Positions 1 to 64,000 of a stretch of DNA of 64,000 bases are shown here, one piece after another (position 1 is the stretch's first letter; each line of letters opens with the position of its first letter). The notes beneath the pieces are model-generated. The model saw nothing but the letters and a program-made list of their open reading frames with translations, did no database searches and was not told the origin of the DNA. The DNA is from Jiangella gansuensis DSM 44835 (GTDB lineage Bacteria; Actinomycetota; Actinomycetes; Jiangellales; Jiangellaceae): the NCBI RefSeq assembly GCF_000515395.1, contig NZ_KI911782.1, positions 2,354,606-2,418,605 on the forward strand. The letters run 5' to 3'. The position numbers were made by a program, and so were the translations under genes.

Positions 1-11
1 AGGTTCTTCGG

Positions 12-476
12 GTGAACGACAGCCTGTACCAGGAGATCATCCTGGACCACTACAAGCACCCGCAGGGGCGCGGGTTGCGTGAGCCGTTCGATGCCGAAGC
101 CCACCACGTCAACCCGACCTGCGGCGACGAGATCACCGTCCGGGTCGCGCTGGACGGCGAGAAGGTCGCCGACGTGTCGTACGACGGGCAGGGCTGCTCG
201 ATCAGCCAGGCCTCGGCCAGTGTGCTGCACGAGCTGCTCACCGGTTCCACCGTCTCCGACGCGATGTCGGTTGAACGGTCGTTCGTCGAGCTCATGCAGG
301 GCAAGGGCCAGGTCGAACCGGACGAGGATGTACTGGGCGACGGCATCGCGTTCGCCGGCGTCGCCAAATACCCGGCCCGGGTGAAATGCGCGTTGCTGTC
401 CTGGATGGCGTTCAAGGACGCCACCGCCCGGGCCATCGGAGAGCCCGCCGCTGTTGCCGAGGAGGAGAGGCGATGA
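12..476 (+). CDS. sufU: SufU-type Fe-S cluster assembly protein
   Basis: This 154-residue protein matches the SufU/IscU-like family, which receives sulfur from the SufS cysteine desulfurase and helps build Fe-S clusters in the cytoplasm of Gram-positive bacteria. The three expected ligand cysteines are visible at about C37 (in CGDE), C62 (in GQGCSIS) and C126 (in VKCALLSW), with the conserved Asp right after the first. Length is normal for the family. The start is a GTG a few bases into the window, so the ribosome binding site and the upstream suf genes are mostly not visible. The stop overlaps the next ATG in an ATGA, indicating translational coupling to the MIP18-family gene. Confidence 0.95.
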   Translation: MNDSLYQEIILDHYKHPQGRGLREPFDAEAHHVNPTCGDEITVRVALDGEKVADVSYDGQGCSISQASASVLHELLTGSTVSDAMSVERSFVELMQGKGQVEPDEDVLGDGIAFAGVAKYPARVKCALLSWMAFKDATARAIGEPAAVAEEERR

Positions 477-787
477 CCGCCACCGACATCGAAGACCTCA
501 AGGAGGCGCTGCGCGACGTCGTCGACCCCGAACTGGGCATCAACGTCGTCGACCTCGGCCTCATCTACGGCGTCAGCGTCGACGAGGAGAACGTCGCCAC
601 CGTCGACATGACGCTGACCAGCGCGGCCTGCCCGCTGACCGACCTCATCGAGGAGCAGGCGGTCGCGGCCACCGACGGCCTCGTCAACGAGCTGCGCATC
701 AACTGGGTCTGGATGCCGCCGTGGGGCCCGGACAAGATCACCGACGAGGGACGGGAGCAGCTGCGCGCGCTCGGATTCAACGTATGA
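473..787 (+). CDS. MIP18/DUF59-family metal-sulfur cluster assembly factor (SufT-like)
   Basis: A 104-residue DUF59 protein of the kind that follows sufU in actinobacterial suf operons and helps mature Fe-S proteins. The family signature DPELGINVVDLGLIY lies near residues 18-32. The conserved cysteine is C53 in TSAACPL. I place the start at the ATG that overlaps the sufU stop, preceded by GGAGGAGAGG; upstream in-frame sequence would lie inside sufU. Its own stop overlaps the next gene's ATG. Function in cluster maturation is inferred from family and operon position; PaaD-like members of the same fold are the alternative, but no phenylacetate genes are nearby. Confidence 0.9.
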   Translation: MTATDIEDLKEALRDVVDPELGINVVDLGLIYGVSVDEENVATVDMTLTSAACPLTDLIEEQAVAATDGLVNELRINWVWMPPWGPDKITDEGREQLRALGFNV

Positions 788-1389
788 AGGCGGTCGTGTT
801 CGACCTCGGCGGCGTTCTCGTCGACTGGGATCCGCGGTATCTCTACCGCACCCTGCTGCCCGACGACGACGCCGTCGAGCGTTTCCTGGCCGAGGTCACG
901 ACATCGGAGTGGAACACTCAGCAGGATGCCGGCCGCACCTGGGCCGAGGCGGTCACGACGCTCACCGATCAGTTCCCCGAGCACGCGGAGCTGATCGCCG
1001 CCTACGACACCCGCTGGATCGAGACCATCGGCGGGCAGATCGACGGCACCGTCGAGATCCTGAGCGAGCTGCGTGACACCGGAGTCGGCCTCTACGCACT
1101 CACCAACTGGTCGGCGGAGAAGTTCCCGCTCGCCCTCGAACGGTTCGAGTGGCTGTCGTGGTTCTCCGGCATCGTCGTCTCCGGCGTCGAGCAGATGATC
1201 AAGCCGGACCGGCGCATCTTCGACCTGCTGCTGGACCGGTACGGCCTCCACGCGGAGACGACGGCATTCATCGACGACTCGGCGCGCAACGTCAGCGCCG
1301 CAGCGCAGCTCGGCATGACCGCGCTGCACTTCACCGGGCCGGACCAGCTGCGCACTGACCTGCGCGAACTGGGTCTGCTGGCGCGCTAA
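784..1389 (+). CDS. HAD-superfamily hydrolase
   Basis: A 201-residue haloacid dehalogenase-like hydrolase, probably a small-molecule phosphatase. The nucleophile motif is FDLGGVLVDW near residues 6-15, with the first Asp at position 7. A Thr-containing second motif (LTNWSAEKF), the Lys of IKPDRRIF and the acidic FIDDSARN motif follow in normal order. The second Asp of a DxDx(T/V) motif is replaced by Gly, as in many HAD epoxide-hydrolase-like and dehalogenase-like members, so the substrate cannot be assigned. The start ATG overlaps the stop of the MIP18-family gene, making it the third gene of the sufU operon. A strong hairpin follows. Confidence 0.85.
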   Translation: MKAVVFDLGGVLVDWDPRYLYRTLLPDDDAVERFLAEVTTSEWNTQQDAGRTWAEAVTTLTDQFPEHAELIAAYDTRWIETIGGQIDGTVEILSELRDTGVGLYALTNWSAEKFPLALERFEWLSWFSGIVVSGVEQMIKPDRRIFDLLLDRYGLHAETTAFIDDSARNVSAAAQLGMTALHFTGPDQLRTDLRELGLLAR

Positions 1390-1399
1390 ATCCGGCTGC

Positions 1400-1421
1400 C
1401 GGCCGCGCGGGGGCGCGGCCG
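1400..1421 (+). terminator. GC-rich hairpin after the suf-HAD operon
   Basis: CGGCCGCGC (1400-1408) and GCGCGGCCG (1413-1421) form a perfect 9-bp stem with a GGGG loop, 11 bases after the HAD stop and before the peptide deformylase ribosome site (AAAGGGGA). There is no U-tract, as is common in high-GC actinomycetes. It may terminate or attenuate. Confidence 0.55.
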
Positions 1422-1445
1422 CACGATCGCAAAGGGGAACCTACT

Positions 1446-1991
1446 GTGGCCGTCCGTCCGATCCGCCTGTTCGGCGACCCGGTGCTGCGCACCACGGCCG
1501 AGCCGGTGGTCGACTTCGACCGCGAGCTGCGCAGCCTGGTCACCGACCTCACCGACACCATGCTCGCCGCGCCCGGCGCCGGCCTGGCGGCGCCGCAGAT
1601 CGGTGTGTCGCTGCGGGTGTTCACGTACGACGTCGACGACGTCGTCGGGCACCTCATCAACCCGACCCTGGAACTGTCCGAAGAGGAGCAGTTCGGGCCG
1701 GAGGGCTGCCTCTCACTGCCCGGCCTGGAGTACGACTGCCGGCGCGCCTTGCGGGTCGTGGCGCACGGCTTCAACATGTACGGCGACCCCGTCGCCATCG
1801 AGGGCAGCGAGCGCTTGGCCCGCGCCATCCAGCACGAGACCGACCACCTCGACGGCATCCTGTTCATCGACAAGCTCGACCGCGAAGCTCGCAAGGCAGC
1901 GATGAAGGCGATCCGCGAGGCCGCCTGGGCCGGCGAGGAAGCCCCGGAGATCCGGGTGTCGCCGCACGCCACCTTCGGCCGCGCCACCTGA
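1446..1991 (+). CDS. def: peptide deformylase
   Basis: Metal-dependent hydrolase that removes the formyl group from initiator methionine of nascent proteins. All three family motifs are intact in this 181-residue protein: GAGLAAPQIG (44-53), EGCLSLPG (86-93, with the metal-binding Cys) and HETDH (130-134, two metal His and the catalytic Glu). The C-terminus is longer than in the minimal enzyme, ending in a basic/Ala-rich helix, as in many actinobacterial forms. The GTG start is preceded by AAAGGGGA at good spacing. It is a single gene bounded by the upstream hairpin and the convergent lipoprotein gene. The Met-tRNA formyltransferase partner lies at 34708. Confidence 0.95.
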   Translation: MAVRPIRLFGDPVLRTTAEPVVDFDRELRSLVTDLTDTMLAAPGAGLAAPQIGVSLRVFTYDVDDVVGHLINPTLELSEEEQFGPEGCLSLPGLEYDCRRALRVVAHGFNMYGDPVAIEGSERLARAIQHETDHLDGILFIDKLDREARKAAMKAIREAAWAGEEAPEIRVSPHATFGRAT

Positions 1992-2037
1992 GCCGACCGG
2001 GTGCCGCGCAGGTCGGGCCCTGGGCCGTCGTCGCCCC

Positions 2038-2406
2038 TCACCTGGGCGCACCTCGCGCGCCTGAGGGCCGTACAAGGGGCGCATCTGCTCCAGGTGCGAC
2101 CGTGAGGCGAGTGACGTGCCAGTGGCGAGGCTCAAGGCTGAGCGGCGCGGCGGTCTCGGCGTGGGTGCGCAGCGCGCGGCCGTCGTCGTCGACCATGACC
2201 TCGACGTGATCGGCGCAGCCGCTGAGCAGGCCGGACGCCGTCACGCGAATGGACTGGCCGGGCCGGACCGTCGCCGGCTGGACGGCGGTCTGGGGTGCGG
2301 CGCATGCCGCGTCGTCGGCCCCGGCGACTCGTGACGGCGAGCCGCCGCCGCAGGCGCCGCCGCCCACCAGCAGCGCCAGCGTTGCGACCAGCAGGCCCAC
2401 CCGCAT
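2038..2406 (-). CDS. small lipoprotein of unknown function
   Basis: A 122-residue predicted lipoprotein. Residues 1-19 are a short basic N-terminus, a hydrophobic stretch and a lipobox ending in GGGAC, so the Cys would be lipidated and the protein anchored outside the membrane. The rest contains VRPGQSIRVTASG, a pattern common in small actinobacterial secreted beta-sandwich proteins, and two further cysteines. I chose the ATG at 2406 because GGGG sits about 10 bases upstream; an ATG at 2415 lies directly against the same GGGG. Upstream in-frame sequence reads through unlikely basic sequence. It is oriented with the MFS gene upstream, about 120 bases away. No specific function can be assigned. 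Confidence 0.6.
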   Translation of the reverse strand: MRVGLLVATLALLVGGGACGGGSPSRVAGADDAACAAPQTAVQPATVRPGQSIRVTASGLLSGCADHVEVMVDDDGRALRTHAETAAPLSLEPRHWHVTRLTVAPGADAPLVRPSGARGAPR

Positions 2407-2524
2407 GTCGACCATCCCCGGTGACGATCCGACCCGTGGTGCTTGGACGCGCGAGACCGTCCCGGGGTTCACCCTTTCCTCGACGACCCACTGAACACGC
2501 GGCCTGGATCGGCCCCGCACTCGC

Positions 2525-3760
2525 TCAGGGCTGTCGCCGTCGCATGGCCCGGGGCAGGGTCACGGCGACGGCGACCGTGGCCAGCGTGCCGCCCGCGCCG
2601 GCCACCACGAACGTCACCGGCGCCGACGTCGCGTCCAGCAACAAGCCGCCGGCCAGGTACGACACCCCCGCGGCCAGCCCGATGGCGCCGTAGAGGTTGC
2701 CGAACACCCGGCCCAGCATGGCGGGCGGAACCAGCCGGGGCAGCAGTGTGTTGGTGGCGACGTCCATGGCGGCGATGCCCAGCCCGCGTACCGCCTGGAG
2801 GGTGAAGGCGGCGGCCACCGCCCAGGCCAGCCCGGTCAGCAGGTTCCCGATGCTGCTGACGGCGAACCCCGTGGCCAGCAGGACCACCATCGACCACCGC
2901 CGCGCCGAACGCGCCAGCAGCGCGTACCCGGCGAACAGCCCGAGACCGACGGCGGCCAACAGCACGCCGACGGCGGAATCACCTGCGTCAAGGGTGTCGC
3001 GGGCCAACACCACCAGCGCCACGTCGTCGATGCCGTTGAAGGCCACGACAGCGCAGAAGCCGAGCGCGACGATCCGCAGCGCCGGCGCGCGCCAGATGAA
3101 CACCAGCCCATCCCGCGCGTCACCGGCCAGCGAAGCCCGCGGCTCCGCCCCATCGACCGGCGACGGCGGCAGCGGCGGCAGCCCGACCAGCAGCGCCGCC
3201 GACAGCAGGAACGTCGCCGCGTCAACCAGCAGCACGCCGACGATGCCGACCAGCGGGAACAGCGCCGCCGCCAGCAGCGGCCCGGCCGCCTCGCCGCCAT
3301 TGGTGGCTAGGCCGAGGGCGGAGTTCGCGGCGGCGTGGTCGCGGGGCGGCACCAGCGTCGCCACCGCCGCCCGCGACGCCGGCAGGAACGCCTGCCCGGC
3401 CAGTGCCCGCACCCCGACCAGGGCCAGGAGCAGCGGCAGAGGCGGCAACGACAGCGCGATCGCGGCGAGCAGCACGGCCTGGACCAACTCGCTGGCGATC
3501 ATGACCCGTTTCCGGTCGAACCGGTCGCTCAACGCACCGGTCAGCGGGCTCAGCAACGCCGGCGCCAGGTCTCCGACCAGCAGCAGCAACGACACCGCGA
3601 TCGCCTGGCCGGCAGTGTCGGCGACGTGCAGCATCAACGCGACCAGGCTGAGCGAGTCGCCGAGGAACGACACCGTGCGGGCCACGAACAGCGACCGGAA
3701 CGCCGCGTCCGCCCGCAGCAGCCGGGCGGCGCCGCGCGGTTCGCCGTCGTCGCCCGTCAC
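2525..3760 (-). CDS. MFS transporter (EntS/MFS_3-like exporter)
   Basis: A 411-residue major facilitator protein with about 12 hydrophobic segments. The N-terminal half carries the LSDRFDRKRVMI loop between helices 2 and 3, which is the MFS motif A. The sequence style (RTVSFLGDSLSLVALMLHV near the N-terminus, APALLSPLTGALSDRFDRKR) resembles the enterobactin-exporter-like and macrolide-exporter-like MFS_3 group, so drug or siderophore efflux is possible but the substrate is unknown. No siderophore genes are nearby. It reads away from the MoxR gene across a 73-base divergent gap and may be co-transcribed with the downstream lipoprotein. Confidence 0.85.
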   Translation of the reverse strand: MTGDDGEPRGAARLLRADAAFRSLFVARTVSFLGDSLSLVALMLHVADTAGQAIAVSLLLLVGDLAPALLSPLTGALSDRFDRKRVMIASELVQAVLLAAIALSLPPLPLLLALVGVRALAGQAFLPASRAAVATLVPPRDHAAANSALGLATNGGEAAGPLLAAALFPLVGIVGVLLVDAATFLLSAALLVGLPPLPPSPVDGAEPRASLAGDARDGLVFIWRAPALRIVALGFCAVVAFNGIDDVALVVLARDTLDAGDSAVGVLLAAVGLGLFAGYALLARSARRWSMVVLLATGFAVSSIGNLLTGLAWAVAAAFTLQAVRGLGIAAMDVATNTLLPRLVPPAMLGRVFGNLYGAIGLAAGVSYLAGGLLLDATSAPVTFVVAGAGGTLATVAVAVTLPRAMRRRQP

Positions 3761-3833
3761 GACGACGAGGATGGGTGACTAGGCCTGGCAGCACAAGCGG
3801 ATTTCGCGGCGGCGTACGGCGTAGCGTTGGGGC

Positions 3834-4721
3834 ATGGTGGACACGAGCGGTGCCGTCTCCTCGCCCGGTGAGCTGGCCGAACGGCTTGATGCCGCCGGGT
3901 ACCTGGCCGACGAGGGCCTGGCGACGGCGGCGTTCCTGGCGTTGCGGATGGGCCGCCCGCTGTTCGTCGAAGGCGAGGCCGGGGTCGGCAAGACGTCGCT
4001 GGCGCAGGCGCTGGCGCAGGTGCTCGACGCGCCGCTGATCCGGCTGCAATGCTACGAAGGGGTCGACGCCGCGCAGGCGCTGTACGACTGGGACTTCCCG
4101 CGTCAGCTGCTGCACCTGCGCGCCGCCGAGGCCGCGGGCGTCACCGATGTCGACCAGCTCGAGCACGAGTTGTACGACCGCCGGTTCCTGCTGGCTCGGC
4201 CGCTGTTGCAGGCGCTGGAGACGTCGCCGTCGGTGCTGCTGGTCGACGAGGTCGATCGTGCCGACGACGAGTTCGAGGCGTTCCTGCTGGAGGTGCTGTC
4301 GGACTTCACCATCTCGATCCCGGAGATCGGCACCGTACGCGCACAGACGCCGCCCGTCGTCGTCGTCACCAGCAACCGCACCCGCGAGGTGCACGACGCG
4401 CTCAAGCGGCGCTGTCTCTACCACTGGCTGGCGCACCCGACGTTCGAGCGGGAGGTCGCCGTCATCCGGCGCCGGCTGCCCGGCGTGGGCGAGCGGCTGG
4501 CCGGTGACGTCGCCCGCGCGGTGCAGCGGCTGCGCGGGGCCGACCTGCTCAAGCCACCCGGGCTGGCCGAGTCGATCGACTGGGTGGCGGCGTTGACGGA
4601 GCTGGGCGCCACCGAGCTCGACACCGAGCTGGCCGCCCGCACCCTCGGCGCGGTGCTCAAGTACCAGGAGGACACCGAGCGGGTGCTGGGCGAGGTGACC
4701 GAGCTGGTCGGGCGGGCGTGA
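3834..4721 (+). CDS. MoxR-family AAA+ ATPase (CoxD-like)
   Basis: A 295-residue AAA+ ATPase. The Walker A GEAGVGKT is at residues 47-54, Walker B is LLVDEVDRAD near 135-145, and a sensor-1 region (VVVVTSNRTREV) follows. CoxD-type MoxR proteins act with a VWA-domain partner to insert the sulfur/copper or otherwise mature molybdenum hydroxylases of the CO dehydrogenase family. The immediate downstream gene is exactly such a VWA partner, overlapping by 4 bases (GTGA). XdhC-like and MobA-like genes follow, and a coxMSL enzyme is in the same window. I infer a maturation role for that enzyme; the exact chemistry is unproven here. Confidence 0.88.
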   Translation: MVDTSGAVSSPGELAERLDAAGYLADEGLATAAFLALRMGRPLFVEGEAGVGKTSLAQALAQVLDAPLIRLQCYEGVDAAQALYDWDFPRQLLHLRAAEAAGVTDVDQLEHELYDRRFLLARPLLQALETSPSVLLVDEVDRADDEFEAFLLEVLSDFTISIPEIGTVRAQTPPVVVVTSNRTREVHDALKRRCLYHWLAHPTFEREVAVIRRRLPGVGERLAGDVARAVQRLRGADLLKPPGLAESIDWVAALTELGATELDTELAARTLGAVLKYQEDTERVLGEVTELVGRA

Positions 4722-5881
4722 ACGTGCCGGCCAGCGAGCAGGTGACCGCACAGGTCGTCGGCTTCGCCCGGCGGCTGGCCGCCGCCGGCACGCCGGTCCC
4801 GCCGACGCGGGTGCACGCGATGCTGGCGGCGCTCGACGTGCTGGGCGGCGGGTCGCTGCGGTCGGTGTACTGGTCCGGCCGGGTGACCTTGTGCGCGTCG
4901 CCGGAGGACGTGGAGCGTTACGACCGGGTGTTCGCGGCCTACTTCGGCGGGCAACGGACCCCGCCGCCGACGACGGTGCGAGTCCCGCCGGTGCAGCGGC
5001 TGGTCGCGCTCCCGGCCGACCCCGCCGCCGAGCCCGACGGACGACGTGACGGCGACCCGCCACCGGAGCTGCTGGCCACCGCGAGCCGGGTCGAGGTGCT
5101 GCGGCACCGCGACGTCGCCACCCTGAGTGATGCGGACCGGGCCGAGGTGCACCGCTACGTCAGTGCGCTGCTGCCCGCGGCGCCGGACCGCCGGACCCGA
5201 CGCCAGCGTCCCGCCGCGTCCGGCCCCGTCGACGCCCGCCGCACCGTGCGGCGCATGCTCCGCCACGGCGGCGAGCCCGTCGAGCTGCGGCGACACGGGC
5301 ATGCACGGCGGTACCGGCGGCTGGTCTTCCTCGTCGACGTCAGCGGGTCCATGGCCCCGTACGCGGAGACGCTGCTGCGCTTCGCGCACGCCGCCTGCCG
5401 GACCCGTCCGGGCACCGAGGTGTTCACCGTCGGGACCCGGCTCACCCGCATCACGCGCGAACTGCGCGGTCGCGAGCCGGGCACGGCCCTGGCGGCCGCG
5501 TCGGCGGCCATCGCGGACTGGAGCGGCGGCACCCGGCTCGGCGAAGAGCTGAAGGAGTTCCTGGACCGCTGGGGCCAGCGCGGCACCGCCCGCGGCGCCG
5601 TCGTCGTCATCGGCAGCGACGGGTGGGAGCGCGGCGACCCCACGCTGCTGGGTGAGCAGATGTCACGCCTGTCCCGGTTGGCCCGACGTATCGTGTGGGT
5701 GAACCCGCATCGCGGCCAGGCTGGGTACGCCCCGGCCACCGGCGGGATGCAAGCCGCGCTCCCGCACGTCGACCGGCTGGTCGCCGGCCACTCGCTGGGC
5801 GCGATGGAGGAACTGGCCCGGGTGCTCGACGAGCATGACGGGCGCCGGAGGGGTGGTGGCCATGCACGAGGTGATGCGTGA
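4718..5881 (+). CDS. VWA-domain protein, CoxE-like
   Basis: A 387-residue protein whose C-terminal half is a von Willebrand A domain with an intact MIDAS motif DVSGS starting at D207, followed by the conserved Thr and Asp region (GGTRLGEELKEF, VIGSDGWERGD). The N-terminal half is the charged, helix-rich region typical of CoxE proteins. It overlaps the MoxR stop by 4 bases, and the MoxR/VWA pair is the standard chaperone unit for maturation of CO-dehydrogenase-family molybdenum enzymes. Its 3' end overlaps the start region of the XdhC-like gene. Cytoplasmic; no signal peptide. The target enzyme is inferred to be the coxMSL product at 16496-20449. Confidence 0.87.
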   Translation: MNVPASEQVTAQVVGFARRLAAAGTPVPPTRVHAMLAALDVLGGGSLRSVYWSGRVTLCASPEDVERYDRVFAAYFGGQRTPPPTTVRVPPVQRLVALPADPAAEPDGRRDGDPPPELLATASRVEVLRHRDVATLSDADRAEVHRYVSALLPAAPDRRTRRQRPAASGPVDARRTVRRMLRHGGEPVELRRHGHARRYRRLVFLVDVSGSMAPYAETLLRFAHAACRTRPGTEVFTVGTRLTRITRELRGREPGTALAAASAAIADWSGGTRLGEELKEFLDRWGQRGTARGAVVVIGSDGWERGDPTLLGEQMSRLSRLARRIVWVNPHRGQAGYAPATGGMQAALPHVDRLVAGHSLGAMEELARVLDEHDGRRRGGGHARGDA

Positions 5882-6980
5882 GCTGGTGTCCGCCATCGGC
5901 GACGGGCAGCGGACCGGCCTGGTCACCGTCGTCAGCACCTTCAAGTCCGCACCCCGCCCGCCCGGCGCCTCCATGGCCGTCACCCGCGACGGCGAGGCCG
6001 TCGGCAGCGTCTCCGGCGGCTGCATCGAGGGCGCCGTCTACGAGCTGGCGCAGGAGGTCATGGACGGCCGCCCGCCGGTTCTCCAGCGCTACGGGGTGAG
6101 CGACGACGACGCGTTCGCCGTCGGCCTGACCTGCGGCGGCATCATCGACGTGTTCGTGGAGGCCGTCGACGCCGCCTCGTTCCCGTCCCTGCCGGACCTG
6201 GCGTCCAGTGTGGAATCGTCCGACCCCGTGGCGGTGGCCACGGTGGTGCGCGGGCCCGGCACCGTCGGCGCCCACCTCGTCATCTGGCCAGACCGGGTGG
6301 CCGGGACGCTCGGCGGGCAGCGGCTCGACGACGCCGTCACCGACGACGCGCGCGGCATGCTCGAGCAGGGCATGACCGGCATCCGCCGGTACGGCGCCGA
6401 CGGCGAGCGGCGGCTCGACGAGCTCGAGGTGTTCGTGCAGTCGTTCGCGCCACGGCCACGGATGCTCGTGTTCGGCGCCATCGACTTCGCCGCCGCGCTG
6501 GTACGGATCGGCCGTTTCCTCGGCTACCACGTCACCGTGTGCGACGCCCGGCCGGTGTTCGCGACCCCACGGCGGTTCCCCGACGCCGACGACGTCGTCG
6601 TGCAATGGCCGCACGACTACCTGGCGGCGACGGAGGTCGACCCGCGCACCGTCATCTGCGTGCTCACCCACGACCCCAAGTTCGACGTCCCGCTCCTCGA
6701 GGCCGCGGTGCGTACCCCGGCGGCGTACATCGGCGTCATGGGGTCGCGGCGCACGCACGACGACCGAGTCTCCCGGCTGCGCGAGCGCGGGCTGGGCGAC
6801 GACGAGCTGAGCCGGCTGTCGTCGCCGCTGGGCCTGGACATCGGCGCCCGCACCCCGGAGGAGACGGCGGTGTCGATCGCGGCAGAGATCATCGCGGCCC
6901 GGTGGGGCGCGAGCGGGCAGCGGCTGAGCGACACCACCGGACCGATCCACCGTGAACCGCTCGCGGCGGATGTCCGCTGA
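5862..6980 (+). CDS. XdhC/CoxI-family molybdenum cofactor maturation protein
   Basis: A 372-residue XdhC-family protein. In the family it binds the molybdenum cofactor, supports its sulfuration and delivers it to xanthine-dehydrogenase-type enzymes. An N-terminal XdhC/CoxI domain carries SGGCIEGAV with the characteristic Cys. A C-terminal Rossmann domain carries LTHDPKFDVPLL and AYIGVMGSRRTHDDR, a hallmark of the family. I chose the ATG at 5862 because GGAGGGG lies 8 bases upstream; an in-frame ATG at 5835 has no such site. The gene overlaps the CoxE-like gene and, at its 3' end, the nucleotidyltransferase gene, so MoxR-VWA-XdhC-MobA form one operon. Confidence 0.9.
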   Translation: MHEVMRELVSAIGDGQRTGLVTVVSTFKSAPRPPGASMAVTRDGEAVGSVSGGCIEGAVYELAQEVMDGRPPVLQRYGVSDDDAFAVGLTCGGIIDVFVEAVDAASFPSLPDLASSVESSDPVAVATVVRGPGTVGAHLVIWPDRVAGTLGGQRLDDAVTDDARGMLEQGMTGIRRYGADGERRLDELEVFVQSFAPRPRMLVFGAIDFAAALVRIGRFLGYHVTVCDARPVFATPRRFPDADDVVVQWPHDYLAATEVDPRTVICVLTHDPKFDVPLLEAAVRTPAAYIGVMGSRRTHDDRVSRLRERGLGDDELSRLSSPLGLDIGARTPEETAVSIAAEIIAARWGASGQRLSDTTGPIHREPLAADVR

Positions 6981-7563
6981 GCCGGGCACGGGCGCCGGCG
7001 CAGGCCTGGCGGGGCTGATTCTCGCCGCTGGGTCGGGGTCGCGGTTCGGGTCGCCGAAAGCGCTGGTGGAGTTCGAGGGCTCACGGCTGGTCGACCGGGC
7101 CGTGCGGGTCGTCGCGGGGTGCCGGCCGGTGGTCGTGGTCTCGGGGGCGGTCTCGCTGACCGTTCCGGGCGCGTTCGTGGTGCACAACCCGCAGTGGGCG
7201 ACGGGGATGGGCTCGTCGCTGCGGGCCGGGCTGCGGGCACTGGACGGGTTGCCCGGCGTAGGGGCCGTCGTGGTGGTGCTGGTGGATCAGCCGTGGGTGG
7301 GGCCGGACGCGGTGGCGCGGCTGCGTGCGGTGTGGGCGTCCGCCGACGGCGTCCGGGTCGCCGCCGCGACGTACGGCGGCCGGCGCGGCAACCCGGTACT
7401 GCTGGACCGGTCGGTGTGGCCGGAGGTCGCCGCCCTGGCCTCCGGCGACGCCGGGGCACGGGCCTTCATGGCCGTCCACCCGGAGCTGGTGACGCCCGTC
7501 CCGTGCGACGACACCGGCCGCCCCGACGACGTCGACGTCCCCGCCGACCTCGGCCGGAAATGA
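6952..7563 (+). CDS. MobA-like molybdenum cofactor nucleotidyltransferase (MocA type)
   Basis: A 203-residue NTP-transferase with the nucleotide-binding signature LILAAGSGSRFGSPKALVEF near the N-terminus, followed by QPWVGPDA and YGGRRGNPVLL. In MocA/MobA-like proteins these bind CTP or GTP and attach CMP or GMP to molybdopterin. Members beside xdhC are usually MocA-like cytidylyltransferases, which suits a CO-dehydrogenase-type enzyme that carries the cytosine dinucleotide cofactor. The specific nucleotide is inferred. The GTG at 6952 overlaps the xdhC end by 29 bases; an in-frame ATG at 6970 is an alternative. The stop TGA is the first three bases of a large palindrome. Confidence 0.85.
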   Translation: MNRSRRMSAEPGTGAGAGLAGLILAAGSGSRFGSPKALVEFEGSRLVDRAVRVVAGCRPVVVVSGAVSLTVPGAFVVHNPQWATGMGSSLRAGLRALDGLPGVGAVVVVLVDQPWVGPDAVARLRAVWASADGVRVAAATYGGRRGNPVLLDRSVWPEVAALASGDAGARAFMAVHPELVTPVPCDDTGRPDDVDVPADLGRK

Positions 7564-7642
7564 TCACGTCCACCATGGGTACTCCCGCCGCACCAGGGAT
7601 GCATGCCTGGGGGAGCGGGAGCACCCATGGTGGACGTGATCA
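7561..7642. repeat. large intergenic palindrome, copy A of a three-copy family
   Basis: TGATCACGTCCACCATGGGT (7561-7580) is repeated perfectly in inverse orientation at 7623-7642. Inside are a second stem, CTCCCG (7582-7587) with CGGGAG (7616-7621), and a third, CCAGG with CCTGG, around GATGCATG. The whole element folds as one long hairpin. It fills the gap between the convergent nucleotidyltransferase and AllG-like genes, and its two ends supply their stop codons. Related elements lie near 49403 and 59686. It could act as a bidirectional terminator. Such repeat families are often mobilised by tyrosine or REP-associated transposases; none is in this window. Confidence 0.85.
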
Positions 7643-9052
7643 TTTGAGGGCCGGCAGCGGGGGAGTGGTGGCGGCGAGGGCGGCCAGCGCCGCGGTGAAG
7701 CACGCCGCGGGCGGCTGGACGAGGCCGGCGCCGACCTGGCCGGTGCCGGCGACCCGTCCCGCGATCCCGGTGTTGATCTGCGGCAGGATCCCGGTGCGAG
7801 CCACGAGCGTCACGTCGATCCCGGTCGGTGCGCCGCGGAACTCCAGGATCGGGAAGGCGTAGGCCGGGTTCTCCGCGAGCGTGATCTCGTACATGAGACG
7901 GCTGGTGGCCAGCGCGTCCGGCACGGTGCCGCCGACGAACCGGACGATCGCGGGCGCTGACGCCATGGCGAACCCGCCCAAGCCCATCGTCTCGGTGATG
8001 GTGGAGTCGCCGATGTCGGGGTTGGTGTCATCCGGGCCGTATCCGCCCAGGTAGAGGCCGGACGGGGTGTTGGCCGGCGCGGTGAACCACTGCCCGCCGG
8101 TGCCGGACAGTTGCACGCCGAAGTCGGTGCCGTTGCGGGCCATCGTGGTGACGACGCTCGACCCTGGGATGCCGGCGGCGGCCGCGGTCTGCAGCTTGCC
8201 CGCCGGCATCACCAGGTTGAGGAAGAAGTGGTCGTTGCCGGAGACGAACCGGGCGACCTCGGCGACGTCCGACGACGGCAGGCCGCTCTCGACGAGGTCG
8301 GGAAGCAGATCGCGCAGCAGCATGAGGGTGCCGGCGCGGTTGCGGTTGTGGCCTTCGTCGCCCATCTGCACCATCTGCGCGACGATGCCCTTGACGTCCA
8401 CGCGCCCGCGCCGGCGTACCGCGGCCTGTAGCGCCGGGCCCAGCACGTCGGCCATCCAGCGCAGCCGGTCGATGACCTCCGGCCCGTACGCGCCGTAGCG
8501 CAGCACCGCGCCGAGGCCCTCGTTGAGCGAGCACCAAGAGGTTCCGCCGTGGACGTCGTCGCGCAGTTCGAACAGCCACATGGACGGGGATACGACGCCG
8601 GCCATCGGCCCGACGCCGCCGCGGTCGTGGCACGGCGCCAGCTCGATCCCGGATCCCCTCGCCAGCAGTGACTCCGCTTCGTCCGGCGAACCGGCCAGGC
8701 CCTCGAACAGCATCGCTCCGACGAGCGCGCCGCGCATCGGTCCGGACGCCCGGTCCCAGGTCAGCGGCGGCCCGGCGTGGAGGAACTCACCCGGCTGCAG
8801 GCCGAGCACCTCGCGGGCGGGCCGCACGTCCACCAGGTCCGCGGTGGCGGCCAGCATCCGCGATACGGCCCGCGCGTTGGCCTCCGGCCGGCGCGGGTCG
8901 GCCAGCACTCGGGCCAGGTCGTGCGCGGTGCCGGGCATCGGCGGGCGCCAGTCGACCGGTGTGACGGGTACGGCCTGCGCGGACAGCGCCGCGGCGAACA
9001 GGTCGACGCCGGCGGTGACCACGCGCGGCGGCGTGCCGAGCAGGTCAGCCAT
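7640..9052 (-). CDS. DUF1116 protein, AllG (YlbE)-like transcarbamylase subunit
   Basis: A 470-residue DUF1116 protein. In Escherichia coli the homologue YlbE/AllG forms, with FdrA/AllF and YlbF/AllH, the oxamate transcarbamylase, which phosphorolyses oxalurate to carbamoyl phosphate and oxamate in allantoin catabolism. Recognisable family stretches include APCHDRGGVGPMAGVVSPSM, FVSGNDHFFLNL and NGTDFGVQLSG. The three genes are in the same order and strand as a complete set here (AllH-like, AllF-like, AllG-like). This start overlaps the AllF-like stop by 8 bases. There are no allantoin genes in view, so another ureido acid, such as ureidomalonate, is an equally good substrate candidate (inference). 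Confidence 0.85.
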   Translation of the reverse strand: MADLLGTPPRVVTAGVDLFAAALSAQAVPVTPVDWRPPMPGTAHDLARVLADPRRPEANARAVSRMLAATADLVDVRPAREVLGLQPGEFLHAGPPLTWDRASGPMRGALVGAMLFEGLAGSPDEAESLLARGSGIELAPCHDRGGVGPMAGVVSPSMWLFELRDDVHGGTSWCSLNEGLGAVLRYGAYGPEVIDRLRWMADVLGPALQAAVRRRGRVDVKGIVAQMVQMGDEGHNRNRAGTLMLLRDLLPDLVESGLPSSDVAEVARFVSGNDHFFLNLVMPAGKLQTAAAAGIPGSSVVTTMARNGTDFGVQLSGTGGQWFTAPANTPSGLYLGGYGPDDTNPDIGDSTITETMGLGGFAMASAPAIVRFVGGTVPDALATSRLMYEITLAENPAYAFPILEFRGAPTGIDVTLVARTGILPQINTGIAGRVAGTGQVGAGLVQPPAACFTAALAALAATTPPLPALK

Positions 9053-10538
9053 GGTCGCCTCGCACGAGGTCGACGGCAGCGCGGGCGGCGTGCGCGTTGG
9101 ACAGGTGCACCGATGCGCCCGCGTCGCGCAGCACCTTGGCCTGCGCAGAGAGGTCCTGGGGGTCGTCGGAGGTGCCGATGAGGGCGACGACGACGGCGAG
9201 GTCGCGCCCGCGTGCCCCGGCTTGATTGCGAGCCCGGACGATCGCGGGCGCCAGGTCCGCGGCCGGGTCCGGGTGGGCGCCGTGCCCGAGGACGACGTCG
9301 AGCAGGACGACCCCGCAGGACGGGTCCGAAGCCTCGGCGTGCAGCCGCTCGATGCGCAACGAGTTGTCGATCATCGGATGCGGCCGCCCCCGGGTGTAGT
9401 CGTCGTCGCCGAAGTCGATCATGGTGTGACCGTCGGCCGGCTGCCCGGGCGCCAGGGCCCAGTCCGGCCGCAGCGGGATGTTCGACCGCACCGGTCCGAG
9501 CGCCTCGCTGACGATGATCATGGCCTCGTCGCAGAGCGTGCCGCCGGCGTAGAGTCCGCGCACCGAGGCGTACGGCCCGCGCCGCGATACCGTCGCCGGC
9601 CACCAGCGCGGGGGCCGCCACTCGGCCCCGGCCTGAGTGACCACGGTTTCGGCGACAGCGGTGAGGTCCGGCTGGCCAGGTCCCAGCAGCGCCAGGACCA
9701 CGGGGGTGGGCAGTTCCTCCGCCCGCTTCCGCACTGCCTCGGAGACGTCCGGCGCCGGCGGCTTGCCGACGACGACGATGAGCTCGGTGGCGTCGTCCCC
9801 GGCCAGCAGATCGAGCGCCGCGAGCGTGGAGACGCCGCCGACCGCCGAGGCCAGGTCGCGGCCACCGACCCCGATGGCGTGGCTGATGCCGACGCCGGCG
9901 CCGTCGACCAGGCTCATGAGCTGCTGCGCGCCGGTGCCGGACGCGGCCACGACGCCCACCCGACCGGGCCGCACGACGTTGGCGAACCCGAAGCCGACCC
10001 CGCCGATCACGGCGGTGCCGCAGTCGGGGCCCATGACCAGCAGGCCCCGGTCGCCGGCCTCCCGCTTGAGCCGGACCTCGTGCTCGACCGGGACGTTGTC
10101 GGAGAACACGACGACGTGCAGCCCACTCTGCAGCGCGTCCATCACCTCGGTGAAGGCATGCTCACCCGGCGTGGAGACGAACGCGACGGTGGCGTCGTCG
10201 CGACGGACCGCGGACCCGATGGTGCGCGGGGACGGTCCGGCGCTCACCCCGGTCGGCCCGGCCTCGGCGCCGCGATCGCTCAGGGCGGACTCCAACCGGG
10301 CCAGTGCCCGGGCGAGGGTGTCGTCGTCGCCGGCCTCGATGCCGACCACCAGGTCGCCGGGGCCGGCGCCGTCCGGGCGGTCGAAGCCCATGCCGGCGAG
10401 CAGGTCGAGGTTGAGATCGGTGGCCATGGCGACCAGCGCGGACGCCACTCCGGGTTCGGTCGCCACGGCCCGGCTGACCTGCATGAGCGCCACCGAGTCG
10501 TGGTAGGTGCCGGGGCGGACCTCCAGGTGGCGGGTCAT
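9045..10538 (-). CDS. FdrA-like (AllF) acyl-CoA-synthetase-fold transcarbamylase subunit
   Basis: A 497-residue FdrA-family protein, with a succinyl-CoA-synthetase-like fold. The N-terminus (MTRHLEVRPGTYHDSV, then LMQVSR) and the internal MGPDCGTAVIGG, VVAASGTGAQQL and GVGGRDL stretches are typical of FdrA. The family is part of the AllFGH transcarbamylase, which makes carbamoyl phosphate from a ureido acid. I set the start at the ATG that overlaps the stop of the AllH-like gene (ATGA). Open reading upstream of this ATG is antisense to pucR and not coding. A carbamate kinase that could use the product is encoded at 32423. Confidence 0.87.
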   Translation of the reverse strand: MTRHLEVRPGTYHDSVALMQVSRAVATEPGVASALVAMATDLNLDLLAGMGFDRPDGAGPGDLVVGIEAGDDDTLARALARLESALSDRGAEAGPTGVSAGPSPRTIGSAVRRDDATVAFVSTPGEHAFTEVMDALQSGLHVVVFSDNVPVEHEVRLKREAGDRGLLVMGPDCGTAVIGGVGFGFANVVRPGRVGVVAASGTGAQQLMSLVDGAGVGISHAIGVGGRDLASAVGGVSTLAALDLLAGDDATELIVVVGKPPAPDVSEAVRKRAEELPTPVVLALLGPGQPDLTAVAETVVTQAGAEWRPPRWWPATVSRRGPYASVRGLYAGGTLCDEAMIIVSEALGPVRSNIPLRPDWALAPGQPADGHTMIDFGDDDYTRGRPHPMIDNSLRIERLHAEASDPSCGVVLLDVVLGHGAHPDPAADLAPAIVRARNQAGARGRDLAVVVALIGTSDDPQDLSAQAKVLRDAGASVHLSNAHAARAAVDLVRGDHG

Positions 10539-11368
10539 GACGCCCACCGGGCCGGGGCGAGGGCGAGGAGCACGCCGAGGTGGAGCGCCGCGCCGGAGGT
10601 GTGCCCGACCCGCAACAGCGCCCGGGCGGCGGCGTCGACATCGGCGTCTGGCCGGCCCAGCGCCCGGACCAGGCTCGTGAGCTGGGGAATCCCGAGGCCG
10701 CGGCGCGCGTGCGCGAGCAGGCCGGCCGAGACCGCGGTGGTGCGCTCGAACGGCCGCGTGGCGCGGACCGCGCCGTCCAAGGCGTCGGCCATGTCGGCAG
10801 CGTCGGCTGCGTCCCGCCGCGCTGCCGCCAGGGCGACAAGCGCGCCGGCCAGGACGTCGTCGCCGGCCGGGGTGAGACCCGGGCCGAGGCCGAGCAGCCC
10901 GCACACGGCGGCGCCGACGTCGCCGGCACCACTCAACGCGGCGGCGAGCCGTCCGGCGCCGCCTGCGACGGCGGCGTCCACGTCGGGCTGGGTTTCCTCG
11001 GCAGCGCGGGTGGCGGCCAGGCCGAGGTCGGCGATGCGGGCCGGCTGCGGCCGCCACCAGCGGACCACCGTGACGCCGGCGCCGTCTCGTACCCGGATCG
11101 AGCCGTCGCCCACCGTCACCGGCGTGCCCACCCGCACCCGTGGCGGCGGCACGGCGGTGACGACGGCGCACGGCAGTCGGACGGCGTCCGGGCCGGTGAC
11201 GCACACGAGGTCGGTACCCACGGCGACGGCGAGCAGGTCGCGGGTGGAGGCCACGGCCTCCCCGGCGAGCCGTGGCCCACCCACGAGCTGGGCGACGGCG
11301 GTGCTCGCCGCGCCCGGCGCCGGCGTCCGGACCACGGATGTGAGGTCCGGTGCCGTCGAAACCGGCAC
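10535..11368 (-). CDS. DUF2877 protein, AllH (YlbF)-like transcarbamylase subunit
   Basis: A 277-residue DUF2877 protein, the third component of the AllFGH-type transcarbamylase and here the first gene of the operon. The family-defining LLGLGPGLTPAGDDVLAGALVAL motif region lies near residues 155-177, and LRVGHTSGAALHLGVLLAL is near the C-terminus. The start is an ATG at 11368 next to a 76-base intergenic region shared with the divergent pucR gene. This is the usual arrangement for a catabolic operon controlled by a local PucR regulator. Its 3' end overlaps the FdrA-like start by 4 bases. Substrate is inferred from context only. Confidence 0.85.
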   Translation of the reverse strand: MPVSTAPDLTSVVRTPAPGAASTAVAQLVGGPRLAGEAVASTRDLLAVAVGTDLVCVTGPDAVRLPCAVVTAVPPPRVRVGTPVTVGDGSIRVRDGAGVTVVRWWRPQPARIADLGLAATRAAEETQPDVDAAVAGGAGRLAAALSGAGDVGAAVCGLLGLGPGLTPAGDDVLAGALVALAAARRDAADAADMADALDGAVRATRPFERTTAVSAGLLAHARRGLGIPQLTSLVRALGRPDADVDAAARALLRVGHTSGAALHLGVLLALAPARWAS

Positions 11369-11444
11369 GGGTCACCTCCGTTCCGCCCCAAGATCGTCCA
11401 ATGGGGACTGCCACGAACGTAGTCCGGACCGCTACGGTCTTCGC
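11369..11444. promoter_or_regulatory. divergent allH-like / pucR control region
   Basis: These 76 bases separate two divergent starts and must hold both promoters. Visible symmetry includes CCCCA with TGGGG flanking AGATCGTCCAA (11385-11405) and GACCG with CGGTC around CTA (11427-11439), just before the pucR ATG. PucR may bind here to control both directions; this is inference. Confidence 0.45.
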
Positions 11445-13160
11445 ATGGGCAAACTTGCCAACGATAGGCCCTCGGCTTCGCTGGACTTGCCAGCGCCGGG
11501 TGACGGCAAGTGGCCGACGCACGCGGTGCCCGGCCTGACGGTGCGCAGGGCGATGGAGATCCCCGCGCTGGCAGGGGCCCGGTTGCTGGGCGGCGAGCAG
11601 GGCCTGGACCGGGTGGTGCGACGGGCCAACATCATGGAGGTCCCCGACATCCTGCCCTGGGTCAAGCCGCACGAGCTGTTGCTGACCACGGGATACCCGC
11701 TGCGCAACACCCCGCAGGGGCTGACGGGCCTGGTGACGGAGCTGGACGCGCGCGGGCTGTCCGCGCTCGGCGTGAAGCTGCACCGGTACCTGGACGCGCT
11801 GCCGGACGAGATGATCGAGGAGGCGGACCGGCTCGGGCTGCCGCTGTTGCTGCTGCCCGACGCCGTAGGTTTCGACGACATCCTCAACCAGGTGCTCACG
11901 GGTGTCCTCAACCGGCAGGCCGCGGCGCTGGAGCGGTCCTGGGAGGTGCACCACGCGCTGCTGTCGGTGGTGCTGGAGGGCGGCGGGCTGTCCGAGCTGG
12001 CGGCCAAGACGTCCGCGGTGCTGGGCGTCGAGGTCTTCGTGACCACCTCCGACGGACGAGTGCTCGCCGAAGGCGGCAACACCGACGATCTCACGGCCTG
12101 GCGCCGCACGCCGTCGTTCGACTCCTCCGGCCGCTTCCGTACCGAGCACGAGCCCGGTGGCGTCCACGAGCACCCCGACGTGCCGGGCTGCCACGCCGTC
12201 GTCTCCATCGTCGCCGGCCGGGTCGACCACGGCCGCATCGTCGCGTTCGCCCGGCACCGACTCCTCGACGACGCCGACGTCCACGTCCTCGAACGCGCCG
12301 CGACAGTGGCCGCGCTGGCGGTGATCAAGCAGCTCGCGGTGACCGCGGTCGAGGGCAAGTACCGCGGCGACTTCCTCCGCGACGTGCTCGCCGGCCGGGC
12401 CGGTGACCGCGCCCGCGTCGTCACGCACTGCGAGTCGCTGGGCTGGGACGTCGACCGGCCACTGGTGGTCGTCGTGGCCGAGCTGGACGCGGACACCGGG
12501 CCCGTGCCGGCGACCGGACTGCAGCTGCGGCCGGTTCAGGAGCGCTTCAGCGTCGCCTGGCACAGCGTCCTGGCCCGCCGGGACAGCCGGGCCGCCGTCG
12601 TCGGGTTCACCCAGGAGGTGGTGGCGCTGGTACCGGTGCCGGCCGGCCAGGACGCCGAGGCCGTCGTCCGCGAGCTGGTCCGCCAGGTGGCCGGCGACGG
12701 CGGCGGTGGCCGGCGCTCGTTCTCCACCGGGATCAGCCGGCCCGTGGACGATCCCGAACGGCTGCCGGCCGCCTACGAGCAGGCGCGCCGCGCCGTCGAC
12801 GTCGGGCGGCAGATGAACGGGCCGGGCTCGCTGGCGCACTTCGACAGCCTGGGGTCGTTCCGGCTGCTCAGCCAGATCGAGGACCGCGAGGAGTTGCGCG
12901 GCTTCGTTCGCGAGACCCTGCACGGCCTGGCCGCGGAGGACGACCCGGAGATGGCGGATCTGCGGCACACCCTCAAGGTGCTGCTGGACACCAACCTCAA
13001 CGTGGCCGAGGCCGCCCGGCAGCTGCACTTCCACTACAACACGCTGCGGTACCGCATCACCAAGCTGGAGCGCATCCTCGGCCCGTTCACCGCCGATCCC
13101 GACCTGCGGCTGGACCTGGCGCTGGCGCTGAAAGTGCTGCAGATGCGCGGCCTGAGCTGA
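11445..13160 (+). CDS. PucR-family transcriptional regulator
   Basis: A 571-residue regulator. The N-terminal PucR domain begins about residue 30 (LTVRRAMEIPALAGARLLGG, then ANIMEVPDILPWVKPHELLLTTGYP). A central region resembles the GGDEF-like/CdaR ligand and dimer domain. The C-terminal PucR-type helix-turn-helix has LNVAEAARQLHFHYNTLRYR near residues 525-545. PucR controls purine catabolism in Bacillus, and relatives control purine, pyrimidine and amino acid breakdown. It is divergent from the AllH-F-G operon and near the permease/molybdenum-hydroxylase operon. I chose the ATG at 11445; the long in-frame sequence upstream is antisense to the all-like genes. Confidence 0.92.
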   Translation: MGKLANDRPSASLDLPAPGDGKWPTHAVPGLTVRRAMEIPALAGARLLGGEQGLDRVVRRANIMEVPDILPWVKPHELLLTTGYPLRNTPQGLTGLVTELDARGLSALGVKLHRYLDALPDEMIEEADRLGLPLLLLPDAVGFDDILNQVLTGVLNRQAAALERSWEVHHALLSVVLEGGGLSELAAKTSAVLGVEVFVTTSDGRVLAEGGNTDDLTAWRRTPSFDSSGRFRTEHEPGGVHEHPDVPGCHAVVSIVAGRVDHGRIVAFARHRLLDDADVHVLERAATVAALAVIKQLAVTAVEGKYRGDFLRDVLAGRAGDRARVVTHCESLGWDVDRPLVVVVAELDADTGPVPATGLQLRPVQERFSVAWHSVLARRDSRAAVVGFTQEVVALVPVPAGQDAEAVVRELVRQVAGDGGGGRRSFSTGISRPVDDPERLPAAYEQARRAVDVGRQMNGPGSLAHFDSLGSFRLLSQIEDREELRGFVRETLHGLAAEDDPEMADLRHTLKVLLDTNLNVAEAARQLHFHYNTLRYRITKLERILGPFTADPDLRLDLALALKVLQMRGLS

Positions 13161-13192
13161 CGTCGTCGTCCCCGGGATGCTTGGATCGGTCC

Positions 13193-13615
13193 ATGCCGAA
13201 GCCTCCACTTCCCGACGACGTCACCACGTTCCTCGCCCGGCCCAACCCGGCCGTCATGGCGACCATGGGGCCGGCCGGCCCGGTCACCGTCGCTACCTGG
13301 TACCTGTGGGTCGACGGGCGGGTCCTGGTCAACCTCGACGAGGGGCGCAAACGGCTGGAACACCTGCGCGCGGACCCCCACGTGAGCCTCACCGTGCTCG
13401 ACGAGTCCAGCTGGTACACGCACGTCAGCCTGCAGGGGCGGGTGAGCGAGCTGGCCGACGACCCCGGCCTCGCCGACATCGACCGGCTGGCCGTCCACTA
13501 CACCGGCAAGCCGTACCGCGTGCGGGACCGCCGCCGCGTCAGCGCCTGGATCGAGGTCGACCGCTGGCACGGCTGGGGGAGTCTGAAGAACACCGACGCG
13601 GACCAACACCGCTGA
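13193..13615 (+). CDS. PPOX-class F420/flavin-dependent oxidoreductase-like protein
   Basis: A 140-residue split-barrel protein of the pyridoxamine-phosphate-oxidase superfamily, in the subgroup annotated as probable F420-dependent enzymes. Typical stretches are FLARPNPAVMATMGPAGPV, ATWYLWVDGRVLVNLDEGRKR and DPHVSLTVLD. Such proteins bind F420, FMN or heme, and the substrate is unknown. ATG at 13193 is preferred over the TTG at 13181. It is 32 bases after pucR in the same direction but has no evident pathway link. It faces the convergent GNAT gene. F420-type enzymes support the actinobacterial origin. Confidence 0.8.
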   Translation: MPKPPLPDDVTTFLARPNPAVMATMGPAGPVTVATWYLWVDGRVLVNLDEGRKRLEHLRADPHVSLTVLDESSWYTHVSLQGRVSELADDPGLADIDRLAVHYTGKPYRVRDRRRVSAWIEVDRWHGWGSLKNTDADQHR

Positions 13616-13660
13616 GCTGCTGACGGCGCGGCCGCGCCGGCGTGGACCGGCCCGGCCCCG

Positions 13661-14233
13661 TCAGCGCAGGCCGACGCAGTCGTGCCGCCAGAAGATCTCC
13701 GAATAGACCAGCGTGCCGGTCAGGGACGGCTCGAACGCCGGCAGCCGGTGCACCTGGAACGCCGCGTCCGGGATACGCAGCGACGGCCTGCGGAACCCCA
13801 GCTCACCGGCGGGTTCGAAGCCGTACCGGGTGTAGTAGCCGGGATGGCCCTCGAGGAACACCAGCGGCACGGACGTGTTCGCCAGCAGGTCGAGCCCGCG
13901 CCGCACGAGCGCGGACCCGATGCCCTGCCCCTGCCGGTCCGGCCGGACGCCGAGCGGGCTGAGCACCAGCACGTCGACCAGCCGATCCGGCGCGTCCAGC
14001 AGGGACCGGGTGAACAGGACGTGCCCGACCACCTCCCCGGCGTCGGCGGCGACCAGCGACAGCCCGGCGCCGGGATCGGGGGAGGGCGCGGCGCCGGGTG
14101 CCGCCCCCGCGGGAAGCAGGGTCCGTAGATCGTCGGTCAGGTCGGCGACCGTGCGCCCGGAGTCACCGAACGCTGCCTGGTGGACCTCGCGGACCGCGTC
14201 GTGATCGGCCGGCCGTTCGGCACGTAGCTCCAT
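13661..14233 (-). CDS. GNAT-family N-acetyltransferase
   Basis: A 190-residue acetyltransferase. The acetyl-CoA pyrophosphate-binding motif appears as LGVRPDRQGQGIGSALVRRGLDL, and HPGYYTRYGFEPA near residues 135-147 is characteristic of a common small-molecule GNAT group (YhbS-like). The C-terminus ends with LVYSEIFWRHDCVGLR. The substrate is unknown. I start at the ATG at 14233 (MELRAERPADHDAVREVH); continuing upstream adds an improbable basic stretch with no family match. It is a single gene, convergent with the PPOX-class gene and divergent from the 96-residue hypothetical. Confidence 0.85.
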   Translation of the reverse strand: MELRAERPADHDAVREVHQAAFGDSGRTVADLTDDLRTLLPAGAAPGAAPSPDPGAGLSLVAADAGEVVGHVLFTRSLLDAPDRLVDVLVLSPLGVRPDRQGQGIGSALVRRGLDLLANTSVPLVFLEGHPGYYTRYGFEPAGELGFRRPSLRIPDAAFQVHRLPAFEPSLTGTLVYSEIFWRHDCVGLR

Positions 14234-14431
14234 GCCTCGCACCGTAGGCGGGCCCCGTCGTCGCTCGCACTCGATTTTCTGCCGGTCCGGGCGTTCGCCC
14301 GGCTCACCGTGCCTGCATCCGCCGTGAGGCGGGAACAGCCCTCGCGCTACGTTTTGGTTAGCAAAACCCTTGATCCGTGAAACGATACAACCGAGAATGG
14401 TGTCTATACGTAGCCGTCCGATGGGAGAGCG
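14234..14431. promoter_or_regulatory. divergent intergenic region with an AT-rich operator-like repeat
   Basis: 198 bases between the divergent GNAT and hypothetical genes. Part of it is distinctly less GC-rich than its neighbours. GTTTTG (14351-14356) and CAAAAC (14362-14367) form a 6-bp inverted repeat around GTTAG. GATACAA and TCTATACG further on are possible -10 regions for the downstream gene. The binding protein is unknown. Confidence 0.4.
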
Positions 14432-14722
14432 ATGCCTACCTTCGAACCGACCATCACGCCCGAGCACATCCGCGACCTCTGGGACGCCGGCCTCGGTGTC
14501 CCCGACACCGCCGACCCGCACGCCGGTGAGCAGCCCGCGCTCTGCCTCACCGCTGACGGCCGGTTGCTGGTGTCCGACCGGCCGGGCCTGCAGGCGGCCG
14601 GTACGGTCATCATCACGGCGAGCGAACTGCGCAACTTCACCCGCGGCCGGTTCACCGCCCAGGACGCCCGAGACGTCGCGTGGGCGCTCACCGAGGAACT
14701 GCGCCTCGGGACGCCTGCCTGA
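14432..14722 (+). CDS. hypothetical protein, 96 residues
   Basis: A small, acidic, soluble protein that I do not recognise. It has no signal peptide, transmembrane segment or known motif. The sequence has a globular mix: a predicted helix near the start (TPEHIRDLWDAGL), beta-prone LCLTADGRLLVSDRPG, then FTAQDARDVAWALTEEL. GATGGGAGAGCG directly precedes the ATG, giving a good ribosome site, and codon use resembles the neighbouring genes, so I think it is real. It stands alone between the divergent GNAT gene and a repeat-rich intergenic region ahead of the permease. Confidence 0.6.
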   Translation: MPTFEPTITPEHIRDLWDAGLGVPDTADPHAGEQPALCLTADGRLLVSDRPGLQAAGTVIITASELRNFTRGRFTAQDARDVAWALTEELRLGTPA

Positions 14723-14727
14723 CCTCT

Positions 14728-14779
14728 TGATCACGGCGGGGTTTCGGCTGTGATAGCGACCACTGGCCCGCCTTGATCA
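14728..14779. repeat. inverted repeat TGATCA-N-GGCGGG
   Basis: TGATCACGGCGGG (14728-14740) is matched in inverse orientation by CCCGCCTTGATCA (14767-14779), 12 of 13 positions pairing. It lies just after the 96-residue gene and could serve as its terminator. It may also be one of several palindromic intergenic repeats in this genome. Confidence 0.6.
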
Positions 14780-14810
14780 CGAAAGGCGGCGTCGTGTGGG
14801 CGCAGACGTT

Positions 14811-14836
14811 GCCGAGGATCGACTGATCACCTCGGC
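14811..14836 (+). other. hairpin upstream of the permease gene
   Basis: GCCGAGG (14811-14817) and CCTCGGC (14830-14836) form a 7-bp stem with a 12-base loop, about 100 bases before the permease start. It could be a leader hairpin or a terminator; there is no U-tract. Confidence 0.35.
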
Positions 14837-14880
14837 ACTTCGTGCCCATGCCCGATATCGGCCTGGTGCCTAAGTTGCCT

Positions 14881-14930
14881 CCATCGTGTCCCCGATGGTG
14901 ATCTGCAGATCACTGCCGTCTGCCAGGAGG
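14881..14930 (+). promoter_or_regulatory. palindromic operator candidate before the permease/cox operon
   Basis: CCATCG (14881-14886) and CGATGG (14893-14898) are an inverted repeat, followed by the perfect 16-bp palindrome GTGATCTGCAGATCAC (14898-14913). The ribosome site AGGAGG (14925-14930) comes 4 bases before the GTG start. A dimeric regulator, perhaps of FCD/GntR or PucR type, could bind the palindrome and control uptake and oxidation genes together. Confidence 0.55.
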
Positions 14931-14934
14931 CGCC

Positions 14935-16491
14935 GTGGCACTGGGCTGGAAGGTCGTCTACGACGGCAAGACACCGCCACCGGGCGAGGTGGTCCGGCCC
15001 GACGAGCGGCTCTCGTGGGGGCGGACGGCCGGGCTCGGCGCGCAACACGTGGTGGCCATGTTCGGTGCCACCTTCGTGTTCCCGCTCATCATGGGGTTGA
15101 ACCCCCAACTGGCCATCATGATGAGCGGCATCGCGACCATCTGCTTCCTGCTCATCGTCCGGGGAGTGGTGCCCAGCTACCTCGGCACCAGCGCCTCGTT
15201 CGTCGGCGGCGTGGTGGCCATCCGCGAGCAGGGCGGCGACTCCTCCGACGTCACCGGCGCCATCCTGGTGGCCGGTGTGGTGCTGGCTGCCGTCGGCATC
15301 GCCATCCACTACCTGGGCGCCCGGGTGCTGCACCGGGTACTGCCACCGGTGGTCACCGGTGCGGTCGTGATGCTCATCGGCTTCAACCTCGCGCCGGTGG
15401 TGGCCAACACGTACTGGCCGCAGGACCAGTGGATCGCGTTGATCGTGATGACCCTGGTCATCGTGATGGCGGTCGGGTTGCGCGGTTTCCTCGGCCGCAT
15501 CGCCATCTTCGTGGGCCTGGTCGGCGGGTACGCCCTGTCGTGGGTGTTCGACCGGGTCTTCGGCCAGATCACCGCGTTCGACCCGGCCGCGAACGCCGAG
15601 ACGACGCACGACCGGGTCAACTTCGACGGGGTCCGCGAGGCCGACTGGTTCGGCTTCCCCGATGAGACGTTCGTCAACGCCCAGGGCGTCGAGGTGCCGG
15701 GCTGGCACCTGCCCAGCTTCAGTGTCACCTTCATCCTGCTCGTCCTTCCCGCGGTCATCGCGCTGATCGCCGAGAACGCCGGCCACGTCAAGGCCGTCGC
15801 CGAGATCACCGAGCGCGACCTCGACCCCGTCATGGGCAAGGCGATCGCCGCCGACGGCGTCGGCACCGTCATCGCGACCTCCGTCGGCGGCTCGCCCACC
15901 ACGACCTACGCGGAGAACATCGGGGTCATGGCGGCCACCCGGGTGTACTCGACGGCCGCTTACTACGTGGCGGCGGTGGTGGCCATCCTGTTCGGGTTCT
16001 CGCCGAAGTTCGGCGCGCTGATCTCGGCCACTCCGGGCGGGGTGCTCGGCGGCATCACCGTCGTGCTGTACGGCATGATCGGGCTGCTCGGCGCCCGCAT
16101 CTGGATCGAGAACCGGGTCGACTTCGCCAATCCGGTCAACCTGGTGCCGGTGTCGGCGGGCATCATCATCGCCATCGGCGACACGTCGCTGGAGGTCACA
16201 GACGACTTCGTGCTGTCCGGCATCGCGCTGGGCACGATCGTCACCGTCGTCGCGTACCACCTCGCACGTGCCGTCGCGCCGGCGCACCTGCGGGAGGGTG
16301 CCGTCCTCACCGTCGGGCCACCCGGGGTGCACCAGGCGGACGACGGCGACGCGCCCGGCCACGGCGACGCGCCCGGCGACGGCGACGCGCCCGGCGACGG
16401 CGACGCGCCCGGCGACGGCGACGCGCCCGGCGACGGCGACGATCCGGGGGCCGAACCGCCGGGCACCACGCCGCCCGGCGAGAGAGGATGA
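14935..16491 (+). CDS. uracil-xanthine permease family transporter (NCS2)
   Basis: A 518-residue nucleobase:cation symporter-2 protein with about 14 membrane segments, matching uracil/xanthine permeases. Key stretches are GLGAQHVVAMFGATFVFPLI, SVTFILLVLP then IALIAENAGHV (the region of the substrate-binding Glu), VGGSPTTTYAENIGVMA and ISATPGGVLGGITVVLYGMIG. The pattern is closer to UraA than to XanQ by eye, so uracil is a good candidate substrate. The hydrophilic tail after about residue 445 carries five 6-residue Gly-Asp-Ala-Pro-Gly-Asp repeats. The GTG start follows AGGAGG. Four bases separate its stop from the coxM GTG, so transport and oxidation genes share an operon. Confidence 0.9.
   Translation: MALGWKVVYDGKTPPPGEVVRPDERLSWGRTAGLGAQHVVAMFGATFVFPLIMGLNPQLAIMMSGIATICFLLIVRGVVPSYLGTSASFVGGVVAIREQGGDSSDVTGAILVAGVVLAAVGIAIHYLGARVLHRVLPPVVTGAVVMLIGFNLAPVVANTYWPQDQWIALIVMTLVIVMAVGLRGFLGRIAIFVGLVGGYALSWVFDRVFGQITAFDPAANAETTHDRVNFDGVREADWFGFPDETFVNAQGVEVPGWHLPSFSVTFILLVLPAVIALIAENAGHVKAVAEITERDLDPVMGKAIAADGVGTVIATSVGGSPTTTYAENIGVMAATRVYSTAAYYVAAVVAILFGFSPKFGALISATPGGVLGGITVVLYGMIGLLGARIWIENRVDFANPVNLVPVSAGIIIAIGDTSLEVTDDFVLSGIALGTIVTVVAYHLARAVAPAHLREGAVLTVGPPGVHQADDGDAPGHGDAPGDGDAPGDGDAPGDGDAPGDGDDPGAEPPGTTPPGERG
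16345..16434 (+). repeat. five tandem 18-base units in the permease tail
   Basis: Five copies of an 18-base unit (GGCGACGCGCCCGGCGAC, first copy with one change) run in frame and encode GDAPGD repeats. A partial sixth copy follows. The perfect identity of the last four copies suggests recent expansion, and copy number may vary between strains. Confidence 0.9.
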
Positions 16492-16495
16492 ATAC

Positions 16496-17434
16496 GTGAA
16501 GCCAGCGGGGTTCACCTACCACCGGCCGTCGACCGTGGCCGAAGCCGTCGACGTGCTGGCCGAGGTGAGCCCCGCGGGCAAGGTGCTGGCCGGTGGGCAG
16601 AGCCTGGTGCCGCTGCTGTCGATGCGGCTGGCCGCACCGGCGCATCTGGTCGACGTCAACCGGCTGACCGAGTTGGCGTTCGTGCGGGTCACGACGGACG
16701 ACGACGGCGCCGGCCCGGCGGTGGTGGTCGGAGCGCTGGCCCGGCACACCGACGTCGAGCGGGACCAGCCCGCCCACGCCGCGCTGCCGCTGCTGCGGGA
16801 GGCTCTGCGCAGCGTCGCGCATCCCACCGTCCGCAACCGCGGCACGACGGTGGGTAGCATCGCCCACGCCGACCCGGCCGGTGAGATGGGTGCGGTGCTG
16901 GCGCTGGCCGGCGGCACGGTGACGCTGCGCTCGGTGCGCGGCAGCCGCACGGTGGCCGCCGCCGACTTCACGACCGGGCCGATGGAGACGTCCGCGGCGC
17001 CGGACGAGCTGGTGACGTCCGCGACGTTCCCGGTCCCGGCGGGCCGCACCGGTACGGCCTGGACCGAGCTGGCCCGCCGCAACGGGGACTACGCCGTGTG
17101 CGGCGTGGGGGTGGTGGTGACCCTCGACGACGACCTGCGGGTGTCGGCCGCCCGGGCCGCCTACGTGTCCGTGGCGCCCGTGCCGCCGGTGCTCGACCTC
17201 ACCGACGCGGTGGCCGGGCTGCGAGCCGACGAAGCCGGCGACGGCGGCCGTGACGGCGGCCGTGACGGCGGCCGTGACGACCGCTGGGCCGCCGCCGGCC
17301 GGCTGGCCGCGAGCCGGCTCGACCCCGACGACGACATCCACGCCACGGCCGCGTACCGGCGCCGGCTCGCGGCCGTGCTGACCGCACGCGCGCTGCGCAC
17401 GGCCGCCCGCCGTGCCCTGGAGGTGAGCGCATGA
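16496..17434 (+). CDS. FAD-binding subunit of a CO-dehydrogenase-family molybdenum hydroxylase (CoxM-like)
   Basis: A 312-residue FAD-binding subunit that passes electrons from the Fe-S subunit to an acceptor. The FAD motifs are intact: LAGGQSLVPLLSMRL (near residues 34-48) and the RNRGTTVGSIAHADPAGE motif near 114-131. CO_deh_flav_C features follow (ELARRNGDYAVCGV). Between these and the final helices an Asp/Gly/Arg insertion is made of three perfect 12-base repeats (17243-17278). The GTG start is preceded by AGAGGA. The medium, small and large subunits follow in order, though a 103-base gap with a hairpin separates this gene from the small subunit. Confidence 0.92.
   Translation: MKPAGFTYHRPSTVAEAVDVLAEVSPAGKVLAGGQSLVPLLSMRLAAPAHLVDVNRLTELAFVRVTTDDDGAGPAVVVGALARHTDVERDQPAHAALPLLREALRSVAHPTVRNRGTTVGSIAHADPAGEMGAVLALAGGTVTLRSVRGSRTVAAADFTTGPMETSAAPDELVTSATFPVPAGRTGTAWTELARRNGDYAVCGVGVVVTLDDDLRVSAARAAYVSVAPVPPVLDLTDAVAGLRADEAGDGGRDGGRDGGRDDRWAAAGRLAASRLDPDDDIHATAAYRRRLAAVLTARALRTAARRALEVSA
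17243..17278 (+). repeat. three tandem 12-base units in coxM-like gene
   Basis: GGCGGCCGTGAC is repeated three times perfectly and encodes Gly-Gly-Arg-Asp repeats in a loop of the FAD subunit. It resembles the in-frame expansion in the permease tail upstream. Confidence 0.9.
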
Positions 17435-17449
17435 CCGCCCCGGAGCGCC

Positions 17450-17509
17450 ACTTCTGGAGACTTGCGCACCCTACGAGGACCGTTCTGGCGTGCATAAGTC
17501 TCCAGAAGT
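17450..17509. repeat. hairpin repeat between coxM-like and coxS-like genes
   Basis: ACTTCTGGAGACTT (17450-17463) is perfectly inverted as AAGTCTCCAGAAGT (17496-17509). The 32-base loop has further partial symmetry. It sits inside the operon, in the 103-base gap after the FAD subunit. It may be an inserted palindromic element, or a transcript-processing or attenuation point that changes subunit ratio. Confidence 0.75.
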
Positions 17510-17537
17510 CGCGCCGGCAGGCGGCGGGGGTGGCCCC

Positions 17538-18044
17538 ATGAGCGAAGAGCTCCACGAGGTGACGCTGGTGGTGAACGGGGTGCCGCGGTCGGCGGCCGTG
17601 CCGGCGCGGCGTCTTCTGTCGGACTTCCTGCGCCACGACCTCGAACTGACCGGCACCCACGTCGGTTGCGAGCACGGTGTGTGCGGCGCCTGCACGGTGC
17701 TCCTCGAGGGCCGGCCGATCCGTTCGTGCCTGCAGTTCGCCGTCACCGTCGACGGCGCCGAGGTCACCACCGTCGAAGGCTGCACCCGGCCGGACGGCGA
17801 GCTCGGCGCGGTGCAGCAGGCGTTCCAGGACTGTCACGGGCTGCAGTGCGGTTTCTGCACGCCCGGGTTCGTCACCACCATCACCGCCTACCTGGAGGAG
17901 AACCCGGCGCCGACGGCACAGGAGGCGCGCGAGGCAATCGCGGGCAACCTGTGCCGCTGCACCGGCTACCAGAACATCGTGGCGTCGGTCCTGCGGGCAG
18001 CCCAGTTGCGCCGCGGCCGCCCGGACGAGGCGGCGGCGTCATGA
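17538..18044 (+). CDS. 2Fe-2S subunit of the molybdenum hydroxylase (CoxS-like)
   Basis: A 168-residue iron-sulfur subunit that relays electrons from the molybdenum centre to FAD. The plant-ferredoxin-type cluster is bound by C44, C49, C52 and C64. The second cluster is bound by C104 and C107 (CGFCTPG) and C139 and C141 (CRCTGY). All eight ligands are present and the length is normal. I start at ATG 17538 (MSEELHEVTLVVNG); a longer in-frame start at 17490 lies in the intergenic hairpin. Its stop overlaps the large-subunit ATG (ATGA). Family members pair with CO, nicotinate, purine or pyrimidine hydroxylases, so substrate comes from the large subunit and context. Confidence 0.94.
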   Translation: MSEELHEVTLVVNGVPRSAAVPARRLLSDFLRHDLELTGTHVGCEHGVCGACTVLLEGRPIRSCLQFAVTVDGAEVTTVEGCTRPDGELGAVQQAFQDCHGLQCGFCTPGFVTTITAYLEENPAPTAQEAREAIAGNLCRCTGYQNIVASVLRAAQLRRGRPDEAAAS

Positions 18045-20449
18045 CCACGTCGATGATCGGCGAGCCGATCGCGCGCCGCGAGGACCCGAGGCTGCTCACC
18101 GGGCAGGGCCGCTTCCTCGACGACATCGGCCATGACGCGCTGGCCGCGGCGTTCGTGCGCAGCCCGTACGCGCACGCCCGGGTCGTCGACGTCGACGTCA
18201 CCGACGCGCTGGACGTCGACGGGCTGGTCGCCGTCTACACGCACGAGGACCTGGAGGGGCGGGTCGGCGAGCCGCTGCCGCTGCTCATCCCGCACGCGGC
18301 GCTCACCCACGGCCGCACCCCGTACCCGCTGGCGAAGGACGAGGTCAACCACGTCGGCGAGGCCGTGGTCATGGTGGTGGCCACCGACCGGTACGTGGCC
18401 GAGGACGCCTGCGAGCGCATCCGCGTCACGTACGAGCCGCTCGAGCCCGTCGTCGGCATCGAGCTGGCTCGGGCTGCTGACCTGCTCGTTCATGACGACG
18501 TCCCCGGCAACGTGTCGGCGCACCTGGTGCAGGAGAACGGCGACGCCCGCGCCGCCGTGGCGGCGGCCCCGAACGTGCTGGAGCTCGACCTGGAGATCGA
18601 GCGCAGCGCCTCCACGCCGCTGGAGGGCAAGGGGGTGCACGCGCGCTGGGATGCCGACGACCGCAGCCTGCGCGTCTACACCTCCACCCAGGCGTCCACC
18701 TCGGTGCGCGCGGCGCTGGCCGCCAAGCTGGAGCTGCCGCCGAACCGCGTCGAGGTCATCGCGCCCGACGTCGGCGGCGGCTTCGGGGTGAAGATCGTGC
18801 ATCCGTGGCCGGAGGAGGTGCTGGTGCCGTGGGCGGCCATCCGGCTGGGCCGCGAGGTCAAGTGGACCGAGGACCGCCGCGAGCACTTCGTCTCCGCCGC
18901 GCACGAACGCGGCCAGCTGCAGCACGTCCGCGTCGGCTTCGACGACGACGGGCGGCTGCTCGGCCTCGACGTCACGGTCTGGCACGACAACGGCGCCTAC
19001 ACGCCGTACGGGATCATCGTGCCGATCATCACGACGACCCAGCTGCTCGGGCCGTACAAACCTGGCGCGTACCGCGCGGAGTTCTTCAGCCTCTACACCA
19101 ACACCGTCACGGTCACGCCGTACCGGGGCGCCGGCCGGCCGCAGGGCTGCTTCGCGATGGAACGCACCATGGACGCCATCGCCGAACACCTCGGGCTGGA
19201 CCGCACCGCGGTGCGCGAGCGCAACTTCATCCGCCCCGACGAAATGCCCTTCGACCACGGCCTGACGTTCCAGGACGGGCGGCCGCTGATCTACGACTCC
19301 GGCGACTATCCGGCCACCCTGGAGAAGGTCAAGAAGCTGGTCGGGTGGGACGAGTTCGAGTCGTTCCGGTCCGAGGCGCGGGCTGCCGGCCGGCGGGTGG
19401 GCATCGGAATCGGCTGCTACGTCGAGGGCACCGGGGTCGGCCCGTACGAGGGCGGTTTCGTCAAGGTCGAGACCGACGGGACCATCGTCGTCGCCACCGG
19501 CCTCACCACCCAGGGGCAGGGCCACCAGACGGTGTTCGCCCAGGTCGTGGCCGCGGAGCTGGGGGTGCCGATCGACCGGGTGACGGTCACCACCGGCGAC
19601 ACCCGGCGGTTCGGATACGCCGTCGGCACGTTCGCGTCGCGGGCGGCGGTCATGAGCGGCAACGCCATCGCCCTGGCCGCCCGGAAGGTCCGCGACAAGG
19701 CGCTGCGGGTGGCCGGCGAGGCGCTGGAGGCGGACCCGCGCGACCTGGAGATCGTCGACGGTGTCGTACGGGTGGTGGGGTCGCCCGAGACGGCTCCGGG
19801 CACGAGCATCCCGCTGGCCACCGTCGCGGTCCTGGCCAACCCGCTGCGCTACGCCTTCGACCGCGAGGCGGAGCGGGCCACCCAGTTCGGCGGGCCGGTC
19901 GACGTCACGAAGCCGCCGGTGGCCGAGGGCGACGAGCCGGGTCTGGAGGAGACCGGGTACTACTCGCCGCCGCGCTCCACCTTCGCCAACGGCATGCACG
20001 CGGTGGTCGTCGAGACCGACCCGGACACCGCCGAGATCTCCATCCTGCGCTACTGCGTGGTGCACGACTGCGGCACGCTGCTCAACCCGCGCATCGTCGA
20101 GGGGCAGATCCATGGCGGGGTGGCCCAGGGCGTCGGGGGAGCGCTGTACGAACGTCTGGTGTACGACGAGGCGGGCCAGCTGCTCAACGCGTCCTTCATG
20201 GACTTCCTGATGCCGTACGCGACCGAGGTGCCGGTCATCGAGACCGACCACCTGCAGACGCCGTCGCCGCTGAACCCGCTGGGCATCAAGGGCGCGGGGG
20301 AGGCCGGCGTCATCCCGGTGTCGGCGGCGCTGGCGTCGGCCATCTCCGACGCGGAGGGGCTCGCGATCACGCGCATGCCCATCTCGCCGTCGGAGCTGTA
20401 CGAGTTGCGGCTACGGAGTTCTGGTCCGGCCGGAAGGGATGAGCGCTGA
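18041..20449 (+). CDS. molybdenum-binding large subunit, form II (xanthine-dehydrogenase-type); candidate pyrimidine hydroxylase
   Basis: An 802-residue large subunit carrying the molybdopterin cofactor and active site. The loop that in true (form I) CO dehydrogenase reads AYxCSFR is here PYRGAGR (residues 360-366). This is the form II pattern without the copper-binding Cys, so CO oxidation is unlikely. The general-base Glu is E754 in GIKGAGEAG, and the cofactor loop GLTTQGQGHQT is present. The operon has a nucleobase permease, and the window has a barbiturase-family gene and an AllFGH-like set. I therefore infer hydroxylation of uracil/thymine or another pyrimidine or purine. It overlaps coxS by 4 bases and coxG by 1. 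Confidence 0.9.
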   Translation: MTTSMIGEPIARREDPRLLTGQGRFLDDIGHDALAAAFVRSPYAHARVVDVDVTDALDVDGLVAVYTHEDLEGRVGEPLPLLIPHAALTHGRTPYPLAKDEVNHVGEAVVMVVATDRYVAEDACERIRVTYEPLEPVVGIELARAADLLVHDDVPGNVSAHLVQENGDARAAVAAAPNVLELDLEIERSASTPLEGKGVHARWDADDRSLRVYTSTQASTSVRAALAAKLELPPNRVEVIAPDVGGGFGVKIVHPWPEEVLVPWAAIRLGREVKWTEDRREHFVSAAHERGQLQHVRVGFDDDGRLLGLDVTVWHDNGAYTPYGIIVPIITTTQLLGPYKPGAYRAEFFSLYTNTVTVTPYRGAGRPQGCFAMERTMDAIAEHLGLDRTAVRERNFIRPDEMPFDHGLTFQDGRPLIYDSGDYPATLEKVKKLVGWDEFESFRSEARAAGRRVGIGIGCYVEGTGVGPYEGGFVKVETDGTIVVATGLTTQGQGHQTVFAQVVAAELGVPIDRVTVTTGDTRRFGYAVGTFASRAAVMSGNAIALAARKVRDKALRVAGEALEADPRDLEIVDGVVRVVGSPETAPGTSIPLATVAVLANPLRYAFDREAERATQFGGPVDVTKPPVAEGDEPGLEETGYYSPPRSTFANGMHAVVVETDPDTAEISILRYCVVHDCGTLLNPRIVEGQIHGGVAQGVGGALYERLVYDEAGQLLNASFMDFLMPYATEVPVIETDHLQTPSPLNPLGIKGAGEAGVIPVSAALASAISDAEGLAITRMPISPSELYELRLRSSGPAGRDER

Positions 20450-21099
20450 TGAAGGTGACCGGTTCCGCAGTCCTGCATGCTCCGCCGGAGCAGGTGTGGC
20501 GTGCGCTCAACGACCCCGCGGTCCTGGTGCGCACCATCCCCGGCTGCCAGCGGCTGGAGGAGGACGGCCCGGACCGCTACCGGATGACGGTCACCGCAGG
20601 CGTCGGCACCATCAAGGGCACCTACGCCGGCAACGTGTCCCTGCACGACCAACAGGAGCCGGCATCGTTCGTCCTGACGGCATCCGGCGCCGGCGCGCCC
20701 GGGACGGTGAGCGCGGACGTCCTGGTCCGGCTGAGCGGCGACGACGACGGCGCCACCCGCCTGGACTACGACGCCGACGCCGTCGTGGGCGGCATGATCG
20801 GCGGCGTCGGGCAGCGCATGCTGGCCGGGGTGGCGAAGAAGACGGCCGGGGAGTTCTTCGCCGCCGTCGACGACATCCTGACCGGCCGTGCCGCAGAGGC
20901 GGTGCCGGCGCCGGCCGGTCCGGTCGACGCGGCTGGTCGCGCCGCGATGCCCGCCGTCTACCGCGACGCCGAACCGGGACGCGTCCCGCGGCAGGACGGG
21001 TTCGTCCGCGGCGTGCTCGTCGGAGCCGCGGTCGCACTCGCCGGCGTCGCCGTCGGCGGCTGGCTGGCCGGCCGAAGCCGTGGAGGCGTTGCTGGCTAA
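20449..21099 (+). CDS. CoxG-like SRPBCC protein with C-terminal membrane anchor
   Basis: A 216-residue carbon-monoxide-dehydrogenase subunit G homologue. The SRPBCC (CoxG) domain covers about residues 1-150, beginning VTGSAVLHAPPEQVWRALND, with IPGCQRLEEDGPDRYR and TRLDYDADAVVGGMIG. A hydrophobic helix near the end (RGVLVGAAVALAGVAVGGWLAG) would anchor it to the membrane. Known CoxG recruits the enzyme to the membrane and is linked to quinone reduction; the same role is inferred here. The start overlaps the large-subunit stop by one base (TGATG). Its stop lies inside the operator palindrome of the following toxin-antitoxin pair. Confidence 0.88.
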   Translation: MKVTGSAVLHAPPEQVWRALNDPAVLVRTIPGCQRLEEDGPDRYRMTVTAGVGTIKGTYAGNVSLHDQQEPASFVLTASGAGAPGTVSADVLVRLSGDDDGATRLDYDADAVVGGMIGGVGQRMLAGVAKKTAGEFFAAVDDILTGRAAEAVPAPAGPVDAAGRAAMPAVYRDAEPGRVPRQDGFVRGVLVGAAVALAGVAVGGWLAGRSRGGVAG

Positions 21100-21110
21100 G
21101 CTAACTTAGC
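21095..21110 (+). promoter_or_regulatory. palindromic operator candidate for toxin-antitoxin pair 1
   Basis: GCTAAG (21095-21100) and CTTAGC (21105-21110) flank CTAA, 12 bases before the antitoxin ATG. Phd/YefM antitoxins usually bind such palindromes to repress their own operon. The CTAAG/CTTAG core also occurs in the operator of pair 2. Confidence 0.6.
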
Positions 21111-21122
21111 TGAACTGCTGGC

Positions 21123-21380
21123 ATGGGCGAGTCGGCAGTGGTGCAGTACAACATCCATGAGGCGAAGACCCAGCTGTCGCGGATCATCGAACGGGTCGAG
21201 CGGGGTGAGCAGGTGGTCATCAGCCGTGCCGGAGTCCCGGTGGCGAAGGTCGTGCCCCTGCCGGCCAACGCGCGGCGGCGGCAGCGCGGCTCGTTGGCCG
21301 GTCGGATACAGCTGGCCGACGACTGGGACTCCGACGAGCTCAATGACTCGATCGCCGCCGGCTTCGGGCTGCGGCCGTGA
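21123..21380 (+). CDS. Phd/YefM-family antitoxin (pair 1)
   Basis: An 85-residue antitoxin. Residues about 8-50 (YNIHEAKTQLSRIIERVERG, then VVISRAGVPVAKVVPL) are the Phd/YefM fold, which binds operator DNA as a dimer. The C-terminal tail (IQLADDWDSDELNDSIAAGF) is the acidic region that typically wraps and inhibits the toxin. The stop overlaps the toxin GTG by 4 bases. Expected to neutralise the adjacent PIN toxin and repress the pair through the palindrome immediately upstream. The pair lies directly after the cox operon. Confidence 0.9.
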   Translation: MGESAVVQYNIHEAKTQLSRIIERVERGEQVVISRAGVPVAKVVPLPANARRRQRGSLAGRIQLADDWDSDELNDSIAAGFGLRP

Positions 21381-21763
21381 CCACCCGGGCCAGGTATCTG
21401 CTCGACACCCACGTGGTGCTGTGGTGGCTCGCGGACGACCCGACGCTCGCCGACGACCTCAAAGCGATGATCGACGAGGAGCGCGAGGTCTACGTGAGCG
21501 CGGTCACCGGGTGGGAAGTCGCGATCAAGCAGCGCATCGGCAAGCTGACGTCCCCGGTCGATCTCGCTGGAGAGATCCGCGACAGCGACCTGCACCAGCT
21601 GCCCGTCACGTTCGAGCACGTGGTCGAGGTGGGACGGCTTCCGTCACACCACCGCGACCCGTTCGACCGGATGCTGGTGGCACAGGCGCGGGCGGAACGG
21701 CTGAAGCTGGTGACTCGCGAAACCGCCATCCACGGCTACGACGTGCCCGTTCTCAAGGCCTAG
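21377..21763 (+). CDS. PIN-domain toxin (VapC-like, pair 1)
   Basis: A 128-residue PIN-domain ribonuclease toxin. The first catalytic Asp is in LLDTHVVLWW. The central Glu/Trp motif is VSAVTGWEVAIKQRIGKL, and the HRDPFDRMLVAQA motif supplies the second and third acidic residues. The order and length match the Phd-associated PIN toxins that cut RNA, often tRNA. It starts with a GTG overlapping the antitoxin stop. It is about 50% similar by eye to the toxin of pair 2, so the two modules look like diverged paralogues. A 7-bp hairpin follows at 21785-21804. Confidence 0.9.
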   Translation: MTTRARYLLDTHVVLWWLADDPTLADDLKAMIDEEREVYVSAVTGWEVAIKQRIGKLTSPVDLAGEIRDSDLHQLPVTFEHVVEVGRLPSHHRDPFDRMLVAQARAERLKLVTRETAIHGYDVPVLKA

Positions 21764-21784
21764 CTGTGCCAACAGCGGGCCGTA

Positions 21785-21804
21785 GCGTCACCCTGGCGTG
21801 ACGC
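21785..21804 (+). terminator. hairpin after toxin-antitoxin pair 1
   Basis: GCGTCAC (21785-21791) and GTGACGC (21798-21804) form a 7-bp stem with loop CCTGGC, about 20 bases after the toxin stop. There is no U-tract, so it may be a terminator or a spacer element between the two modules. Confidence 0.45.
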
Positions 21805-21820
21805 AACTGAGCTGCTACAG

Positions 21821-21846
21821 TGGACTAAGCCCTATGGCTTAGTCCA
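21821..21846 (+). promoter_or_regulatory. perfect palindromic operator for toxin-antitoxin pair 2
   Basis: TGGACTAAGCC (21821-21831) and GGCTTAGTCCA (21836-21846) are a perfect 11-bp inverted repeat around CTAT, 15 bases before the antitoxin GTG. This is the expected site for autorepression by the antitoxin-toxin complex. It shares CTAAG/CTTAG with operator 1. Confidence 0.75.
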
Positions 21847-21861
21847 ATCGGAGGTGGACTT

Positions 21862-22095
21862 GTGACCCCGGTCGTGAATGTTCATGAGGCCAAGACCAAC
21901 TTCTCCAAGCTGTTGGAGCAGGCGCATGCTGGCCAGGAGATCATCGTTGCCAAGGCCGGCAAGCCTTACGCCCGTCTCATGCCGCTCGCATCGGAGCCCG
22001 CGAGCCGTCGGCCCGGGCGGCTCGCAGGGCGGGTGGGCAACGAGTTCTTCGAACCGCTCCCCGCCGAAGAGCTTGATGCCTGGGGTCAGGGCTGA
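21862..22095 (+). CDS. Phd/YefM-family antitoxin (pair 2)
   Basis: A 77-residue antitoxin. VVNVHEAKTNFSKLLEQAHAGQ and IIVAKAGKPYARLMPL form the Phd/YefM DNA-binding fold. The short acidic tail (EFFEPLPAEELDAWGQG) is the likely toxin-binding part. The GTG start follows GGAGGTGGA, an adequate ribosome site. The stop overlaps the toxin ATG by one base (TGATG). The N-terminal half is clearly related to the pair 1 antitoxin, while the tails differ, as expected if each neutralises only its own toxin. Confidence 0.9.
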   Translation: MTPVVNVHEAKTNFSKLLEQAHAGQEIIVAKAGKPYARLMPLASEPASRRPGRLAGRVGNEFFEPLPAEELDAWGQG

Positions 22096-22481
22096 TGCAG
22101 CTGCTGCTCGACACCCACACACTGCTCTGGTGGTTCACCGACGACGACAGGCTGTCGCTCGAGGCTCGCGCCGCGATCGCCGACGAGGCGAATGAGGTGT
22201 TCGTCAGCGCGGCGTCGGCGTGGGAGATCGCCACGAAGCAGCGGCTGGGCAAGCTCGCCGACGTGCCGCAGGCGGCGACACGCTACGTTGAGCTGGTGGC
22301 GGCCGACGGCTTTGTCCACCTACCGGTCACGCACGTGCACAGTCTTCGCGCAGGCGGGTACGAGGTTGCCCATCGAGACCCGTTCGATCGCATGCTGGCC
22401 GCTCAGGGCGAGCTCGAGGGCATGCTGTTGGTGACCCTTGACGACGCGTTCGAGCAGTTCGAGGTCGCCACCTTGTGGTAA
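22095..22481 (+). CDS. PIN-domain toxin (VapC-like, pair 2)
   Basis: A 128-residue PIN-domain toxin with LLLDTHTLLWWF (first Asp), FVSAASAWEIATKQRLGKL (Glu) and HRDPFDRMLAAQ (later Asp residues). It is the same length as the pair 1 toxin and aligns with it along the whole sequence. It is likely to be an RNA-cutting growth inhibitor held in check by the overlapping antitoxin. It is followed after 32 bases by the amidase gene, which has its own strong ribosome site, so co-transcription with the amidase is possible but not shown. Confidence 0.9.
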   Translation: MQLLLDTHTLLWWFTDDDRLSLEARAAIADEANEVFVSAASAWEIATKQRLGKLADVPQAATRYVELVAADGFVHLPVTHVHSLRAGGYEVAHRDPFDRMLAAQGELEGMLLVTLDDAFEQFEVATLW

Positions 22482-22513
22482 GCCGGTGGGGTCAACGACG
22501 GGAGGGGTGAACC

Positions 22514-23416
22514 ATGCGGAGCTTCACTGCGGCGGCCGTGCAGGTGCGGCCTCGGGCCGAGCTGCTGACCGCCGAGAGCATCAAGGCGAACACGGAGCAC
22601 GCCATCGACTACGTGGAGCGCTGCGTCGCCGACACCGGCGCGGAGCTGGTGGTGCTGCCCGAGTCCGTCACCACCGGGTTCACCCCCGGCGGCCTCGACC
22701 CCGCGCGCCTGTGGGACCTCGTCGACGTCATCCCCGGGCCGCTGGCCGAGCCGTTCCAGGATGCGGCCCGGCGCCTGGGCGTGCACCTGGTGTGGGGAAC
22801 CTACGAGCGCGGCCCCGACCGCGGAGTCGTCTACAACTCCGCCCTGCTGGCCGGCCCGGACGGCGAGATCCGCGGCGTCTACCGCAAGACACATCCGTTC
22901 TGCACCGAGCTGGCGTCGCAGGGCGGCTGGGTGACACCCGGCGCCGACCCGTGCGTCGTCGACACCGAGCTCGGCCGCATCGGCATGATGATCTGCTTCG
23001 ACGGCGACTTCCCCGAGCTGTCGCGTATCACCGCGGTGCGCGGCGCCGAGGTGATCGTGCGGCCGTCGGCACTGCTGCGCTCGGCCGACCTGTGGGAGCT
23101 CACCAACCGGGCCCGTGCGTACGACAACCACGTCTTCGTCGTGGGCGCCAACTGCACCGGCACCGACCCGGCCGGCGTGATGTACTTCGGCAACTCGATG
23201 ATCGTGACCCCGGTGGCCGAGGTGGTGGCGCGGGCGGCCACCCACGAGTGCTGGGTGTCCGCGTGGCTCGACCCGGACGCGGCGCTGCGCTCGCTGACGC
23301 CCGGGTCCAGCATCGTGCAGCGTTTCGACCACCTCGCCGACCGCAACCTCGAGCTGATCAGCCGCTACGCCGAGGACCTCGCCGCCCCCGCCCGGACCAC
23401 GTTCCCGCACGCCTGA
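22514..23416 (+). CDS. nitrilase-superfamily carbon-nitrogen hydrolase
   Basis: A 300-residue C-N hydrolase. The catalytic triad is visible as Glu in VVLPESVTTGF, Lys in YRKTHPF and Cys in MMICFDGDFPE. The family hydrolyses amides or N-carbamoyl compounds (omega-amidases, N-carbamoylputrescine amidases, beta-ureidopropionases). The start has GGGAGGGG 7 bases upstream. It lies between toxin-antitoxin modules, and between the cox operon and the barbiturase operon. A role as malonamate amidase in pyrimidine breakdown is an attractive inference from the pathway, but any small aliphatic amide is possible. Confidence 0.88.
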   Translation: MRSFTAAAVQVRPRAELLTAESIKANTEHAIDYVERCVADTGAELVVLPESVTTGFTPGGLDPARLWDLVDVIPGPLAEPFQDAARRLGVHLVWGTYERGPDRGVVYNSALLAGPDGEIRGVYRKTHPFCTELASQGGWVTPGADPCVVDTELGRIGMMICFDGDFPELSRITAVRGAEVIVRPSALLRSADLWELTNRARAYDNHVFVVGANCTGTDPAGVMYFGNSMIVTPVAEVVARAATHECWVSAWLDPDAALRSLTPGSSIVQRFDHLADRNLELISRYAEDLAAPARTTFPHA

Positions 23417-23492
23417 CCGACACGTCAGCAACGGCAATGTCGGGGCCCGCGCCGACAGCGCCCGTGTGCCAACCGGGTGGATATCGTGGTGT

Positions 23493-23750
23493 ATGAACCG
23501 GACCAACATTTACCTCACTGAGCAGCAGACGGAGGCGCTCGACCGCTTGGCCGCTCAGGAAGGCACGTCGCGAGCGAAGGTCATCCGCCGCCTGCTCGAT
23601 CGTGCATTGGCCGGCGATGACGATGACCTTGCCACCGACCTCGCGGCCATCGACTCCTCTTTCGGTGCATATCGCGACGTCGACGTCATCTCCCGGGGGT
23701 CAAGCGGGCGTGAGGAGCACCTGGCCGGGCTCTGGGGCCGCACCACGTGA
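23493..23750 (+). CDS. ribbon-helix-helix (CopG-like) antitoxin
   Basis: An 85-residue protein with an N-terminal ribbon-helix-helix domain (NRTNIYLTEQQTEALDRLAAQEG, then TSRAKVIRRLLDRAL), the DNA-binding fold of CopG/VapB antitoxins. The C-terminal acidic/aromatic tail (IDSSFGAYRDVDVISR, then EEHLAGLWGR) would bind a toxin. I start at ATG 23493 (MNRTNIYL), which matches family starts. The stop overlaps the toxin remnant's GTG by 4 bases, the normal arrangement. The toxin that follows is broken, so this antitoxin may be an orphan. Confidence 0.85.
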   Translation: MNRTNIYLTEQQTEALDRLAAQEGTSRAKVIRRLLDRALAGDDDDLATDLAAIDSSFGAYRDVDVISRGSSGREEHLAGLWGRTT

Positions 23751-23978
23751 TCCTCATCGACACCGATGGCATTGCGGATAGAGCCGGTCACCGAGGTGAT
23801 CGCCCGGCAGGCTGGGGCGCTGATGCGGCGGTACCGCCGCAGCCACAGCGGAATCGGCCTCGGCGACTACGTCATCGCCGCAACGGCCGGCGTTCGGGGA
23901 GTGCCGCTCGCCACCTTGAACGTGCGGCACTTCCCGATGTTCGACGACCTGGCCGCGCCTTTCGAGCTGCCCCGGTGA
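23747..23978 (+). pseudogene. remnant of a PIN-domain (VapC) toxin with internal deletion and frameshift
   Basis: The GTG overlapping the antitoxin stop begins MILIDTDG, the usual first strand of a VapC toxin with its catalytic Asp. The frame then leaves the family. In another frame, from about 23766, the text continues IEPVTEVIARQAGALMRR, then GDYVIAATAG and PLATLNVRHFPMF. That is the C-terminal half of a PIN toxin, including the terminal NxxHF motif. The middle third, carrying the conserved Glu, is missing. Two joined fragments in different frames mean the toxin is inactivated. The intact antitoxin suggests that toxin loss came first. Confidence 0.75.
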
Positions 23979-23994
23979 GGCGCGGCTGACTGGG

Positions 23995-24807
23995 TTACCG
24001 CACCGGCCAGACGATCTCGGTCTCGAGCTTGCCGGGGTCGGTCACCTCGGCCGGGTTGTTGATGTAGACGTCGTACGGCGGGGCGGCGGTGGTGAGCCCG
24101 CGGGCGCCGATCCAGGACTCCACCTCGCGGTAGGCCAGGCCCAGCTCGTCGTACGGGCCGACATGACGGGTGACGGCCGCGCGGCCGCCGTCGTGACGGT
24201 GCAGGGTCAGGCCCGAGGGCAGGTCCGCCGATGCCGGCAACCCGGCCACCGGCACGGACGCCTCGATGGTCCAGGCGTCGTCGGCGAGGTCCAGGTACAC
24301 CATGCGCGGCGGGCCGGCCGGGCTGGCTCCGGCCGCGGCCAGCGCAGCGTAGAGCTGGTGGTAGGCGTTGCTGCTGGTGTCGCTGAGGGCATCGGGTGAT
24401 GTGGTGAACGTCGCTCCGATGACGTCGGCGGGTGCGATCTCGCGGGTGGTGATCTCGTAGGCCATGACGGCTCCCTTCCGGATGAAGGTCTCGACACGGT
24501 GGAGCATGTGCCGATGACGGTCGATGCGCTGCTCGAGCACCATTCGGTAGGAGTCGAGGAGGTCGCGGACGCCGTCCGGGTCGGATTCGGCCAGCACCTC
24601 CTTGATCGACACCAACGGCATGTCGAGCGAGCGCAGGGTGGCGATGACGCGAGCCGTGGCCGCCTGCTCGGGCCGGTAGTACCGGTAACCCGAGGCGGGG
24701 TCCACGTACGCCGGATGCAGCAGGCCCGACTCGTCGTAGACGCGCAGGGCCTTGATGCTCAGCCAGCACAGCCGGGAGAACCGGCCGATCGGCATCAGCT
24801 CGTCCAT
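23995..24807 (-). CDS. MerR-family regulator with GyrI-like effector domain (BmrR type)
   Basis: A 270-residue regulator. Residues about 5-75 are the MerR winged helix (IGRFSRLCWLSIKALRVYDE, then GLLHPAYVDPASGYRYYRPEQ). A helical linker follows, then a GyrI-like small-molecule binding domain from about residue 115 (YEITTREIAPADVIGATFTT, to the end in DVYINNPAE). BmrR-type proteins sense hydrophobic cations or other drugs and activate efflux genes; the ligand here is unknown. ATG at 24807 is preferred because GGAGG lies 5 bases upstream; a GTG at 24813 lies inside that site. It is on the same strand as the SDR gene, 60 bases downstream of it. Confidence 0.88.
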   Translation of the reverse strand: MDELMPIGRFSRLCWLSIKALRVYDESGLLHPAYVDPASGYRYYRPEQAATARVIATLRSLDMPLVSIKEVLAESDPDGVRDLLDSYRMVLEQRIDRHRHMLHRVETFIRKGAVMAYEITTREIAPADVIGATFTTSPDALSDTSSNAYHQLYAALAAAGASPAGPPRMVYLDLADDAWTIEASVPVAGLPASADLPSGLTLHRHDGGRAAVTRHVGPYDELGLAYREVESWIGARGLTTAAPPYDVYINNPAEVTDPGKLETEIVWPVR

Positions 24808-24867
24808 CGCCACCTCCTCACGGAAAGGAGCCTCCAGTCTTCCCCAAGGGACGAGTCAACTGTGACC

Positions 24868-25668
24868 TCAGTCCGCCACGGCGCCGCCGGAGACGTTGAC
24901 GACGGTGCCTGTGAGGCCTCCGGCGCGATCCGAGGCGAGGAACGCGGCGGCCTCGGCGACGTCGGCGGCGGTGAGCTGCCGGCCCAGCGGGCTGCCGGAG
25001 CCGACCTCGGCCAGAAGTCGCTCCAGCGATGTCCCCAGGCGGGCGGCGGCCCGGGACCAGACCTCGCGGGTGTGCGAGCCCTGGTCCACGGTGTCCGGCA
25101 TGCCGGTCGGGCGCAGGCACGCGACCCGGACGCCATGCGGTCCCAGCTCGGCGGCCAGTTGCCGGGCGAGGCTCTCGACCGCGGCGCCGGCCTGGCCGAA
25201 CGCCCCGGTCAGTGCCGTGGGTTGGCCGGCCATCGGGTTCGACAGCGCCAGTATCGTGCCGGAGCCCTGCCTGGTCAGGTGCGGTGCGGTCGCTGCTGCG
25301 GTGACGAATTGTGCCCGGACGTACTCCGTGACCGGCCGGCAGTAGGCGTCGGCGGACAGCTCCAACAGGGGCACGCCCTGCTCACCGTTGTCGGCGCCGA
25401 AACCGTTGAACGTGACGTCGATGCGGCCGGTCCGTTCCACGACGGTGTCGGCGTGCCGGGCGGTGGCGACTTCGTCCAGCACGTCCACCGTCGCGGTCTC
25501 GGCGGTACCGCCCGCGGCCCGGATCCCGCCGGCGACGGCGTCCAGCCTGGCCCGAGTGCGCCCGGCCAGAAAGATCTGTGCCCCTTCACGGGCGAATGCA
25601 CGAGCGACCGCCCCACCGACGGCGCCGCCGCCCCCATAGACGATCGCGGTCCTGTTCTCCAGCAGCAT
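24868..25668 (-). CDS. short-chain dehydrogenase-like protein lacking the catalytic Tyr and Lys
   Basis: A 266-residue SDR-fold protein. The Rossmann glycine motif (YGGGGAVGGA, residues 11-20) and the C-terminal region (FLASDRAGGLTGTVVNVSGG) are intact, and Ser143 is present. The YxxxK site is not: the aligned positions are F157 and G161 (GAFGQAGAAVESLARQ), so normal proton transfer is not possible. It may be a degenerate but widespread SDR subgroup with binding rather than catalytic function. GGGAGGAC precedes the ATG. It follows the ECF sigma gene by 50 bases on the same strand, so the two are probably co-transcribed. Confidence 0.82.
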   Translation of the reverse strand: MLLENRTAIVYGGGGAVGGAVARAFAREGAQIFLAGRTRARLDAVAGGIRAAGGTAETATVDVLDEVATARHADTVVERTGRIDVTFNGFGADNGEQGVPLLELSADAYCRPVTEYVRAQFVTAAATAPHLTRQGSGTILALSNPMAGQPTALTGAFGQAGAAVESLARQLAAELGPHGVRVACLRPTGMPDTVDQGSHTREVWSRAAARLGTSLERLLAEVGSGSPLGRQLTAADVAEAAAFLASDRAGGLTGTVVNVSGGAVAD

Positions 25669-25718
25669 GGTGTCCTCCCATCGTCGTGACCCTGCTGCTT
25701 CTGTGACGACAGATTCGT

Positions 25719-26768
25719 TCAGGACTCATCGTTGCCGAGCCGCGGCGGCAGTCCGAACGCGTCGAACACCTCGGGCCGGAACGCCATCACCTCAGCGATC
25801 CGGTCGTTGGCCAGGCTCAGCACTGCCAGCGCGAATGGCATGTAGTCGGGCTGACAGGGCAGCCGTAGGTAGGTCGCCACTGCCGGCTGCCGGTTGGCCC
25901 GCACCGGCAGCATCCGCAGACTGGGCCCGCCGGCCGGCCCTTCCATAACAGGCGCCCAGGCGGCTACGAGCGTGCCCCGGCCCTGGTACCAGGCAGGCTC
26001 GGTACCTGTATGGCCACCGGCGCCGGCCTGATGACTGGATCGCGCGTCGGCCACCAGCAGCTCGGCGAGGGCGGTGGCGTCGGAGCGCTCGATCGCGTCG
26101 ATGTACCGGCGCACGAGTTCGCGGTCGCCGGCTGACGAGTTCGCAGGCGCTGTCCAGTCCAGCCGGCGAGACGGCAGGTGCTGTCGCACCGCCGGCCGCG
26201 CGCGCTGCAACGCGCTGTTGACGGCGGGAACGCTGGTGCCGAGTGCGGACGCGGTCTCCCGGGCGGACCAGTCGAGGACGTCACGCAGGATCAGCACCGC
26301 GCGTTGCCTGGCCGGCAGGTGCTGCACGGCGGCGAGGAAGGCCAGCTCTACCGTCTCCCGGGCGACGACGGTGGACGCCGGCGAGGCCCCGGACTCGGCG
26401 TTCCGGTCGACGACCTCGTCGAGCAGGTGGTCCGGATACGGCTGCAGCCACGGCACGGCGACTGGCGGCGTTGGTGCGAGGTACGACGTCGTCGCCTCCG
26501 GAGACGGGTCCGGAAGCGACGTCCGAACCTGGCGCCGGCGGTGCCGTTTCAGCACGTCCAGGCAGGCACGAGTAGCGATGCTGTAGAGCCATGCCCGGTA
26601 GGTGCCCGGTCCGCGGTAGTCGGCGCGGTACCGCCACGCCCGCAGAAAGGTCTCCTGCGCCAGGTCCTCCGCCTCGTGGAACGAGCCCAGCATCCGGTAG
26701 CAGTGCAGCTGGATCTCCGGCCGGTGCCGTGTGACGAGCTCCGCGAAAGCCGCCTCGTCGTCGTGCAT
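25719..26768 (-). CDS. ECF sigma factor with C-terminal SnoaL-like domain (SigG/SigX5-like)
   Basis: A 349-residue ECF-type sigma factor. Region 2 is at residues 5-75 (FAELVTRHRPEIQLHCYRM, then DLAQETFLRAWR). Region 4 is at about 140-200 (LPARQRAVLILRDVLDWSA, then ETASALGTSVPAVNSALQRA). A C-terminal NTF2/SnoaL-like domain is at about 210-335. Sigma factors of this group lack a conventional anti-sigma factor, and the SnoaL domain controls activity. The ATG is preceded by GGAGACCGG. No target promoter motif can be identified from one window. The linked SDR gene is the obvious candidate partner or target. Confidence 0.9.
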   Translation of the reverse strand: MHDDEAAFAELVTRHRPEIQLHCYRMLGSFHEAEDLAQETFLRAWRYRADYRGPGTYRAWLYSIATRACLDVLKRHRRRQVRTSLPDPSPEATTSYLAPTPPVAVPWLQPYPDHLLDEVVDRNAESGASPASTVVARETVELAFLAAVQHLPARQRAVLILRDVLDWSARETASALGTSVPAVNSALQRARPAVRQHLPSRRLDWTAPANSSAGDRELVRRYIDAIERSDATALAELLVADARSSHQAGAGGHTGTEPAWYQGRGTLVAAWAPVMEGPAGGPSLRMLPVRANRQPAVATYLRLPCQPDYMPFALAVLSLANDRIAEVMAFRPEVFDAFGLPPRLGNDES

Positions 26769-26828
26769 GTGACCGGTCTCCGTTCGGCCGCCGTTTCGCC
26801 GCCGAACGTACTACACGCCCGGTCCGCC

Positions 26829-27710
26829 TCAGCGCAGCTTCGGCACGATGGTCCCGGCGAGGTGCTCGAACCGGCCGACGTCGGCCTGGTCGTCGGGCCA
26901 GCAGAGCACGAACTCGTCGATCCCGGCGAGCGTGTAGCGCTCGACCAGCTCCTCCAGCGTGGCCGGCCCGGTGACGGGGTCGGTGCCGGCCCACAGCAGC
27001 ACTGACCGGCGCAGGGTGCGGGGGTCGCGGCCGGCCTGTTCGCACAGCTCGTCCAGGCGCCGGTTGTGTGCGGCGGCGAGCTCGACGTTCTCCTCCACGC
27101 TCGCGTCCGGGCGGCCGTTGGTGTTCCAGGCGTCGGCTCGCTCGGCGGCGACTCGCAGCATGGTGGGCGCCTGTCCGCCGACGACGATGGGCGGGCCGGG
27201 CCGCTGGAGCGGTCCCGGCGCGGTCGGCAGGTCGCGCACGGAGTACCACTCGCCGTCGAACGTGTACGGCGTGCCGTCGCCGCGGAGGACGCCGTCCAGC
27301 ACCGCGACGTACTCGGCGAACCGGGCCACCCGTTCCTGCACCGGCCACGGCGCGGTTCCGGTGGCGTGGTGGTCGGACTCCATGATCCCGCCGCCGATGC
27401 CGAGCTCCAGGCGGCCGCCGGACAGCCGGTCGATCGTCATGGCTTCCTTGGCCAGCAGCGCCGGAGGCCGCAGGATCGGGTTGCTGACCAGGGTGCCGAC
27501 GCGGATCCGCGACGTCGCCATGGCGGCCGCGGCGGTCATGGTCCAGCCGTCCAGCCAGGCCGGTTCGGTGGCGAAGATGTTGCCGATGTGGTCGGGGAGG
27601 AAGAGCTGGTCCAGGCCGAGGTCCTCGGCCCGGCGGAAGCGGTCGAGCAGTGCGGGTGCGTCGGCGTCGGGCAGGACCAGCACGCCGAATCGGCGGTCGT
27701 TCGTCGTCAT
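26829..27710 (-). CDS. LLM-class flavin/F420-dependent oxidoreductase
   Basis: A 293-residue luciferase-like monooxygenase-fold protein (TIM barrel). Typical stretches are FGVLVLPDADAPALLDRFR, LGLDQLFLPDHIGN, TSRIRVGTLVSNPILRPP, LSGGRLELGIGGG and GPPIVVGGQAPTMLRVAAERAD. Members use FMN or F420 to oxidise or reduce small molecules. I start at the ATG at 27710 (MTTNDRRFGVLV); in-frame ATGs at 27740 and 27746 add an unrelated basic stretch. It is divergent from an HxlR regulator across a short palindrome-rich gap, so it is probably the regulator's target. Confidence 0.85.
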   Translation of the reverse strand: MTTNDRRFGVLVLPDADAPALLDRFRRAEDLGLDQLFLPDHIGNIFATEPAWLDGWTMTAAAAMATSRIRVGTLVSNPILRPPALLAKEAMTIDRLSGGRLELGIGGGIMESDHHATGTAPWPVQERVARFAEYVAVLDGVLRGDGTPYTFDGEWYSVRDLPTAPGPLQRPGPPIVVGGQAPTMLRVAAERADAWNTNGRPDASVEENVELAAAHNRRLDELCEQAGRDPRTLRRSVLLWAGTDPVTGPATLEELVERYTLAGIDEFVLCWPDDQADVGRFEHLAGTIVPKLR

Positions 27711-27746
27711 GCACCGATCGTCGTGCCGATGCTTGCTCATGATCAA

Positions 27747-27781
27747 GTACTGACTATAAAGTCAGGTACTCACCAATTGGT
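27747..27781. promoter_or_regulatory. operator region between the LLM enzyme and HxlR genes
   Basis: Two symmetric sites lie in this AT-rich gap: GTACTGAC (27747-27754) opposite GTCAGGTAC (27761-27769), with TATAAA between, and the palindrome ACCAATTGGT (27772-27781). Both are well placed for HxlR to repress its own gene and the divergent oxidoreductase. TATAAA/TATAGT may serve as -10 elements. Confidence 0.6.
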
Positions 27782-27798
27782 AAGCAAGGGAGCGCGTC

Positions 27799-28140
27799 AT
27801 GGCCCGGAACCGGCCCTACACCTGCGGTCTCGACGCCGCCATCGACGTGGTCGGCGGCAAGTGGAAGGCGGTGCTGGTCTGGACCCTCGAGGACCAGGGC
27901 CCGTTGCGCTTCGGCGAACTCAAGCGCAGCATCCCGGGCGTCACCGAGAAGATGCTCATCCAGCAGTTGCGTGAGCTGGAGGCCGACGGCGTCGTGCACC
28001 GGGAGGTCTTCCACCAGGTCCCGCCGAAGGTGGAGTACTCGCTCACCGACTTCGGCCGGGCGCTGGAGGTGGCGCTGCGGCCGTTGGGCGACTGGGGGCA
28101 CGAGAACATGACGCGCATCGAGCAGGCGCGTACCGGCTGA
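27799..28140 (+). CDS. HxlR-family transcriptional regulator
   Basis: A 113-residue winged-helix regulator. The HxlR pattern is clear: YTCGLDAAIDVVGGKWKAVL (with the Cys that in some members senses electrophiles or redox state), FGELKRSIPGVTEKMLIQQL, REVFHQVPPKVEYSLTDFG. It probably dimerises on the palindromes upstream and responds to quinone-like or aldehyde stress, as in relatives such as HxlR, HypR and YodB. Divergent from the LLM-class enzyme gene. AAGGGAGCGCGTC precedes the ATG. Confidence 0.9.
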   Translation: MARNRPYTCGLDAAIDVVGGKWKAVLVWTLEDQGPLRFGELKRSIPGVTEKMLIQQLRELEADGVVHREVFHQVPPKVEYSLTDFGRALEVALRPLGDWGHENMTRIEQARTG

Positions 28141-28274
28141 GCGCCCGCAGCGCGCCTCTCGATCGGCGTTCCTGGGCACAAGCCCGGCCCGGCACCGTTG
28201 GCAGCAGTTGCCGACGCCGGGCGAGGTCGCGGGCGGGTTGAATCAGCGGCACACGCCCCCGACCGAGGAGTCGC

Positions 28275-30350
28275 ATGCCCGCCACGTCACCAGGTATCCG
28301 CATCGGCATCGACACCGGCGGGACGTTCACCGACGTCGTCGCCGTCGACCAGCGGACCGGCCGGCTGGTCACGACGAAGACCCCGTCCACGCCGGGCGAC
28401 CCGGCCGAGGGCTTCATGACCGGCGTGCACAAGGTGCTCGGCCTTCTCGGCGCCCGTCCGGACGCCGTCGCCGCCGTCAGCCACGGCACCACGGTCGCCA
28501 CCAACCGGCTACTGGAGGGGAAGGTCGACGACCTCGGCTTCATCACCACCGAGGGATACGAACACGTCCTCGAGATCGCCCGCCAGTCGGTCCCGGACGG
28601 CTACGGCAACAGCTACTTCTGGGTGAAGCCGCCGCGCATCGTTCCGGCCGACCGGGTCCGCACGGTCCGCGGCCGGCTGGCGTACGACGGGACCGAGCTG
28701 CGGCCGTTCGACGTTGACGACGCCGTCGCCGCGGCCCGGTTCTTCCGCGACCGCGGCATCACCACCATCGGCGTCTGCTTCCTGCACTCCTATGCCAACC
28801 CCGAACACGAGCTGCGGATGCGCGAGGTGCTGGCGCGTGAGCATCCAGACGCCGTCGTGTCGGTCTCGGCGGAGGTCCTGCGCGAGTACCGCGAGTACGA
28901 GCGCAGCGTCACCACCCTGGTCGACGCGGCGGTGAAGCCGAGCATCAGCCGATATGTACGCACCATCGCCGGCCGGCTGGCCGGTCTCGCGGCCGCGACG
29001 GCCCCGCCGCCGTTCTACGTCATGAAGTCCAACGGCGGCGTGCTGTCGGCCGACGAGGTGGTGCACCAGCCGATCTCGACGGTGCTGTCCGGTCCCGCGG
29101 CGGGCGCGCTCGGTGCCGCTGTCGTCGCGCAGTCGGCCGGGTTCGGCAGCGTCCTCACCCTCGACGGCGGCGGCACGTCGACCGACGTCACGGTGGTGGT
29201 CGACGGGCAGCCGGCGCTGACGACGGAAGGCAGTGTCGGCGCCTATCCCAGCAAGATCCCGATGATCGACGTCGTCACGGTCGGAGCCGGCGGCGGGTCG
29301 GTCGCCTGGCTGTCGGCGGAGGGGACGCTCAAGGTGGGTCCGCGCTCGGCCGGCGCCGACCCCGGGCCGCTGTGCTATGGCACCGGAGGCACCGAGCCGA
29401 CCGTCACCGACGCCCACGCCGTGCTCGGGCGCATCCCGCCGCACCTGCTCGGTGGCGAGATCCCGCTGGACGTCGACGCAGCCCGGGCCGGCATCGGCGA
29501 TCTGGCCGCGAAGCTCGGGCTGTCGCCGCAGCGCGCCGCCGCGGGCATTCTGGAGATCTCCGCCTGGAACCAGGCCAACGCGCTGCGGCAGGTGACGGTG
29601 AGCCGTGGCCTGGACGTACGCGACTTCCACCTGGTCGCGTTCGGCGGTTCCGGGCCGCTGCTGGCCTGCCGGCTGGCCGACGTGCTGGGTCTGTCCGGGG
29701 TGCTCGTGCCGCCCGACCCGGGCAACCTGTCCGCCTACGGCCTGCTGACCGTCGACGTCCGCAACGACTACGTCCGCACCACGGTGGCCAGGCACTTGGA
29801 GCTGGACCTCGATGCCGTCGCGGCGACGTTCGACGCGTTGACGGCGGAGGCGGACGCGGCGCTGGCCCGCGAGGGGTTCGCGCCGGGGGAGCGCAGGTTC
29901 GTGCGCACCGCCGACCTGCGCTACTTCGGGCAGGCCTACGAGGTGCGGGTCGAGGTGCCGCCCGGGCCGTCCACCGCGGAGCTGGCCGGCGTCGTCGTCG
30001 CCGCGTTCCACGCCGAGCACCGGCGGCTCTACGGCTACGATTTCGCCCACGACCCGCGCCAGGAGGTGGAGTGGGTGAACCTGCGGGTCACGGGCATCGG
30101 CCCGATCGAGCGGCCGCCGGTCGCACGGGTCGCGGCCGGTACCGGTGCGGCGCCGCGGACGTCCCGTCCGGTGTTCTTCGACGACTGGGCGGACACCCCG
30201 GTGTACGACCGGTCCGCGCTGGGCGCCGGCGACGTCGTCGACGGCCCGGCGGTCGTCGAGGAGTTCGGCTCGACCGTCCCGGTCCACCCGGGCTTCCGCG
30301 CCGTCGTCGACCCGTTCGGCAACCTGCTGATCACCCGGGAGGTCCCGTGA
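28275..30350 (+). CDS. hydantoinase/oxoprolinase subunit A (HyuA-like)
   Basis: A 691-residue ATP-using subunit of the hydantoinase/5-oxoprolinase/acetone-carboxylase family. The N-terminal acetokinase-like motif is RIGIDTGGTFTDVVAVD near residues 8-24. Other hallmarks are SHGTTVATNRLLEGK, KSNGGVLSADEV, VLSGPAAGALGAA, LDGGGTSTDVT and VAFGGSGPLLACRLAD. The family cleaves cyclic amides and imides (hydantoins, 5-oxoproline, caprolactam) or carboxylates ketones. The start follows GAGGAG. It overlaps the B subunit by 4 bases. Position just upstream of carbamate kinase and a barbiturase-family enzyme suggests a nitrogen-ring substrate, but this is inference. Confidence 0.92.
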   Translation: MPATSPGIRIGIDTGGTFTDVVAVDQRTGRLVTTKTPSTPGDPAEGFMTGVHKVLGLLGARPDAVAAVSHGTTVATNRLLEGKVDDLGFITTEGYEHVLEIARQSVPDGYGNSYFWVKPPRIVPADRVRTVRGRLAYDGTELRPFDVDDAVAAARFFRDRGITTIGVCFLHSYANPEHELRMREVLAREHPDAVVSVSAEVLREYREYERSVTTLVDAAVKPSISRYVRTIAGRLAGLAAATAPPPFYVMKSNGGVLSADEVVHQPISTVLSGPAAGALGAAVVAQSAGFGSVLTLDGGGTSTDVTVVVDGQPALTTEGSVGAYPSKIPMIDVVTVGAGGGSVAWLSAEGTLKVGPRSAGADPGPLCYGTGGTEPTVTDAHAVLGRIPPHLLGGEIPLDVDAARAGIGDLAAKLGLSPQRAAAGILEISAWNQANALRQVTVSRGLDVRDFHLVAFGGSGPLLACRLADVLGLSGVLVPPDPGNLSAYGLLTVDVRNDYVRTTVARHLELDLDAVAATFDALTAEADAALAREGFAPGERRFVRTADLRYFGQAYEVRVEVPPGPSTAELAGVVVAAFHAEHRRLYGYDFAHDPRQEVEWVNLRVTGIGPIERPPVARVAAGTGAAPRTSRPVFFDDWADTPVYDRSALGAGDVVDGPAVVEEFGSTVPVHPGFRAVVDPFGNLLITREVP

Positions 30351-32206
30351 GCGTCGATCCGGTCCTGGTCGAGATCGTCCAGGGGTATCTGGCGTCGGTG
30401 GAGAAGGAGGTCGAGACGGCCATCGGCCGGACTGCCCGCTCGCCGATGATCCGCGACGCGCACGACTACCGCGCCGGCATCCACGACCGCCGCCTGCGCA
30501 AGCTCACCGGCCGCTCGTACTCGGCGCTGGTGCATCCGGTGGTGCGCGACTACCCGATCGAGACGATGCGGCCCGGCGACGTCTTCTTCCACAACGACGT
30601 CTACCTGTCCGAGGGCGGCATCGGGCACCTGCCGGACCTGTGCGTCACCGCGCCGGTGTTCGTCGACGACGCGGCGGGGGAGCCCGAGGTCGTGGCGTTC
30701 GTGCAGGCGTTCGGCCACCACGACGACATCGGCGGCACCGTCCCCGGATCCATGCCCTCGAACGCCACCAGCGTGTTCGAGGAGGGCCTGATGGTCCCGC
30801 CGATCAAGCTGTGGGACGCCGGCGTCCCGAACGAGGCGGCGCTGAAGATCATGACGCGCAACTCGCGGATGCCCGAGTCGCTGGCCGCCGACCTGGACGC
30901 CGAGTGCGCGGCCTGCCTCATGGGTGCCCGGCGGCTGGCCGAGCTGTTCCAGCGCTACGGCCGGGCCGACGTCGAGGCGTGCTTCGACGCGATCCTCGAC
31001 CGGACCACCGAGACGTTCCGCCGCGAGGTGCTGGCGAAGATCCCACCTGGCACGTACGTGTGGGAGGACTACGCCGAACACGACGGCGTCGACGAGCCGA
31101 AGCTGCACACCCAGCGCATCACGCTGATCCGCGAGACCGCCCCGGACCGGCTGGTGCTCGACTTCACCGGCACCGGGCCGCAGGCGAGAGGGCCGATCAA
31201 CCATTGCGGCGACTACGCCGACGGCGTGTTCCTCAAGAAGTGGCTGGCGCCCATCCTGCGCAACCTCGCCGACTCGCCGGAGCGGATGGCCGAGTTGGAC
31301 GTCAACGAGGGCGTGGTGCCGCTGATCGAGATGCGGTTCCCGCCGCCGGGGACGCTGCTCACGCCGGTGTTCCCGGCGCCGACCAACGCCCGGACGTTCG
31401 TCATCCTGCGGCTGCTCGGGGTGCTGGCCGGGGTGGTCGCGAAGGCGGTCGACGGATACATGCCGGCCGACCAGGAGACCATCCGTTACACCGGCGTCTA
31501 CGGGCAGGATCAGGACGGCCGGCCGTACCTGATGCGGGAGGTGCTCGGCGGCGGGTCGGGCGGGCGCTACTACGCCGACGGCGAGGACACCATCCACGTG
31601 GTGCCGGACTCGCGGAACCTGCCGACGGAGTTCAGCGAGGCACGGTTCCCGTTCCTCGTGGAGCGGCTGGGCCTGGCCGTCGACTCCGGCGGTCCCGGCC
31701 GGTTCCGGGGCGGCCTGGGTTACGAGAAGCACGTGCGGATGGTGCGCGACGGGCATTTCATGTCCATCGCCGACCGGTCGATCCTGTCCTGCTGGGGCGT
31801 GCGGGGCGGCCGGGCCGGACGGCCGTTCGCGGTGACCATCGACCCGGGCGGGCCGGCCGAGCGGGAGGTCGACGCGCTGGCCGATGCCGAACCGGTGCGC
31901 GCCGGTGAGGTCATCCGGATCCGCACCACCGGTGGCGGTGGCTGGGGCGATCCGCTGGACCGGCCGGTCGAGGACGTGCTGCGCGACCTGCGCTGGCGGA
32001 AGGTGTCGTTCGGCGGCGCCCGGGCCGACTACGGCGTGGTCGCGACGGGGACGGCGGACGACCCCGTCGTCGACGAGTCGGCGACGACGACGCTGCGGGA
32101 CTCCATGCGCGCAGCCCGCACCGGCGACGAGCCCTTCTTCGACCGCGGCCCCGGCTACGCCCGGCTCTCCGGCGGCCCGGCGGCGGCGGAGGTCGACTGG
32201 CTCTGA
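30347..32206 (+). CDS. hydantoinase/oxoprolinase subunit B (HyuB-like)
   Basis: A 619-residue B subunit that pairs with the HyuA-like protein. Family signatures include VEIVQGYLASVEKEVETAIG, RTARSPMIRDAHDY, PGDVFFHNDVYLSEGGIGHLPD, FGHHDDIGG (probable metal ligands) and the C-terminal GGGGWGDPLDRP. The GTG start overlaps the A-subunit stop (GTGA). The C-terminus continues beyond the usual end with an acidic segment (about 50 residues). A 216-base gap then separates it from carbamate kinase on the same strand, so it may or may not share a transcript with the barbiturase pair. Confidence 0.92.
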   Translation: MSVDPVLVEIVQGYLASVEKEVETAIGRTARSPMIRDAHDYRAGIHDRRLRKLTGRSYSALVHPVVRDYPIETMRPGDVFFHNDVYLSEGGIGHLPDLCVTAPVFVDDAAGEPEVVAFVQAFGHHDDIGGTVPGSMPSNATSVFEEGLMVPPIKLWDAGVPNEAALKIMTRNSRMPESLAADLDAECAACLMGARRLAELFQRYGRADVEACFDAILDRTTETFRREVLAKIPPGTYVWEDYAEHDGVDEPKLHTQRITLIRETAPDRLVLDFTGTGPQARGPINHCGDYADGVFLKKWLAPILRNLADSPERMAELDVNEGVVPLIEMRFPPPGTLLTPVFPAPTNARTFVILRLLGVLAGVVAKAVDGYMPADQETIRYTGVYGQDQDGRPYLMREVLGGGSGGRYYADGEDTIHVVPDSRNLPTEFSEARFPFLVERLGLAVDSGGPGRFRGGLGYEKHVRMVRDGHFMSIADRSILSCWGVRGGRAGRPFAVTIDPGGPAEREVDALADAEPVRAGEVIRIRTTGGGGWGDPLDRPVEDVLRDLRWRKVSFGGARADYGVVATGTADDPVVDESATTTLRDSMRAARTGDEPFFDRGPGYARLSGGPAAAEVDWL

Positions 32207-32422
32207 TCCGAGCTGTTCCCCCAGGCCAGAACGCACCCGCCGCGCCGAGACAGCCGGCGGTCGTCGATCATGGAGGACGCCGTACGCGCGCGCTGCCGCC
32301 CGTGTCGGCGAGAGCTGCTGAACGGCGCGCCGGGATTGGGCGAGGATCACCGTCGTCGGGTGTGTCGCGCCTTCCGTAGGCTCGCTCGCATCGGGGCGCT
32401 GGCCAGGGAAGGACGTCACGGC

Positions 32423-33394
32423 GTGAGGGTGCTCATCGCGTTGGGCGGCAACGCCATGACGTCAGCGGACGGGAAAGCGCGGCCGGAGGACCAGATCGCC
32501 GCGGTCACCCTCGCGATGGAGCCGGTGGCCGACCTCGCCGCCGACGGCCTCGACGTCGTCGTCACCCATGGCAACGGCCCGCAGGTGGGCAACCTGCTGG
32601 TCAAGAACGAGCTCGCCGCGACCGTGGTGCCGCCGGTCACCCTGGACTGGTGTGGCGCGCAGACCCAGGGCACCATCGGGTTCATCGTGGTCAACGCGCT
32701 CGAACGGGCACTGGCCGTGCGCGGCGTGCGGCGCCGGGTGGCCGCCGTCGTCACCCGCACCCTCGTCGACGCCGCCGACCCGGGCTTTCGGCGGCCCACC
32801 AAGCCCATCGGCCGGTACCTGCCGCCGCTCGAGGCGAAGGTCCTCATCGAACACGGACAGGTGTGGGAGGACCGCGGGCCGCGCGGCTGGCGCCGGGTCG
32901 TGGCCAGCCCGGAACCGCTGGAAGTCCTCGACGCGCCCGCGGTGGCTGCGCTGCTGGCGGCCGGTTTCGTCGTCGTCGCGAACGGCGGAGGCGGCATACC
33001 CGTGGTGCGCCAGCCGGACGGGTCGGTGGCCGGCGTCGAAGCCGTCGTCGACAAGGACCTCGGCGCCGCCCTGCTCGGCCACGCCCTCGGCGTCGACGTG
33101 CTGGTCATCGCCACCGACGTCGACGGCGCCGTACTGGGCTACGGGACCACCGACGAACGGCCCGTCGGCACCGTCGACGCCGCCACCCTGCGCGGCTACG
33201 CGGCCGAGGGCCACTTCGCCGGCGGCAGCATGGGCCCAAAGGTCGAGGCCGTCTGCCGCTTCGTCGAACACGGCGGCCGGCGCGCGGCCATCACCACGCT
33301 CACCGGCATCGCCGACGCCGTGCGCGGTGAGCCTCCCAGCACCGCGACGATCGTCCTTCCATCCGACACACGAGAGGTGACCGGGCATGCCTGA
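32423..33394 (+). CDS. arcC: carbamate kinase
   Basis: A 323-residue carbamate kinase that transfers phosphate from carbamoyl phosphate to ADP, giving ATP and carbamate, which falls apart to CO2 and ammonia. Recognisable stretches are [10 protein letters not shown] at the N-terminus, [52 protein letters not shown] and [13 protein letters not shown]. Length is normal. The GTG start follows GGAAGGA. There are no arginine deiminase genes in the window. It overlaps the barbiturase-family gene by 8 bases, which ties carbamoyl phosphate use to ring-opening catabolism. The AllFGH-like enzyme is the obvious carbamoyl phosphate source. Confidence 0.94.
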
Positions 33395-34499
33395 GCCCAT
33401 CGAGGTCCGCAAGGTGCCGATCAAGCACGTCAGCGACGCATCCGGGCTCGCGGAACTGATCGACTCCGGTGCCGTCGAGGCTGACCGGGTGATCGCGGTG
33501 GTCGGCAAGACCGAAGGCAACGGCGGTGTCAACGACTACACCCGCATCATCGCCGACCGTGCCTTCCGCGAGGTCCTAGTGTCGCGGGGCACCCGCACCG
33601 ACGACGAGGTGCGGCAGGTCCCCATCGTGTGGTCCGGCGGCACCGACGGCGTCCTCAGCCCGCACGCGACGGTGTTCGCGACCGTCCCCGCCGGCGCCGC
33701 GCCGGCGGTCGACGAGCCCAGGCTGACAGTCGGTTTCGCGATGAGCGAGCCGATCCTGCCGGAGGAGATCGGCCGCCGCGGCATGATCGAGAAGGTCGCT
33801 GCCGCGGTCCGGGTCGGCATGGAACGCGCCGGCATCGCCGACCCTGCGGACGTCCACTACGTGCAGACCAAGACGCCGCTGCTGACCATCCACACCATCC
33901 GGGACGCCAAGGCCCGCGGCAAGACCGTGTGGACCGAGAACACCCATGAGTCGATGGACCTGTCCAACGGATGCACGGCGCTCGGTGTCGCGGTCGCGCT
34001 CGGCGAGCTCCCGGAGGTGCCGGCGGACGATGCTGTCCTGCACGACCGGTCGCTGTACTCGTCGGTCGCCTCCTGTTCCTCCGGCGTCGAGCTGGACCGC
34101 GCGCAGGTCGTGGTCGTCGGCAACGCCCGCGGCGTCGGCGGCCGCTACCGCATCGGCCACGCGATCATGAACGACGCCCTCGACGCCGACGGCATCTGGG
34201 CCGCCGTCCGCGCCGCCGGCCTCGAGCTGCCCGACCGGCCGCACCCGAGCGACCTCGACGGCCGCCTGGTCAACGTGTTCCTCAAGTGCGAGGTCAGCCA
34301 GGACGGCATGGTCCGCGGCCGGCGCAACGCCATGCTCGACGACTCCGACGTGCACTGGCACCGCCAGATCAAGGCCGCGGTGGGCGGCGTGACGGCCGCG
34401 GTCACCGGCGACCCGGCGGCGTTCGTGTCCGTGTCGGCGGCACACCAGGGTCCCGACGGCGGCGGCCCGGTCGCCGCGATCGTCGACCTCGGGGACTGA
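33387..34499 (+). CDS. ring-opening amidohydrolase of the barbiturase/cyanuric acid hydrolase family
   Basis: A 370-residue member of the small AtzD/TrzD/barbiturase family, which opens cyanuric acid or barbiturate rings using Ser-Lys dyads in a threefold-symmetric toblerone fold. Family-specific blocks are intact: [69 protein letters not shown] and [18 protein letters not shown]. By eye I cannot separate barbiturase from cyanuric acid hydrolase with certainty. The nearby uracil-type permease and molybdenum hydroxylase favour barbiturate. The ATG overlaps the carbamate kinase stop by 8 bases, and a strong hairpin follows. Confidence 0.92.
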
Positions 34500-34504
34500 C
34501 GGCG

Positions 34505-34532
34505 CCCGGGGACCGCCTCGCCGGTCCCCGGG
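34505..34532 (+). terminator. terminator-like hairpin after the barbiturase gene
   Basis: CCCGGGGACCG (34505-34515) and CGGTCCCCGGG (34522-34532) are a perfect 11-bp stem with loop CCTCGC, six bases after the stop. No U-tract follows. It probably ends the carbamate kinase-barbiturase transcript before the housekeeping fmt gene. Confidence 0.65.
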
Positions 34533-34707
34533 GTTGGCTGCTGGCTTCTCGTGACGATGTGGCCGGTCGTGACGTTTCCCGGCCCGGTTCCGGCGCTCAG
34601 CGTTACGGGAGACCAGCTCGTGACGTCAGGCCACGAAGCCCGTCTGATCGGGGGGCACAGGGGGACGCGACCCGGACAGCCGTGCGGCGCCGGTAGGCTC
34701 GATGGTC

Positions 34708-35637
34708 ATGCGCGTGGTGTTCGCCGGTACCCCTGATGTCGCCGTCCCGTCCCTGCGGGCGGTGCTCGCGTCCCGGCACGAGGTAGTGGCCGTCCTGACC
34801 CGCCCCGACGCCCCCGCCGGACGTGGCCGCAAACTGACGCCGTCGCCGGTGGCGCAGCTGGCCCAGGAGGCCGGCGTCGAGGCGCTGAAGCCGCTGCGCC
34901 CGCGCGACCCGGACTTCGTGGCCCGGCTGGGTGAGCTGGCGCCGGACTGTGCGCCCATCGTTGCCTACGGCGGGCTGATCCCGCCGGCCGCGCTGGACGT
35001 GCCGAAGCACGGCTGGGTGAACCTGCACTTCTCGCTGCTGCCGGCCTGGCGTGGGGCCGCGCCGGTGCAGCACGCCGTGATGGACGGCGACGACGTCACC
35101 GGGGCCTGCACGTTCCAGCTGGAGGAAGGGCTCGACACCGGCCCGGTGTACGGCCTGGTCACCGAGGAGGTCCGGCCCACCGACACCAGCGGCGACCTGC
35201 TGCACCGGCTGTCTCTGTCCGGTGCGGAGCTGCTGGTGCGCACGCTCGACGGCATCGACGACGGCAGCCTGCGCCCACAGCCGCAACCGGCCGACGGGGT
35301 GTCGCTGGCGCCGAAGATCACCGTCGACGACGCCCGGGTCGACTGGACCGCGCCGGCCATCCGGGTCGACCGGGTGGTCCGGGCCTGCACGCCGGCACCG
35401 GGCGCCTGGACGACGTTCCGTGGTGAGCGCCTGAAGCTGCGGCCGGTCGCCCTGGAACGCGGCCGCGACGGGCTGGCTCCGGGGGAGATCGTGGTGGAGA
35501 AGTCCGGCGTCCGGGTCGGAACCGGCAGCCACGCCGTCGTCCTCGGGGAGGTGCAGCCGCAGGGCAAGAAGGCGATGGCGGCCACCGACTGGGCTCGCGG
35601 CGTCCGCCCCGCCGAGGGAGAACGGCTGGGCACGTGA
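34708..35637 (+). CDS. fmt: methionyl-tRNA formyltransferase
   Basis: A 309-residue enzyme that formylates initiator Met-tRNA using 10-formyl-tetrahydrofolate. The formyl-transferase motif is [20 protein letters not shown], with the catalytic Asn-His in NLH and the SLLP loop. [12 protein letters not shown] precedes it, and the C-terminal tRNA-binding domain contains [15 protein letters not shown] start at ATG 34708 (MRVVFAGTP), which matches family starts; ATG 34702 adds two residues. The stop overlaps the rsmB GTG by 4 bases. The fmt-rsmB order is standard in actinobacteria. Confidence 0.95.
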
Positions 35638-37136
35638 GCGGCGAGTCTGGCGGCGAGAAGCGGGGCCGGCCGCGCGGGCCGCGCCGTGGCGCCGGGCACG
35701 CTCGCCGCACCGACGCCCCGGCCGGGCGACGCGACACCCGGGCGCCGCATCGCGCCGCCCCGCCGCGCCGGGACCCCGCCCGCGAGGCCGCCTTCGAAGT
35801 GGTGCGGGCGGTGACGGCCGACGACGCCTACGCCAACCTGGTCATGCCCGCGGTGCTGCGCCGGCACGGGCTGTCGGGCCGCGACGCGGGCCTGGCCACC
35901 GAGCTGGCCTACGGGGCGCTGCGCGGCCTGGGCACGTACGACGCGGTGGTCGCGGCCTGTGTGACCCGCCCCGTCACCGAACTCGACCCGCCGCTGCTGG
36001 ACGCGCTGCGGCTGGGCGCGCACCAGCTGCTCGCCACCCGGGTGCCGCCGCACGCCGCCGTGTCGACCACCGTCGACCTCGTCCGCACGCACGTCAATCC
36101 GGGTGCCGCCCGGCTGGCCAACGCCGTGCTGCGGCGCATCGGCGAGCACGACCTCGACGGCTGGGCGTCCCGGCTGGTACCCGGCGACGCCGAGGCGGCC
36201 AGCGTCGACGACGACGCCCCCGTCGTCGACCAGCTGGCGTTCCGGCACTCCCACCCGGCGTGGATCGTGCGGGCCCTGCGCGACGCGCTGGGCGGTGACG
36301 ACGCCGAACTGGCCGCCTGCCTGGCCGCCGACAACGCGGCCGCCGACGTGCACCTGGCCGCCCGGCCCGGCCGGGCCACCGTCGATGAGCTGGTCGCCGA
36401 CGGCGCCCGCCCGGCACGGTGGTCGCCGTACGGCGTGGTCGTCGAATCCGGTTCGCCGGGCCGGTTCGCCGCCGTCCGTGACCAGCGCGCCGGGGTGCAG
36501 GACGAAGGCAGCCAGCTGGTGGCGCTCGCGCTGGCCGACGCGCCGCTGGACGGCCCGGACGACCGCTGGCTCGACCTGTGCGCCGGCCCCGGCGGCAAGG
36601 CGGCGCTGCTGGCCGGCCTCGCCACCCAGCGCGGGGCGCGACTGCTCGCCGTCGAACAGCACCAGCATCGCGCCCAGCTGGTGGCGCAGGCGCTGGCCGG
36701 CGACCCCGGCGAGCACGAGGTACTGGTCGGCGACGCCACCCAGCCGGCCTGGCCGGAGGCCGACTTCGACCGGGTGCTGCTGGACGCCCCGTGCACCGGG
36801 TTGGGTGCGCTGCGCCGCCGTCCGGAGGCACGGTGGCGGCGGCAGCCGTCCGACGTCGAGGAGCTCCACGAGCTGCAGGTTGCCCTGCTCGGGTCGGCGC
36901 TGTGGTCGGTGCGGCCCGGTGGGCTGGTCGCGTACGTCACCTGCTCGCCGCATCTGGCCGAGACGTCCGCCGTCGTCGACGACGTGCTGGGTTCCCGGTC
37001 CGGTGTGGAGCGCCTCGACGCCCGGCCGTGCCTGCCGGGGGTGCCTGACCTCGGCGCCGGGCCGGACGTGCAGCTGTGGCCGCACCGGCACGGCACGGAC
37101 GCGATGTACCTGGCGCTGCTGCGCCGGACGGAGTGA
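35634..37136 (+). CDS. rsmB: 16S rRNA (cytosine-5)-methyltransferase RsmB
   Basis: A 500-residue protein with three parts: a basic, disordered N-terminus (residues 1-50, rich in Arg and Gly), an NusB-like RNA-binding domain (about 50-190) and a SAM-dependent methyltransferase domain. Catalytic motifs are [15 protein letters not shown] (SAM binding), [20 protein letters not shown] (motif IV, PC) and VAYVTCSPH (motif VI, TCS). It methylates a cytosine in 16S rRNA. It overlaps fmt and is followed four bases later by a GNAT gene. The basic N-terminal extension is common in actinobacterial forms. Confidence 0.93.
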
Positions 37137-37140
37137 GCCG

Positions 37141-37698
37141 ATGCCGACGCTGACGTACGAGGCGGCCCGGGACGACGACGCCGTCGCCATCGCGCGGTTG
37201 CACGCGCGGAGCTGGCGGGCCGCCTACCGCGGTCACCTGCCCGACGAGTTCCTCGACGGCGACCTGGACGCCGAGCGCGCCGCCGAGTGGACCGCGCGGT
37301 TCACCGACCGTGCCGGGACGTTGACGGTGGTCGCTCGCGACACCGACGGCGAGCTGGCCGGCTTCGCCCACACGGTGCTCGACCACCATCCGGAGTGGGG
37401 CAACTTCCTGGACAACCTCCATGTCCGGCCGGAGCTGCGCCGCCACGGCATCGGGCGGCGGCTGCTGGCCGAGACCGCGGCCCGGCTGCGCGCCGCCGAC
37501 CCCGCTGCGCGGCTGTACCTGCAGGTCATCGCGGCGAATGAACCGGCCCGCCGCTTCTACCGCGCGCTCGGCGCGGCGGAGTCCGGCGTCGAGGTGTCGC
37601 ACCTCGGCGGCGTCGAGCTGCAGGTCGTGCGCTGCACGTGGGCGCGCGTCGACACCCTGGCCGCTGCCGCGGCCACGACCGAGGAGTCGTCTCCATGA
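37141..37698 (+). CDS. GNAT-family N-acetyltransferase
   Basis: A 185-residue acetyltransferase. The pattern YEAARDDDAVAIARLHARSW at the N-terminus and NLHVRPELRRHGIGRRLLAE (acetyl-CoA binding, near residues 94-113) are typical, with VIAANEPARRFYRALGA following. The substrate is unknown. The gene starts 4 bases after rsmB and ends in an ATGA overlap with the HAD hydrolase, so it belongs to the fmt-rsmB operon. A short Ala/Thr/Glu tail follows the domain. Confidence 0.88.
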   Translation: MPTLTYEAARDDDAVAIARLHARSWRAAYRGHLPDEFLDGDLDAERAAEWTARFTDRAGTLTVVARDTDGELAGFAHTVLDHHPEWGNFLDNLHVRPELRRHGIGRRLLAETAARLRAADPAARLYLQVIAANEPARRFYRALGAAESGVEVSHLGGVELQVVRCTWARVDTLAAAAATTEESSP

Positions 37699-38387
37699 CC
37701 TCGCAGCCCGGCATCGACGTGGTGGTCTTCGACATCCTCGGGACCATGGTGGACGAGCCCGGCGGAATCGGCCGCGGCATCCGGACCGCTCTCCCCGGCA
37801 TCGACGACACACGCGCCGGCGAGCTGGTCGCGCTGTGGAACCGGCAGGTCGAGGAGCAGCAGCACCAGGTGCTCGCGGGCCGTCGCCCGTACGCCAGCAG
37901 CACGGTGCTCGGTTTCGAGGCGGCGGCACGTGTCGCGGCCGAGGCCGGTGTCGACCACCCGGACGTCGTGCGCGACCTCGCGGCCGCCGGGCAGCGGCTG
38001 GACCCGTGGCCGGACTCCGTCCGGGCACTGGACCGCATCGCCGCGCGCTTCCCGGTGGTCGGCCTGTCGAACGCCAGCCGGACCGCGCTCACCCGCATCA
38101 GCGCACACGCCGGGCTGCGCTGGCACCAAGTGCTCTCGGCCGAGGACGCGCGCAGCTACAAACCCCACGCGGACGTCTACCGCCTCGCGATCGCCAACGC
38201 GGACAGCTCGCCGGACCGGCTGCTCATGGTCGCCGCCCACGCCTGGGACCTTCGCGGCGCGCAGGCGATGGGCATGCGGACCGCCTACGTCGAACGTCCC
38301 GTCGGCGACCCTCCGGGCGCGACCGACTCCTTCGACCTGGCGGCGACGAGCCTCGACGAGCTGGCCATCCGGCTCACCGCGACGTGA
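37695..38387 (+). CDS. HAD hydrolase, type II haloacid dehalogenase-like
   Basis: A 230-residue HAD-family protein resembling L-2-haloacid dehalogenases. The nucleophile Asp is D13 in VFDILGTMVDE. Also present are the catalytic Arg region, GLSNASRTALTR, SYKPHADVYRLA (Lys) and MVAAHAWDLRGAQAMGMRTAYV, which is distinctive for the type II group. Whether it really acts on haloacids or on phosphoesters cannot be told by eye. The ATG overlaps the GNAT stop. It is 20 bases before the Nudix gene. Confidence 0.85.
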   Translation: MTSQPGIDVVVFDILGTMVDEPGGIGRGIRTALPGIDDTRAGELVALWNRQVEEQQHQVLAGRRPYASSTVLGFEAAARVAAEAGVDHPDVVRDLAAAGQRLDPWPDSVRALDRIAARFPVVGLSNASRTALTRISAHAGLRWHQVLSAEDARSYKPHADVYRLAIANADSSPDRLLMVAAHAWDLRGAQAMGMRTAYVERPVGDPPGATDSFDLAATSLDELAIRLTAT

Positions 38388-38407
38388 GACGCCCTAGGGT
38401 GGACGGG

Positions 38408-39046
38408 ATGAGCGAACCCCTTCGCGACGAACCGCTCGGCTGGCCGGTCACCGCCTCCGAGGACGCGTTCACCGGCCGGGTCATCTCCGTGCGCAGCGAC
38501 TCCGTCCGGTCGCCGGTCGACGGTACCGAGTTCGTCCGCGACGTCGTCGTGCACCCGGGCGCGGTCGCCGTCGTCGCCGTGGACGACGCCGAGCGGGTGC
38601 TCGTCGTGCGGCAGTACCGGCACCCGGTCGGGCTGCGCCCGGTCGAGCTGCCGGCCGGGCTGCGCGACGTCGACGGCGAACCGCCGCACGAGAGCGCGGC
38701 CCGCGAACTGTACGAGGAGGGGCACGTTCGCGCGGCGACGTGGCACGTGCTGGTGGACCTGCTGACGTCGCCCGGGATGACCGACGAGGCGATCCGTGTC
38801 TACCTGGCCCGCGACGTCGAGGGGTTGCCCGACGACGAACGGTTCGCCGGCGAGCACGAGGAAGCCGACCTGGGCGTCTCCTGGGTGCCGCTGGCCGAGT
38901 TGGTCGACGCGGTCCTGGCCGGCCGGGTGCAGAACGCGACGCTGTGCGCGGGTGTGCTGGCCGCCTGGGCGGCCCGCCACGGCGCCGGCTGGGACGCTCT
39001 GCGGCCGGTGGGTGCGCCCTGGCCCCAGGGCGCACCCACCGGGTGA
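38408..39046 (+). CDS. Nudix hydrolase, ADP-ribose pyrophosphatase-like
   Basis: A 212-residue Nudix protein resembling actinobacterial ADP-ribose pyrophosphatases. The Nudix box is in ELPAGLRDVDGE then PPHESAARELYEEGHV; the last part departs from the usual EExGU pattern, with Gly-His where Ala-Gly is normal. VVRQYRHPVG and LTSPGMTDEAIRVYLA support the family. The C-terminal 12 residues (VGAPWPQGAPTG) are encoded by a perfect 34-base palindrome, so the tail may come from an intergenic repeat captured in frame. It converges with the giant glycosidase gene. Confidence 0.88.
   Translation: MSEPLRDEPLGWPVTASEDAFTGRVISVRSDSVRSPVDGTEFVRDVVVHPGAVAVVAVDDAERVLVVRQYRHPVGLRPVELPAGLRDVDGEPPHESAARELYEEGHVRAATWHVLVDLLTSPGMTDEAIRVYLARDVEGLPDDERFAGEHEEADLGVSWVPLAELVDAVLAGRVQNATLCAGVLAAWAARHGAGWDALRPVGAPWPQGAPTG
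39007..39040. repeat. perfect 34-base palindrome in the Nudix gene's last codons
   Basis: GGTGGGTGCGCCCTGG (39007-39022) and CCAGGGCGCACCCACC (39025-39040) are perfect inverted copies around CC. The stop codon follows four bases later. It could act as a terminator for the + strand operon while also being coding sequence. Confidence 0.85.
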
Positions 39047-39097
39047 TCGACAGGGAGCCGGTTCCCCTCTGAGGGTGGTAGCCGCCTGTCGATCACC
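39042..39097. terminator. bidirectional terminator-like inverted repeat between convergent genes
   Basis: GGTGATCGACAGG (39042-39054) and CCTGTCGATCACC (39085-39097) are perfect 13-bp arms. The 30-base loop holds a small CCCTC/GAGGG hairpin. It spans the whole gap between the convergent Nudix and glycosidase genes. It may be an intergenic repeat family member, like the other palindromes in this window. Confidence 0.7.
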
Positions 39098-39099
39098 AG

Positions 39100-42000
39100 C
39101 TAGGAGCCACCGGCCGGGAAACCGCGCACCTCGACCTCGGCCAGCGACAGCGGGTCGGCCGCCGACTCCAGCTGGACGCGGACGTGGCGGCCCTGGGTCC
39201 CCTCCGGTAGCTCGATCACCGACGGACGGCCCGCCGTACCGGCGACGTGCACAGCGGTCACGCCCGGCGCGGTGCGGGCCTCCTCCAGGGAGTCGGTGGT
39301 GATGGGCTCCGGGCTGACCATGACCCAGAAGTCGCTGAGCCGTGCGGCGCAGCAGTCGGTCCGGTTGTAGATCTCCACGGTCTCGATGTCCGCCTGGACC
39401 CCCAGGTCGACCTGCCACCAGGCCTGGTTCGACGGCTCGGCCGTGTGGGTGACCGAGTTGCCGCCGTAGACACCGTCCCGGTTGCCGTCGACGGCCCGCT
39501 CGGGCACGCCGTTCCAGGCCAGCGACACCTGCTCGGCGGGCTTGCCGCGGGACAGGTTGGGCACCGCGACGGTGACGGTGGCGTGTGCGGCAGTGGTGAG
39601 CCCGTCGGCCGTCGTGGTGGCGGACAGGTCGTACTCGGTCGAGGCCGCGCCGTCGGGGACGGTGAGGGCGACCGGCACGGTGTACGACTCACCGGGCTGG
39701 AGGCTCGGCAGATCGTGGGTGCTCGGCTCGACGGTCCACCCCTCCGGTGCGGCGATGGCCAGGTCGCCGGCCCCGGTGGGGTGCGACGACGGGTTCGTCA
39801 CGGTCGCGCTGACGGTCGCGGACCCGCCGGCGGGGATCTCGCTCGGCGCGGCGAGGGTGGTGCGGGGGAGGGCGTCGACCCCTGGGGTCGAGATCGCGAA
39901 GACGAACGCGTGCTCGCTGCTGGTCGTCGCGGCACCCTCGGCCGGCATCCGGACCTCGACGGTGCCGTCGCCGGTCCGGCTCCACGACAGCGGTGTGCCG
40001 TCGGACCCGAGCAAGGTGACCCGGGTGTCGTCGCCGAACGGCAGGTCGCCGCCGAGCGTCAGGGTGTCGCCGGGCCACTCGAGCGCCGTCGCATACAGCG
40101 TGCCGTCCTTGACGGTGTAGCGGATCGGCACCGACGACGCCGGCTCCTCGGCCCGGTTGAAGTACGTGGTGCCGTAGATGGCCTCGCCGTTGACGTCCAG
40201 CCACGCGCCGATGTCGCGCAGCCGCTGCTCCTGCAGTTCGGGGATGGTGCCGTCGGCCTGCGGCCCGACGTTGAGCAGCAGGTTGCCGTTCTTGGACACG
40301 ATGTCGGCGAGCGAGTCGACCAGCTCGTCGGAGGTGAGGTAGTCCTCGACCGGCTCGTTGCGGTTGTAGCCGTACGAGTGCGCGATGCCGCGGCTGGACT
40401 CCCACTTGTTCGGGTCGATGTCCGGCTTGACGGTGTACTCCGGCGTCTGGAAGTCCAGCTCCAGCGAGTCCAGCGCACCGGACTGGATCTTGCACCGGTT
40501 GGCGACGACGACGTCCTTCGGCTCCGGCCGGTTCTTCGCCCCGTTGTAGAAGTCGGCCAGCACCGGGGCGACCTGCCAGTAGCTGGCCGGCTTCTCCCAC
40601 TGCCCGTCGCACCACAGGATGTCCGGGTCGTACTGGTCGATCAGCTCCCGCATCTGCGGCAGCATGTAGTCGCCGACGTAGTCAGCGACAGCCGGAGCCC
40701 CTGTGTAGGGCACCTCCGCCCCGGTGTAGGGGTTGCGGGCCGGCTGGCCGGTGTACGACGGGTTGAACCATTCGTAGAGCGAGTAGTAGAAGCCGGCTCT
40801 GAGGTCGGTGTGCTCACGGGCGGCGGCGAACAGCTCGCCGGCGAGGTCGCGGCCCGGCCCCAGGTTCACCGTGTCGCGTCCGCTGACCGGCGAATCGTAG
40901 AGCGCCACGCCTTCGTGGTGCTTGCTGGTGAGCACGAAGTAGTTCGCTCCGGCGTCCTCGAACAGCCGCACCCACGACTCGGGGTCGAAGTTCTCCGCCT
41001 GCCACTGACCGATGAAGTCGTCGTAGACGGCGTCCGCGCCGAAGGTGTCGCGGTGGTAGGTGTTGGTGGGGCTGCCGGGGTTGTTCTGGTAGTTCCAGTA
41101 CCACTCGGCGTAGGAGCCGCGCGGGCCCCACGCCGGCACCGAGTAGGCGCCCCAGTGGATGAAGATGCCGAACTTGTCGTCGTGGAACCACTGCGGCGTC
41201 TCGTGGCTGTTGAGCGACGCGACCGTGGGCTCGAAGTCCCAGGCCGGCCGCTCGTACCCGGCGAAGTGGCCGGCCACCTGCTCGGCGCTCAGCGCCTCGT
41301 CCCAGGTGACCAGCTCGTCCAGATCGCCGACCAGCGAGGCCGAGGGGGTCCCGATCGAGCGCAACGGCAGCGGGATCGACGCGGCGACGGTGCCGACCCG
41401 CTGGCCGTCGGCGTACAGGGTGGTCTCGCCGGGCGTCGCGACCCAGGTCAGCTGGACCCAGCGCGCGGAGGGGAGGGTGAACTCGAAGGAGTGGTCGGCC
41501 ACGCCGAACTCGGTGAAGCCGACCTTGCCGGTGCCGGCCTGCCGCAGCTTGAGCGCGCCGTCCTTCGACGCCAGCAACACCTGCTCCGGCGTGTCGGCGG
41601 AGAGATTGACCCACGTCGACACCGTCCACGGCTCGGCGACGTCCACCCCGCCGAACCCGACGCCGTCGCGGCGGTGGTCGAACCGGAACGCCTCCCCGGT
41701 GACGCCGTCCGGGACGACGGCGGGGTTGTTGATGATGTAGCTGGTCCCGGGCAGGTCGCCGGCGACGTCCTCGACCATGATCGTGTTGCCGGGGCTGCCC
41801 GCCCACGTCCAGCCGTCCGGGTACTCGGCGTCATCGAAGGTCCAGTGGTGGCTGGGCGCCCCGTCGTCGACGCGTGGGGTCTCCGGCCGCGGCCGCGTAC
41901 CGACGGGGTCGGCCAGTGCCTCGACCCGGCGGGTGAAGTCGGCGACGGTGTCCGGCGCGGCCGAGCCGTTCCAGGCGCGGTCGGCCAGTGCTGCCCGGCC

Positions 42001-43575
42001 GAGCACCATGAGGTCCTCGAAATAGAGGTCGTCGGCCCAGAAGTTGTAGTCCGCCCAGCTGGGCATGCCGGAGCCGAGCATGTCCGGTGCGGTGCTCGGC
42101 GCCCAGGTCTCGTAGATCCAGGGCACGTCCGGGTAGAGGTTGTGGTAGTTGTTCGGAGTCAGGTAGAAGGGCCCGATGGCGATCTCGTCGTGGCCCGGGA
42201 TCTCCGGCTCGGCGCTGTCGTTCTCCCAGGTCAGGTGCACGACGGAGGCGTTGACGTCCTGCCGGGGCGAGTCCATGTTCTCGATGCCGCTGAAGATCGC
42301 GGTGCGGGCACCGGTCGCGGTGACGGCCTCGTCCAGGCCGTTGATGTAGCGGCTGAGCATGTCGCCCAGCGTGTCCAGTTCCGGGTCCGCGGCGATGGCC
42401 TGCTGGACCTTCGGGCATGACGCGAGCTGCCCGGGCAGCTCGTCCGCGCCGATCGAGAACAGCGGCGCGTCGAACCAGCCGGCGAACTCCGTCACGATCT
42501 CCTTCGTCTTCTCCACCGCCGCGTCGCTGGTCATGTCGATGATCCAGTTCGCGGTCAGGTGCGAGTGGGTGTGCGCGCCGGTGCACGCGTTCTCACCGGA
42601 GCCCATGCCGATGCCGAATGTCTCGCTGAGGTGCGTCGCATGTCCCGGCACGTCGATGCCACCCATGATCTGGACGTGGTGCTGCGCGCCCAGCGCCTTG
42701 AGGCGCTCGATGTCGCCGCGGTCGTAGGAACTGTCCGGGTCGGCGAGCCCGGGGAAGCGCGGGCTGTCCAGCCGGAACCCTTCGGACTCGGACAGGTGCA
42801 GGAACAGCGTGTTGAGCTTCAGCTGGCCCATGCGCCGGACGAGGTCCTCCAGGTAGTCCATGGACCAGTACCGGCGGCCGGCGTCCAGCTGCACCATCCG
42901 GACTGCCTGAGTGGGGACGTCGGTCGCCGTGCCGGCCGCGACGTCGCGGTGTCCTGGGTCGGCCTCCAGCAGCTGCAGCAGGGTTCGCGACCCGTAGTAG
43001 AGACCGTTCGTGGTGGCCGCCTCGATGACGATCGTCCCGGCGGAGCTGTCCCACCGGTAGCCTTCGGCGCCGAGAGCGGGGTCGTCGACCAGCCGCACCA
43101 GGATGTCCCCCGGCCGTGGGTGCTTGACCGCCCGGGTGACGGGGAGCGTGAGCCCGGTGACCTCGGCCACCTCCGTCTGCAGCAGCGCGGCCAGGTCCTG
43201 CGTCGGCTGCGAGACCGGACCGGGGAACTCCGCCACACCGGCCGGCAGCATCGTCTCCGCGCGCGACGCCGGGTCGACGAGCAGCCGCGACCGGTCGTGG
43301 AGGCGGACCGAGCCGTCGGTGCCCGACCAGCCGACCGGGCGCGGGATGACCGCGTCGATGCCGGTGGGCGGGTCAGCCGCCGCTACGCCGGGGTCGAGCT
43401 CGGCGGAGGTGGCGCCGCTCGCGGACGTGGGCGGCGCCACGGCGGCCGCGGCCGCCAGGAGGGAGACCAGGGTGGTCGCGGCGGCGGCCAGCAGCCTCAG
43501 CCGGCGGCGGGGACCGTGCCGTCCGGTCCGACGGTGTCGGGCGGCGGGGCCAGTGGTCGGAGCTTTCTGCGGCAT
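39100..43575 (-). CDS. secreted bifunctional GH20-GH29 glycosidase with LamG and fucolectin-like domains
   Basis: A 1,491-residue exported enzyme. A twin-basic N-terminus (RRR then LRLLAAAATTLVSLLAAAAA) is a signal peptide. A GH20b/GH20 beta-N-acetylhexosaminidase follows, with the catalytic pair in FSIGADELPG near residue 375. A LamG/concanavalin-like domain is at about 575-770. GH29 alpha-L-fucosidase begins about 795 (KFGIFIHWGAYSVPAWGPRG), with the nucleophile Asp in ILWCDGQW near 989. A NEW3-like sandwich is at about 1230-1330. The last 150 residues are fucolectin-like (WWQVDLG, IYNRTDCCAARL with the RxDx4R motif). I infer action on fucosylated GlcNAc glycans. ATG at 43575 follows GAGGAG. 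Confidence 0.9.
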   Translation of the reverse strand: MPQKAPTTGPAARHRRTGRHGPRRRLRLLAAAATTLVSLLAAAAAVAPPTSASGATSAELDPGVAAADPPTGIDAVIPRPVGWSGTDGSVRLHDRSRLLVDPASRAETMLPAGVAEFPGPVSQPTQDLAALLQTEVAEVTGLTLPVTRAVKHPRPGDILVRLVDDPALGAEGYRWDSSAGTIVIEAATTNGLYYGSRTLLQLLEADPGHRDVAAGTATDVPTQAVRMVQLDAGRRYWSMDYLEDLVRRMGQLKLNTLFLHLSESEGFRLDSPRFPGLADPDSSYDRGDIERLKALGAQHHVQIMGGIDVPGHATHLSETFGIGMGSGENACTGAHTHSHLTANWIIDMTSDAAVEKTKEIVTEFAGWFDAPLFSIGADELPGQLASCPKVQQAIAADPELDTLGDMLSRYINGLDEAVTATGARTAIFSGIENMDSPRQDVNASVVHLTWENDSAEPEIPGHDEIAIGPFYLTPNNYHNLYPDVPWIYETWAPSTAPDMLGSGMPSWADYNFWADDLYFEDLMVLGRAALADRAWNGSAAPDTVADFTRRVEALADPVGTRPRPETPRVDDGAPSHHWTFDDAEYPDGWTWAGSPGNTIMVEDVAGDLPGTSYIINNPAVVPDGVTGEAFRFDHRRDGVGFGGVDVAEPWTVSTWVNLSADTPEQVLLASKDGALKLRQAGTGKVGFTEFGVADHSFEFTLPSARWVQLTWVATPGETTLYADGQRVGTVAASIPLPLRSIGTPSASLVGDLDELVTWDEALSAEQVAGHFAGYERPAWDFEPTVASLNSHETPQWFHDDKFGIFIHWGAYSVPAWGPRGSYAEWYWNYQNNPGSPTNTYHRDTFGADAVYDDFIGQWQAENFDPESWVRLFEDAGANYFVLTSKHHEGVALYDSPVSGRDTVNLGPGRDLAGELFAAAREHTDLRAGFYYSLYEWFNPSYTGQPARNPYTGAEVPYTGAPAVADYVGDYMLPQMRELIDQYDPDILWCDGQWEKPASYWQVAPVLADFYNGAKNRPEPKDVVVANRCKIQSGALDSLELDFQTPEYTVKPDIDPNKWESSRGIAHSYGYNRNEPVEDYLTSDELVDSLADIVSKNGNLLLNVGPQADGTIPELQEQRLRDIGAWLDVNGEAIYGTTYFNRAEEPASSVPIRYTVKDGTLYATALEWPGDTLTLGGDLPFGDDTRVTLLGSDGTPLSWSRTGDGTVEVRMPAEGAATTSSEHAFVFAISTPGVDALPRTTLAAPSEIPAGGSATVSATVTNPSSHPTGAGDLAIAAPEGWTVEPSTHDLPSLQPGESYTVPVALTVPDGAASTEYDLSATTTADGLTTAAHATVTVAVPNLSRGKPAEQVSLAWNGVPERAVDGNRDGVYGGNSVTHTAEPSNQAWWQVDLGVQADIETVEIYNRTDCCAARLSDFWVMVSPEPITTDSLEEARTAPGVTAVHVAGTAGRPSVIELPEGTQGRHVRVQLESAADPLSLAEVEVRGFPAGGS

Positions 43576-43999
43576 CTCGCGTCTCCTCGGGCTGCACGTG
43601 AGCGGACGGGGGAATGCGCTCCGGACAGCCCGACGTCGGGGTCTCAGCGCAGGCCGTTCGGGTGGCGCCCTGGGTCTCGTGATGCGCGAAACGGTGTGAT
43701 CCGAGGCTAAATCGTGCAATACCCGACTGTCTAGGGTGAGGTCAGAGGAACTGACACGTCAGCGAAACCTGCCGATAGATCGGATGTATCAATCGGTGAT
43801 GTGCGGCGAGGGGTCGCGATCCGCAACGCATCCTCTGGCCGTGTCGGGCGATGCGTGGCACGCGGGCGGTGAACCGCATCACACTTGTCATGACAGGACC
43901 GAGACGTCGTGACATGGCGCAGTTAGACTCGGCGCCGCCGCCCAGCGGGGGCGGAGCGACCGACAGCGCCGTCGGGAGTTGCGAAGGGTGGGACATCGC
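43576..43999. promoter_or_regulatory. divergent control region of the glycosidase and alanine dehydrogenase genes
   Basis: 424 bases with no convincing gene. The first about 120 are GC-rich leader for the glycosidase. The middle, about 43690-43840, is less GC-rich and contains the symmetric CTGACACGTCAG, the overlapping GATAGATCGGATGTATCAATCGG region and no clear promoter. TGTCATGACA (43886-43895) is a perfect 10-base palindrome about 105 bases upstream of ald. These are candidate operators; no regulator can be named. Confidence 0.4.
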
Positions 44000-45115
44000 G
44001 TGCTGGTGGGCATACCGACCGAGGTCAAGAACAACGAGTACCGCGTGGCCATCACCCCGGCGGGGGTGCACGAGTTCGTGCGCAACGGGCACGAGGTGCT
44101 GGTGCAGGCCGGCGCGGGGCTCGGTTCGTCGGTGCGGGACGAGGAGTACCAGGCCGCCGGCGCGCGCATCGTGCCCGACGCCGACGCCGTCTGGGAGGCC
44201 GCCGAGCTGGTCTGCAAGGTGAAGGAGCCGGTGGCCGAGGAGTACCCGCGGCTGCGCAAGGGCCAGATGCTCTTCACGTACCTGCACCTGGCCGCCTCGC
44301 GGGAATGCACCGATGCCCTCGTCGAGTCGGGGACCACCGCCATCGCGTACGAGACCGTCGAGACCGCCGACGGCCACCTGCCGCTGCTCGCCCCGATGAG
44401 CGAGGTCGCCGGCCGGATGGCCACCCAGGTCGGAGCGCACGTCCTGGAACGCGCCCAAGGCGGCCGGGGCATCCTGCTCGGCGGCGTGCCGGGCGTGAAA
44501 GCGGCCCGAGTCGTCGTCATCGGCGCCGGCGTGGCCGGCATGAACGCCGCGGTCATCGCCATGGGGATGCAGGCCGACGTGTGGGTGCTGGACAAGAACG
44601 TCGCCAGGTTGCGCGACGTCGAGGAGCTCTACGGCGGGACCGCGCAGACCATCGCGTCCAACCTGTTCGAGATCGAGAACGCCGTCGTCGACGCCGACCT
44701 CGTCATCGGGGCCGTGCTGGTGCCCGGAGCCAAGGCGCCGAAACTGGTCTCCGACGACCTGGTGGCGCGGATGCGGCCGGGCAGCGTGCTCGTGGACATC
44801 GCGATCGACCAGGGCGGCTGCTTCGAGAGCTCACGGCCCACCACCCACGACGACCCGACGTACCGGGTCCACGAGTCCATCTTCTACTGCGTGGCCAACA
44901 TGCCCGGAGCGGTGCCGCACACGTCGACGTACGCGCTGACCAACGTCACGCTGCCGTACGCGCTCGAGCTGGCCAACCGGGGCTGGCGCAACGCAGCCAA
45001 GGCCGACGCGGCGCTGGCCAAGGGCGTCAACGTGCACGACGGCGGCATCGTCTACCAGCCGGTCGCCGCCGCGCACGGCCTGCCCGTCACCCCGTTGGCG
45101 AGCGTGCTGAACTGA
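44000..45115 (+). CDS. ald: alanine dehydrogenase
   Basis: A 371-residue NAD-dependent alanine dehydrogenase, interconverting alanine with pyruvate plus ammonia. The N-terminus [19 protein letters not shown] is the family signature. KVKEP and FTYLHLAAS supply the catalytic Lys and His, [16 protein letters not shown] is the NAD Rossmann motif, and [17 protein letters not shown] is near the C-terminus. I chose the GTG at 44000 because it gives the standard N-terminus and length, with AAGGGTGGGA upstream; GTG 43988 and TTG 43979 are alternatives. It precedes xerD by 47 bases. Confidence 0.93.
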
Positions 45116-45162
45116 GCCGCCGCACCGCGCCGCCCGCACGCCGCCCGAGGAGCCGCCACCGA

Positions 45163-46188
45163 ATGGACATCACCGAGACAGCGCTCGATCGCGCCGTCCG
45201 CGGCTATCTCGACCACCTCGCCGTCGAACGCGGCCTGGCGGCCAACACTCTCGCCTCCTACCGTCGCGACCTGCGCCGCTACGCCGAGTTCCTGCGCGAA
45301 CGCGGCCGCGACGCACCGGACAAGGTCGAGGAGGCGGACGTGACGGCGTTCCTGCGCAGCCTGCGGGAAGGGCAGGAGGGTCGCGCGGCGCTGGGCGCCA
45401 GCTCCGCGGCTCGCACCGTCGTGGCCGTCCGTGGGCTGCACAGGTTCCTGCACCGCGAGGGCATGTCCGACGCCGACCCCGCCAGCGCAGTCCGGCCGCC
45501 CACCCCGCCGCGCCGGCTGCCCAAGGCCATCCCGCTGGCGCAGGTGGAGCGGCTGCTGGACGCGGCGTCCGTGGGCGAGGGGCCGCGGACCCTGCGCGAC
45601 CGGGCGTTGCTGGAGGTGCTGTACGGGTGCGGGGCCCGCATCTCCGAGGCGGTCGGCCTGGACGTCGACGACCTCGACGCCGGCTCCGGCACCGTGCTGC
45701 TGCGCGGCAAGGGCGGCAAGGACCGCGTCGTCCCGCTCGGCAGTTACGCCTGGGAAGCCGTCGACGCGTACCTGGTGCGGGCGCGTCCGGCGCTGGTCGC
45801 GACCGGCCGGGACGCGCCTTCCAGTCGAGGACGGAGTGCGGCTGGCCGAGACGCGCCTTCCGGTCGAGGACGGGGAACGGCCGGCGCGGGTAACCCGGCG
45901 CTGTTCCTCAACGCCCGCGGCGGGCGGCTCTCGCGGCAGAGCGCGTGGGCGGTCCTGCGCACCGCCGCTGGCCGGGCGGGCCTCTCCACCACCGTCACCC
46001 CGCACACGCTGCGGCATTCGTTCGCCACCCACCTGCTCGAGGGCGGCGCCGACGTCCGGGTGGTCCAGGAACTCCTCGGACATGCCTCGGTCACCACCAC
46101 GCAGGTGTACACGCTGGTGACGGTCGACCAGTTGCGCGAGGTCTATGTGGCCGCGCACCCGCGTGCCCGCAGCTCTGCGGCGCGGTAG
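45163..46188 (+). CDS. xerD: XerD-type site-specific tyrosine recombinase with an in-frame duplication
   Basis: A 341-residue tyrosine recombinase, longer than the usual about 300-310. The N-terminal core-binding domain begins [22 protein letters not shown]. The catalytic residues are in place: Arg in [10 protein letters not shown] (near 162), Lys in [18 protein letters not shown] (near 280), LGHASVTT and the Tyr in TTTQVYTLV (near 315). An inserted stretch at about residues 215-240 consists of two 13-residue Gly/Arg/Ser repeats in a loop before [10 protein letters not shown]. Its place before parA-scpA-scpB, the actinobacterial norm, marks it as the chromosome dimer resolvase. The ATG follows GAGGAG at 11 bases. 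Confidence 0.9.
45805..45882 (+). repeat. 39-base tandem duplication inside xerD
   Basis: Unit 1 (45805-45843) and unit 2 (45844-45882) match at 33 of 39 positions. They share GACGCGCCTTCC and GTCGAGGACGG. The length is a multiple of three, so the frame is kept. It adds a basic loop to the catalytic domain. Confidence 0.85.
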
Positions 46189-46277
46189 CGCGGTAGGCTC
46201 GCGTGCCAGGACCAACCGGACACGACCAGCCGGACGAAGCGTAAAGGCCACACAACCATCGAGGAGCTCTGAGCAAC

Positions 46278-47183
46278 GTGGCACCCTCGAACCCGGACGC
46301 CGCGGGCGTGCTGCCGTTCGACACCGAGCCCGAGCTCGATCTCGGACCCACGCGCCGTGTGCCGGTCGACTTCCCGAAGCCGCCGCAGCTGGACCGGCAC
46401 GGTCCGGCCCGCATCGTGGCCATGTGCAACCAGAAGGGCGGCGTCGGGAAGACGACCACCACCATCAACCTGGGCGCCGCGCTGGCCGACTACGGCCGCC
46501 GGGTGCTGCTGGTCGACTTCGACCCCCAGGGTGCGCTGTCGGTTGGGCTCGGACTGGACGCGCACGACCTCGACCTGTCCATCTACAACGTGCTGATGGA
46601 CCCGTCGCTGCGGGCCGCCGACATCCTGCAGAAGACGCCCATCGAGGGCATGGACCTGCTGCCGGCCAACATCGACCTGTCCGCGGCCGAGATCCAGCTG
46701 GTCACCGAGGTGGGCCGGGAGCAGGCGCTGGGTCGCATCCTGGCGCCGCTGGTGTCGGACTACGACATCATGCTGGTCGACTGCCAGCCGTCGCTGGGCC
46801 TGCTGACGGTCAACGCGCTGACCGCCGCCGACGGCGTCATCGTCCCGCTGGAGTGCGAGTACTTCGCGCTGCGCGGGGTGGCGCTGCTGCAGGAGACCAT
46901 CCAGAAGGTCCGCGACCGGCTCAACCCGCGGTTGGAGATCGAGGGCCTGCTGGCCACCATGTACGACTCCCGGACGGTGCACGGCCGCGAGGTGCTGTCG
47001 CGGCTCATCGAGGCGTTCGGCGACAAGGTCTTCCACACGGTCATCGGCCGTACCGTCCGGTTCCCCGAGACCACCGTCGCCGGACTGCCCATCACCAGCT
47101 TCGCGCCGTCGTCGCGGGGGGCCTCGGCCTACCGCCAGCTCGCCCGTGAGGTCCTGGCGCGCTGGGATACGGCGCAGTCGTGA
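46278..47183 (+). CDS. ParA-family ATPase
   Basis: A 301-residue ParA/Soj-like ATPase. The deviant Walker A is QKGGVGKTT (residues 52-60), with LLVDFDPQGALSVGLG and IMLVDCQPSLGLLTVNAL following, the P-loop ATPase partition family pattern. A 40-residue N-terminal extension precedes it. No parB follows. Instead scpA overlaps by 4 bases, an arrangement conserved in actinobacteria where this ParA paralogue sits with the condensin genes. A role in chromosome organisation with ScpAB is inferred. The GTG start has GAGGAG 11 bases upstream. Confidence 0.9.
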   Translation: MAPSNPDAAGVLPFDTEPELDLGPTRRVPVDFPKPPQLDRHGPARIVAMCNQKGGVGKTTTTINLGAALADYGRRVLLVDFDPQGALSVGLGLDAHDLDLSIYNVLMDPSLRAADILQKTPIEGMDLLPANIDLSAAEIQLVTEVGREQALGRILAPLVSDYDIMLVDCQPSLGLLTVNALTAADGVIVPLECEYFALRGVALLQETIQKVRDRLNPRLEIEGLLATMYDSRTVHGREVLSRLIEAFGDKVFHTVIGRTVRFPETTVAGLPITSFAPSSRGASAYRQLAREVLARWDTAQS

Positions 47184-48031
47184 GCGACACCGCCACGTTG
47201 GTCGTCGAGCCGGAGCAGGACGAGGGCTCCGGCTTCGAGGTCCACCTCGCCAACTTCGAGGGGCCCTTCGACCTCCTGCTGACGCTCATCGCCAAGCACA
47301 AGCTCGACGTCACCGAGGTGGCGTTGTCCCAGGTCACCGACGAGTTCATCGCGTACATCAAGGACGCCGACTGGGACCTCGACGAGACCAGCGAGTTCCT
47401 CGTCGTCGCCGCCACCCTGCTCGACCTCAAGGCCGCCCGGCTGCTGCCCAGCGGCGAGGTCGAGGACGAGGACGACCTCGCCCTGCTCGAAGCGCGCGAT
47501 CTGCTGTTCGCGCGGCTGCTGCAGTACAAGGCGTACAAGGAGGTCGCGGGTGTCCTCGCGGCCCGGCTGGCCGACGAGTCGCTGCGGTATCCGCGCGCGG
47601 TCGGGCTGGAAGAGCGCTATTCCGACCTGCTGCCCGAGGTCGTCATCGGCATCACCCCGCAGGAGCTGGCCCAGCTGGCCGCGAAGGTGCTCACCCCGAA
47701 GGTGCCGCCCACGGTCGGCCTGACCCACCTGCACCAGCCCAGCGTCAGCGTGCGCGAGGAAGCGGTGGTCGTCGTCGATCGGCTGCGCCGCTCCCGCGTG
47801 CTCACCTTCCGTGCGCTGGCGTCGGACTGCCCGACCACCTTGCACGTGGTGGCCCGCTTCCTGTCGCTGCTGGAGCTGTACCGCGAGAAGGCGGTCGCGT
47901 TCGAGCAGGTGACCGCGCTGGGCGAGCTGACGGTGCGCTGGACCGGCGACGACGATGACGAGGTCACGGTCGGCGCGGAGTTCGATGAGGGCGACGAAGC
48001 GCCCGTCGCGGAGGATGCGGTCCATGACTGA
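47180..48031 (+). CDS. scpA: segregation and condensation protein A
   Basis: A 283-residue kleisin that bridges the SMC heads. The N-terminal region FEVHLANFEGPFDLLLTLIA, then KHKLDVTEVALSQVTDEFIAYI, and the central LVVAATLLDLKAARLLP are typical. The C-terminal winged helix includes VVARFLSLLELYREKAVAFEQ. The GTG start overlaps the parA stop, and scpB overlaps its 3' end by 8 bases. With SMC (not in this window) and ScpB it forms the bacterial condensin. Confidence 0.94.
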   Translation: MSDTATLVVEPEQDEGSGFEVHLANFEGPFDLLLTLIAKHKLDVTEVALSQVTDEFIAYIKDADWDLDETSEFLVVAATLLDLKAARLLPSGEVEDEDDLALLEARDLLFARLLQYKAYKEVAGVLAARLADESLRYPRAVGLEERYSDLLPEVVIGITPQELAQLAAKVLTPKVPPTVGLTHLHQPSVSVREEAVVVVDRLRRSRVLTFRALASDCPTTLHVVARFLSLLELYREKAVAFEQVTALGELTVRWTGDDDDEVTVGAEFDEGDEAPVAEDAVHD

Positions 48032-48623
48032 CCACACCGGTGCCGGGGCGGAGTCCGCTTCCGCGCACGGCGACGAGCCGACGCTGCGGGCGTCGGTCGA
48101 GGCGATTCTGCTCGTGGTGGACGAGCCCATCGACGTCGTCACCCTCGCCCAGGTGCTGGAGGAGCCGCGCGACGACGTCGCGGCCGTCCTGCGCGAGCTG
48201 GCCGAGGAATACGGCGCGCCAGGTCGCGGCTTCGAGCTGCGTGAGGTCGGCGGCGGCTGGCGGTTCTACACGCATGCCGCATGCGCGCCCGTCGTCGAAC
48301 GGTTCGTGCTGGACGGCCAGCACGCCAAGCTCAGCCAGGCCGCGCTCGAGACGCTCGCCGTCGTCGCCTACCGGCAGCCGGTCAGCCGGGCGCGGGTGTC
48401 CGCCATCCGCGCCGTGAACTGCGACGGCGTCATGCGCACCCTCACCGCCCGGGGATTGGTCGTCGACGCCGGTGTCGATCCGGAAACCGGCGCGACGCTG
48501 TACCGCACCACGCCCTACTTCCTGGAACGCCTCGGCATGGCCTCGCTCGACGAGCTGCCGCCGCTGGCGCCGTACCTGCCCGACCCCGACGCGATCGAGG
48601 ACCGTGACACCGAACATGCCTGA
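48024..48623 (+). CDS. scpB: segregation and condensation protein B
   Basis: A 199-residue ScpB with two winged helices. Key stretches are LRASVEAILLVVDEPIDVVT, FELREVGGGWRFYTH, LSQAALETLAVVAYRQPVSRARVSAIRAVNCDGVMRTL (split across the second domain) and TPYFLERLGM. It binds ScpA and regulates SMC. I start at ATG 48024, which keeps an 8-base overlap with scpA; an earlier in-frame start would sit deeper in scpA. Its end overlaps the rluB start by 8 bases. Confidence 0.94.
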   Translation: MTDHTGAGAESASAHGDEPTLRASVEAILLVVDEPIDVVTLAQVLEEPRDDVAAVLRELAEEYGAPGRGFELREVGGGWRFYTHAACAPVVERFVLDGQHAKLSQAALETLAVVAYRQPVSRARVSAIRAVNCDGVMRTLTARGLVVDAGVDPETGATLYRTTPYFLERLGMASLDELPPLAPYLPDPDAIEDRDTEHA

Positions 48624-49359
48624 CGACGAACCCCAGGGAATCCGGCTGCAGAAGGTCCTGGCCGCGGCCGGCGTGGGCAGCCGCCGCGCCAGCGAGGCCC
48701 TGATCGCCGCCGGCCGGGTCGAGGTCGACGGCAAGGTGGTGCGCACCCTCGGCACCCGCGTCGACCCCGCCCGCGCGGTCATCAAGGTCGACGGCTCCCG
48801 CATCACCACCGCCGAGGCCGGGCTCGTGTACCTCGCGCTGAACAAGCCCACCGGCGTGGTCAGCACCATGAACGACCCCGAGGGCCGGCCCGACCTGACC
48901 GGCTACGTGCTCGGCCGCAAGGAGCGGCTCTTCCACGTCGGCCGGCTCGACGCCGACACCGAGGGCCTGATCCTGCTCACCAACGACGGCGAGCTGGCCC
49001 ACCGGCTGGCCCACCCGTCGTACGAGGTGCTGAAGACGTACGTGGCCGAGGTGCCCGGGCCGATCGCGCCGTCCCTCGGCAGGCAGCTGCGCGCCGGTAT
49101 CGACCTCGACGACGGCCCGGTCCGCGTCGACGGGTTCCGCGTCGTCGGCCGCTCCGGCACCCGGGTCATGGTCGAGGTCATCCTGCACGAGGGCCGCAAG
49201 CACGTCGTGCGCCGGCTGCTCGACGCCGTCGGGCACCCGGTGAAGCGGCTGGTCCGCACCCACCTCGGCCCGGTCGCCATGGGCGAGCTGCGGCCCGGCA
49301 ACACCAGGAAACTGACCCCCGAGGAAGTCGCCGCCCTCTACCGCGACGTCGGCCTCTAG
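48616..49359 (+). CDS. rluB: 23S rRNA pseudouridine synthase RluB-like
   Basis: A 247-residue RsuA/RluB-family pseudouridine synthase. An S4 RNA-binding domain is at residues 8-65 (IRLQKVLAAAGVGSRRASEAL). The catalytic domain carries VGRLDADTEGLILLTNDGE with the catalytic Asp, then HPSYEVLKTYVAEV and ILHEGRKHVVRRLL. It converts a uridine in 23S rRNA to pseudouridine. The scpA-scpB-rluB order is standard. It overlaps scpB by 8 bases and is followed by a 184-base gap with a palindromic repeat. Confidence 0.93.
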   Translation: MPDDEPQGIRLQKVLAAAGVGSRRASEALIAAGRVEVDGKVVRTLGTRVDPARAVIKVDGSRITTAEAGLVYLALNKPTGVVSTMNDPEGRPDLTGYVLGRKERLFHVGRLDADTEGLILLTNDGELAHRLAHPSYEVLKTYVAEVPGPIAPSLGRQLRAGIDLDDGPVRVDGFRVVGRSGTRVMVEVILHEGRKHVVRRLLDAVGHPVKRLVRTHLGPVAMGELRPGNTRKLTPEEVAALYRDVGL

Positions 49360-49402
49360 AGCTGCTGCGCGAGCAGGCTGCTCGGCGTCGACGGCTGGGT
49401 CA

Positions 49403-49478
49403 CCAGGCGTCTTCCCGCTTCGGCAGGCAAGCATTCCTGGTGAAGCGAGTACACCCATGCCGGACGTGATCATTTGGG
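49403..49478. repeat. intergenic palindrome, copy B (divergent)
   Basis: The right half, ACCCATGCCGGACGTGATCA (about 49453-49472), is nearly the same as the right arm of copy A. The core has GCTTC-N2-CAGG opposite CCTG-N2-GAAGC. The left end reads CCAGGCGTCTTCCCGC, the inverse of copy C's right end. It lies between rluB and aroH. Confidence 0.75.
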
Positions 49479-49543
49479 GGGATCGTGGACGGGCGGGGGC
49501 GGGTGGTCCGGGCGGCCCGGGATGAGCGGGTACGGTGCTCACC

Positions 49544-49912
49544 GTGACTGTGCGTGCGATACGCGGCGCCACCCAGCTCGATGCCGACGAGGCCGGGCAT
49601 CTGCTGGAGCGGACCGCCGAGCTGATGACCGAGGTCCTGGACCGCAACGACCTGACGCCGGACGACGTCATCAGCATCTTCCTGACCGCCACCCCGGACC
49701 TGAGCTCGGCCTTCCCGGCCGCGGCCGTGCGCAACCTCGGGATCACCGACGTGCCGATGATGTGCGCGCAGGAGATCGGGGTGAAAGGTGCGCTGCCGCG
49801 CGTGGTGCGGCTGATGGCGCACGTCGAGAGTGACCGCCCGCGCTCGGGCATCCGGCACGTCTACCTGCACGGCACGACGGTGCTGCGCGACGACCTCGCG
49901 GGGGACCGCTGA
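49544..49912 (+). CDS. aroH: chorismate mutase, AroH type
   Basis: A 122-residue AroH-class chorismate mutase, converting chorismate to prephenate. Family features are VRAIRGATQLDADEAGHLLE at the N-terminus, IFLTATPDLSSAFPAAAVR, VPMMCAQEIGV and SGIRHVYLHGTTVLRDD. The GTG at 49544 gives the standard N-terminus; a GTG at 49535 adds three residues. The next gene, tyrA, starts one base after the stop, so both prephenate-forming and prephenate-using steps of tyrosine synthesis are coupled. Confidence 0.93.
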   Translation: MTVRAIRGATQLDADEAGHLLERTAELMTEVLDRNDLTPDDVISIFLTATPDLSSAFPAAAVRNLGITDVPMMCAQEIGVKGALPRVVRLMAHVESDRPRSGIRHVYLHGTTVLRDDLAGDR

Positions 49913-49913
49913 G

Positions 49914-51002
49914 GTGACCGTCCGGGAGCCGCTGGACGACGGCGGAGTGCTCGTGGTGGGCACCGGGCTGGTCGGCACCTCCGTCGGGCTCGCGCTCGCC
50001 CGGAGCGGTGTCGACGTCCGGCTACGAGACGCGCGGCCCGAGGTGCTGGCCGAGGCGGTGCGGCTGGGTGCCGGCCGGCCCGCTGAGGCCGGCGACCCGC
50101 CGGCCGCGCTCGCCGTCGTCGCCGTCCCCCCGGAGGCCGTCGCCGCCGTCGTCGCCGATGTGCTGGCGTCCGGGGCCGCCGCCTACGCGACCGACGTCGC
50201 CAGCGTGAAGGTCCTGCCGACCACGCAGGTGCGCGAACGCGTCCCGGATCCGGGCCGGTACGTGGGCAGCCATCCGATGGCCGGGCGCGAGATCTCCGGC
50301 CCGAGCGCGGCGCTGGCCGACCTGTTCGAGGGCCGGCCCTGGGTCATCTGCGCCGACGACGGCACCCACCAGCAGGCGGTCACCCGGGTGCTCGCGCTGG
50401 CCCGGCTGGTCGGTGCCACCCCGATCACGATGACGGCGGCCGAGCACGACGCCGGTGTGGCGCTAGTGTCGCACACGCCGCACGTGGTGGCCGCACTGAT
50501 GGCGGCCCGGCTCGCCGGCGCGCCGGGGCACGAGGTCCGGCTGGCCGGTCCCGGCATCACCGACGTGACCCGCATCGCCGGCGGCGACCCCGCATTGTGG
50601 ACGGAGATCCTGACCGCTAACGCCGCCGCCGTCCGCGACGTGCTCGGCGGCCTGCGCGCCGACCTGGACCGTGTCATGGTCGCGCTGGAGGCGCCGGTGG
50701 AGCGGCAGCCGGTGCTGCGCGACGTGCTGCGCGACGGCGTCGACGGCCGTGCCCGGCTACCCGGCAAGCACGGCGCCGCGCACACCGAGTTCGCCACCGT
50801 CGTCGTCACCGTCGACGACCGCCCCGGCCAGCTGGCGCGGCTGTTCGCCGACGCCGGCGCGGCCGGTGTCAACGTCGAGGACGTGCGCATCGAGCACAGC
50901 CCAGGACAGCCGCTCGGGCTGGTGGAGCTGGACGTGCGGCCCGGCGCCGACGACGAGCTGGCCGCGTCGCTGCGTGAGCGCGGGTGGACGATCCGCGGGT
51001 GA
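49914..51002 (+). CDS. tyrA: prephenate dehydrogenase with C-terminal ACT domain
   Basis: A 362-residue NAD(P)-dependent prephenate dehydrogenase. The Rossmann motif is VVGTGLVGTSVGLALARSG (residues 15-33). YVGSHPMAGREISGP contains the catalytic His, and MTAAEHDAGVALVSHTPHVV follows. The last 75 residues are an ACT domain (VVVTVDDRPGQLARLFADAG), which usually gives feedback control by tyrosine. The GTG start lies one base after the aroH stop. It leads into cmk without a gap. An Ala/Gly-rich region at about 60-100 lacks the usual Lys and Asp residues but keeps the AVPP motif. Confidence 0.93.
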   Translation: MTVREPLDDGGVLVVGTGLVGTSVGLALARSGVDVRLRDARPEVLAEAVRLGAGRPAEAGDPPAALAVVAVPPEAVAAVVADVLASGAAAYATDVASVKVLPTTQVRERVPDPGRYVGSHPMAGREISGPSAALADLFEGRPWVICADDGTHQQAVTRVLALARLVGATPITMTAAEHDAGVALVSHTPHVVAALMAARLAGAPGHEVRLAGPGITDVTRIAGGDPALWTEILTANAAAVRDVLGGLRADLDRVMVALEAPVERQPVLRDVLRDGVDGRARLPGKHGAAHTEFATVVVTVDDRPGQLARLFADAGAAGVNVEDVRIEHSPGQPLGLVELDVRPGADDELAASLRERGWTIRG

Positions 51003-51758
51003 ATGCGCGGGGCGCCGAAGCTCGCCGGTAACCTTCTCGTCGTGCCTGTTCCCTCCGCTGACACCGCCTCCACCCCGGCCCGCGAGAACCTGGTCGTCGC
51101 CATCGACGGACCGTCCGGATCGGGGAAGTCCACGGTCGCACGGCGGGTGGCCGCCGCGCTGGGCCTGCGCTATCTCGACACCGGCGCGATGTACCGGGCG
51201 GTCACCTGGTGGGCGCTGGAGCAGGGCGTCGACCTCGCCGACACCGAGCGGGTGGCGCAGCTGGCCCAGGACATCCCGCTGACCATGGGGGAGGACCCGG
51301 CCGAGCCGACGGTCGTCGTCGGCGGCACCGATATCGGTGCGGCCATCCGCACCAGTGACATCTCCGCCGTCGTCAGCGCCGTCGCCACCAACCTCGGAGT
51401 CCGGGCCGAGCTCGTGGCCCGGCAGCAGGCGGTCGCGCGCGCCGGCGGCGTCGTCATCGAGGGCCGCGACATCACCACCGTCGTCGCCCCGGACGCCCCG
51501 GTGCGGGTGCTGCTGATCGCGGACGAGGCGGTCCGGCTGGCCCGCCGCGCCCGCGAGGTGCACGGCACAGACGACTCCGTCGCCGTCGATGCCACCCGCG
51601 ACCAGGTGGTGCGCCGCGACGCCGACGACTCCACCGTCGCCAGCTTCCACGAGGCCGCCGACGGCGTTGACGTCGTCGACTCGTCACTGCTCTCGCTGGA
51701 CGAGACCGTGGACGCGGTGCTGGCACTGGTCGAGAAGCGCACCGGGGTGCGGGCATGA
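51003..51758 (+). CDS. cmk: cytidylate kinase
   Basis: A 251-residue CMP/dCMP kinase. The P-loop is GPSGSGKST (residues 36-44), followed by YLDTGAMYRAVTWWAL and GRDITTVVAPDAPVRVLLIA. The ATG at 51003 directly abuts the tyrA stop. It gives a 28-residue N-terminal extension, and a GTG at 51042 gives a shorter protein closer to usual family starts, so the true start is uncertain. The stop overlaps the acyltransferase ATG by 4 bases. The cmk-plsC-der order is typical of actinobacteria. Confidence 0.93.
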   Translation: MRGAPKLAGNLLVVPVPSADTASTPARENLVVAIDGPSGSGKSTVARRVAAALGLRYLDTGAMYRAVTWWALEQGVDLADTERVAQLAQDIPLTMGEDPAEPTVVVGGTDIGAAIRTSDISAVVSAVATNLGVRAELVARQQAVARAGGVVIEGRDITTVVAPDAPVRVLLIADEAVRLARRAREVHGTDDSVAVDATRDQVVRRDADDSTVASFHEAADGVDVVDSSLLSLDETVDAVLALVEKRTGVRA

Positions 51759-52414
51759 GCGATGGCCCAGCCGACCTGCCAACCCACGCCGGCGCGGCGG
51801 CGGGCCGCTACATGGCCAGCGTGCTGGCCCGCCTGCTGTACCGGGTGCGGGTGACCGGCGGGCAGAACGTGCCGCTTCGGGGCCCGGTCATCCTGGCACC
51901 CAACCACACCGGCTTCCTTGACGCGCCGTTACTGATGGGCACCTGCCCGCGGCCCGTGCACACCTTGGCGAAGAAGGAGCTGTTCCGCGGCCCACTCGGG
52001 TGGGTGCTGCACGGCGTCGGGCAGATCCCGCTCGACCGCGACGACCCCAGCCGCGGCTTGGTCAAGGCCGGCCTCGGGGTGCTGCAGGCCGGCCGCGTGC
52101 TGGTGGTTTTCCCCGAGGGCACCCGCGGCGCCGGCGATTTCGCGGAGCTGCGCACCGGGCTGGCGTGGTTCGCGCTGCGGTCCGGCGCACCGGTCGTGCC
52201 GGTCGTGTTCTCCGGAACCGGCAGCCGGGGACGTACCCTGGGATCGATGCCCGGACTGCGGTCCCGGGTCGAGGTAGTCTTCGGCCGCCCGGTCACGCTC
52301 CCGACCGGAGGCGGACGCACGCGCTCGGCCCTCGACGCGGCGACCGAGCAGCTGCGCGAGGCGCTGGTGGCGCACCGTGAGGCCGTGGCGTCCCGATCCG
52401 AGGAGAAACAGTGA
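51755..52414 (+). CDS. 1-acyl-sn-glycerol-3-phosphate acyltransferase (PlsC-like)
   Basis: A 219-residue acyltransferase of phospholipid synthesis. The catalytic HX4D motif is HTGFLD (H51, D56) and the substrate-binding motif is FPEGTRG (119-125). [20 protein letters not shown] and a final [12 protein letters not shown] also fit the family. There is no strong transmembrane segment beyond the usual hydrophobic patch, so it is probably peripheral. It overlaps cmk and der by 4 bases each, indicating tight co-translation. Confidence 0.9.
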
Positions 52415-53805
52415 GTGAGCAGTCGGCGGCCGACGCCGCCCAGGTGCCGGCCGACGCCGACGTCGACATCGACGGTGTCGCCGAGTACACGCCGGTGGTG
52501 GCCGTGGTCGGCCGGCCGAACGTCGGCAAGTCGACGCTCGTCAACCGCATCCTCGGCCGCCGCGAGGCGGTCGTCGAGGATGTGCCGGGCGTCACCCGCG
52601 ACCGGGTCGCCTACGACGCCTCGTGGGCCGGCCGGTCGTTCACGCTGCTCGACACCGGTGGCTGGGACCCCGAGGCGAAGGGCATGGCCGCGCGTATCAC
52701 CGCCCAGGCCGAGATCGGGATGGCCGCCGCCGACGTCGTCATGTTCGTCGTCGACTCCACGGTGGGCGCCACCGACACCGACGAGGCCGTCGCCAAGCTG
52801 CTGCGCCGCTCCGGCAAGCCGATCATCCTGGTGGCGAACAAGGTCGACGGGCCCAGCGGCGAATCCGACGCCACGGTGCTGTGGAACCTCGCGCTCGGCG
52901 AGCCGTTCCCGGTGTCGGCGTTGCACGGGCGGGGGAGCGGCGACCTGCTCGATGCCGTCGTGGCCGCGCTGCCCACCGCGCCGCCGGAGTCGTTCGACGA
53001 CGCCGAGGGCGGCCCGCGCCGCGTCGCGCTCGTCGGCAAACCCAACGTCGGCAAGTCCAGCCTGCTGAACCAGCTGGCGGGCGAGGACCGCGTCGTCGTC
53101 GACTCCGTCGCCGGTACCACCGTCGACCCGATCGACGAGTTCATCGAACTGGGCGGCCGCTCGTGGCGGTTCATCGACACCGCGGGCATCCGGCGCCGGG
53201 TCAACGAGGCGTCCGGCGCGGAGTACTTCGCGTCGCTGCGTACTGCGTCCGCGCTGGAGCGGGCCGAGGTGGCCGTCGTGCTGATCGACGCCAACGAGCC
53301 GCTGGCCGAGCAGGATCTGCGGATCATCTCGATGGTGGTCGACGCCGGCCGGGCCCTGGTGCTCGCGTTCAACAAGTGGGATCTGCTCGACGACGAACGC
53401 CGCGAGCAGCTGGAGCGCGAGATCGACCGGCAGCTGATCCGGGTCACGTGGGCGCCACGCATCAACGTCTCCGCGCGCACCGGCTGGCACACTGACCGGC
53501 TGGTCAGGGCGCTGGACACCTCGCTCGAAGGCTGGGGGCAGCGCATCCCCACCGGCCGGCTGAACTCGTTCCTCGGCCAGCTGGTGGCCGCGCACCCGCA
53601 CCCTGTGCGCGGCGGTAAGCAGCCGCGCATCATGTTCGCCACCCAGGCCGACACCCGCCCGCCGCGGTTCGTGCTGTTCACCACCGGCTTCCTCGAGGCC
53701 TCGTACCGGCGGTTCGTCGAGCGGCGGCTGCGCGAGGAGTTCGGCTTCGAGGGCACGCCGATGGAGATCTCGATGAAGGTGCGGGAGAAGCGCTCGCGCT
53801 CGTAA
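52411..53805 (+). CDS. der: ribosome biogenesis GTPase Der (EngA)
   Basis: A 464-residue protein with two GTPase domains in tandem, needed for 50S ribosome assembly. Domain 1 has GRPNVGKS (34-41), DTGGW and NKVDG. Domain 2 has [16 protein letters not shown] near residue 210, DTAGIRRR and NKWDL. A C-terminal KH-like domain is present ([27 protein letters not shown] region). The GTG start overlaps the acyltransferase stop. The last gene of the aroH-tyrA-cmk-plsC-der run, it is followed by a short hairpin and the convergent helix-hairpin-helix gene. Confidence 0.95.
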
Positions 53806-53814
53806 CACGCCCGC

Positions 53815-53831
53815 CCGCCCGGAGTGGGCGG
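53815..53831. terminator. hairpin between convergent der and HhH genes
   Basis: CCGCCC (53815-53820) and GGGCGG (53826-53831) form a 6-bp stem around GGAGT in the 54-base convergent gap. It is GC-rich with no U-tract, and could stop transcription from both sides. Confidence 0.4.
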
Positions 53832-53859
53832 CTGCGCTAGCGGCGCCGGGGCCGCAGGG

Positions 53860-54075
53860 TTACCCGTCGGCGAAGGCGAGACCGCGCGCGGCCAGTTCCC
53901 CGCCCAGGATGCGGATCGCCTTGGGCCCGATGCCGTGGATGGCCAGGAGTTCCGTGGCCGGCACCCGGGTCAGCTGCTCGTACGTCGTGTAGCCGTTGAG
54001 CGCCAGTTCGCGCGTGGCGACCTTGCCGATGCCATGGGGGAACTCCGTCGGCGGCGCGGCGTCGGGTGTCGTCAT
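53860..54075 (-). CDS. small helix-hairpin-helix protein
   Basis: A 71-residue protein made almost entirely of a double helix-hairpin-helix region: FPHGIGKVATRELALNGYTT then ELLAIHGIGPKAIRILGGEL. The two Gly-Ile-Gly turns (HGIG) are classic non-specific DNA-binding hairpins, so it probably binds DNA or RNA. I choose the ATG at 54075 because AGGAGG lies upstream; the longer in-frame ATG at 54168 adds a basic stretch in the regulator promoter region. Convergent with der and divergent from the YtrA-like operon. Function beyond nucleic acid binding is unknown. Confidence 0.8.
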   Translation of the reverse strand: MTTPDAAPPTEFPHGIGKVATRELALNGYTTYEQLTRVPATELLAIHGIGPKAIRILGGELAARGLAFADG

Positions 54076-54183
54076 GCTCCGGTCCTCCTGCGTGGGCTCG
54101 CGGCTGCTCGTGCGGCTCATGGTAGGGACCGCCACCGACACTCTCCGGGACTCGTTTTGCGGCCGCAACTTCTTCGGTGCTAC

Positions 54184-54207
54184 GGTTCATTACTCAAGTA
54201 ACGAACC
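54184..54207 (+). promoter_or_regulatory. 24-base operator of the YtrA-like operon
   Basis: GGTTC at 54184 and GAACC ending at 54207 enclose ATTACT and AGTAAC, giving 10 of 12 pairs symmetric. It is much less GC-rich than its surroundings and lies 22 bases before the regulator ATG. YtrA-subfamily GntR proteins autoregulate through such long palindromes. Confidence 0.75.
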
Positions 54208-54228
54208 TAGGAACCGAAGGGGGTGCGC

Positions 54229-54597
54229 ATGTTCGACGACCGGAGCCCGATCTACCACCAGATCGCGGAGGCCATCAAGAACGACATCCTCAGCGGCGCG
54301 TTGGGAGCTGACGAGCAGGTGATGTCCACGAACCAGTACGCGGCGTACTACCGGATCAACCCGGCCACCGCCGCCAAGGGCTTCCAGCAGTTGGTCGACG
54401 AAGGCGTCCTCTACAAGCGGCGAGGCATCGGCATGTTCGTCAGCCCGGACGCCCGACAGGCGCTGCTGGGTCAGCGTCGCGAGCGGTTCTTCGCCGACGT
54501 CGTCGAGCCGATGGTCGCCGAGGCGCGGGTCATCGGCATCCCGCTGGAGGACGTCGTCGAGCGCATCCAGGCGATGAAAGGCGGTGAGCCGGCGTGA
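54229..54597 (+). CDS. YtrA-subfamily GntR regulator
   Basis: A 122-residue regulator: a GntR winged helix (PIYHQIAEAIKNDILSGALG, then MSTNQYAAYYRINPATAAKG, residues 8-65) and a short C-terminal helical dimer region, which defines the YtrA group. These regulators repress linked ABC transporter operons, often induced by cell-wall antibiotics. Here two ABC systems follow directly. ATG at 54229 has AAGGGGG upstream; a GTG at 54223 lies within that site. The stop overlaps the first ATPase GTG by 4 bases. Confidence 0.92.
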   Translation: MFDDRSPIYHQIAEAIKNDILSGALGADEQVMSTNQYAAYYRINPATAAKGFQQLVDEGVLYKRRGIGMFVSPDARQALLGQRRERFFADVVEPMVAEARVIGIPLEDVVERIQAMKGGEPA

Positions 54598-55481
54598 GCA
54601 TCGGCATCGGCATCGACATCACGGGCCTGACGGTCCGGTATCCCCCCGACGTCACCGCGATCGACGGCCTCGACCTGCGGCTGGAGGGCGGCAAGATCTA
54701 CGGGCTGCTCGGGCGCAACGGGTCGGGCAAGACCACCCTGCTGTCGCAGATCGCGGCGTTCCGGCGGGTCCGCGAGGGCCAGGTCCTCATCGACGGCGAG
54801 GTCCCGTTCGAGAACGAACGGATCACCCAGCAGATCTGCTTCATCCGCGAGTCCGGCGACGTCGTCGCCGACAGCGACGCGGTCGCCAACATCATGCGCC
54901 GGAACGCGCTGCTGCGGCCGAACTGGGACGCGGAGCTGGCGGAGCGCCTGATGGAGCGGTTCCAGCTCACGGGCCGGCGCCGGGTGAGCAAGCTGTCGCG
55001 CGGCCAGCGTTCGGCGGTCGGCATCACCATCGGCATGGCCAGCCGTGCCCCGCTCACCATGTTCGACGAGTCGTATCTCGGCATGGACGCGCCGTCGCGC
55101 TACGCCTTCTACGACGCGCTGCTCGAGGACTACATGGAACATCCGCGCACCATCATCCTGTCCACGCACCTCATCGAGGAGGTCGCGCAGTTGTTCGAGG
55201 AGGTCGTCATCATCGACCAGGGCCGCCTCATCGCGCACGAGGACACCGAGACGCTACGGATGCGCGGCGCCGCCGTCATCGGCCCGGCCGAGGCGGTCGA
55301 CGACTTCACCGCCGGCATGACGGTGCTCGGTGAGCAGCGCCTGGGGGGCACGAAGTCCGTCACCGTCTACGGCGAGATCGGCAACGACGCCCGCCGCGTC
55401 GCCGCCGACTGGGGGCTGGAGCTGTCGCCGGTAGCTCTGCAGGACCTCTTCGTCCACCTCACGAAGGGAGGCTCGGCATGA
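54594..55481 (+). CDS. ABC transporter ATPase with atypical signature motif
   Basis: A 295-residue ABC ATPase of the YtrB-like type. Walker A is GRNGSGKTT (40-48). The signature is LSRGQRSAV rather than LSGGQ, with Arg for the first Gly. Walker B ends MFDES, with Ser in place of the usual Pro, followed by an H-loop in ILSTHLIEEV. A C-terminal extension of about 70 residues follows. Such degenerate signatures are common in YtrB-like proteins. It overlaps the regulator and the membrane protein by 4 bases each. Confidence 0.88.
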   Translation: MSIGIGIDITGLTVRYPPDVTAIDGLDLRLEGGKIYGLLGRNGSGKTTLLSQIAAFRRVREGQVLIDGEVPFENERITQQICFIRESGDVVADSDAVANIMRRNALLRPNWDAELAERLMERFQLTGRRRVSKLSRGQRSAVGITIGMASRAPLTMFDESYLGMDAPSRYAFYDALLEDYMEHPRTIILSTHLIEEVAQLFEEVVIIDQGRLIAHEDTETLRMRGAAVIGPAEAVDDFTAGMTVLGEQRLGGTKSVTVYGEIGNDARRVAADWGLELSPVALQDLFVHLTKGGSA

Positions 55482-56218
55482 GCGCGTCCACGACCGTGCT
55501 CCAGCGGACGCGGGTCGTCGCCCGGGACATCGGGCACGGCTTCCGGTGGACGGTGTTCTGGTTCGTCCTGATCATCCTCGTGGCGTTCGCGGTGATCGGC
55601 GTCCTCGTCGTGGCGTACCGGGACCCGGGTTCCGTGGACAGCGTGTGGGAGAACTCGCAGTACGCGACGCGGTACTTCCCGCTCTCCCTCGGCATCATGC
55701 TGACCGGTATCTACCTACCGGTCGCGGTCGCGTCCGGGCTGACCCGGCGGACCTTCGGCTACGCCGCCATGATCGTGGTGGTCGGCATCTCCGGTGTCAT
55801 GGCGCTGATGGAGGCGGTCGGGTACCTGGTGGAGTACTGGGCCTTTCAGCTCGCCGGCGATGCGCCCACCTACACGACCCCGCACCTGTTCGACCACGGC
55901 TACCAGTTCTGGGTCGTGATTCCGGAGGTCTGGATCGTCGTCGCCGGCAATGTCGCCTGCGGCTGGCTGATCGGCTCGGCCTACTACCGCTTCGGCTGGT
56001 TCGGCCCGACTCTCGCCCTGCCGCTGCTGCTGATCCCGCTGCTCGCCGTCGAGGCGCTCATGGCGGTCGGCTGGGCCGGCGCCGCTCTGGATGCCATGGG
56101 TCTCGGGCGACCGCCCACCTGGCTGGCGATCACGTCGTCGCTGGTGGTCCTGGCGGTCACCCTGGCCGGGATCCAGCGGTTCGTGCGCACCACCGACATC
56201 CGCCCGCAGAAAGCCTGA
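55478..56218 (+). CDS. six-helix membrane protein, probable ABC permease partner
   Basis: A 246-residue integral membrane protein with about six hydrophobic helices and no known catalytic motif. Segments include WTVFWFVLIILVAFAVIGVL, FGYAAMIVVVGISGVMALME and LALPLLLIPLLAVEALMAV. The start overlaps the preceding ATPase by 4 bases, so it is very probably its membrane partner. Sequence similarity to permeases is not obvious by eye. The substrate is unknown. Confidence 0.8.
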   Translation: MSASTTVLQRTRVVARDIGHGFRWTVFWFVLIILVAFAVIGVLVVAYRDPGSVDSVWENSQYATRYFPLSLGIMLTGIYLPVAVASGLTRRTFGYAAMIVVVGISGVMALMEAVGYLVEYWAFQLAGDAPTYTTPHLFDHGYQFWVVIPEVWIVVAGNVACGWLIGSAYYRFGWFGPTLALPLLLIPLLAVEALMAVGWAGAALDAMGLGRPPTWLAITSSLVVLAVTLAGIQRFVRTTDIRPQKA

Positions 56219-56254
56219 CGGCACCTCCACTCCCAGCTTCGAAAGGACATCGCC

Positions 56255-57172
56255 ATGCCGGTCATCGAGGTGACCAACCTGCACAAGCGCTACGGATCCA
56301 CCGTCGCGGTCGACGACGTCTCGTTCAGCGTCGAGGAAGGCGAGATCTTCGGCATCCTCGGCCCGAACGGCGCCGGCAAGACCACCACGGTCGAGTGCAT
56401 CGAAGGGCTGCGCAAGCCCGACGGCGGTTCCGTCACCGTCCTCGGCCTCGACCCGATCGGCGAGCGCCGAAAGGTCCGCGAACTCGTCGGCGCCCAGTTG
56501 CAGGAGAGCGAGCTGCCGGACAACATCACCGTCGCCGAGGCGCTGGACCTGTACGCGTCGTTCTACGAGAACCCGGCCGACCCGGCGGCGCTGCTGGCCG
56601 ACCTCGGGCTGACGGAGAAGCGCGGCACCCGGTTCGAGAAGCTCTCCGGCGGGCAGAAGCAGCGGCTGTCGATCGCCCTGGCGCTGGTCGGCAACCCGAA
56701 GATCGCCGTGCTGGACGAGCTGACCACCGGCCTGGACCCGCAGGCCCGCCGCGACACCTGGCAGCTGGTCGAGAACGTCCGCGACCGCGGCGTCACCATC
56801 GTGCTCGTCACCCACTTCATGGACGAGGCCGAGCGGCTGTGCGACCGGCTGGCCCTGATCGACGGTGGCCGCGTGGCCGCGATCGACAGTCCGGCCGGCC
56901 TGATCGGGCGGGTCGCCAGCGAGCAGACGCTGCGCTTCCGCCCGTCGGCGCCGCTGGACGAGCGCGTGCTCGCCGACCTGCCGGACGTCACCGAGGTGGC
57001 TCGCGACGGTGCGCACGTCGTCGTCACCGGCACCGGCAACCTGCCCTACACCGTCATCACCGCGCTGGCCGCGCACGACGTCGTCGCCGCCGAGCTGCGG
57101 ATGGACCAGGCGAGCCTCGAGGACGCGTTCGTCGCGCTCACCGGCCGCGCGCTGGACCCCGAGCCCGCCTGA
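56255..57172 (+). CDS. ABC transporter ATPase (DrrA/CcmA-like)
   Basis: A 305-residue ABC ATPase with canonical motifs: Walker A GPNGAGKT (36-43), LQESELPDNITVAEAL, signature LSGGQKQRLSIALALVG, Walker B VLDELTTGLDPQARR, and VLVTHFMDEAERLCDR (H-loop). The C-terminal 80 residues resemble the regulatory domain of drug exporters. It forms a typical export pair with the following permease, probably for a hydrophobic drug or lipid. GAAAGGA precedes the ATG. It is part of the YtrA-like operon. Confidence 0.92.
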   Translation: MPVIEVTNLHKRYGSTVAVDDVSFSVEEGEIFGILGPNGAGKTTTVECIEGLRKPDGGSVTVLGLDPIGERRKVRELVGAQLQESELPDNITVAEALDLYASFYENPADPAALLADLGLTEKRGTRFEKLSGGQKQRLSIALALVGNPKIAVLDELTTGLDPQARRDTWQLVENVRDRGVTIVLVTHFMDEAERLCDRLALIDGGRVAAIDSPAGLIGRVASEQTLRFRPSAPLDERVLADLPDVTEVARDGAHVVVTGTGNLPYTVITALAAHDVVAAELRMDQASLEDAFVALTGRALDPEPA

Positions 57173-57200
57173 CCCCGTCTCCCCGGGAGGAGAACTCCGC

Positions 57201-57938
57201 ATGTCCACGCTCACCAAGATCACCAACGTCGAGTACAAGCTCTTCCTCCGCGACACCACCTCGGCCGTCATGGCGTTCGCGCTGCCGATCGGCCTGATGG
57301 TGGTGTTCGGATCGATCGGCATGGGGCAGGACGACGGCGGCGGCGACAACAACGTCAGCGAGGCGTTCCTGCCGGTGATGGCGCTCTCGCTGTCGATCGC
57401 GCTGCTCGCGCTCAGCGTCCTGCCGACCGTTCTGGCCACCTACCGCGAGAAGGGGATCCTGCGCCGGCTGTCCACGACACCGGTGCATCCGGGCAACGTG
57501 CTGGCAGCCCAGTTGCTGGTCAACCTGGCCGCCGCCGTCGTCGCCGCGGTCCTGGTGCTGGTGCTCGCCGCGGCGGCCTTCGACCTCGGCACCCCCGGCA
57601 ACGCGGCGGGCTTCCTCGTCGCGTTCGTCCTGACCTCCAGCGCCCTGTTCGGTCTCGGCCTGCTGGTGGCGGCGCTCGCCCCGACCGGTAAGGCGGCGAC
57701 GTCGCTCGGCATGCTGCTGTTCTTCCCGAGCATGTTCTTCGCCGGCGTCTGGACCCCGGGCGACCTGATGCCGTCGTGGGCTCGGCCGGTGCGCGACGTC
57801 AGCCCGCTCGGCGCCGGCATGGAGGCGATGCAGAAGGCCTGGGACGGCGGCTGGCCCGACACGACCAACCTGCTCGCCCTGGTGGTGGCGACGCTGGTGA
57901 CCGGCGCCCTCGCGGCCAAGGTGTTCCGCTGGGAGTGA
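57201..57938 (+). CDS. ABC-2 type permease
   Basis: A 245-residue membrane protein of the ABC2 family with six helices: TSAVMAFALPIGLMVVFGSIG, VMALSLSIALLALSVLPTVL, then the conserved YREKGILRRLSTTPV cytoplasmic loop typical of DrrB-like permeases, and the terminal LFFPSMFFAGVWTPGDLMP. GGGAGGAGAA precedes the ATG. It ends the operon, 32 bases from the convergent MocR-type gene. Confidence 0.9.
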   Translation: MSTLTKITNVEYKLFLRDTTSAVMAFALPIGLMVVFGSIGMGQDDGGGDNNVSEAFLPVMALSLSIALLALSVLPTVLATYREKGILRRLSTTPVHPGNVLAAQLLVNLAAAVVAAVLVLVLAAAAFDLGTPGNAAGFLVAFVLTSSALFGLGLLVAALAPTGKAATSLGMLLFFPSMFFAGVWTPGDLMPSWARPVRDVSPLGAGMEAMQKAWDGGWPDTTNLLALVVATLVTGALAAKVFRWE

Positions 57939-57962
57939 GTGTTCCGGCTGAGTGGGCTGTGC

Positions 57963-57978
57963 TCGTCTGATCAGACGA
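57963..57978. other. perfect 16-base palindrome at the convergent ABC/MocR junction
   Basis: TCGTCTGATCAGACGA (57963-57978) is perfectly self-complementary and overlaps the MocR-type stop codon. With no loop bases it is a better protein site or weak terminator than a strong RNA hairpin. Its role is unknown. Confidence 0.5.
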
Positions 57979-59425
57979 CGTCGGCCAGCTGGGCGGTCGT
58001 TGCCGGGAGCGGAGGCGCCGGCAACGACCGCTGTGTGTCGGCGAGCGCCCGGACGCCACGCACCAGTTCGTCCGCGCCCAGGGAGAACGGGACCCGCAGG
58101 AACCGCTCGAACGCGCCGTCGGTGCCGAACCGCGGCCCAGCGATGATGTTCACCCCTCGGGTGAGGCCGAACAGCGCCAGAGCCGAACTGATGGGCGCGC
58201 CCAGACCCACCCACAGCGAGGCGCCGCCGTCGGGGGTCGGTACCTCCCACCTGGGCAGGTGCTCCTTCAGCTGCGCCACCAGGATGTCGCGCTGGTGGCG
58301 CAACTGGGCGGTGCGCTGCCCGATCAGCGCCGGATACTCGTCGAACACCTCCAGCGCGACCAGTTGCTCCAACTCAGGGGTGCCGAGGTCACCGGCATAG
58401 CGGGCGCTGTGCAGCGACCGCAGCACGTCGGCGTCGGCGCGGATCCAGCCGATGCGCAGGCCGCCCCACACGCTCTTGCCCAACGACCCGAGCGTCACGA
58501 TGCTCGGATGGCCGTGCGCCTCGGCGCGGGCCGCGAGCGGGACGTCGGTCCAACCGCGCTCGAGATCGAGGTCGGCGGTCGTCTCGTCGACGACGATGAC
58601 GGTGCCGGTGCGCCGCACGGCCCGCAGCACCTCGTCGCGCTGGTCCGGCGGCATGGACGCGCCGGTCGGGTTCTGGAAGTCCGGCACCAGGTATGCCAAG
58701 GCCGGGCGGACCCGCTCCAACGTGGCGCGCAGGTGGTCGACGTCCCAGCCCCGCGTCGTCACCGGCGTGGTCACCAGCCGCCCACCCGCAACCTGGAACG
58801 CCTCGAGCGCGTGCGGGTAGGTCGGCGACTCCACGAGCACCCGGTCGGCCGGGCGGATCAACGTCCGCGCCACCAGCGCGATGGCGTGCTGCGCGCCGAG
58901 CGTGACCATGATCTGATCAGCACTGGTGGGCAGCCCGCGGTCGGCGTAGTGCCGCGCGATCCGCTCCCGCAGGTCGGGGCTGCCGACCAGGTCGTACCCC
59001 GTCCTCGTCAACACCGCGCCGATCCTGCTCGCCGCGCGCTGGACGATCGCCTCCATCTCCGGGGCGGGCGCGGGGGCAGCGCGCGCGAGGTCGACGACGC
59101 GATCGAGCGGCCCGGTGTGCGTGGGTGGTGCCGCGGCCGGCGGCAGCGTGGTGGCGCTGCCCGAGCCGCGGATGCTGACCAGGTGACCGGAATCGCGCAG
59201 CCGCCGATACGCCGACACGATGGTGGTCCGGCTGCGCCCCAGGGTCTCCGCCAGCTCCCGCTCCGCCGGCAGCCGTGTCCCCGTCGGGATGCGCCCGTCG
59301 ATGATGAGCAGCCGGAGCCGGTCCGCGAGCGCCTCGTACGCACTCTGGCCGCCGGTGTCCCACGTGCCGAGGAGGTCGTTCAACGTGCGTGGACCGATGC
59401 GACCGCGGATGACTGGAGGCTGCAT
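57971..59425 (-). CDS. MocR/PdxR-type regulator (GntR plus aminotransferase domains)
   Basis: A 484-residue fusion. An N-terminal GntR winged helix at about 28-95 (YEALADRLRLLIIDGRIPTG, then TLGRSRTTIVSAYRRLRDSG) is joined to a type I aminotransferase fold. The PLP-binding Lys is in SLGKSVWGG near residue 317, with PDFQNPTGASMPPDQRDEV and DETTADLDL. MocR regulators use PLP as ligand and control vitamin B6 or amino acid genes. The ATG at 59425 starts MQPPVIRG; upstream in-frame reading is not homologous. The divergent small open frame at 59537 is its only possible close partner. Confidence 0.9.
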   Translation of the reverse strand: MQPPVIRGRIGPRTLNDLLGTWDTGGQSAYEALADRLRLLIIDGRIPTGTRLPAERELAETLGRSRTTIVSAYRRLRDSGHLVSIRGSGSATTLPPAAAPPTHTGPLDRVVDLARAAPAPAPEMEAIVQRAASRIGAVLTRTGYDLVGSPDLRERIARHYADRGLPTSADQIMVTLGAQHAIALVARTLIRPADRVLVESPTYPHALEAFQVAGGRLVTTPVTTRGWDVDHLRATLERVRPALAYLVPDFQNPTGASMPPDQRDEVLRAVRRTGTVIVVDETTADLDLERGWTDVPLAARAEAHGHPSIVTLGSLGKSVWGGLRIGWIRADADVLRSLHSARYAGDLGTPELEQLVALEVFDEYPALIGQRTAQLRHQRDILVAQLKEHLPRWEVPTPDGGASLWVGLGAPISSALALFGLTRGVNIIAGPRFGTDGAFERFLRVPFSLGADELVRGVRALADTQRSLPAPPLPATTAQLADVV

Positions 59426-59536
59426 CAGTCCACTATTCCACGATTGGCATCTTGGCTTCCAGAGTGGACTGCTGTGAAATGAGTCCAGAGGGCGTCCGTG
59501 TCGTGGGTGCCGTGTCGGGGATGGGGGTGACCGGTC

Positions 59537-59674
59537 GTGTCGATCGTCATTGTTGGTGTCCTGGTGGCGGCCATGGTCGCCGTGGTGATCATGGCCGGGT
59601 TGGTGGTGCGCCGCGACCTGACCGGACCACAGCCCGTCCGCCCGACCTACAACAGCCGCCACCCTTCCCCGTAG
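59537..59674 (+). CDS. possible small single-pass membrane protein, 45 residues
   Basis: A GTG-started frame encoding MSIVIVGVLVAAMVAVVIMA, then GLVVRRDLTGPQPVRPTYNS and RHPSP before TAG. Residues 2-24 would make one membrane helix with a short basic, Pro-rich cytoplasmic tail. GGGGGTGA lies about 8 bases upstream. It is divergent from the MocR-type gene across about 110 bases. The composition is what is expected of a real small membrane protein, but short GC-rich frames are often accidental. Confidence 0.45.
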   Translation: MSIVIVGVLVAAMVAVVIMAGLVVRRDLTGPQPVRPTYNSRHPSP

Positions 59675-59685
59675 GAACCGGAAAC

Positions 59686-59755
59686 GATCACGTTGCGTTG
59701 GGGGCTTCCCGCTCCACCAGGGATGCTTGCCCCGGGGAGCGGGAAGACGCCTGGA
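59686..59755. repeat. intergenic palindrome, copy C
   Basis: CTTCCCGCTCC (59705-59715) and GGAGCGGGAAG (59736-59746) are perfect 11-bp arms. The loop ACCAGGGATGCTTGCCCC matches the core of copy A. The left end GATCACGTT resembles copy A's outer arm, and the right end AAGACGCCTGG is the inverse of copy B's left end. Confidence 0.8.
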
Positions 59756-59817
59756 GGAGTGTCGCGGCTCGCGTCCCAGGCAGTGGAGCCCTGAACGGAC
59801 ACCGGCCGCGAAGGCGC

Positions 59818-59823
59818 TACACT
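59818..59823 (+). promoter_or_regulatory. -10-like element of the tRNA-Pro gene
   Basis: TACACT lies 34 bases before the tRNA start, in a locally AT-richer stretch. No convincing -35 hexamer sits at 17 bases; TGAACG at 59792 gives a 20-base spacing. Promoter assignment is tentative. Confidence 0.35.
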
Positions 59824-59857
59824 ATTCACGCCTCGCCGGGAACGGTGGAGCAAGCCA

Positions 59858-59931
<74 letters not shown>

Positions 59932-59941
59932 CTCAACCACG

Positions 59942-59975
59942 AACCCTCGTTGACACAGGTCAACGGGGGTTTTCT
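59942..59975 (+). terminator. rho-independent terminator after tRNA-Pro
   Basis: AACCCTCGTTGAC and GTCAACGGGGGTT pair as a 13-bp stem (one G-T pair) with loop ACAG, followed by TTCTCTT. This is the clearest canonical terminator in the window. Confidence 0.85.
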
Positions 59976-60008
59976 CTTGCCGCATCACCTCCCTTGATGA
60001 TCGTCAGC

Positions 60009-60437
60009 CTAGGCCGCGACGGACCAGATCCGGCCACCAGGACGAGAACGACTCGCCGGCTCGTCACGCTTGGCTTCGTTGAGCACCAGGACGAGGGCCG
60101 CGACGCTGTTCTTGATCGTCGAGCGGCCGAGGCCCTGCTCTTCCCACTCGTCGATGACGCGGTAGATCAGTCCGGCCGTGATCAGATACTCGTCGGCGCT
60201 GACCCGTTTCGCCGACTCCCAATACGCGCGGGTCTGAGGCTCGATCTCCCCGTCCGCCGGCTCCCTGCTCAGCTTGCGGCACCAGTAGCCGATGATCCAC
60301 CTGCAGAACGCGCGATAATGGGTGCCCAGCGCATCACCGTAGGCGGGGTGGTCGAGCCCGTCAGGCGAGGCTTCCTCGACGGTGTGTCCGAGTTCCTCCA
60401 GCAGTTGGGCCGCCTTGCCCCCGCGGCGGTCTCCCAC
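60009..60437 (-). pseudogene. chimeric remnant: amidase C-terminal fragment joined to an integrase-like segment
   Basis: The 142-codon frame is not a complete protein. Its first about 90 residues (KAAQLLEELGHTVEEASPDG, then FCRWIIGYWCRKLS and AYWESAKRVSADEYL) resemble the C-terminal part of amidase-signature enzymes such as 6-aminohexanoate-cyclic-dimer hydrolases, with the catalytic N-terminal part absent. The following segment (VIDEWEEQGLGRSTIKNSVA, then ALVLVLNEAKRDE) looks like the core-binding domain of a tyrosine integrase, cut before the catalytic part. It ends 77 bases from tRNA-Pro. I read it as a recombination scar at a tRNA integration site. A genuine small protein is less likely. 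Confidence 0.6.
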
Positions 60438-60448
60438 GCCGGGTCGAC

Positions 60449-61138
60449 GTGTTGAACTACGGCCGGCAAGGATGTTCGCTGGCGCTGTGGCCGACCACCA
60501 ACGGGCTCACGTTGAGCTATCTGGCCTGGCCCGTGGCGCGTTTCGACGAGTTCCGCGGTGACCTCGAGAGCAACTCCGGCGGACCTTCGACGCGATCGGC
60601 GTTGGCGAGCGGCTACGAGCGGAACCATTCCGCGGCAGCCCCGACCTGCCCGCCTACTTCCGTACGCCATACGGGCCGGGATGGGCACTGGTCGGCGACG
60701 CCGGGCTGGCGATGGACCCCATCACCGGGCGCGGCAACAGTGACGCGCTTTCGCGATGCCGAGTTGCTCGCGTACGCCGTCGCCTCGGGCCTCCGCGGGG
60801 AGCGTCGGCTCGACAAGGCCTTTGCCAAGTATCACAAGGAACGCGACCGCGCCACCACGCCGATGGATGACTTCACCGCACAGCTCGCCCAGCTGGAGGC
60901 ACCCAGCAAGGGCGAGAACTCGCTGTTCCAGGCGTTGTCGCAGACCCAGGAGGACACCAGCTTCTTCCTCGGCGTCCTCACCGGCGCGGTCCCGATCCAG
61001 CAGCTCATGTCGCCGCGCACCGTCATCCGGCTGATCGGCATCCGCGGGCTGGCGCAACTGATCGCCGGGCAGGCGCGCAGGGACAGGTCGAGCCACGACG
61101 CCGCGGCAGCTGCGCCCGTCCAGCGGTCACCGCACTGA
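60449..61138 (+). pseudogene. frameshifted C-terminal fragment of an FAD-dependent monooxygenase
   Basis: The text begins mid-protein (LALWPTTNGLTLSYLAWPVARF). It then loses frame near 60570. The expected continuation, RRTFDAIGVGERLR then YGPGWALVGDAGLAMDPITG, is in another frame (about 60575-60750), including the conserved GD FAD motif. It returns to the first frame near 60752 as FRDAELLAYAVASGLRGERR to the natural C-terminus. Two compensating frameshifts and the missing N-terminal FAD-binding half mark a pseudogene of a PHBH-type flavin monooxygenase. It abuts the amidase-like fragment head to head. Confidence 0.75.
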
Positions 61139-61238
61139 CGCAGTGTGGCGCAGAGGGTGCCGCAGGCCCTGGCTGGCGGCCGCTAGCTCAAATCTGGCGC
61201 CTCTTCAGGTGACAGCACCAGACGACAAGGAGACATCG

Positions 61239-62312
61239 ATGACCGCGCAGATGACTGTGGACCCGGCTCAGATCGAAGAGCTGATGGGCAAGCTACTGAA
61301 CGACCTGGCGGCCACCGCCGGGTTGCAGATGACCCACATCGGCATCAAGACCGGTCTGTGGAAGGCGATGTCCGGTGGCGGGTGGCTCACCCCTGCGGAC
61401 GTCTCCACCCGGTCGGGCGTCGCGCAGCCGTACGCCCGGGAATGGCTCAAGCACCAGGCCGCCTCGGGGTACGTCGACTACGACCCGCAGACCGGCAGGT
61501 TCGCACTACCACCGGCGGCTGCCGCGGTCCTGGCCGACGACGTGCAGTCCGGGATCGTCGGCGGCTTCGCCAGCATGCTCACTGCGATGGCAGGCGACAA
61601 CACCATGGTCGAGGAGGCCTTCCGCTCCGGCGGGGGTGTCGGCTGGCACCAGCGGTCGGCCCAGCACTGGCACGGCATGGACCTCGCCACCCGCGCCGAG
61701 GTGGTCCCGGCACTGGTGTCCGAGTGGATCCCCGCGCTCGACGGCGTCGCGGACAAGCTGCGCACCGGTGCGTCGGTGGCCGACATCGGCTGCGGGTACG
61801 GCGCACCGTTGATCGGCCTCGCCCAGGCCTACCCGAACTCGCGGTGCACCGGGTTCGACTACCACGACGCCTCGATCGCGCAGGCCCGCAAGGCCGCCGC
61901 AGCCGCCGGCGTGGCCGACCGGGTGATGTTCGATGTCGCCGACGCCGCCGCCTACCCGGGCGCGAGGTACGACCTCGTGCTGTTCGTCGACACGTTCCAC
62001 GACCTCGGCGACCCGCTCGGGGCACTGCGCCACACCCGCGAAGCACTCGCCGAGGATGGCGCGGTGCTGCTGGTGGAGTTCGCCGCTGCCGACCGGCTGG
62101 AGGACAACCTGACCCCGATGGGCAGGCTGTTCTACGCGTCCTCCGCACTGGTCTGCACCCCCAACGCCCTCTCGCAAGGCGCCGCGGACCCGCTCGGCAC
62201 CGCGCCCGGTCCTGCCCGGCTGACTGAGGTCGCGCGGGAGGCTGGATTCACCAGCATCAGCCGAGTCGATGTCGAGGCCCCGTTCAACCTGCTCCTCGAA
62301 CTGCGGGGCTGA
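61239..62312 (+). CDS. class I SAM-dependent methyltransferase with N-terminal winged helix
   Basis: A 357-residue methyltransferase resembling mycobacterial Rv2258c-like proteins. The N-terminal about 100 residues form a winged-helix dimer domain (LQMTHIGIKTGLWKAMSGGG, then YAREWLKHQAASGYVDYD). The C-terminal Rossmann domain has the SAM motif VADIGCGYGAPLIGLA near residue 181 and LVLFVDTFHDLGDPLGAL. The substrate is unknown; relatives act on small molecules or rRNA-like targets. The ATG follows AAGGAG. It lies downstream of the pseudogene scar and upstream of an AAA/LuxR-type regulator, so it may be part of imported DNA. Confidence 0.88.
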   Translation: MTAQMTVDPAQIEELMGKLLNDLAATAGLQMTHIGIKTGLWKAMSGGGWLTPADVSTRSGVAQPYAREWLKHQAASGYVDYDPQTGRFALPPAAAAVLADDVQSGIVGGFASMLTAMAGDNTMVEEAFRSGGGVGWHQRSAQHWHGMDLATRAEVVPALVSEWIPALDGVADKLRTGASVADIGCGYGAPLIGLAQAYPNSRCTGFDYHDASIAQARKAAAAAGVADRVMFDVADAAAYPGARYDLVLFVDTFHDLGDPLGALRHTREALAEDGAVLLVEFAAADRLEDNLTPMGRLFYASSALVCTPNALSQGAADPLGTAPGPARLTEVAREAGFTSISRVDVEAPFNLLLELRG

Positions 62313-62381
62313 CCCTCGTCACGTCGGCGGCTGCACTGGCCAATCTTCCCGGCACACGCGCCTAAGGAGGACAATCACGTC

Positions 62382-64000
62382 GTGGCAGCCAGAGCGGACC
62401 CACAGCGCCTGGTCGGGCGCGACCCGGCGCTGGCCTCGCTACGTGCCGCGACCGGGGCCGTGGCACGCGGCAGCGGCCGGTTGCTGCTCGTCACGGGCGA
62501 ACCCGGCATCGGCAAGACGAAGCTGCTGGCAGAGGCTGCCGCCGAGGCGACGGCCGGCGGCGCCGTCGTACTCCCCGCCCAATGCTGGGAGGGCGACGGC
62601 GCACCGGCATACTGGGCGTGGGTCCAGGTGTTGCGGGCGGGCATCGCGGCCGGTGGCGATCCGGGCGAGGCACACATGCTGCTCCCGGGCGAGCGAGTAT
62701 CGGCACCGAGCGCGGGCGAACCCGCCGACGCGCGGTTCCGGCTGTTCGACGCGGTGGTCTCCTTCCTCACCGGGCTTGCCGAGCGGAGTCCGGTCGTGGT
62801 CGTCATAGATGACCTGCAGTGGGCGGACCCCGGTTCGCTGCGCCTGCTGGAGTTCGCCACCCGGCACCTCGCCAGCCGTCCGGTTCTCCTGCTCGGCGCC
62901 TATCGGGACGAGGATGCCGGGGAGCAGCTGCGCAAGCTCGCCGGGACAAGCGAACGTGTGCCGTTGTTCGGGCTGCCCAAGCACGACGTCGCCGCACTCA
63001 TGCGCACGATGAGTCCGAACGAACCTTCTCCTTCGGTCATCGACGACGTGTGGCGGCGCACCGGAGGGAACCCGTTCCTGGTGCGGGAGTTGACGCGGCT
63101 GCTCGTAGCGCAGGGCGGCTATCGTGGAATGGAGCGGTCGCCGTCCGCCCTGCTCGACACCGTCCGCGACATCCTCGAGCGCAAGCTGGCGCGGCTGTCC
63201 CAACCGTGTGCCGACCTGCTCACCGCCGCCGCCGTTATCGGGCCGGAGATCCGGCTGGAGGTGGTGGCGCGGTTCGTGGACGAGCCGGACCAGCTCAACG
63301 TCCTGCTCGACGAGGCCGTCACCGCCCGCGTCCTCGCCGAACCACCAACCCACGCCGGACCGTTCCGGTTCTCCCACGACCTGTTCCGCGAGACCCTGGT
63401 GGCGGGACTGGCGGCCGAACACCGGATCAGGCTGCACCTGGCAGCCGGGCGCGCGTTGGAAGCGTTGGGCGCCGAAGGCATTCCGGTACATCCCGCCGAG
63501 CTGGCCGCCCACTTCTACGCCGCCGTCACCACCGCACCCGCCGACGCCGTGCGCTACGCAATGGCAGCAGGGGCGGAGGCGCGATCCCGGCTCGCCTTCG
63601 AGGAGTCGTGCGAGCACTACCAGCGTGCCCTGGCCGCCCTCGACCGAACGGCCGACCCCGACCCGGCTGCCCGCCTCGAGCTGGTCCTGCTGCTCGCCGA
63701 CACCCACACCCTGGCGGGGCACTCCCCGGCGGATCGCGACGCGTACCGGCAGGCCGCCGCGACGGCCAGGACCCTTGGCGACGCGGAAGGCATCGCGGCG
63801 GCGGCACTCGGGTTACATGCTCTGGGCTGGCGCCAGGACCACGCCGAGGCGATCGCCCTGCTCACCGAGGCGGTGGACGCCTTGCCCGGTGAACCGACCG
63901 CGCTGCGGGCGCGGGCCCTCGCCGCGCTGGCCCGCGACCTTTACCACGCGCGAGCCGAGCAGCAGGACTGGCAACAAGCCCGCGTGCTGGCCGAGGACGC
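62382..64000 (+). CDS. large AAA ATPase regulator (LuxR/LAL type), 3' end outside the window
   Basis: Open for 539 codons to the window edge. It starts with GTG after AAGGAGG. The N-terminal AAA_16 ATPase has Walker A GEPGIGKT (39-46), Walker B VVVIDDLQWADPGS, and RTGGNPFLVRELTRLL. A helical, TPR-like region begins after about residue 360 (EESCEHYQRALAALDRTADP). Large ATP-binding LuxR regulators have this layout and end in a LuxR helix-turn-helix, which would lie beyond 64000. Without that end, an adenylate-cyclase-like or other AAA_16 protein is possible. It probably forms a unit with the upstream methyltransferase (69-base gap). Confidence 0.8.
   Translation, partial: MAARADPQRLVGRDPALASLRAATGAVARGSGRLLLVTGEPGIGKTKLLAEAAAEATAGGAVVLPAQCWEGDGAPAYWAWVQVLRAGIAAGGDPGEAHMLLPGERVSAPSAGEPADARFRLFDAVVSFLTGLAERSPVVVVIDDLQWADPGSLRLLEFATRHLASRPVLLLGAYRDEDAGEQLRKLAGTSERVPLFGLPKHDVAALMRTMSPNEPSPSVIDDVWRRTGGNPFLVRELTRLLVAQGGYRGMERSPSALLDTVRDILERKLARLSQPCADLLTAAAVIGPEIRLEVVARFVDEPDQLNVLLDEAVTARVLAEPPTHAGPFRFSHDLFRETLVAGLAAEHRIRLHLAAGRALEALGAEGIPVHPAELAAHFYAAVTTAPADAVRYAMAAGAEARSRLAFEESCEHYQRALAALDRTADPDPAARLELVLLLADTHTLAGHSPADRDAYRQAAATARTLGDAEGIAAAALGLHALGWRQDHAEAIALLTEAVDALPGEPTALRARALAALARDLYHARAEQQDWQQARVLAED

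Follow-up and report, generated by a model that had tools for sequence, protein, structure and literature searches.

Barbiturase-linked CoxMSL of Jiangella gansuensis, a candidate uracil/thymine dehydrogenase with a putative AllFGH branch

Based on family profiles, gene neighborhoods and co-occurrence across genomes, the CoxM-CoxS-CoxL molybdenum hydroxylase encoded in the analyzed 64,000-nucleotide stretch of the Jiangella gansuensis genome (hereafter the window) is likely a uracil/thymine dehydrogenase (which we take to be EC 1.17.99.4), followed by a barbiturase and an AllFGH branch. CoxL probably oxidizes uracil, because in many actinobacteria coxL is found together with the barbiturase gene, whose product catalyzes the next step. 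The analysis establishes the identities of the genes, the residues of the barbiturase, the linkage and the co-occurrence; all reactions in J. gansuensis, the electron acceptor and the sequence of the steps that follow barbiturase are inferred without an assay. Oxidative pyrimidine degradation was first reported in the 1950s (PMC3758960), and no gene for its uracil/thymine dehydrogenase was found in the literature searched, which did not include the first reports on the enzyme or the 2012 paper on the family. The nomination of coxMSL as a candidate in the sequence-only reading is supported, on evidence that it did not cite, namely the barbiturase specificity residues, the co-occurrence, the gene neighbors in Rhodococcus erythropolis and the uracil type of the permease.

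The operon, located on the plus strand, has the order permease-coxM-coxS-coxL-coxG. It starts with an NCS2 permease of the uracil type (14935..16491; PF00860, 252 bits; signature ENIGVMAATRVYS), followed by the coxM-type FAD subunit (16496..17434; PF00941 FAD_binding_5 and PF03450 CO_deh_flav_C), the coxS-type [2Fe-2S] subunit (17538..18044; PF00111 Fer2 and PF01799 Fer2_2) and the coxL-type molybdopterin subunit (18041..20449; Pfam matches to Ald_Xan_dh_C, MoCoBD_1 and MoCoBD_2), the proposed large subunit of the dehydrogenase. The coxM, coxS and coxL starts were picked by a home-made gene caller. The fifth gene encodes a CoxG-type protein (20449..21099; PF06240, 93 bits), for which a role as membrane anchor is inferred from its hydrophobic C-terminal segment alone. 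Upstream, likewise on the plus strand, a MoxR-type AAA+ ATPase (3834..4721; PF07728; MadB model 252 bits, below cut-off), a CoxE-type VWA protein (4718..5881; PF05762, 193 bits), an XdhC-type molybdenum cofactor maturation factor (5856..6980; PF13478, PF02625) and a MobA/MocA-like nucleotidyltransferase (7066..7563; PF12804, 88 bits) are encoded. The sequence-only reading had given the same coxMSL coordinates, a uracil/xanthine-type permease 4 bases upstream and these four maturation genes, all of which held; CoxG as part of the operon and the barbiturase, allFGH and carbamate kinase genes described below were absent from it.

Further downstream on the plus strand, genes encoding a CN-hydrolase of the nitrilase superfamily (22514..23416; PF00795, 161 bits), inferred to be a malonamate amidase or ureidomalonase, HyuA (hydantoinase/oxoprolinase A; 28275..30350; PF01968, PF05378, PF19278), HyuB (hydantoinase B; 30347..32206; PF02538, 457 bits), a carbamate kinase (32423..33394; PRK12352, 301 bits, passing the cut-off of 266; TIGR00746, 311 bits, not reaching the cut-off of 358) and a barbiturase of the AtzD/barbiturase fold (33387..34499; PF09663, 483 bits) were identified. 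The latter, 13 kb downstream of the coxMSL operon, forms one run of genes with those for carbamate kinase and HyuA/HyuB. On the minus strand, subunits of the AllG type (7640..9052; PF06545, 312 bits; 46% identity to E. coli AllG), the AllF/FdrA type (9045..10547; PRK06091, 417 bits, cut-off 433; 39% identity to E. coli AllF) and the AllH type (10535..11335, start uncertain; PF11392, 77 bits) are encoded, divergently from a PucR-type regulator on the plus strand (11526..13160, start uncertain; PF07905, PF13556, PF17853).

The identity of the downstream enzyme as barbiturase is supported by its residues. At AtzD positions 195, 321, 325, 345 and 346, barbiturases carry Asn, His, Lys, Val and Ser/Ala (PMC3758960), and cyanuric acid hydrolases Arg, Thr, Arg, Gly and Gly. 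The window protein carries N194, H325, K329, V349 and S350 (NHKVS), i.e., all five barbiturase residues and none expected of a cyanuric acid hydrolase. Moreover, it matched the solved structure 5hwe, which we take to be a Rhodococcus barbiturase, over its whole length with 652 bits, compared to at most 328 bits for cyanuric acid hydrolases. The protein nevertheless passed NF052395, the NCBIfam equivalog for cyanuric acid amidohydrolase (476 bits, cut-off 360); this identity was rejected on the residues. Furthermore, sequence comparison places the permease closest to uracil permeases. Profile scores were 352 bits for RutG, 270 for UraA (uracil permease) and 157 for PbuX (xanthine permease), the best PDB matches were uracil permeases (187–191 bits; uric acid-xanthine permease at most 60), and the uracil permease motif ENIGVMAITRVYS aligns to the signature of the window protein.

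Within the 396 Actinomycetota genomes surveyed, the CoxL family NF040766 was found in 30, the AtzD (barbiturase/cyanuric-hydrolase) family in 27 and both in 24, compared to 2.0 expected. Both genes reside on one contig, 0.03–33 kb apart, in 12 of these 24 genomes, and on separate contigs of draft assemblies in the other 12. In the taxonomic order of the window organism, 20 of 22 genomes possess both families. NF040766 CoxL accompanied barbiturase-type residues in 21 of 22 genomes and cyanuric-hydrolase residues in neither of two. Among the best 80 named barbiturase loci, it was encoded within the analyzed stretch in 23; for the remaining 57, 49 genomes were searched, of which 45 contained it and four (one a Pseudonocardia isolate record) yielded no match. 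Conversely, no AtzD-family gene was found in six of the 30 CoxL genomes, three of which (group f10) harbor coxMSL-hyuAB-allFG clusters with a divergent CoxL (~53% identical). Divergent AtzD-family proteins without the barbiturase signature occur in three genomes (group f51), and in genome G325 barbiturase adjoins a different, xanthine-dehydrogenase-like hydroxylase. These exceptions count against the uracil reading, and linkage to a barbiturase gene is no proof of the CoxMSL substrate.

R. erythropolis is known for uracil/thymine dehydrogenase activity, and the strain used for the oxidative pathway is JCM 3132 = CCM2595 (PMC3961730). In another strain, NBRC 15567, barbiturase, amidase, permease, coxMSL and coxG are encoded within 11 kb, so that the gene expected beside barbiturase is present in this species, though not shown in the published strain. 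An amidase gene adjoins barbiturase in this strain and in genome G202. R. erythropolis lacks AllG and possesses urease, whereas the window genome encodes AllG and gave no urease match. In the window genome, no dihydropyrimidine dehydrogenase PreA above cut-off was found. Other sister clusters contain a CN-hydrolase between coxG and hyuA (L080, L086 and L114), cytosine deaminase-like genes (four loci; the three tested were all below equivalog cut-offs) or a dihydropyrimidinase in two pieces (L153).

CoxL of the window is a member of NF040766 (CODH_aero_grp5; 1521 bits, cut-off 950), whose NCBI functional name, 'CO dehydrogenase', appears doubtful for this family. Its best solved relatives are quinoline 2-oxidoreductase (449 bits), 6-hydroxypseudooxynicotine dehydrogenase (433 bits) and form I CO dehydrogenase (401 bits). 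A glutamate in a C-terminal GAGE motif is expected in the CoxL superfamily, and this motif is present. The active-site loop reads TPYRGAGRP, its Pro being residue 360. Form I CO dehydrogenases are marked by the motif AYXCSFR and the order coxMSL (PMC13203968), of which only the order is met; the AYRGAGR loop and coxSLM order of putative form II enzymes are both missing. The sequence-only reading was right about PYRGAGR replacing AYxCSFR and about CO oxidation being unlikely. Its suggestion that the leading Pro may matter for substrate is unsupported and was dropped: PYRGAGR occurs in the window CoxL and all 42 main-clade sequences, but the Pro is not telling, because distant paralogues also carry it (PYRGAGR in two of eight sampled), and the motif is missing in one of the three f51 sequences (L173).

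AllF, AllG and AllH are also encoded in most clusters, usually together with carbamate kinase. AllG was found in 21 of the 24 genomes with both CoxL and AtzD families, and in 22 of the 27 AtzD-family genomes compared to 3.3 expected. A point against the proposed route is the cluster of Catenulispora rubra, which contains carbamate kinase while no AllG match was found. In the AllG tree, 12 barbiturase-linked sequences form one group (94/98), and G034, in whose draft genome no AtzD-family gene was found, groups with the three f10 sequences (99/98). The window AllG falls outside the clade of E. coli AllG, which makes a substrate other than oxalurate or oxamate plausible, without proving it. As expected of an oxamic transcarbamylase, the window encodes three AllFGH-homologous subunits plus carbamate kinase. 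Oxalurate is the proven substrate of AllFGH in E. coli (PMC11326118), where it is cleaved with phosphate. Ureidomalonate is the oxalurate homologue one carbon longer, and therefore carbamoyl phosphate, then ATP, may form instead of urea.

In the proposed route, the uracil-type permease would import the substrate, and the cytoplasmic CoxMSL would hydroxylate uracil at C6 with oxygen from water to give barbiturate, and probably also thymine to give 5-methylbarbiturate. Electrons would pass from molybdenum via two [2Fe-2S] clusters and FAD to an acceptor not yet identified, which is probably the quinone pool of the membrane; CoxG would anchor the hydroxylase there. Barbiturase would open the ring to ureidomalonate, from which AllFGH, using phosphate, probably produces malonamate and carbamoyl phosphate; ATP would be made from the latter by carbamate kinase, and malonate from malonamate by the CN-hydrolase. 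The bolder reading is an energy-conserving, phosphorolytic pyrimidine oxidation, in which NF040766 enzymes are uracil/thymine dehydrogenases delivering electrons to the respiratory chain via CoxG and AllFGH is a carbamoyltransferase acting on ureidomalonate (malonurate); the breakdown of uracil would then deliver malonate, carbamoyl phosphate and ATP instead of urea. Taken jointly, these claims could as well fail as hold. Rhodococcus would then retain a hydrolytic form with amidase and urease.

The strongest alternative, which we consider clearly less likely than not, accepts the hydroxylase as uracil dehydrogenase and assumes that an amidase or the CN-hydrolase cuts ureidomalonate to malonate and urea, AllFGH and carbamate kinase serving another purpose. 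It is supported by urea as the published Rhodococcus product (PMC3758960, PMC7662398) and by the amidase genes beside barbiturase in R. erythropolis and G202. The enrichment of AllG in AtzD-family genomes and the single clade of barbiturase-linked AllG speak against it, as does urease, whose alpha subunit was found in only four of 31 AllG-positive genomes examined, versus four of nine AllG-negative ones (Fisher p 0.059). This contrast is merely suggestive: among the nine, four genomes are drafts with 74–89% completeness and no urease match above cut-off, and Haloechinothrix lacks both AllG and urease.

HyuA/HyuB, the best conserved neighbors in the clusters, are not explained by the uracil reading, which counts against it; ATP-dependent opening of 5-methylbarbiturate or another ring by them is possible, but only a guess. 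An unlikely alternative is hydroxylation of another cyclic amide, e.g., hydantoin or N-methylhydantoin, that HyuA/HyuB opens and AllFGH splits, with barbiturase running in parallel. In its favor, HyuA/HyuB adjoin coxL in many clusters, including three genomes without barbiturase, the nearest solved chain to HyuA is an N-methylhydantoinase (7hk5, 482 bits), and E. coli AllFGH is proven on oxalurate. Against it, coxMSL and an AtzD-family gene occur without HyuA/HyuB in the analyzed stretches of the f51 clusters and G202, barbiturase-type residues almost always coincide with NF040766 CoxL, and the permease is of the uracil type.

Purine catabolism, with a xanthine/hypoxanthine dehydrogenase and AllFGH acting on allantoin-derived oxalurate, is very unlikely. 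The PucR-type regulator, AllFGH, carbamate kinase and matches of xanthine dehydrogenase models to CoxL (at most 394 bits) would fit. However, all these models stay far below their cut-offs and the NF040766 score, AllG does not belong to the clade of its E. coli counterpart, and the route is disfavored by the permease scores (RutG over PbuX) and by missing allantoin genes: allantoinase, allantoate hydrolase and ureidoglycolate dehydrogenase were not recognized at 3.8–34.5 kb (20 genes profile-tested, the rest by eye). Aerobic CO dehydrogenase, suggested by the family name and form I gene order, is all but excluded by the loop, by a TIGR02416 score of 437 bits (cut-off 991, reached by no protein of the window genome), by separate true AYACSFR paralogues (35–36% identical) in two relatives (L184 and L186) and by the barbiturase linkage.

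If the uracil dehydrogenase reading is true, an activity known since the 1950s gets its gene, and actinobacterial genes counted as potential CO oxidizers would have to be reassigned to the recycling of nucleobases. It would also explain where the substrate of the barbiturase family comes from in nature, and the role of AllFGH would extend from allantoin to ureido acids in general. NF040766 represents a directly testable candidate, for which R. erythropolis is a ready test organism.

Compared to the uracil/thymine dehydrogenase of the oxidative pathway, the same reaction is predicted here, and barbiturase, permease and coxMSL are neighbors in R. erythropolis; the known activity is tied to no sequence in the literature searched, and that of the window enzyme is predicted only. 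With quinoline 2-oxidoreductase, 6-hydroxypseudooxynicotine dehydrogenase and form I CO dehydrogenase, the enzyme shares the xanthine oxidase superfamily and three subunits, but differs in loop, neighbors and predicted substrate. The barbiturase has all five specificity residues in common with its Rhodococcus counterpart, to which it aligns over the full length, whereas its location in a run with carbamate kinase and HyuA/HyuB is different. Finally, AllF, AllG, AllH and the kinase are homologous to the E. coli oxamic transcarbamylase system AllFGH plus AllK, from which the window system is distinguished by a separate AllG clade, barbiturase instead of allantoin genes as neighbors and a predicted substrate one carbon longer.

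The proposal of the sequence-only reading that the molybdenum hydroxylase CoxM-CoxS-CoxL represents a uracil/thymine dehydrogenase is well supported as a candidate assignment, with no reaction proven; an assigned gene for this dehydrogenase was not found in the literature searched. Related genes span positions 3834 to 34499 and include a plus-strand operon composed of a permease gene (14935-16491), coxM (16496-17434), coxS (17538-18044), coxL (18041-20449) and coxG (20449-21099), in this order. The run starts with genes for a MoxR-type ATPase, a CoxE-type VWA protein, an XdhC-type and a MobA-like protein, followed by the carbamoyltransferase subunit genes allG, allF and allH (minus strand), a PucR-type regulator gene and the permease-cox operon, after which genes for a CN-hydrolase, the hydantoinase/oxoprolinase-type proteins HyuA and HyuB, a carbamate kinase and a ring-opening amidohydrolase are located. 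As read by eye, unrelated genes are interspersed, including regulators and small toxin-antitoxin-like genes (21123-22481). The antitoxin/PIN-type genes at 21123-21763 and 22095-22481 lie between coxG and the CN-hydrolase gene. Since coxG, the CN-hydrolase gene and hyuA are contiguous in three compared loci (L080, L086 and L114), an insertion between coxG and the CN-hydrolase gene is conceivable for the window.

The amidohydrolase (33387-34499) is very likely a barbiturase, the next enzyme of oxidative pyrimidine breakdown, opening the ring to ureidomalonate; this was inferred from sequence alone. The protein scored 652 bits against barbiturase 5hwe and at most 328 bits against solved cyanuric acid hydrolases, which belong to the same AtzD family. 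Moreover, it features Asn, His, Lys, Val and Ser, i.e., the barbiturase set, at the five positions separating the two enzymes (PMC3758960, section 12). The rival assignment as cyanuric acid hydrolase is backed by the NCBI cyanuric acid amidohydrolase equivalog, the cut-off of which was also passed (476 vs. 360 bits); however, residues and closest solved enzyme outweigh this score. The name of the model, NCBIfam NF052395, is likely misleading, its cut-off being passed by a barbiturase.

The window CoxL was assigned to family NF040766 (1521 bits, cut-off 950), named aerobic CO dehydrogenase by NCBI. In total, 396 evenly drawn Actinomycetota genomes were screened for the AtzD/barbiturase family (E ≤1e-20) and NF040766 (E ≤1e-220), which were present in 27 and 30 genomes, respectively, and together in 24, compared to 2.0 expected (hypergeometric p ~1e-29). 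This p value is too strong, since the genomes are related, yet seven families are represented. Both genes reside on the same contig in 12 of the 24 genomes, 0.03 to 33 kb apart, and on separate contigs of drafts in the other 12. Residues are barbiturase-like in 22 of the 27 AtzD-family genomes, the published set being complete in 12 and its fifth position occupied by Gly in 10; NF040766 is encoded in 21 of the 22. The cyanuric-hydrolase set occurs in two genomes, neither encoding NF040766. The remaining three, all of family f51, show neither set completely (Asn, then gaps or Gly; one truncated) and encode a divergent NF040766 member. No AtzD-family match was obtained for six NF040766-bearing genomes of the sample (G034, G049, G053, G156, G178, G399). 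Within the window's order, 20 of 22 genomes possess both families, on a single contig in 14 cases (12.7-22.5 kb apart); the two genomes lacking both are 75% and 81% complete.

Furthermore, 80 top-ranking barbiturase loci from named genomes were considered, with stretches limited to at most 10 kb on each side. All 80 feature barbiturase residues, with Ser (78) or Ala (2) at the fifth position. CoxL is encoded within the stretch at 23 loci; for the other 57 loci, 49 genomes were searched, and 45 contained NF040766 over cut-off. The four exceptions are three metagenome bins and the record of Pseudonocardia acaciae. HyuB, HyuA and carbamate kinase are encoded at 51, 46 and 72 of the 80 loci, respectively.

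Regarding the substrate, NCBIfam models and solved structures place the window permease closer to uracil than to xanthine permeases; in the structure comparison, the uracil permease signature ENIGVMAITRVYS aligned to ENIGVMAATRVYS. Neither a form I CO dehydrogenase above the TIGR02416 cut-off nor a PreA-type dihydropyrimidine dehydrogenase above cut-off was detected in the window genome. Cytosine deaminase-like proteins of sister clusters form one protein cluster from four loci; three were tested, all scoring below equivalog cut-offs. Locus L153 encodes a dihydropyrimidinase split into two adjacent pieces and a second permease of the xanthine type, the latter pointing away from uracil. The NF040766 name is likely misleading for CoxL of the window type.

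A quick-method tree of 57 CoxL rows gave 100% SH-aLRT support to the main clade, which includes the window and Rhodococcus erythropolis, with families f10 and f51 together as its neighbour. All 42 main-clade rows and all three f10 rows share the active-site loop PYRGAGR, which also occurs in two of the three f51 rows and in two of the eight paralogues; AYRGAGR and the form I loop AYACSFR occur in two paralogues each. Given its presence in paralogues, the leading proline, earlier suggested to matter for the substrate, is consistent with the main clade, not specific to it, and is unsupported as a marker.

AllFGH of E. coli is a proven oxamic transcarbamylase converting oxalurate and phosphate to oxamate and carbamoyl phosphate (PMC11326118). 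Because ureidomalonate directly follows oxalurate in the homologous series, this chemistry would, by analogy, yield malonamate and carbamoyl phosphate. AllG was detected in 49 of the 396 genomes; it is present in 21 of the 24 with CoxL and the AtzD family, the exceptions being the three f51 genomes. G325 and five of the six genomes that have CoxL without the AtzD family also encode AllG. A single contig carries coxL, allG and the gene for barbiturase in 11 genomes, eight of which have all three on one strand. Barbiturase-linked AllG proteins form one group of 12 rows in the AllG tree, separate from E. coli AllG. No AllG was found in three Rhodococcus genomes, including that of R. erythropolis, all carrying urease; the window genome (one contig) encodes AllG and gave no urease match. 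Among all genomes examined, urease exceeded the cut-off in 4 of 31 with AllG vs. 4 of 9 without (p 0.059), and the contrast is therefore merely a hint. The same urease-based argument was made for enteric bacteria in the discussion of PMC11326118. As a counter-case, the Catenulispora rubra cluster contains carbamate kinase, yet no AllG match was obtained.

As inferred from the family, hydroxylation would occur at molybdenum with oxygen from water, and electrons would pass via iron-sulphur and FAD to an acceptor. CoxG homologues are membrane anchors for such enzymes, and the paper on this sees no role for CoxG in electron transfer (PMC11962113); since a hydrophobic segment also forms the C-terminus of CoxG in the window, a respiratory acceptor appears likely by analogy. 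After malonate, family III CoA-transferases and AccD/AccA-like proteins (37 and 14 of the 80 named loci) may carry malonate to CoA esters. HyuA/HyuB are unexplained. They are kept beside coxL, even without barbiturase in f10, and HyuA is retained in the R. erythropolis cluster; possibly, they open 5-methylbarbiturate or another ring, or signal a second hydroxylase substrate.

Three f10 loci (L164, L168, L179) harbor coxMSL-hyuAB-allF-allG clusters with divergent CoxL and no AtzD-family gene, where HyuAB is tentatively predicted to act as ring opener. In f51 genome G202 (L161, 7677-15574), coxM-coxS-coxL is accompanied by an AtzD-family gene 34 bases off, an amidase gene and an acyl-CoA synthetase gene with malonyl-CoA synthase as next-best model; the residue check revealed no barbiturase signature in the AtzD-family protein. 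L161 and L171-L173 all combine compact coxMSL with a divergent AtzD-family gene, the products matching neither published residue set. In G325 (L169, 3248-11778), the barbiturase gene and allHFG are followed by genes for a hydroxylase triad of another type, the large subunit of which is nearest XdhA (501 bits, below cut-off). This triad could be a second, unrelated uracil dehydrogenase, judged by sequence only. Loci L174-L176, in genomes without barbiturase or NF040766, comprise AllF, AllG, carbamate kinase and another conserved small gene, and are predicted to represent, in all likelihood, another ureido-acid pathway.

R. erythropolis NBRC 15567 encodes a CoxL 64-65% identical to that of the window. 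The first part of its cluster (L092) comprises XdhC-type, PucR and permease genes, then, on the other strand, genes for an AccD/AccA-like carboxyltransferase, a family III CoA-transferase and PucR; the second part comprises barbiturase, amidase, aminotransferase and permease genes, coxM, coxS, coxL, coxG and hyuA. The strain studied for barbiturase is R. erythropolis JCM 3132 = CCM2595 (PMC3961730 and its reference to the barbiturase paper), i.e., the same species and a different strain. Pending proof of any reaction, the window system is likely to represent a new variant of the known oxidative pyrimidine pathway.
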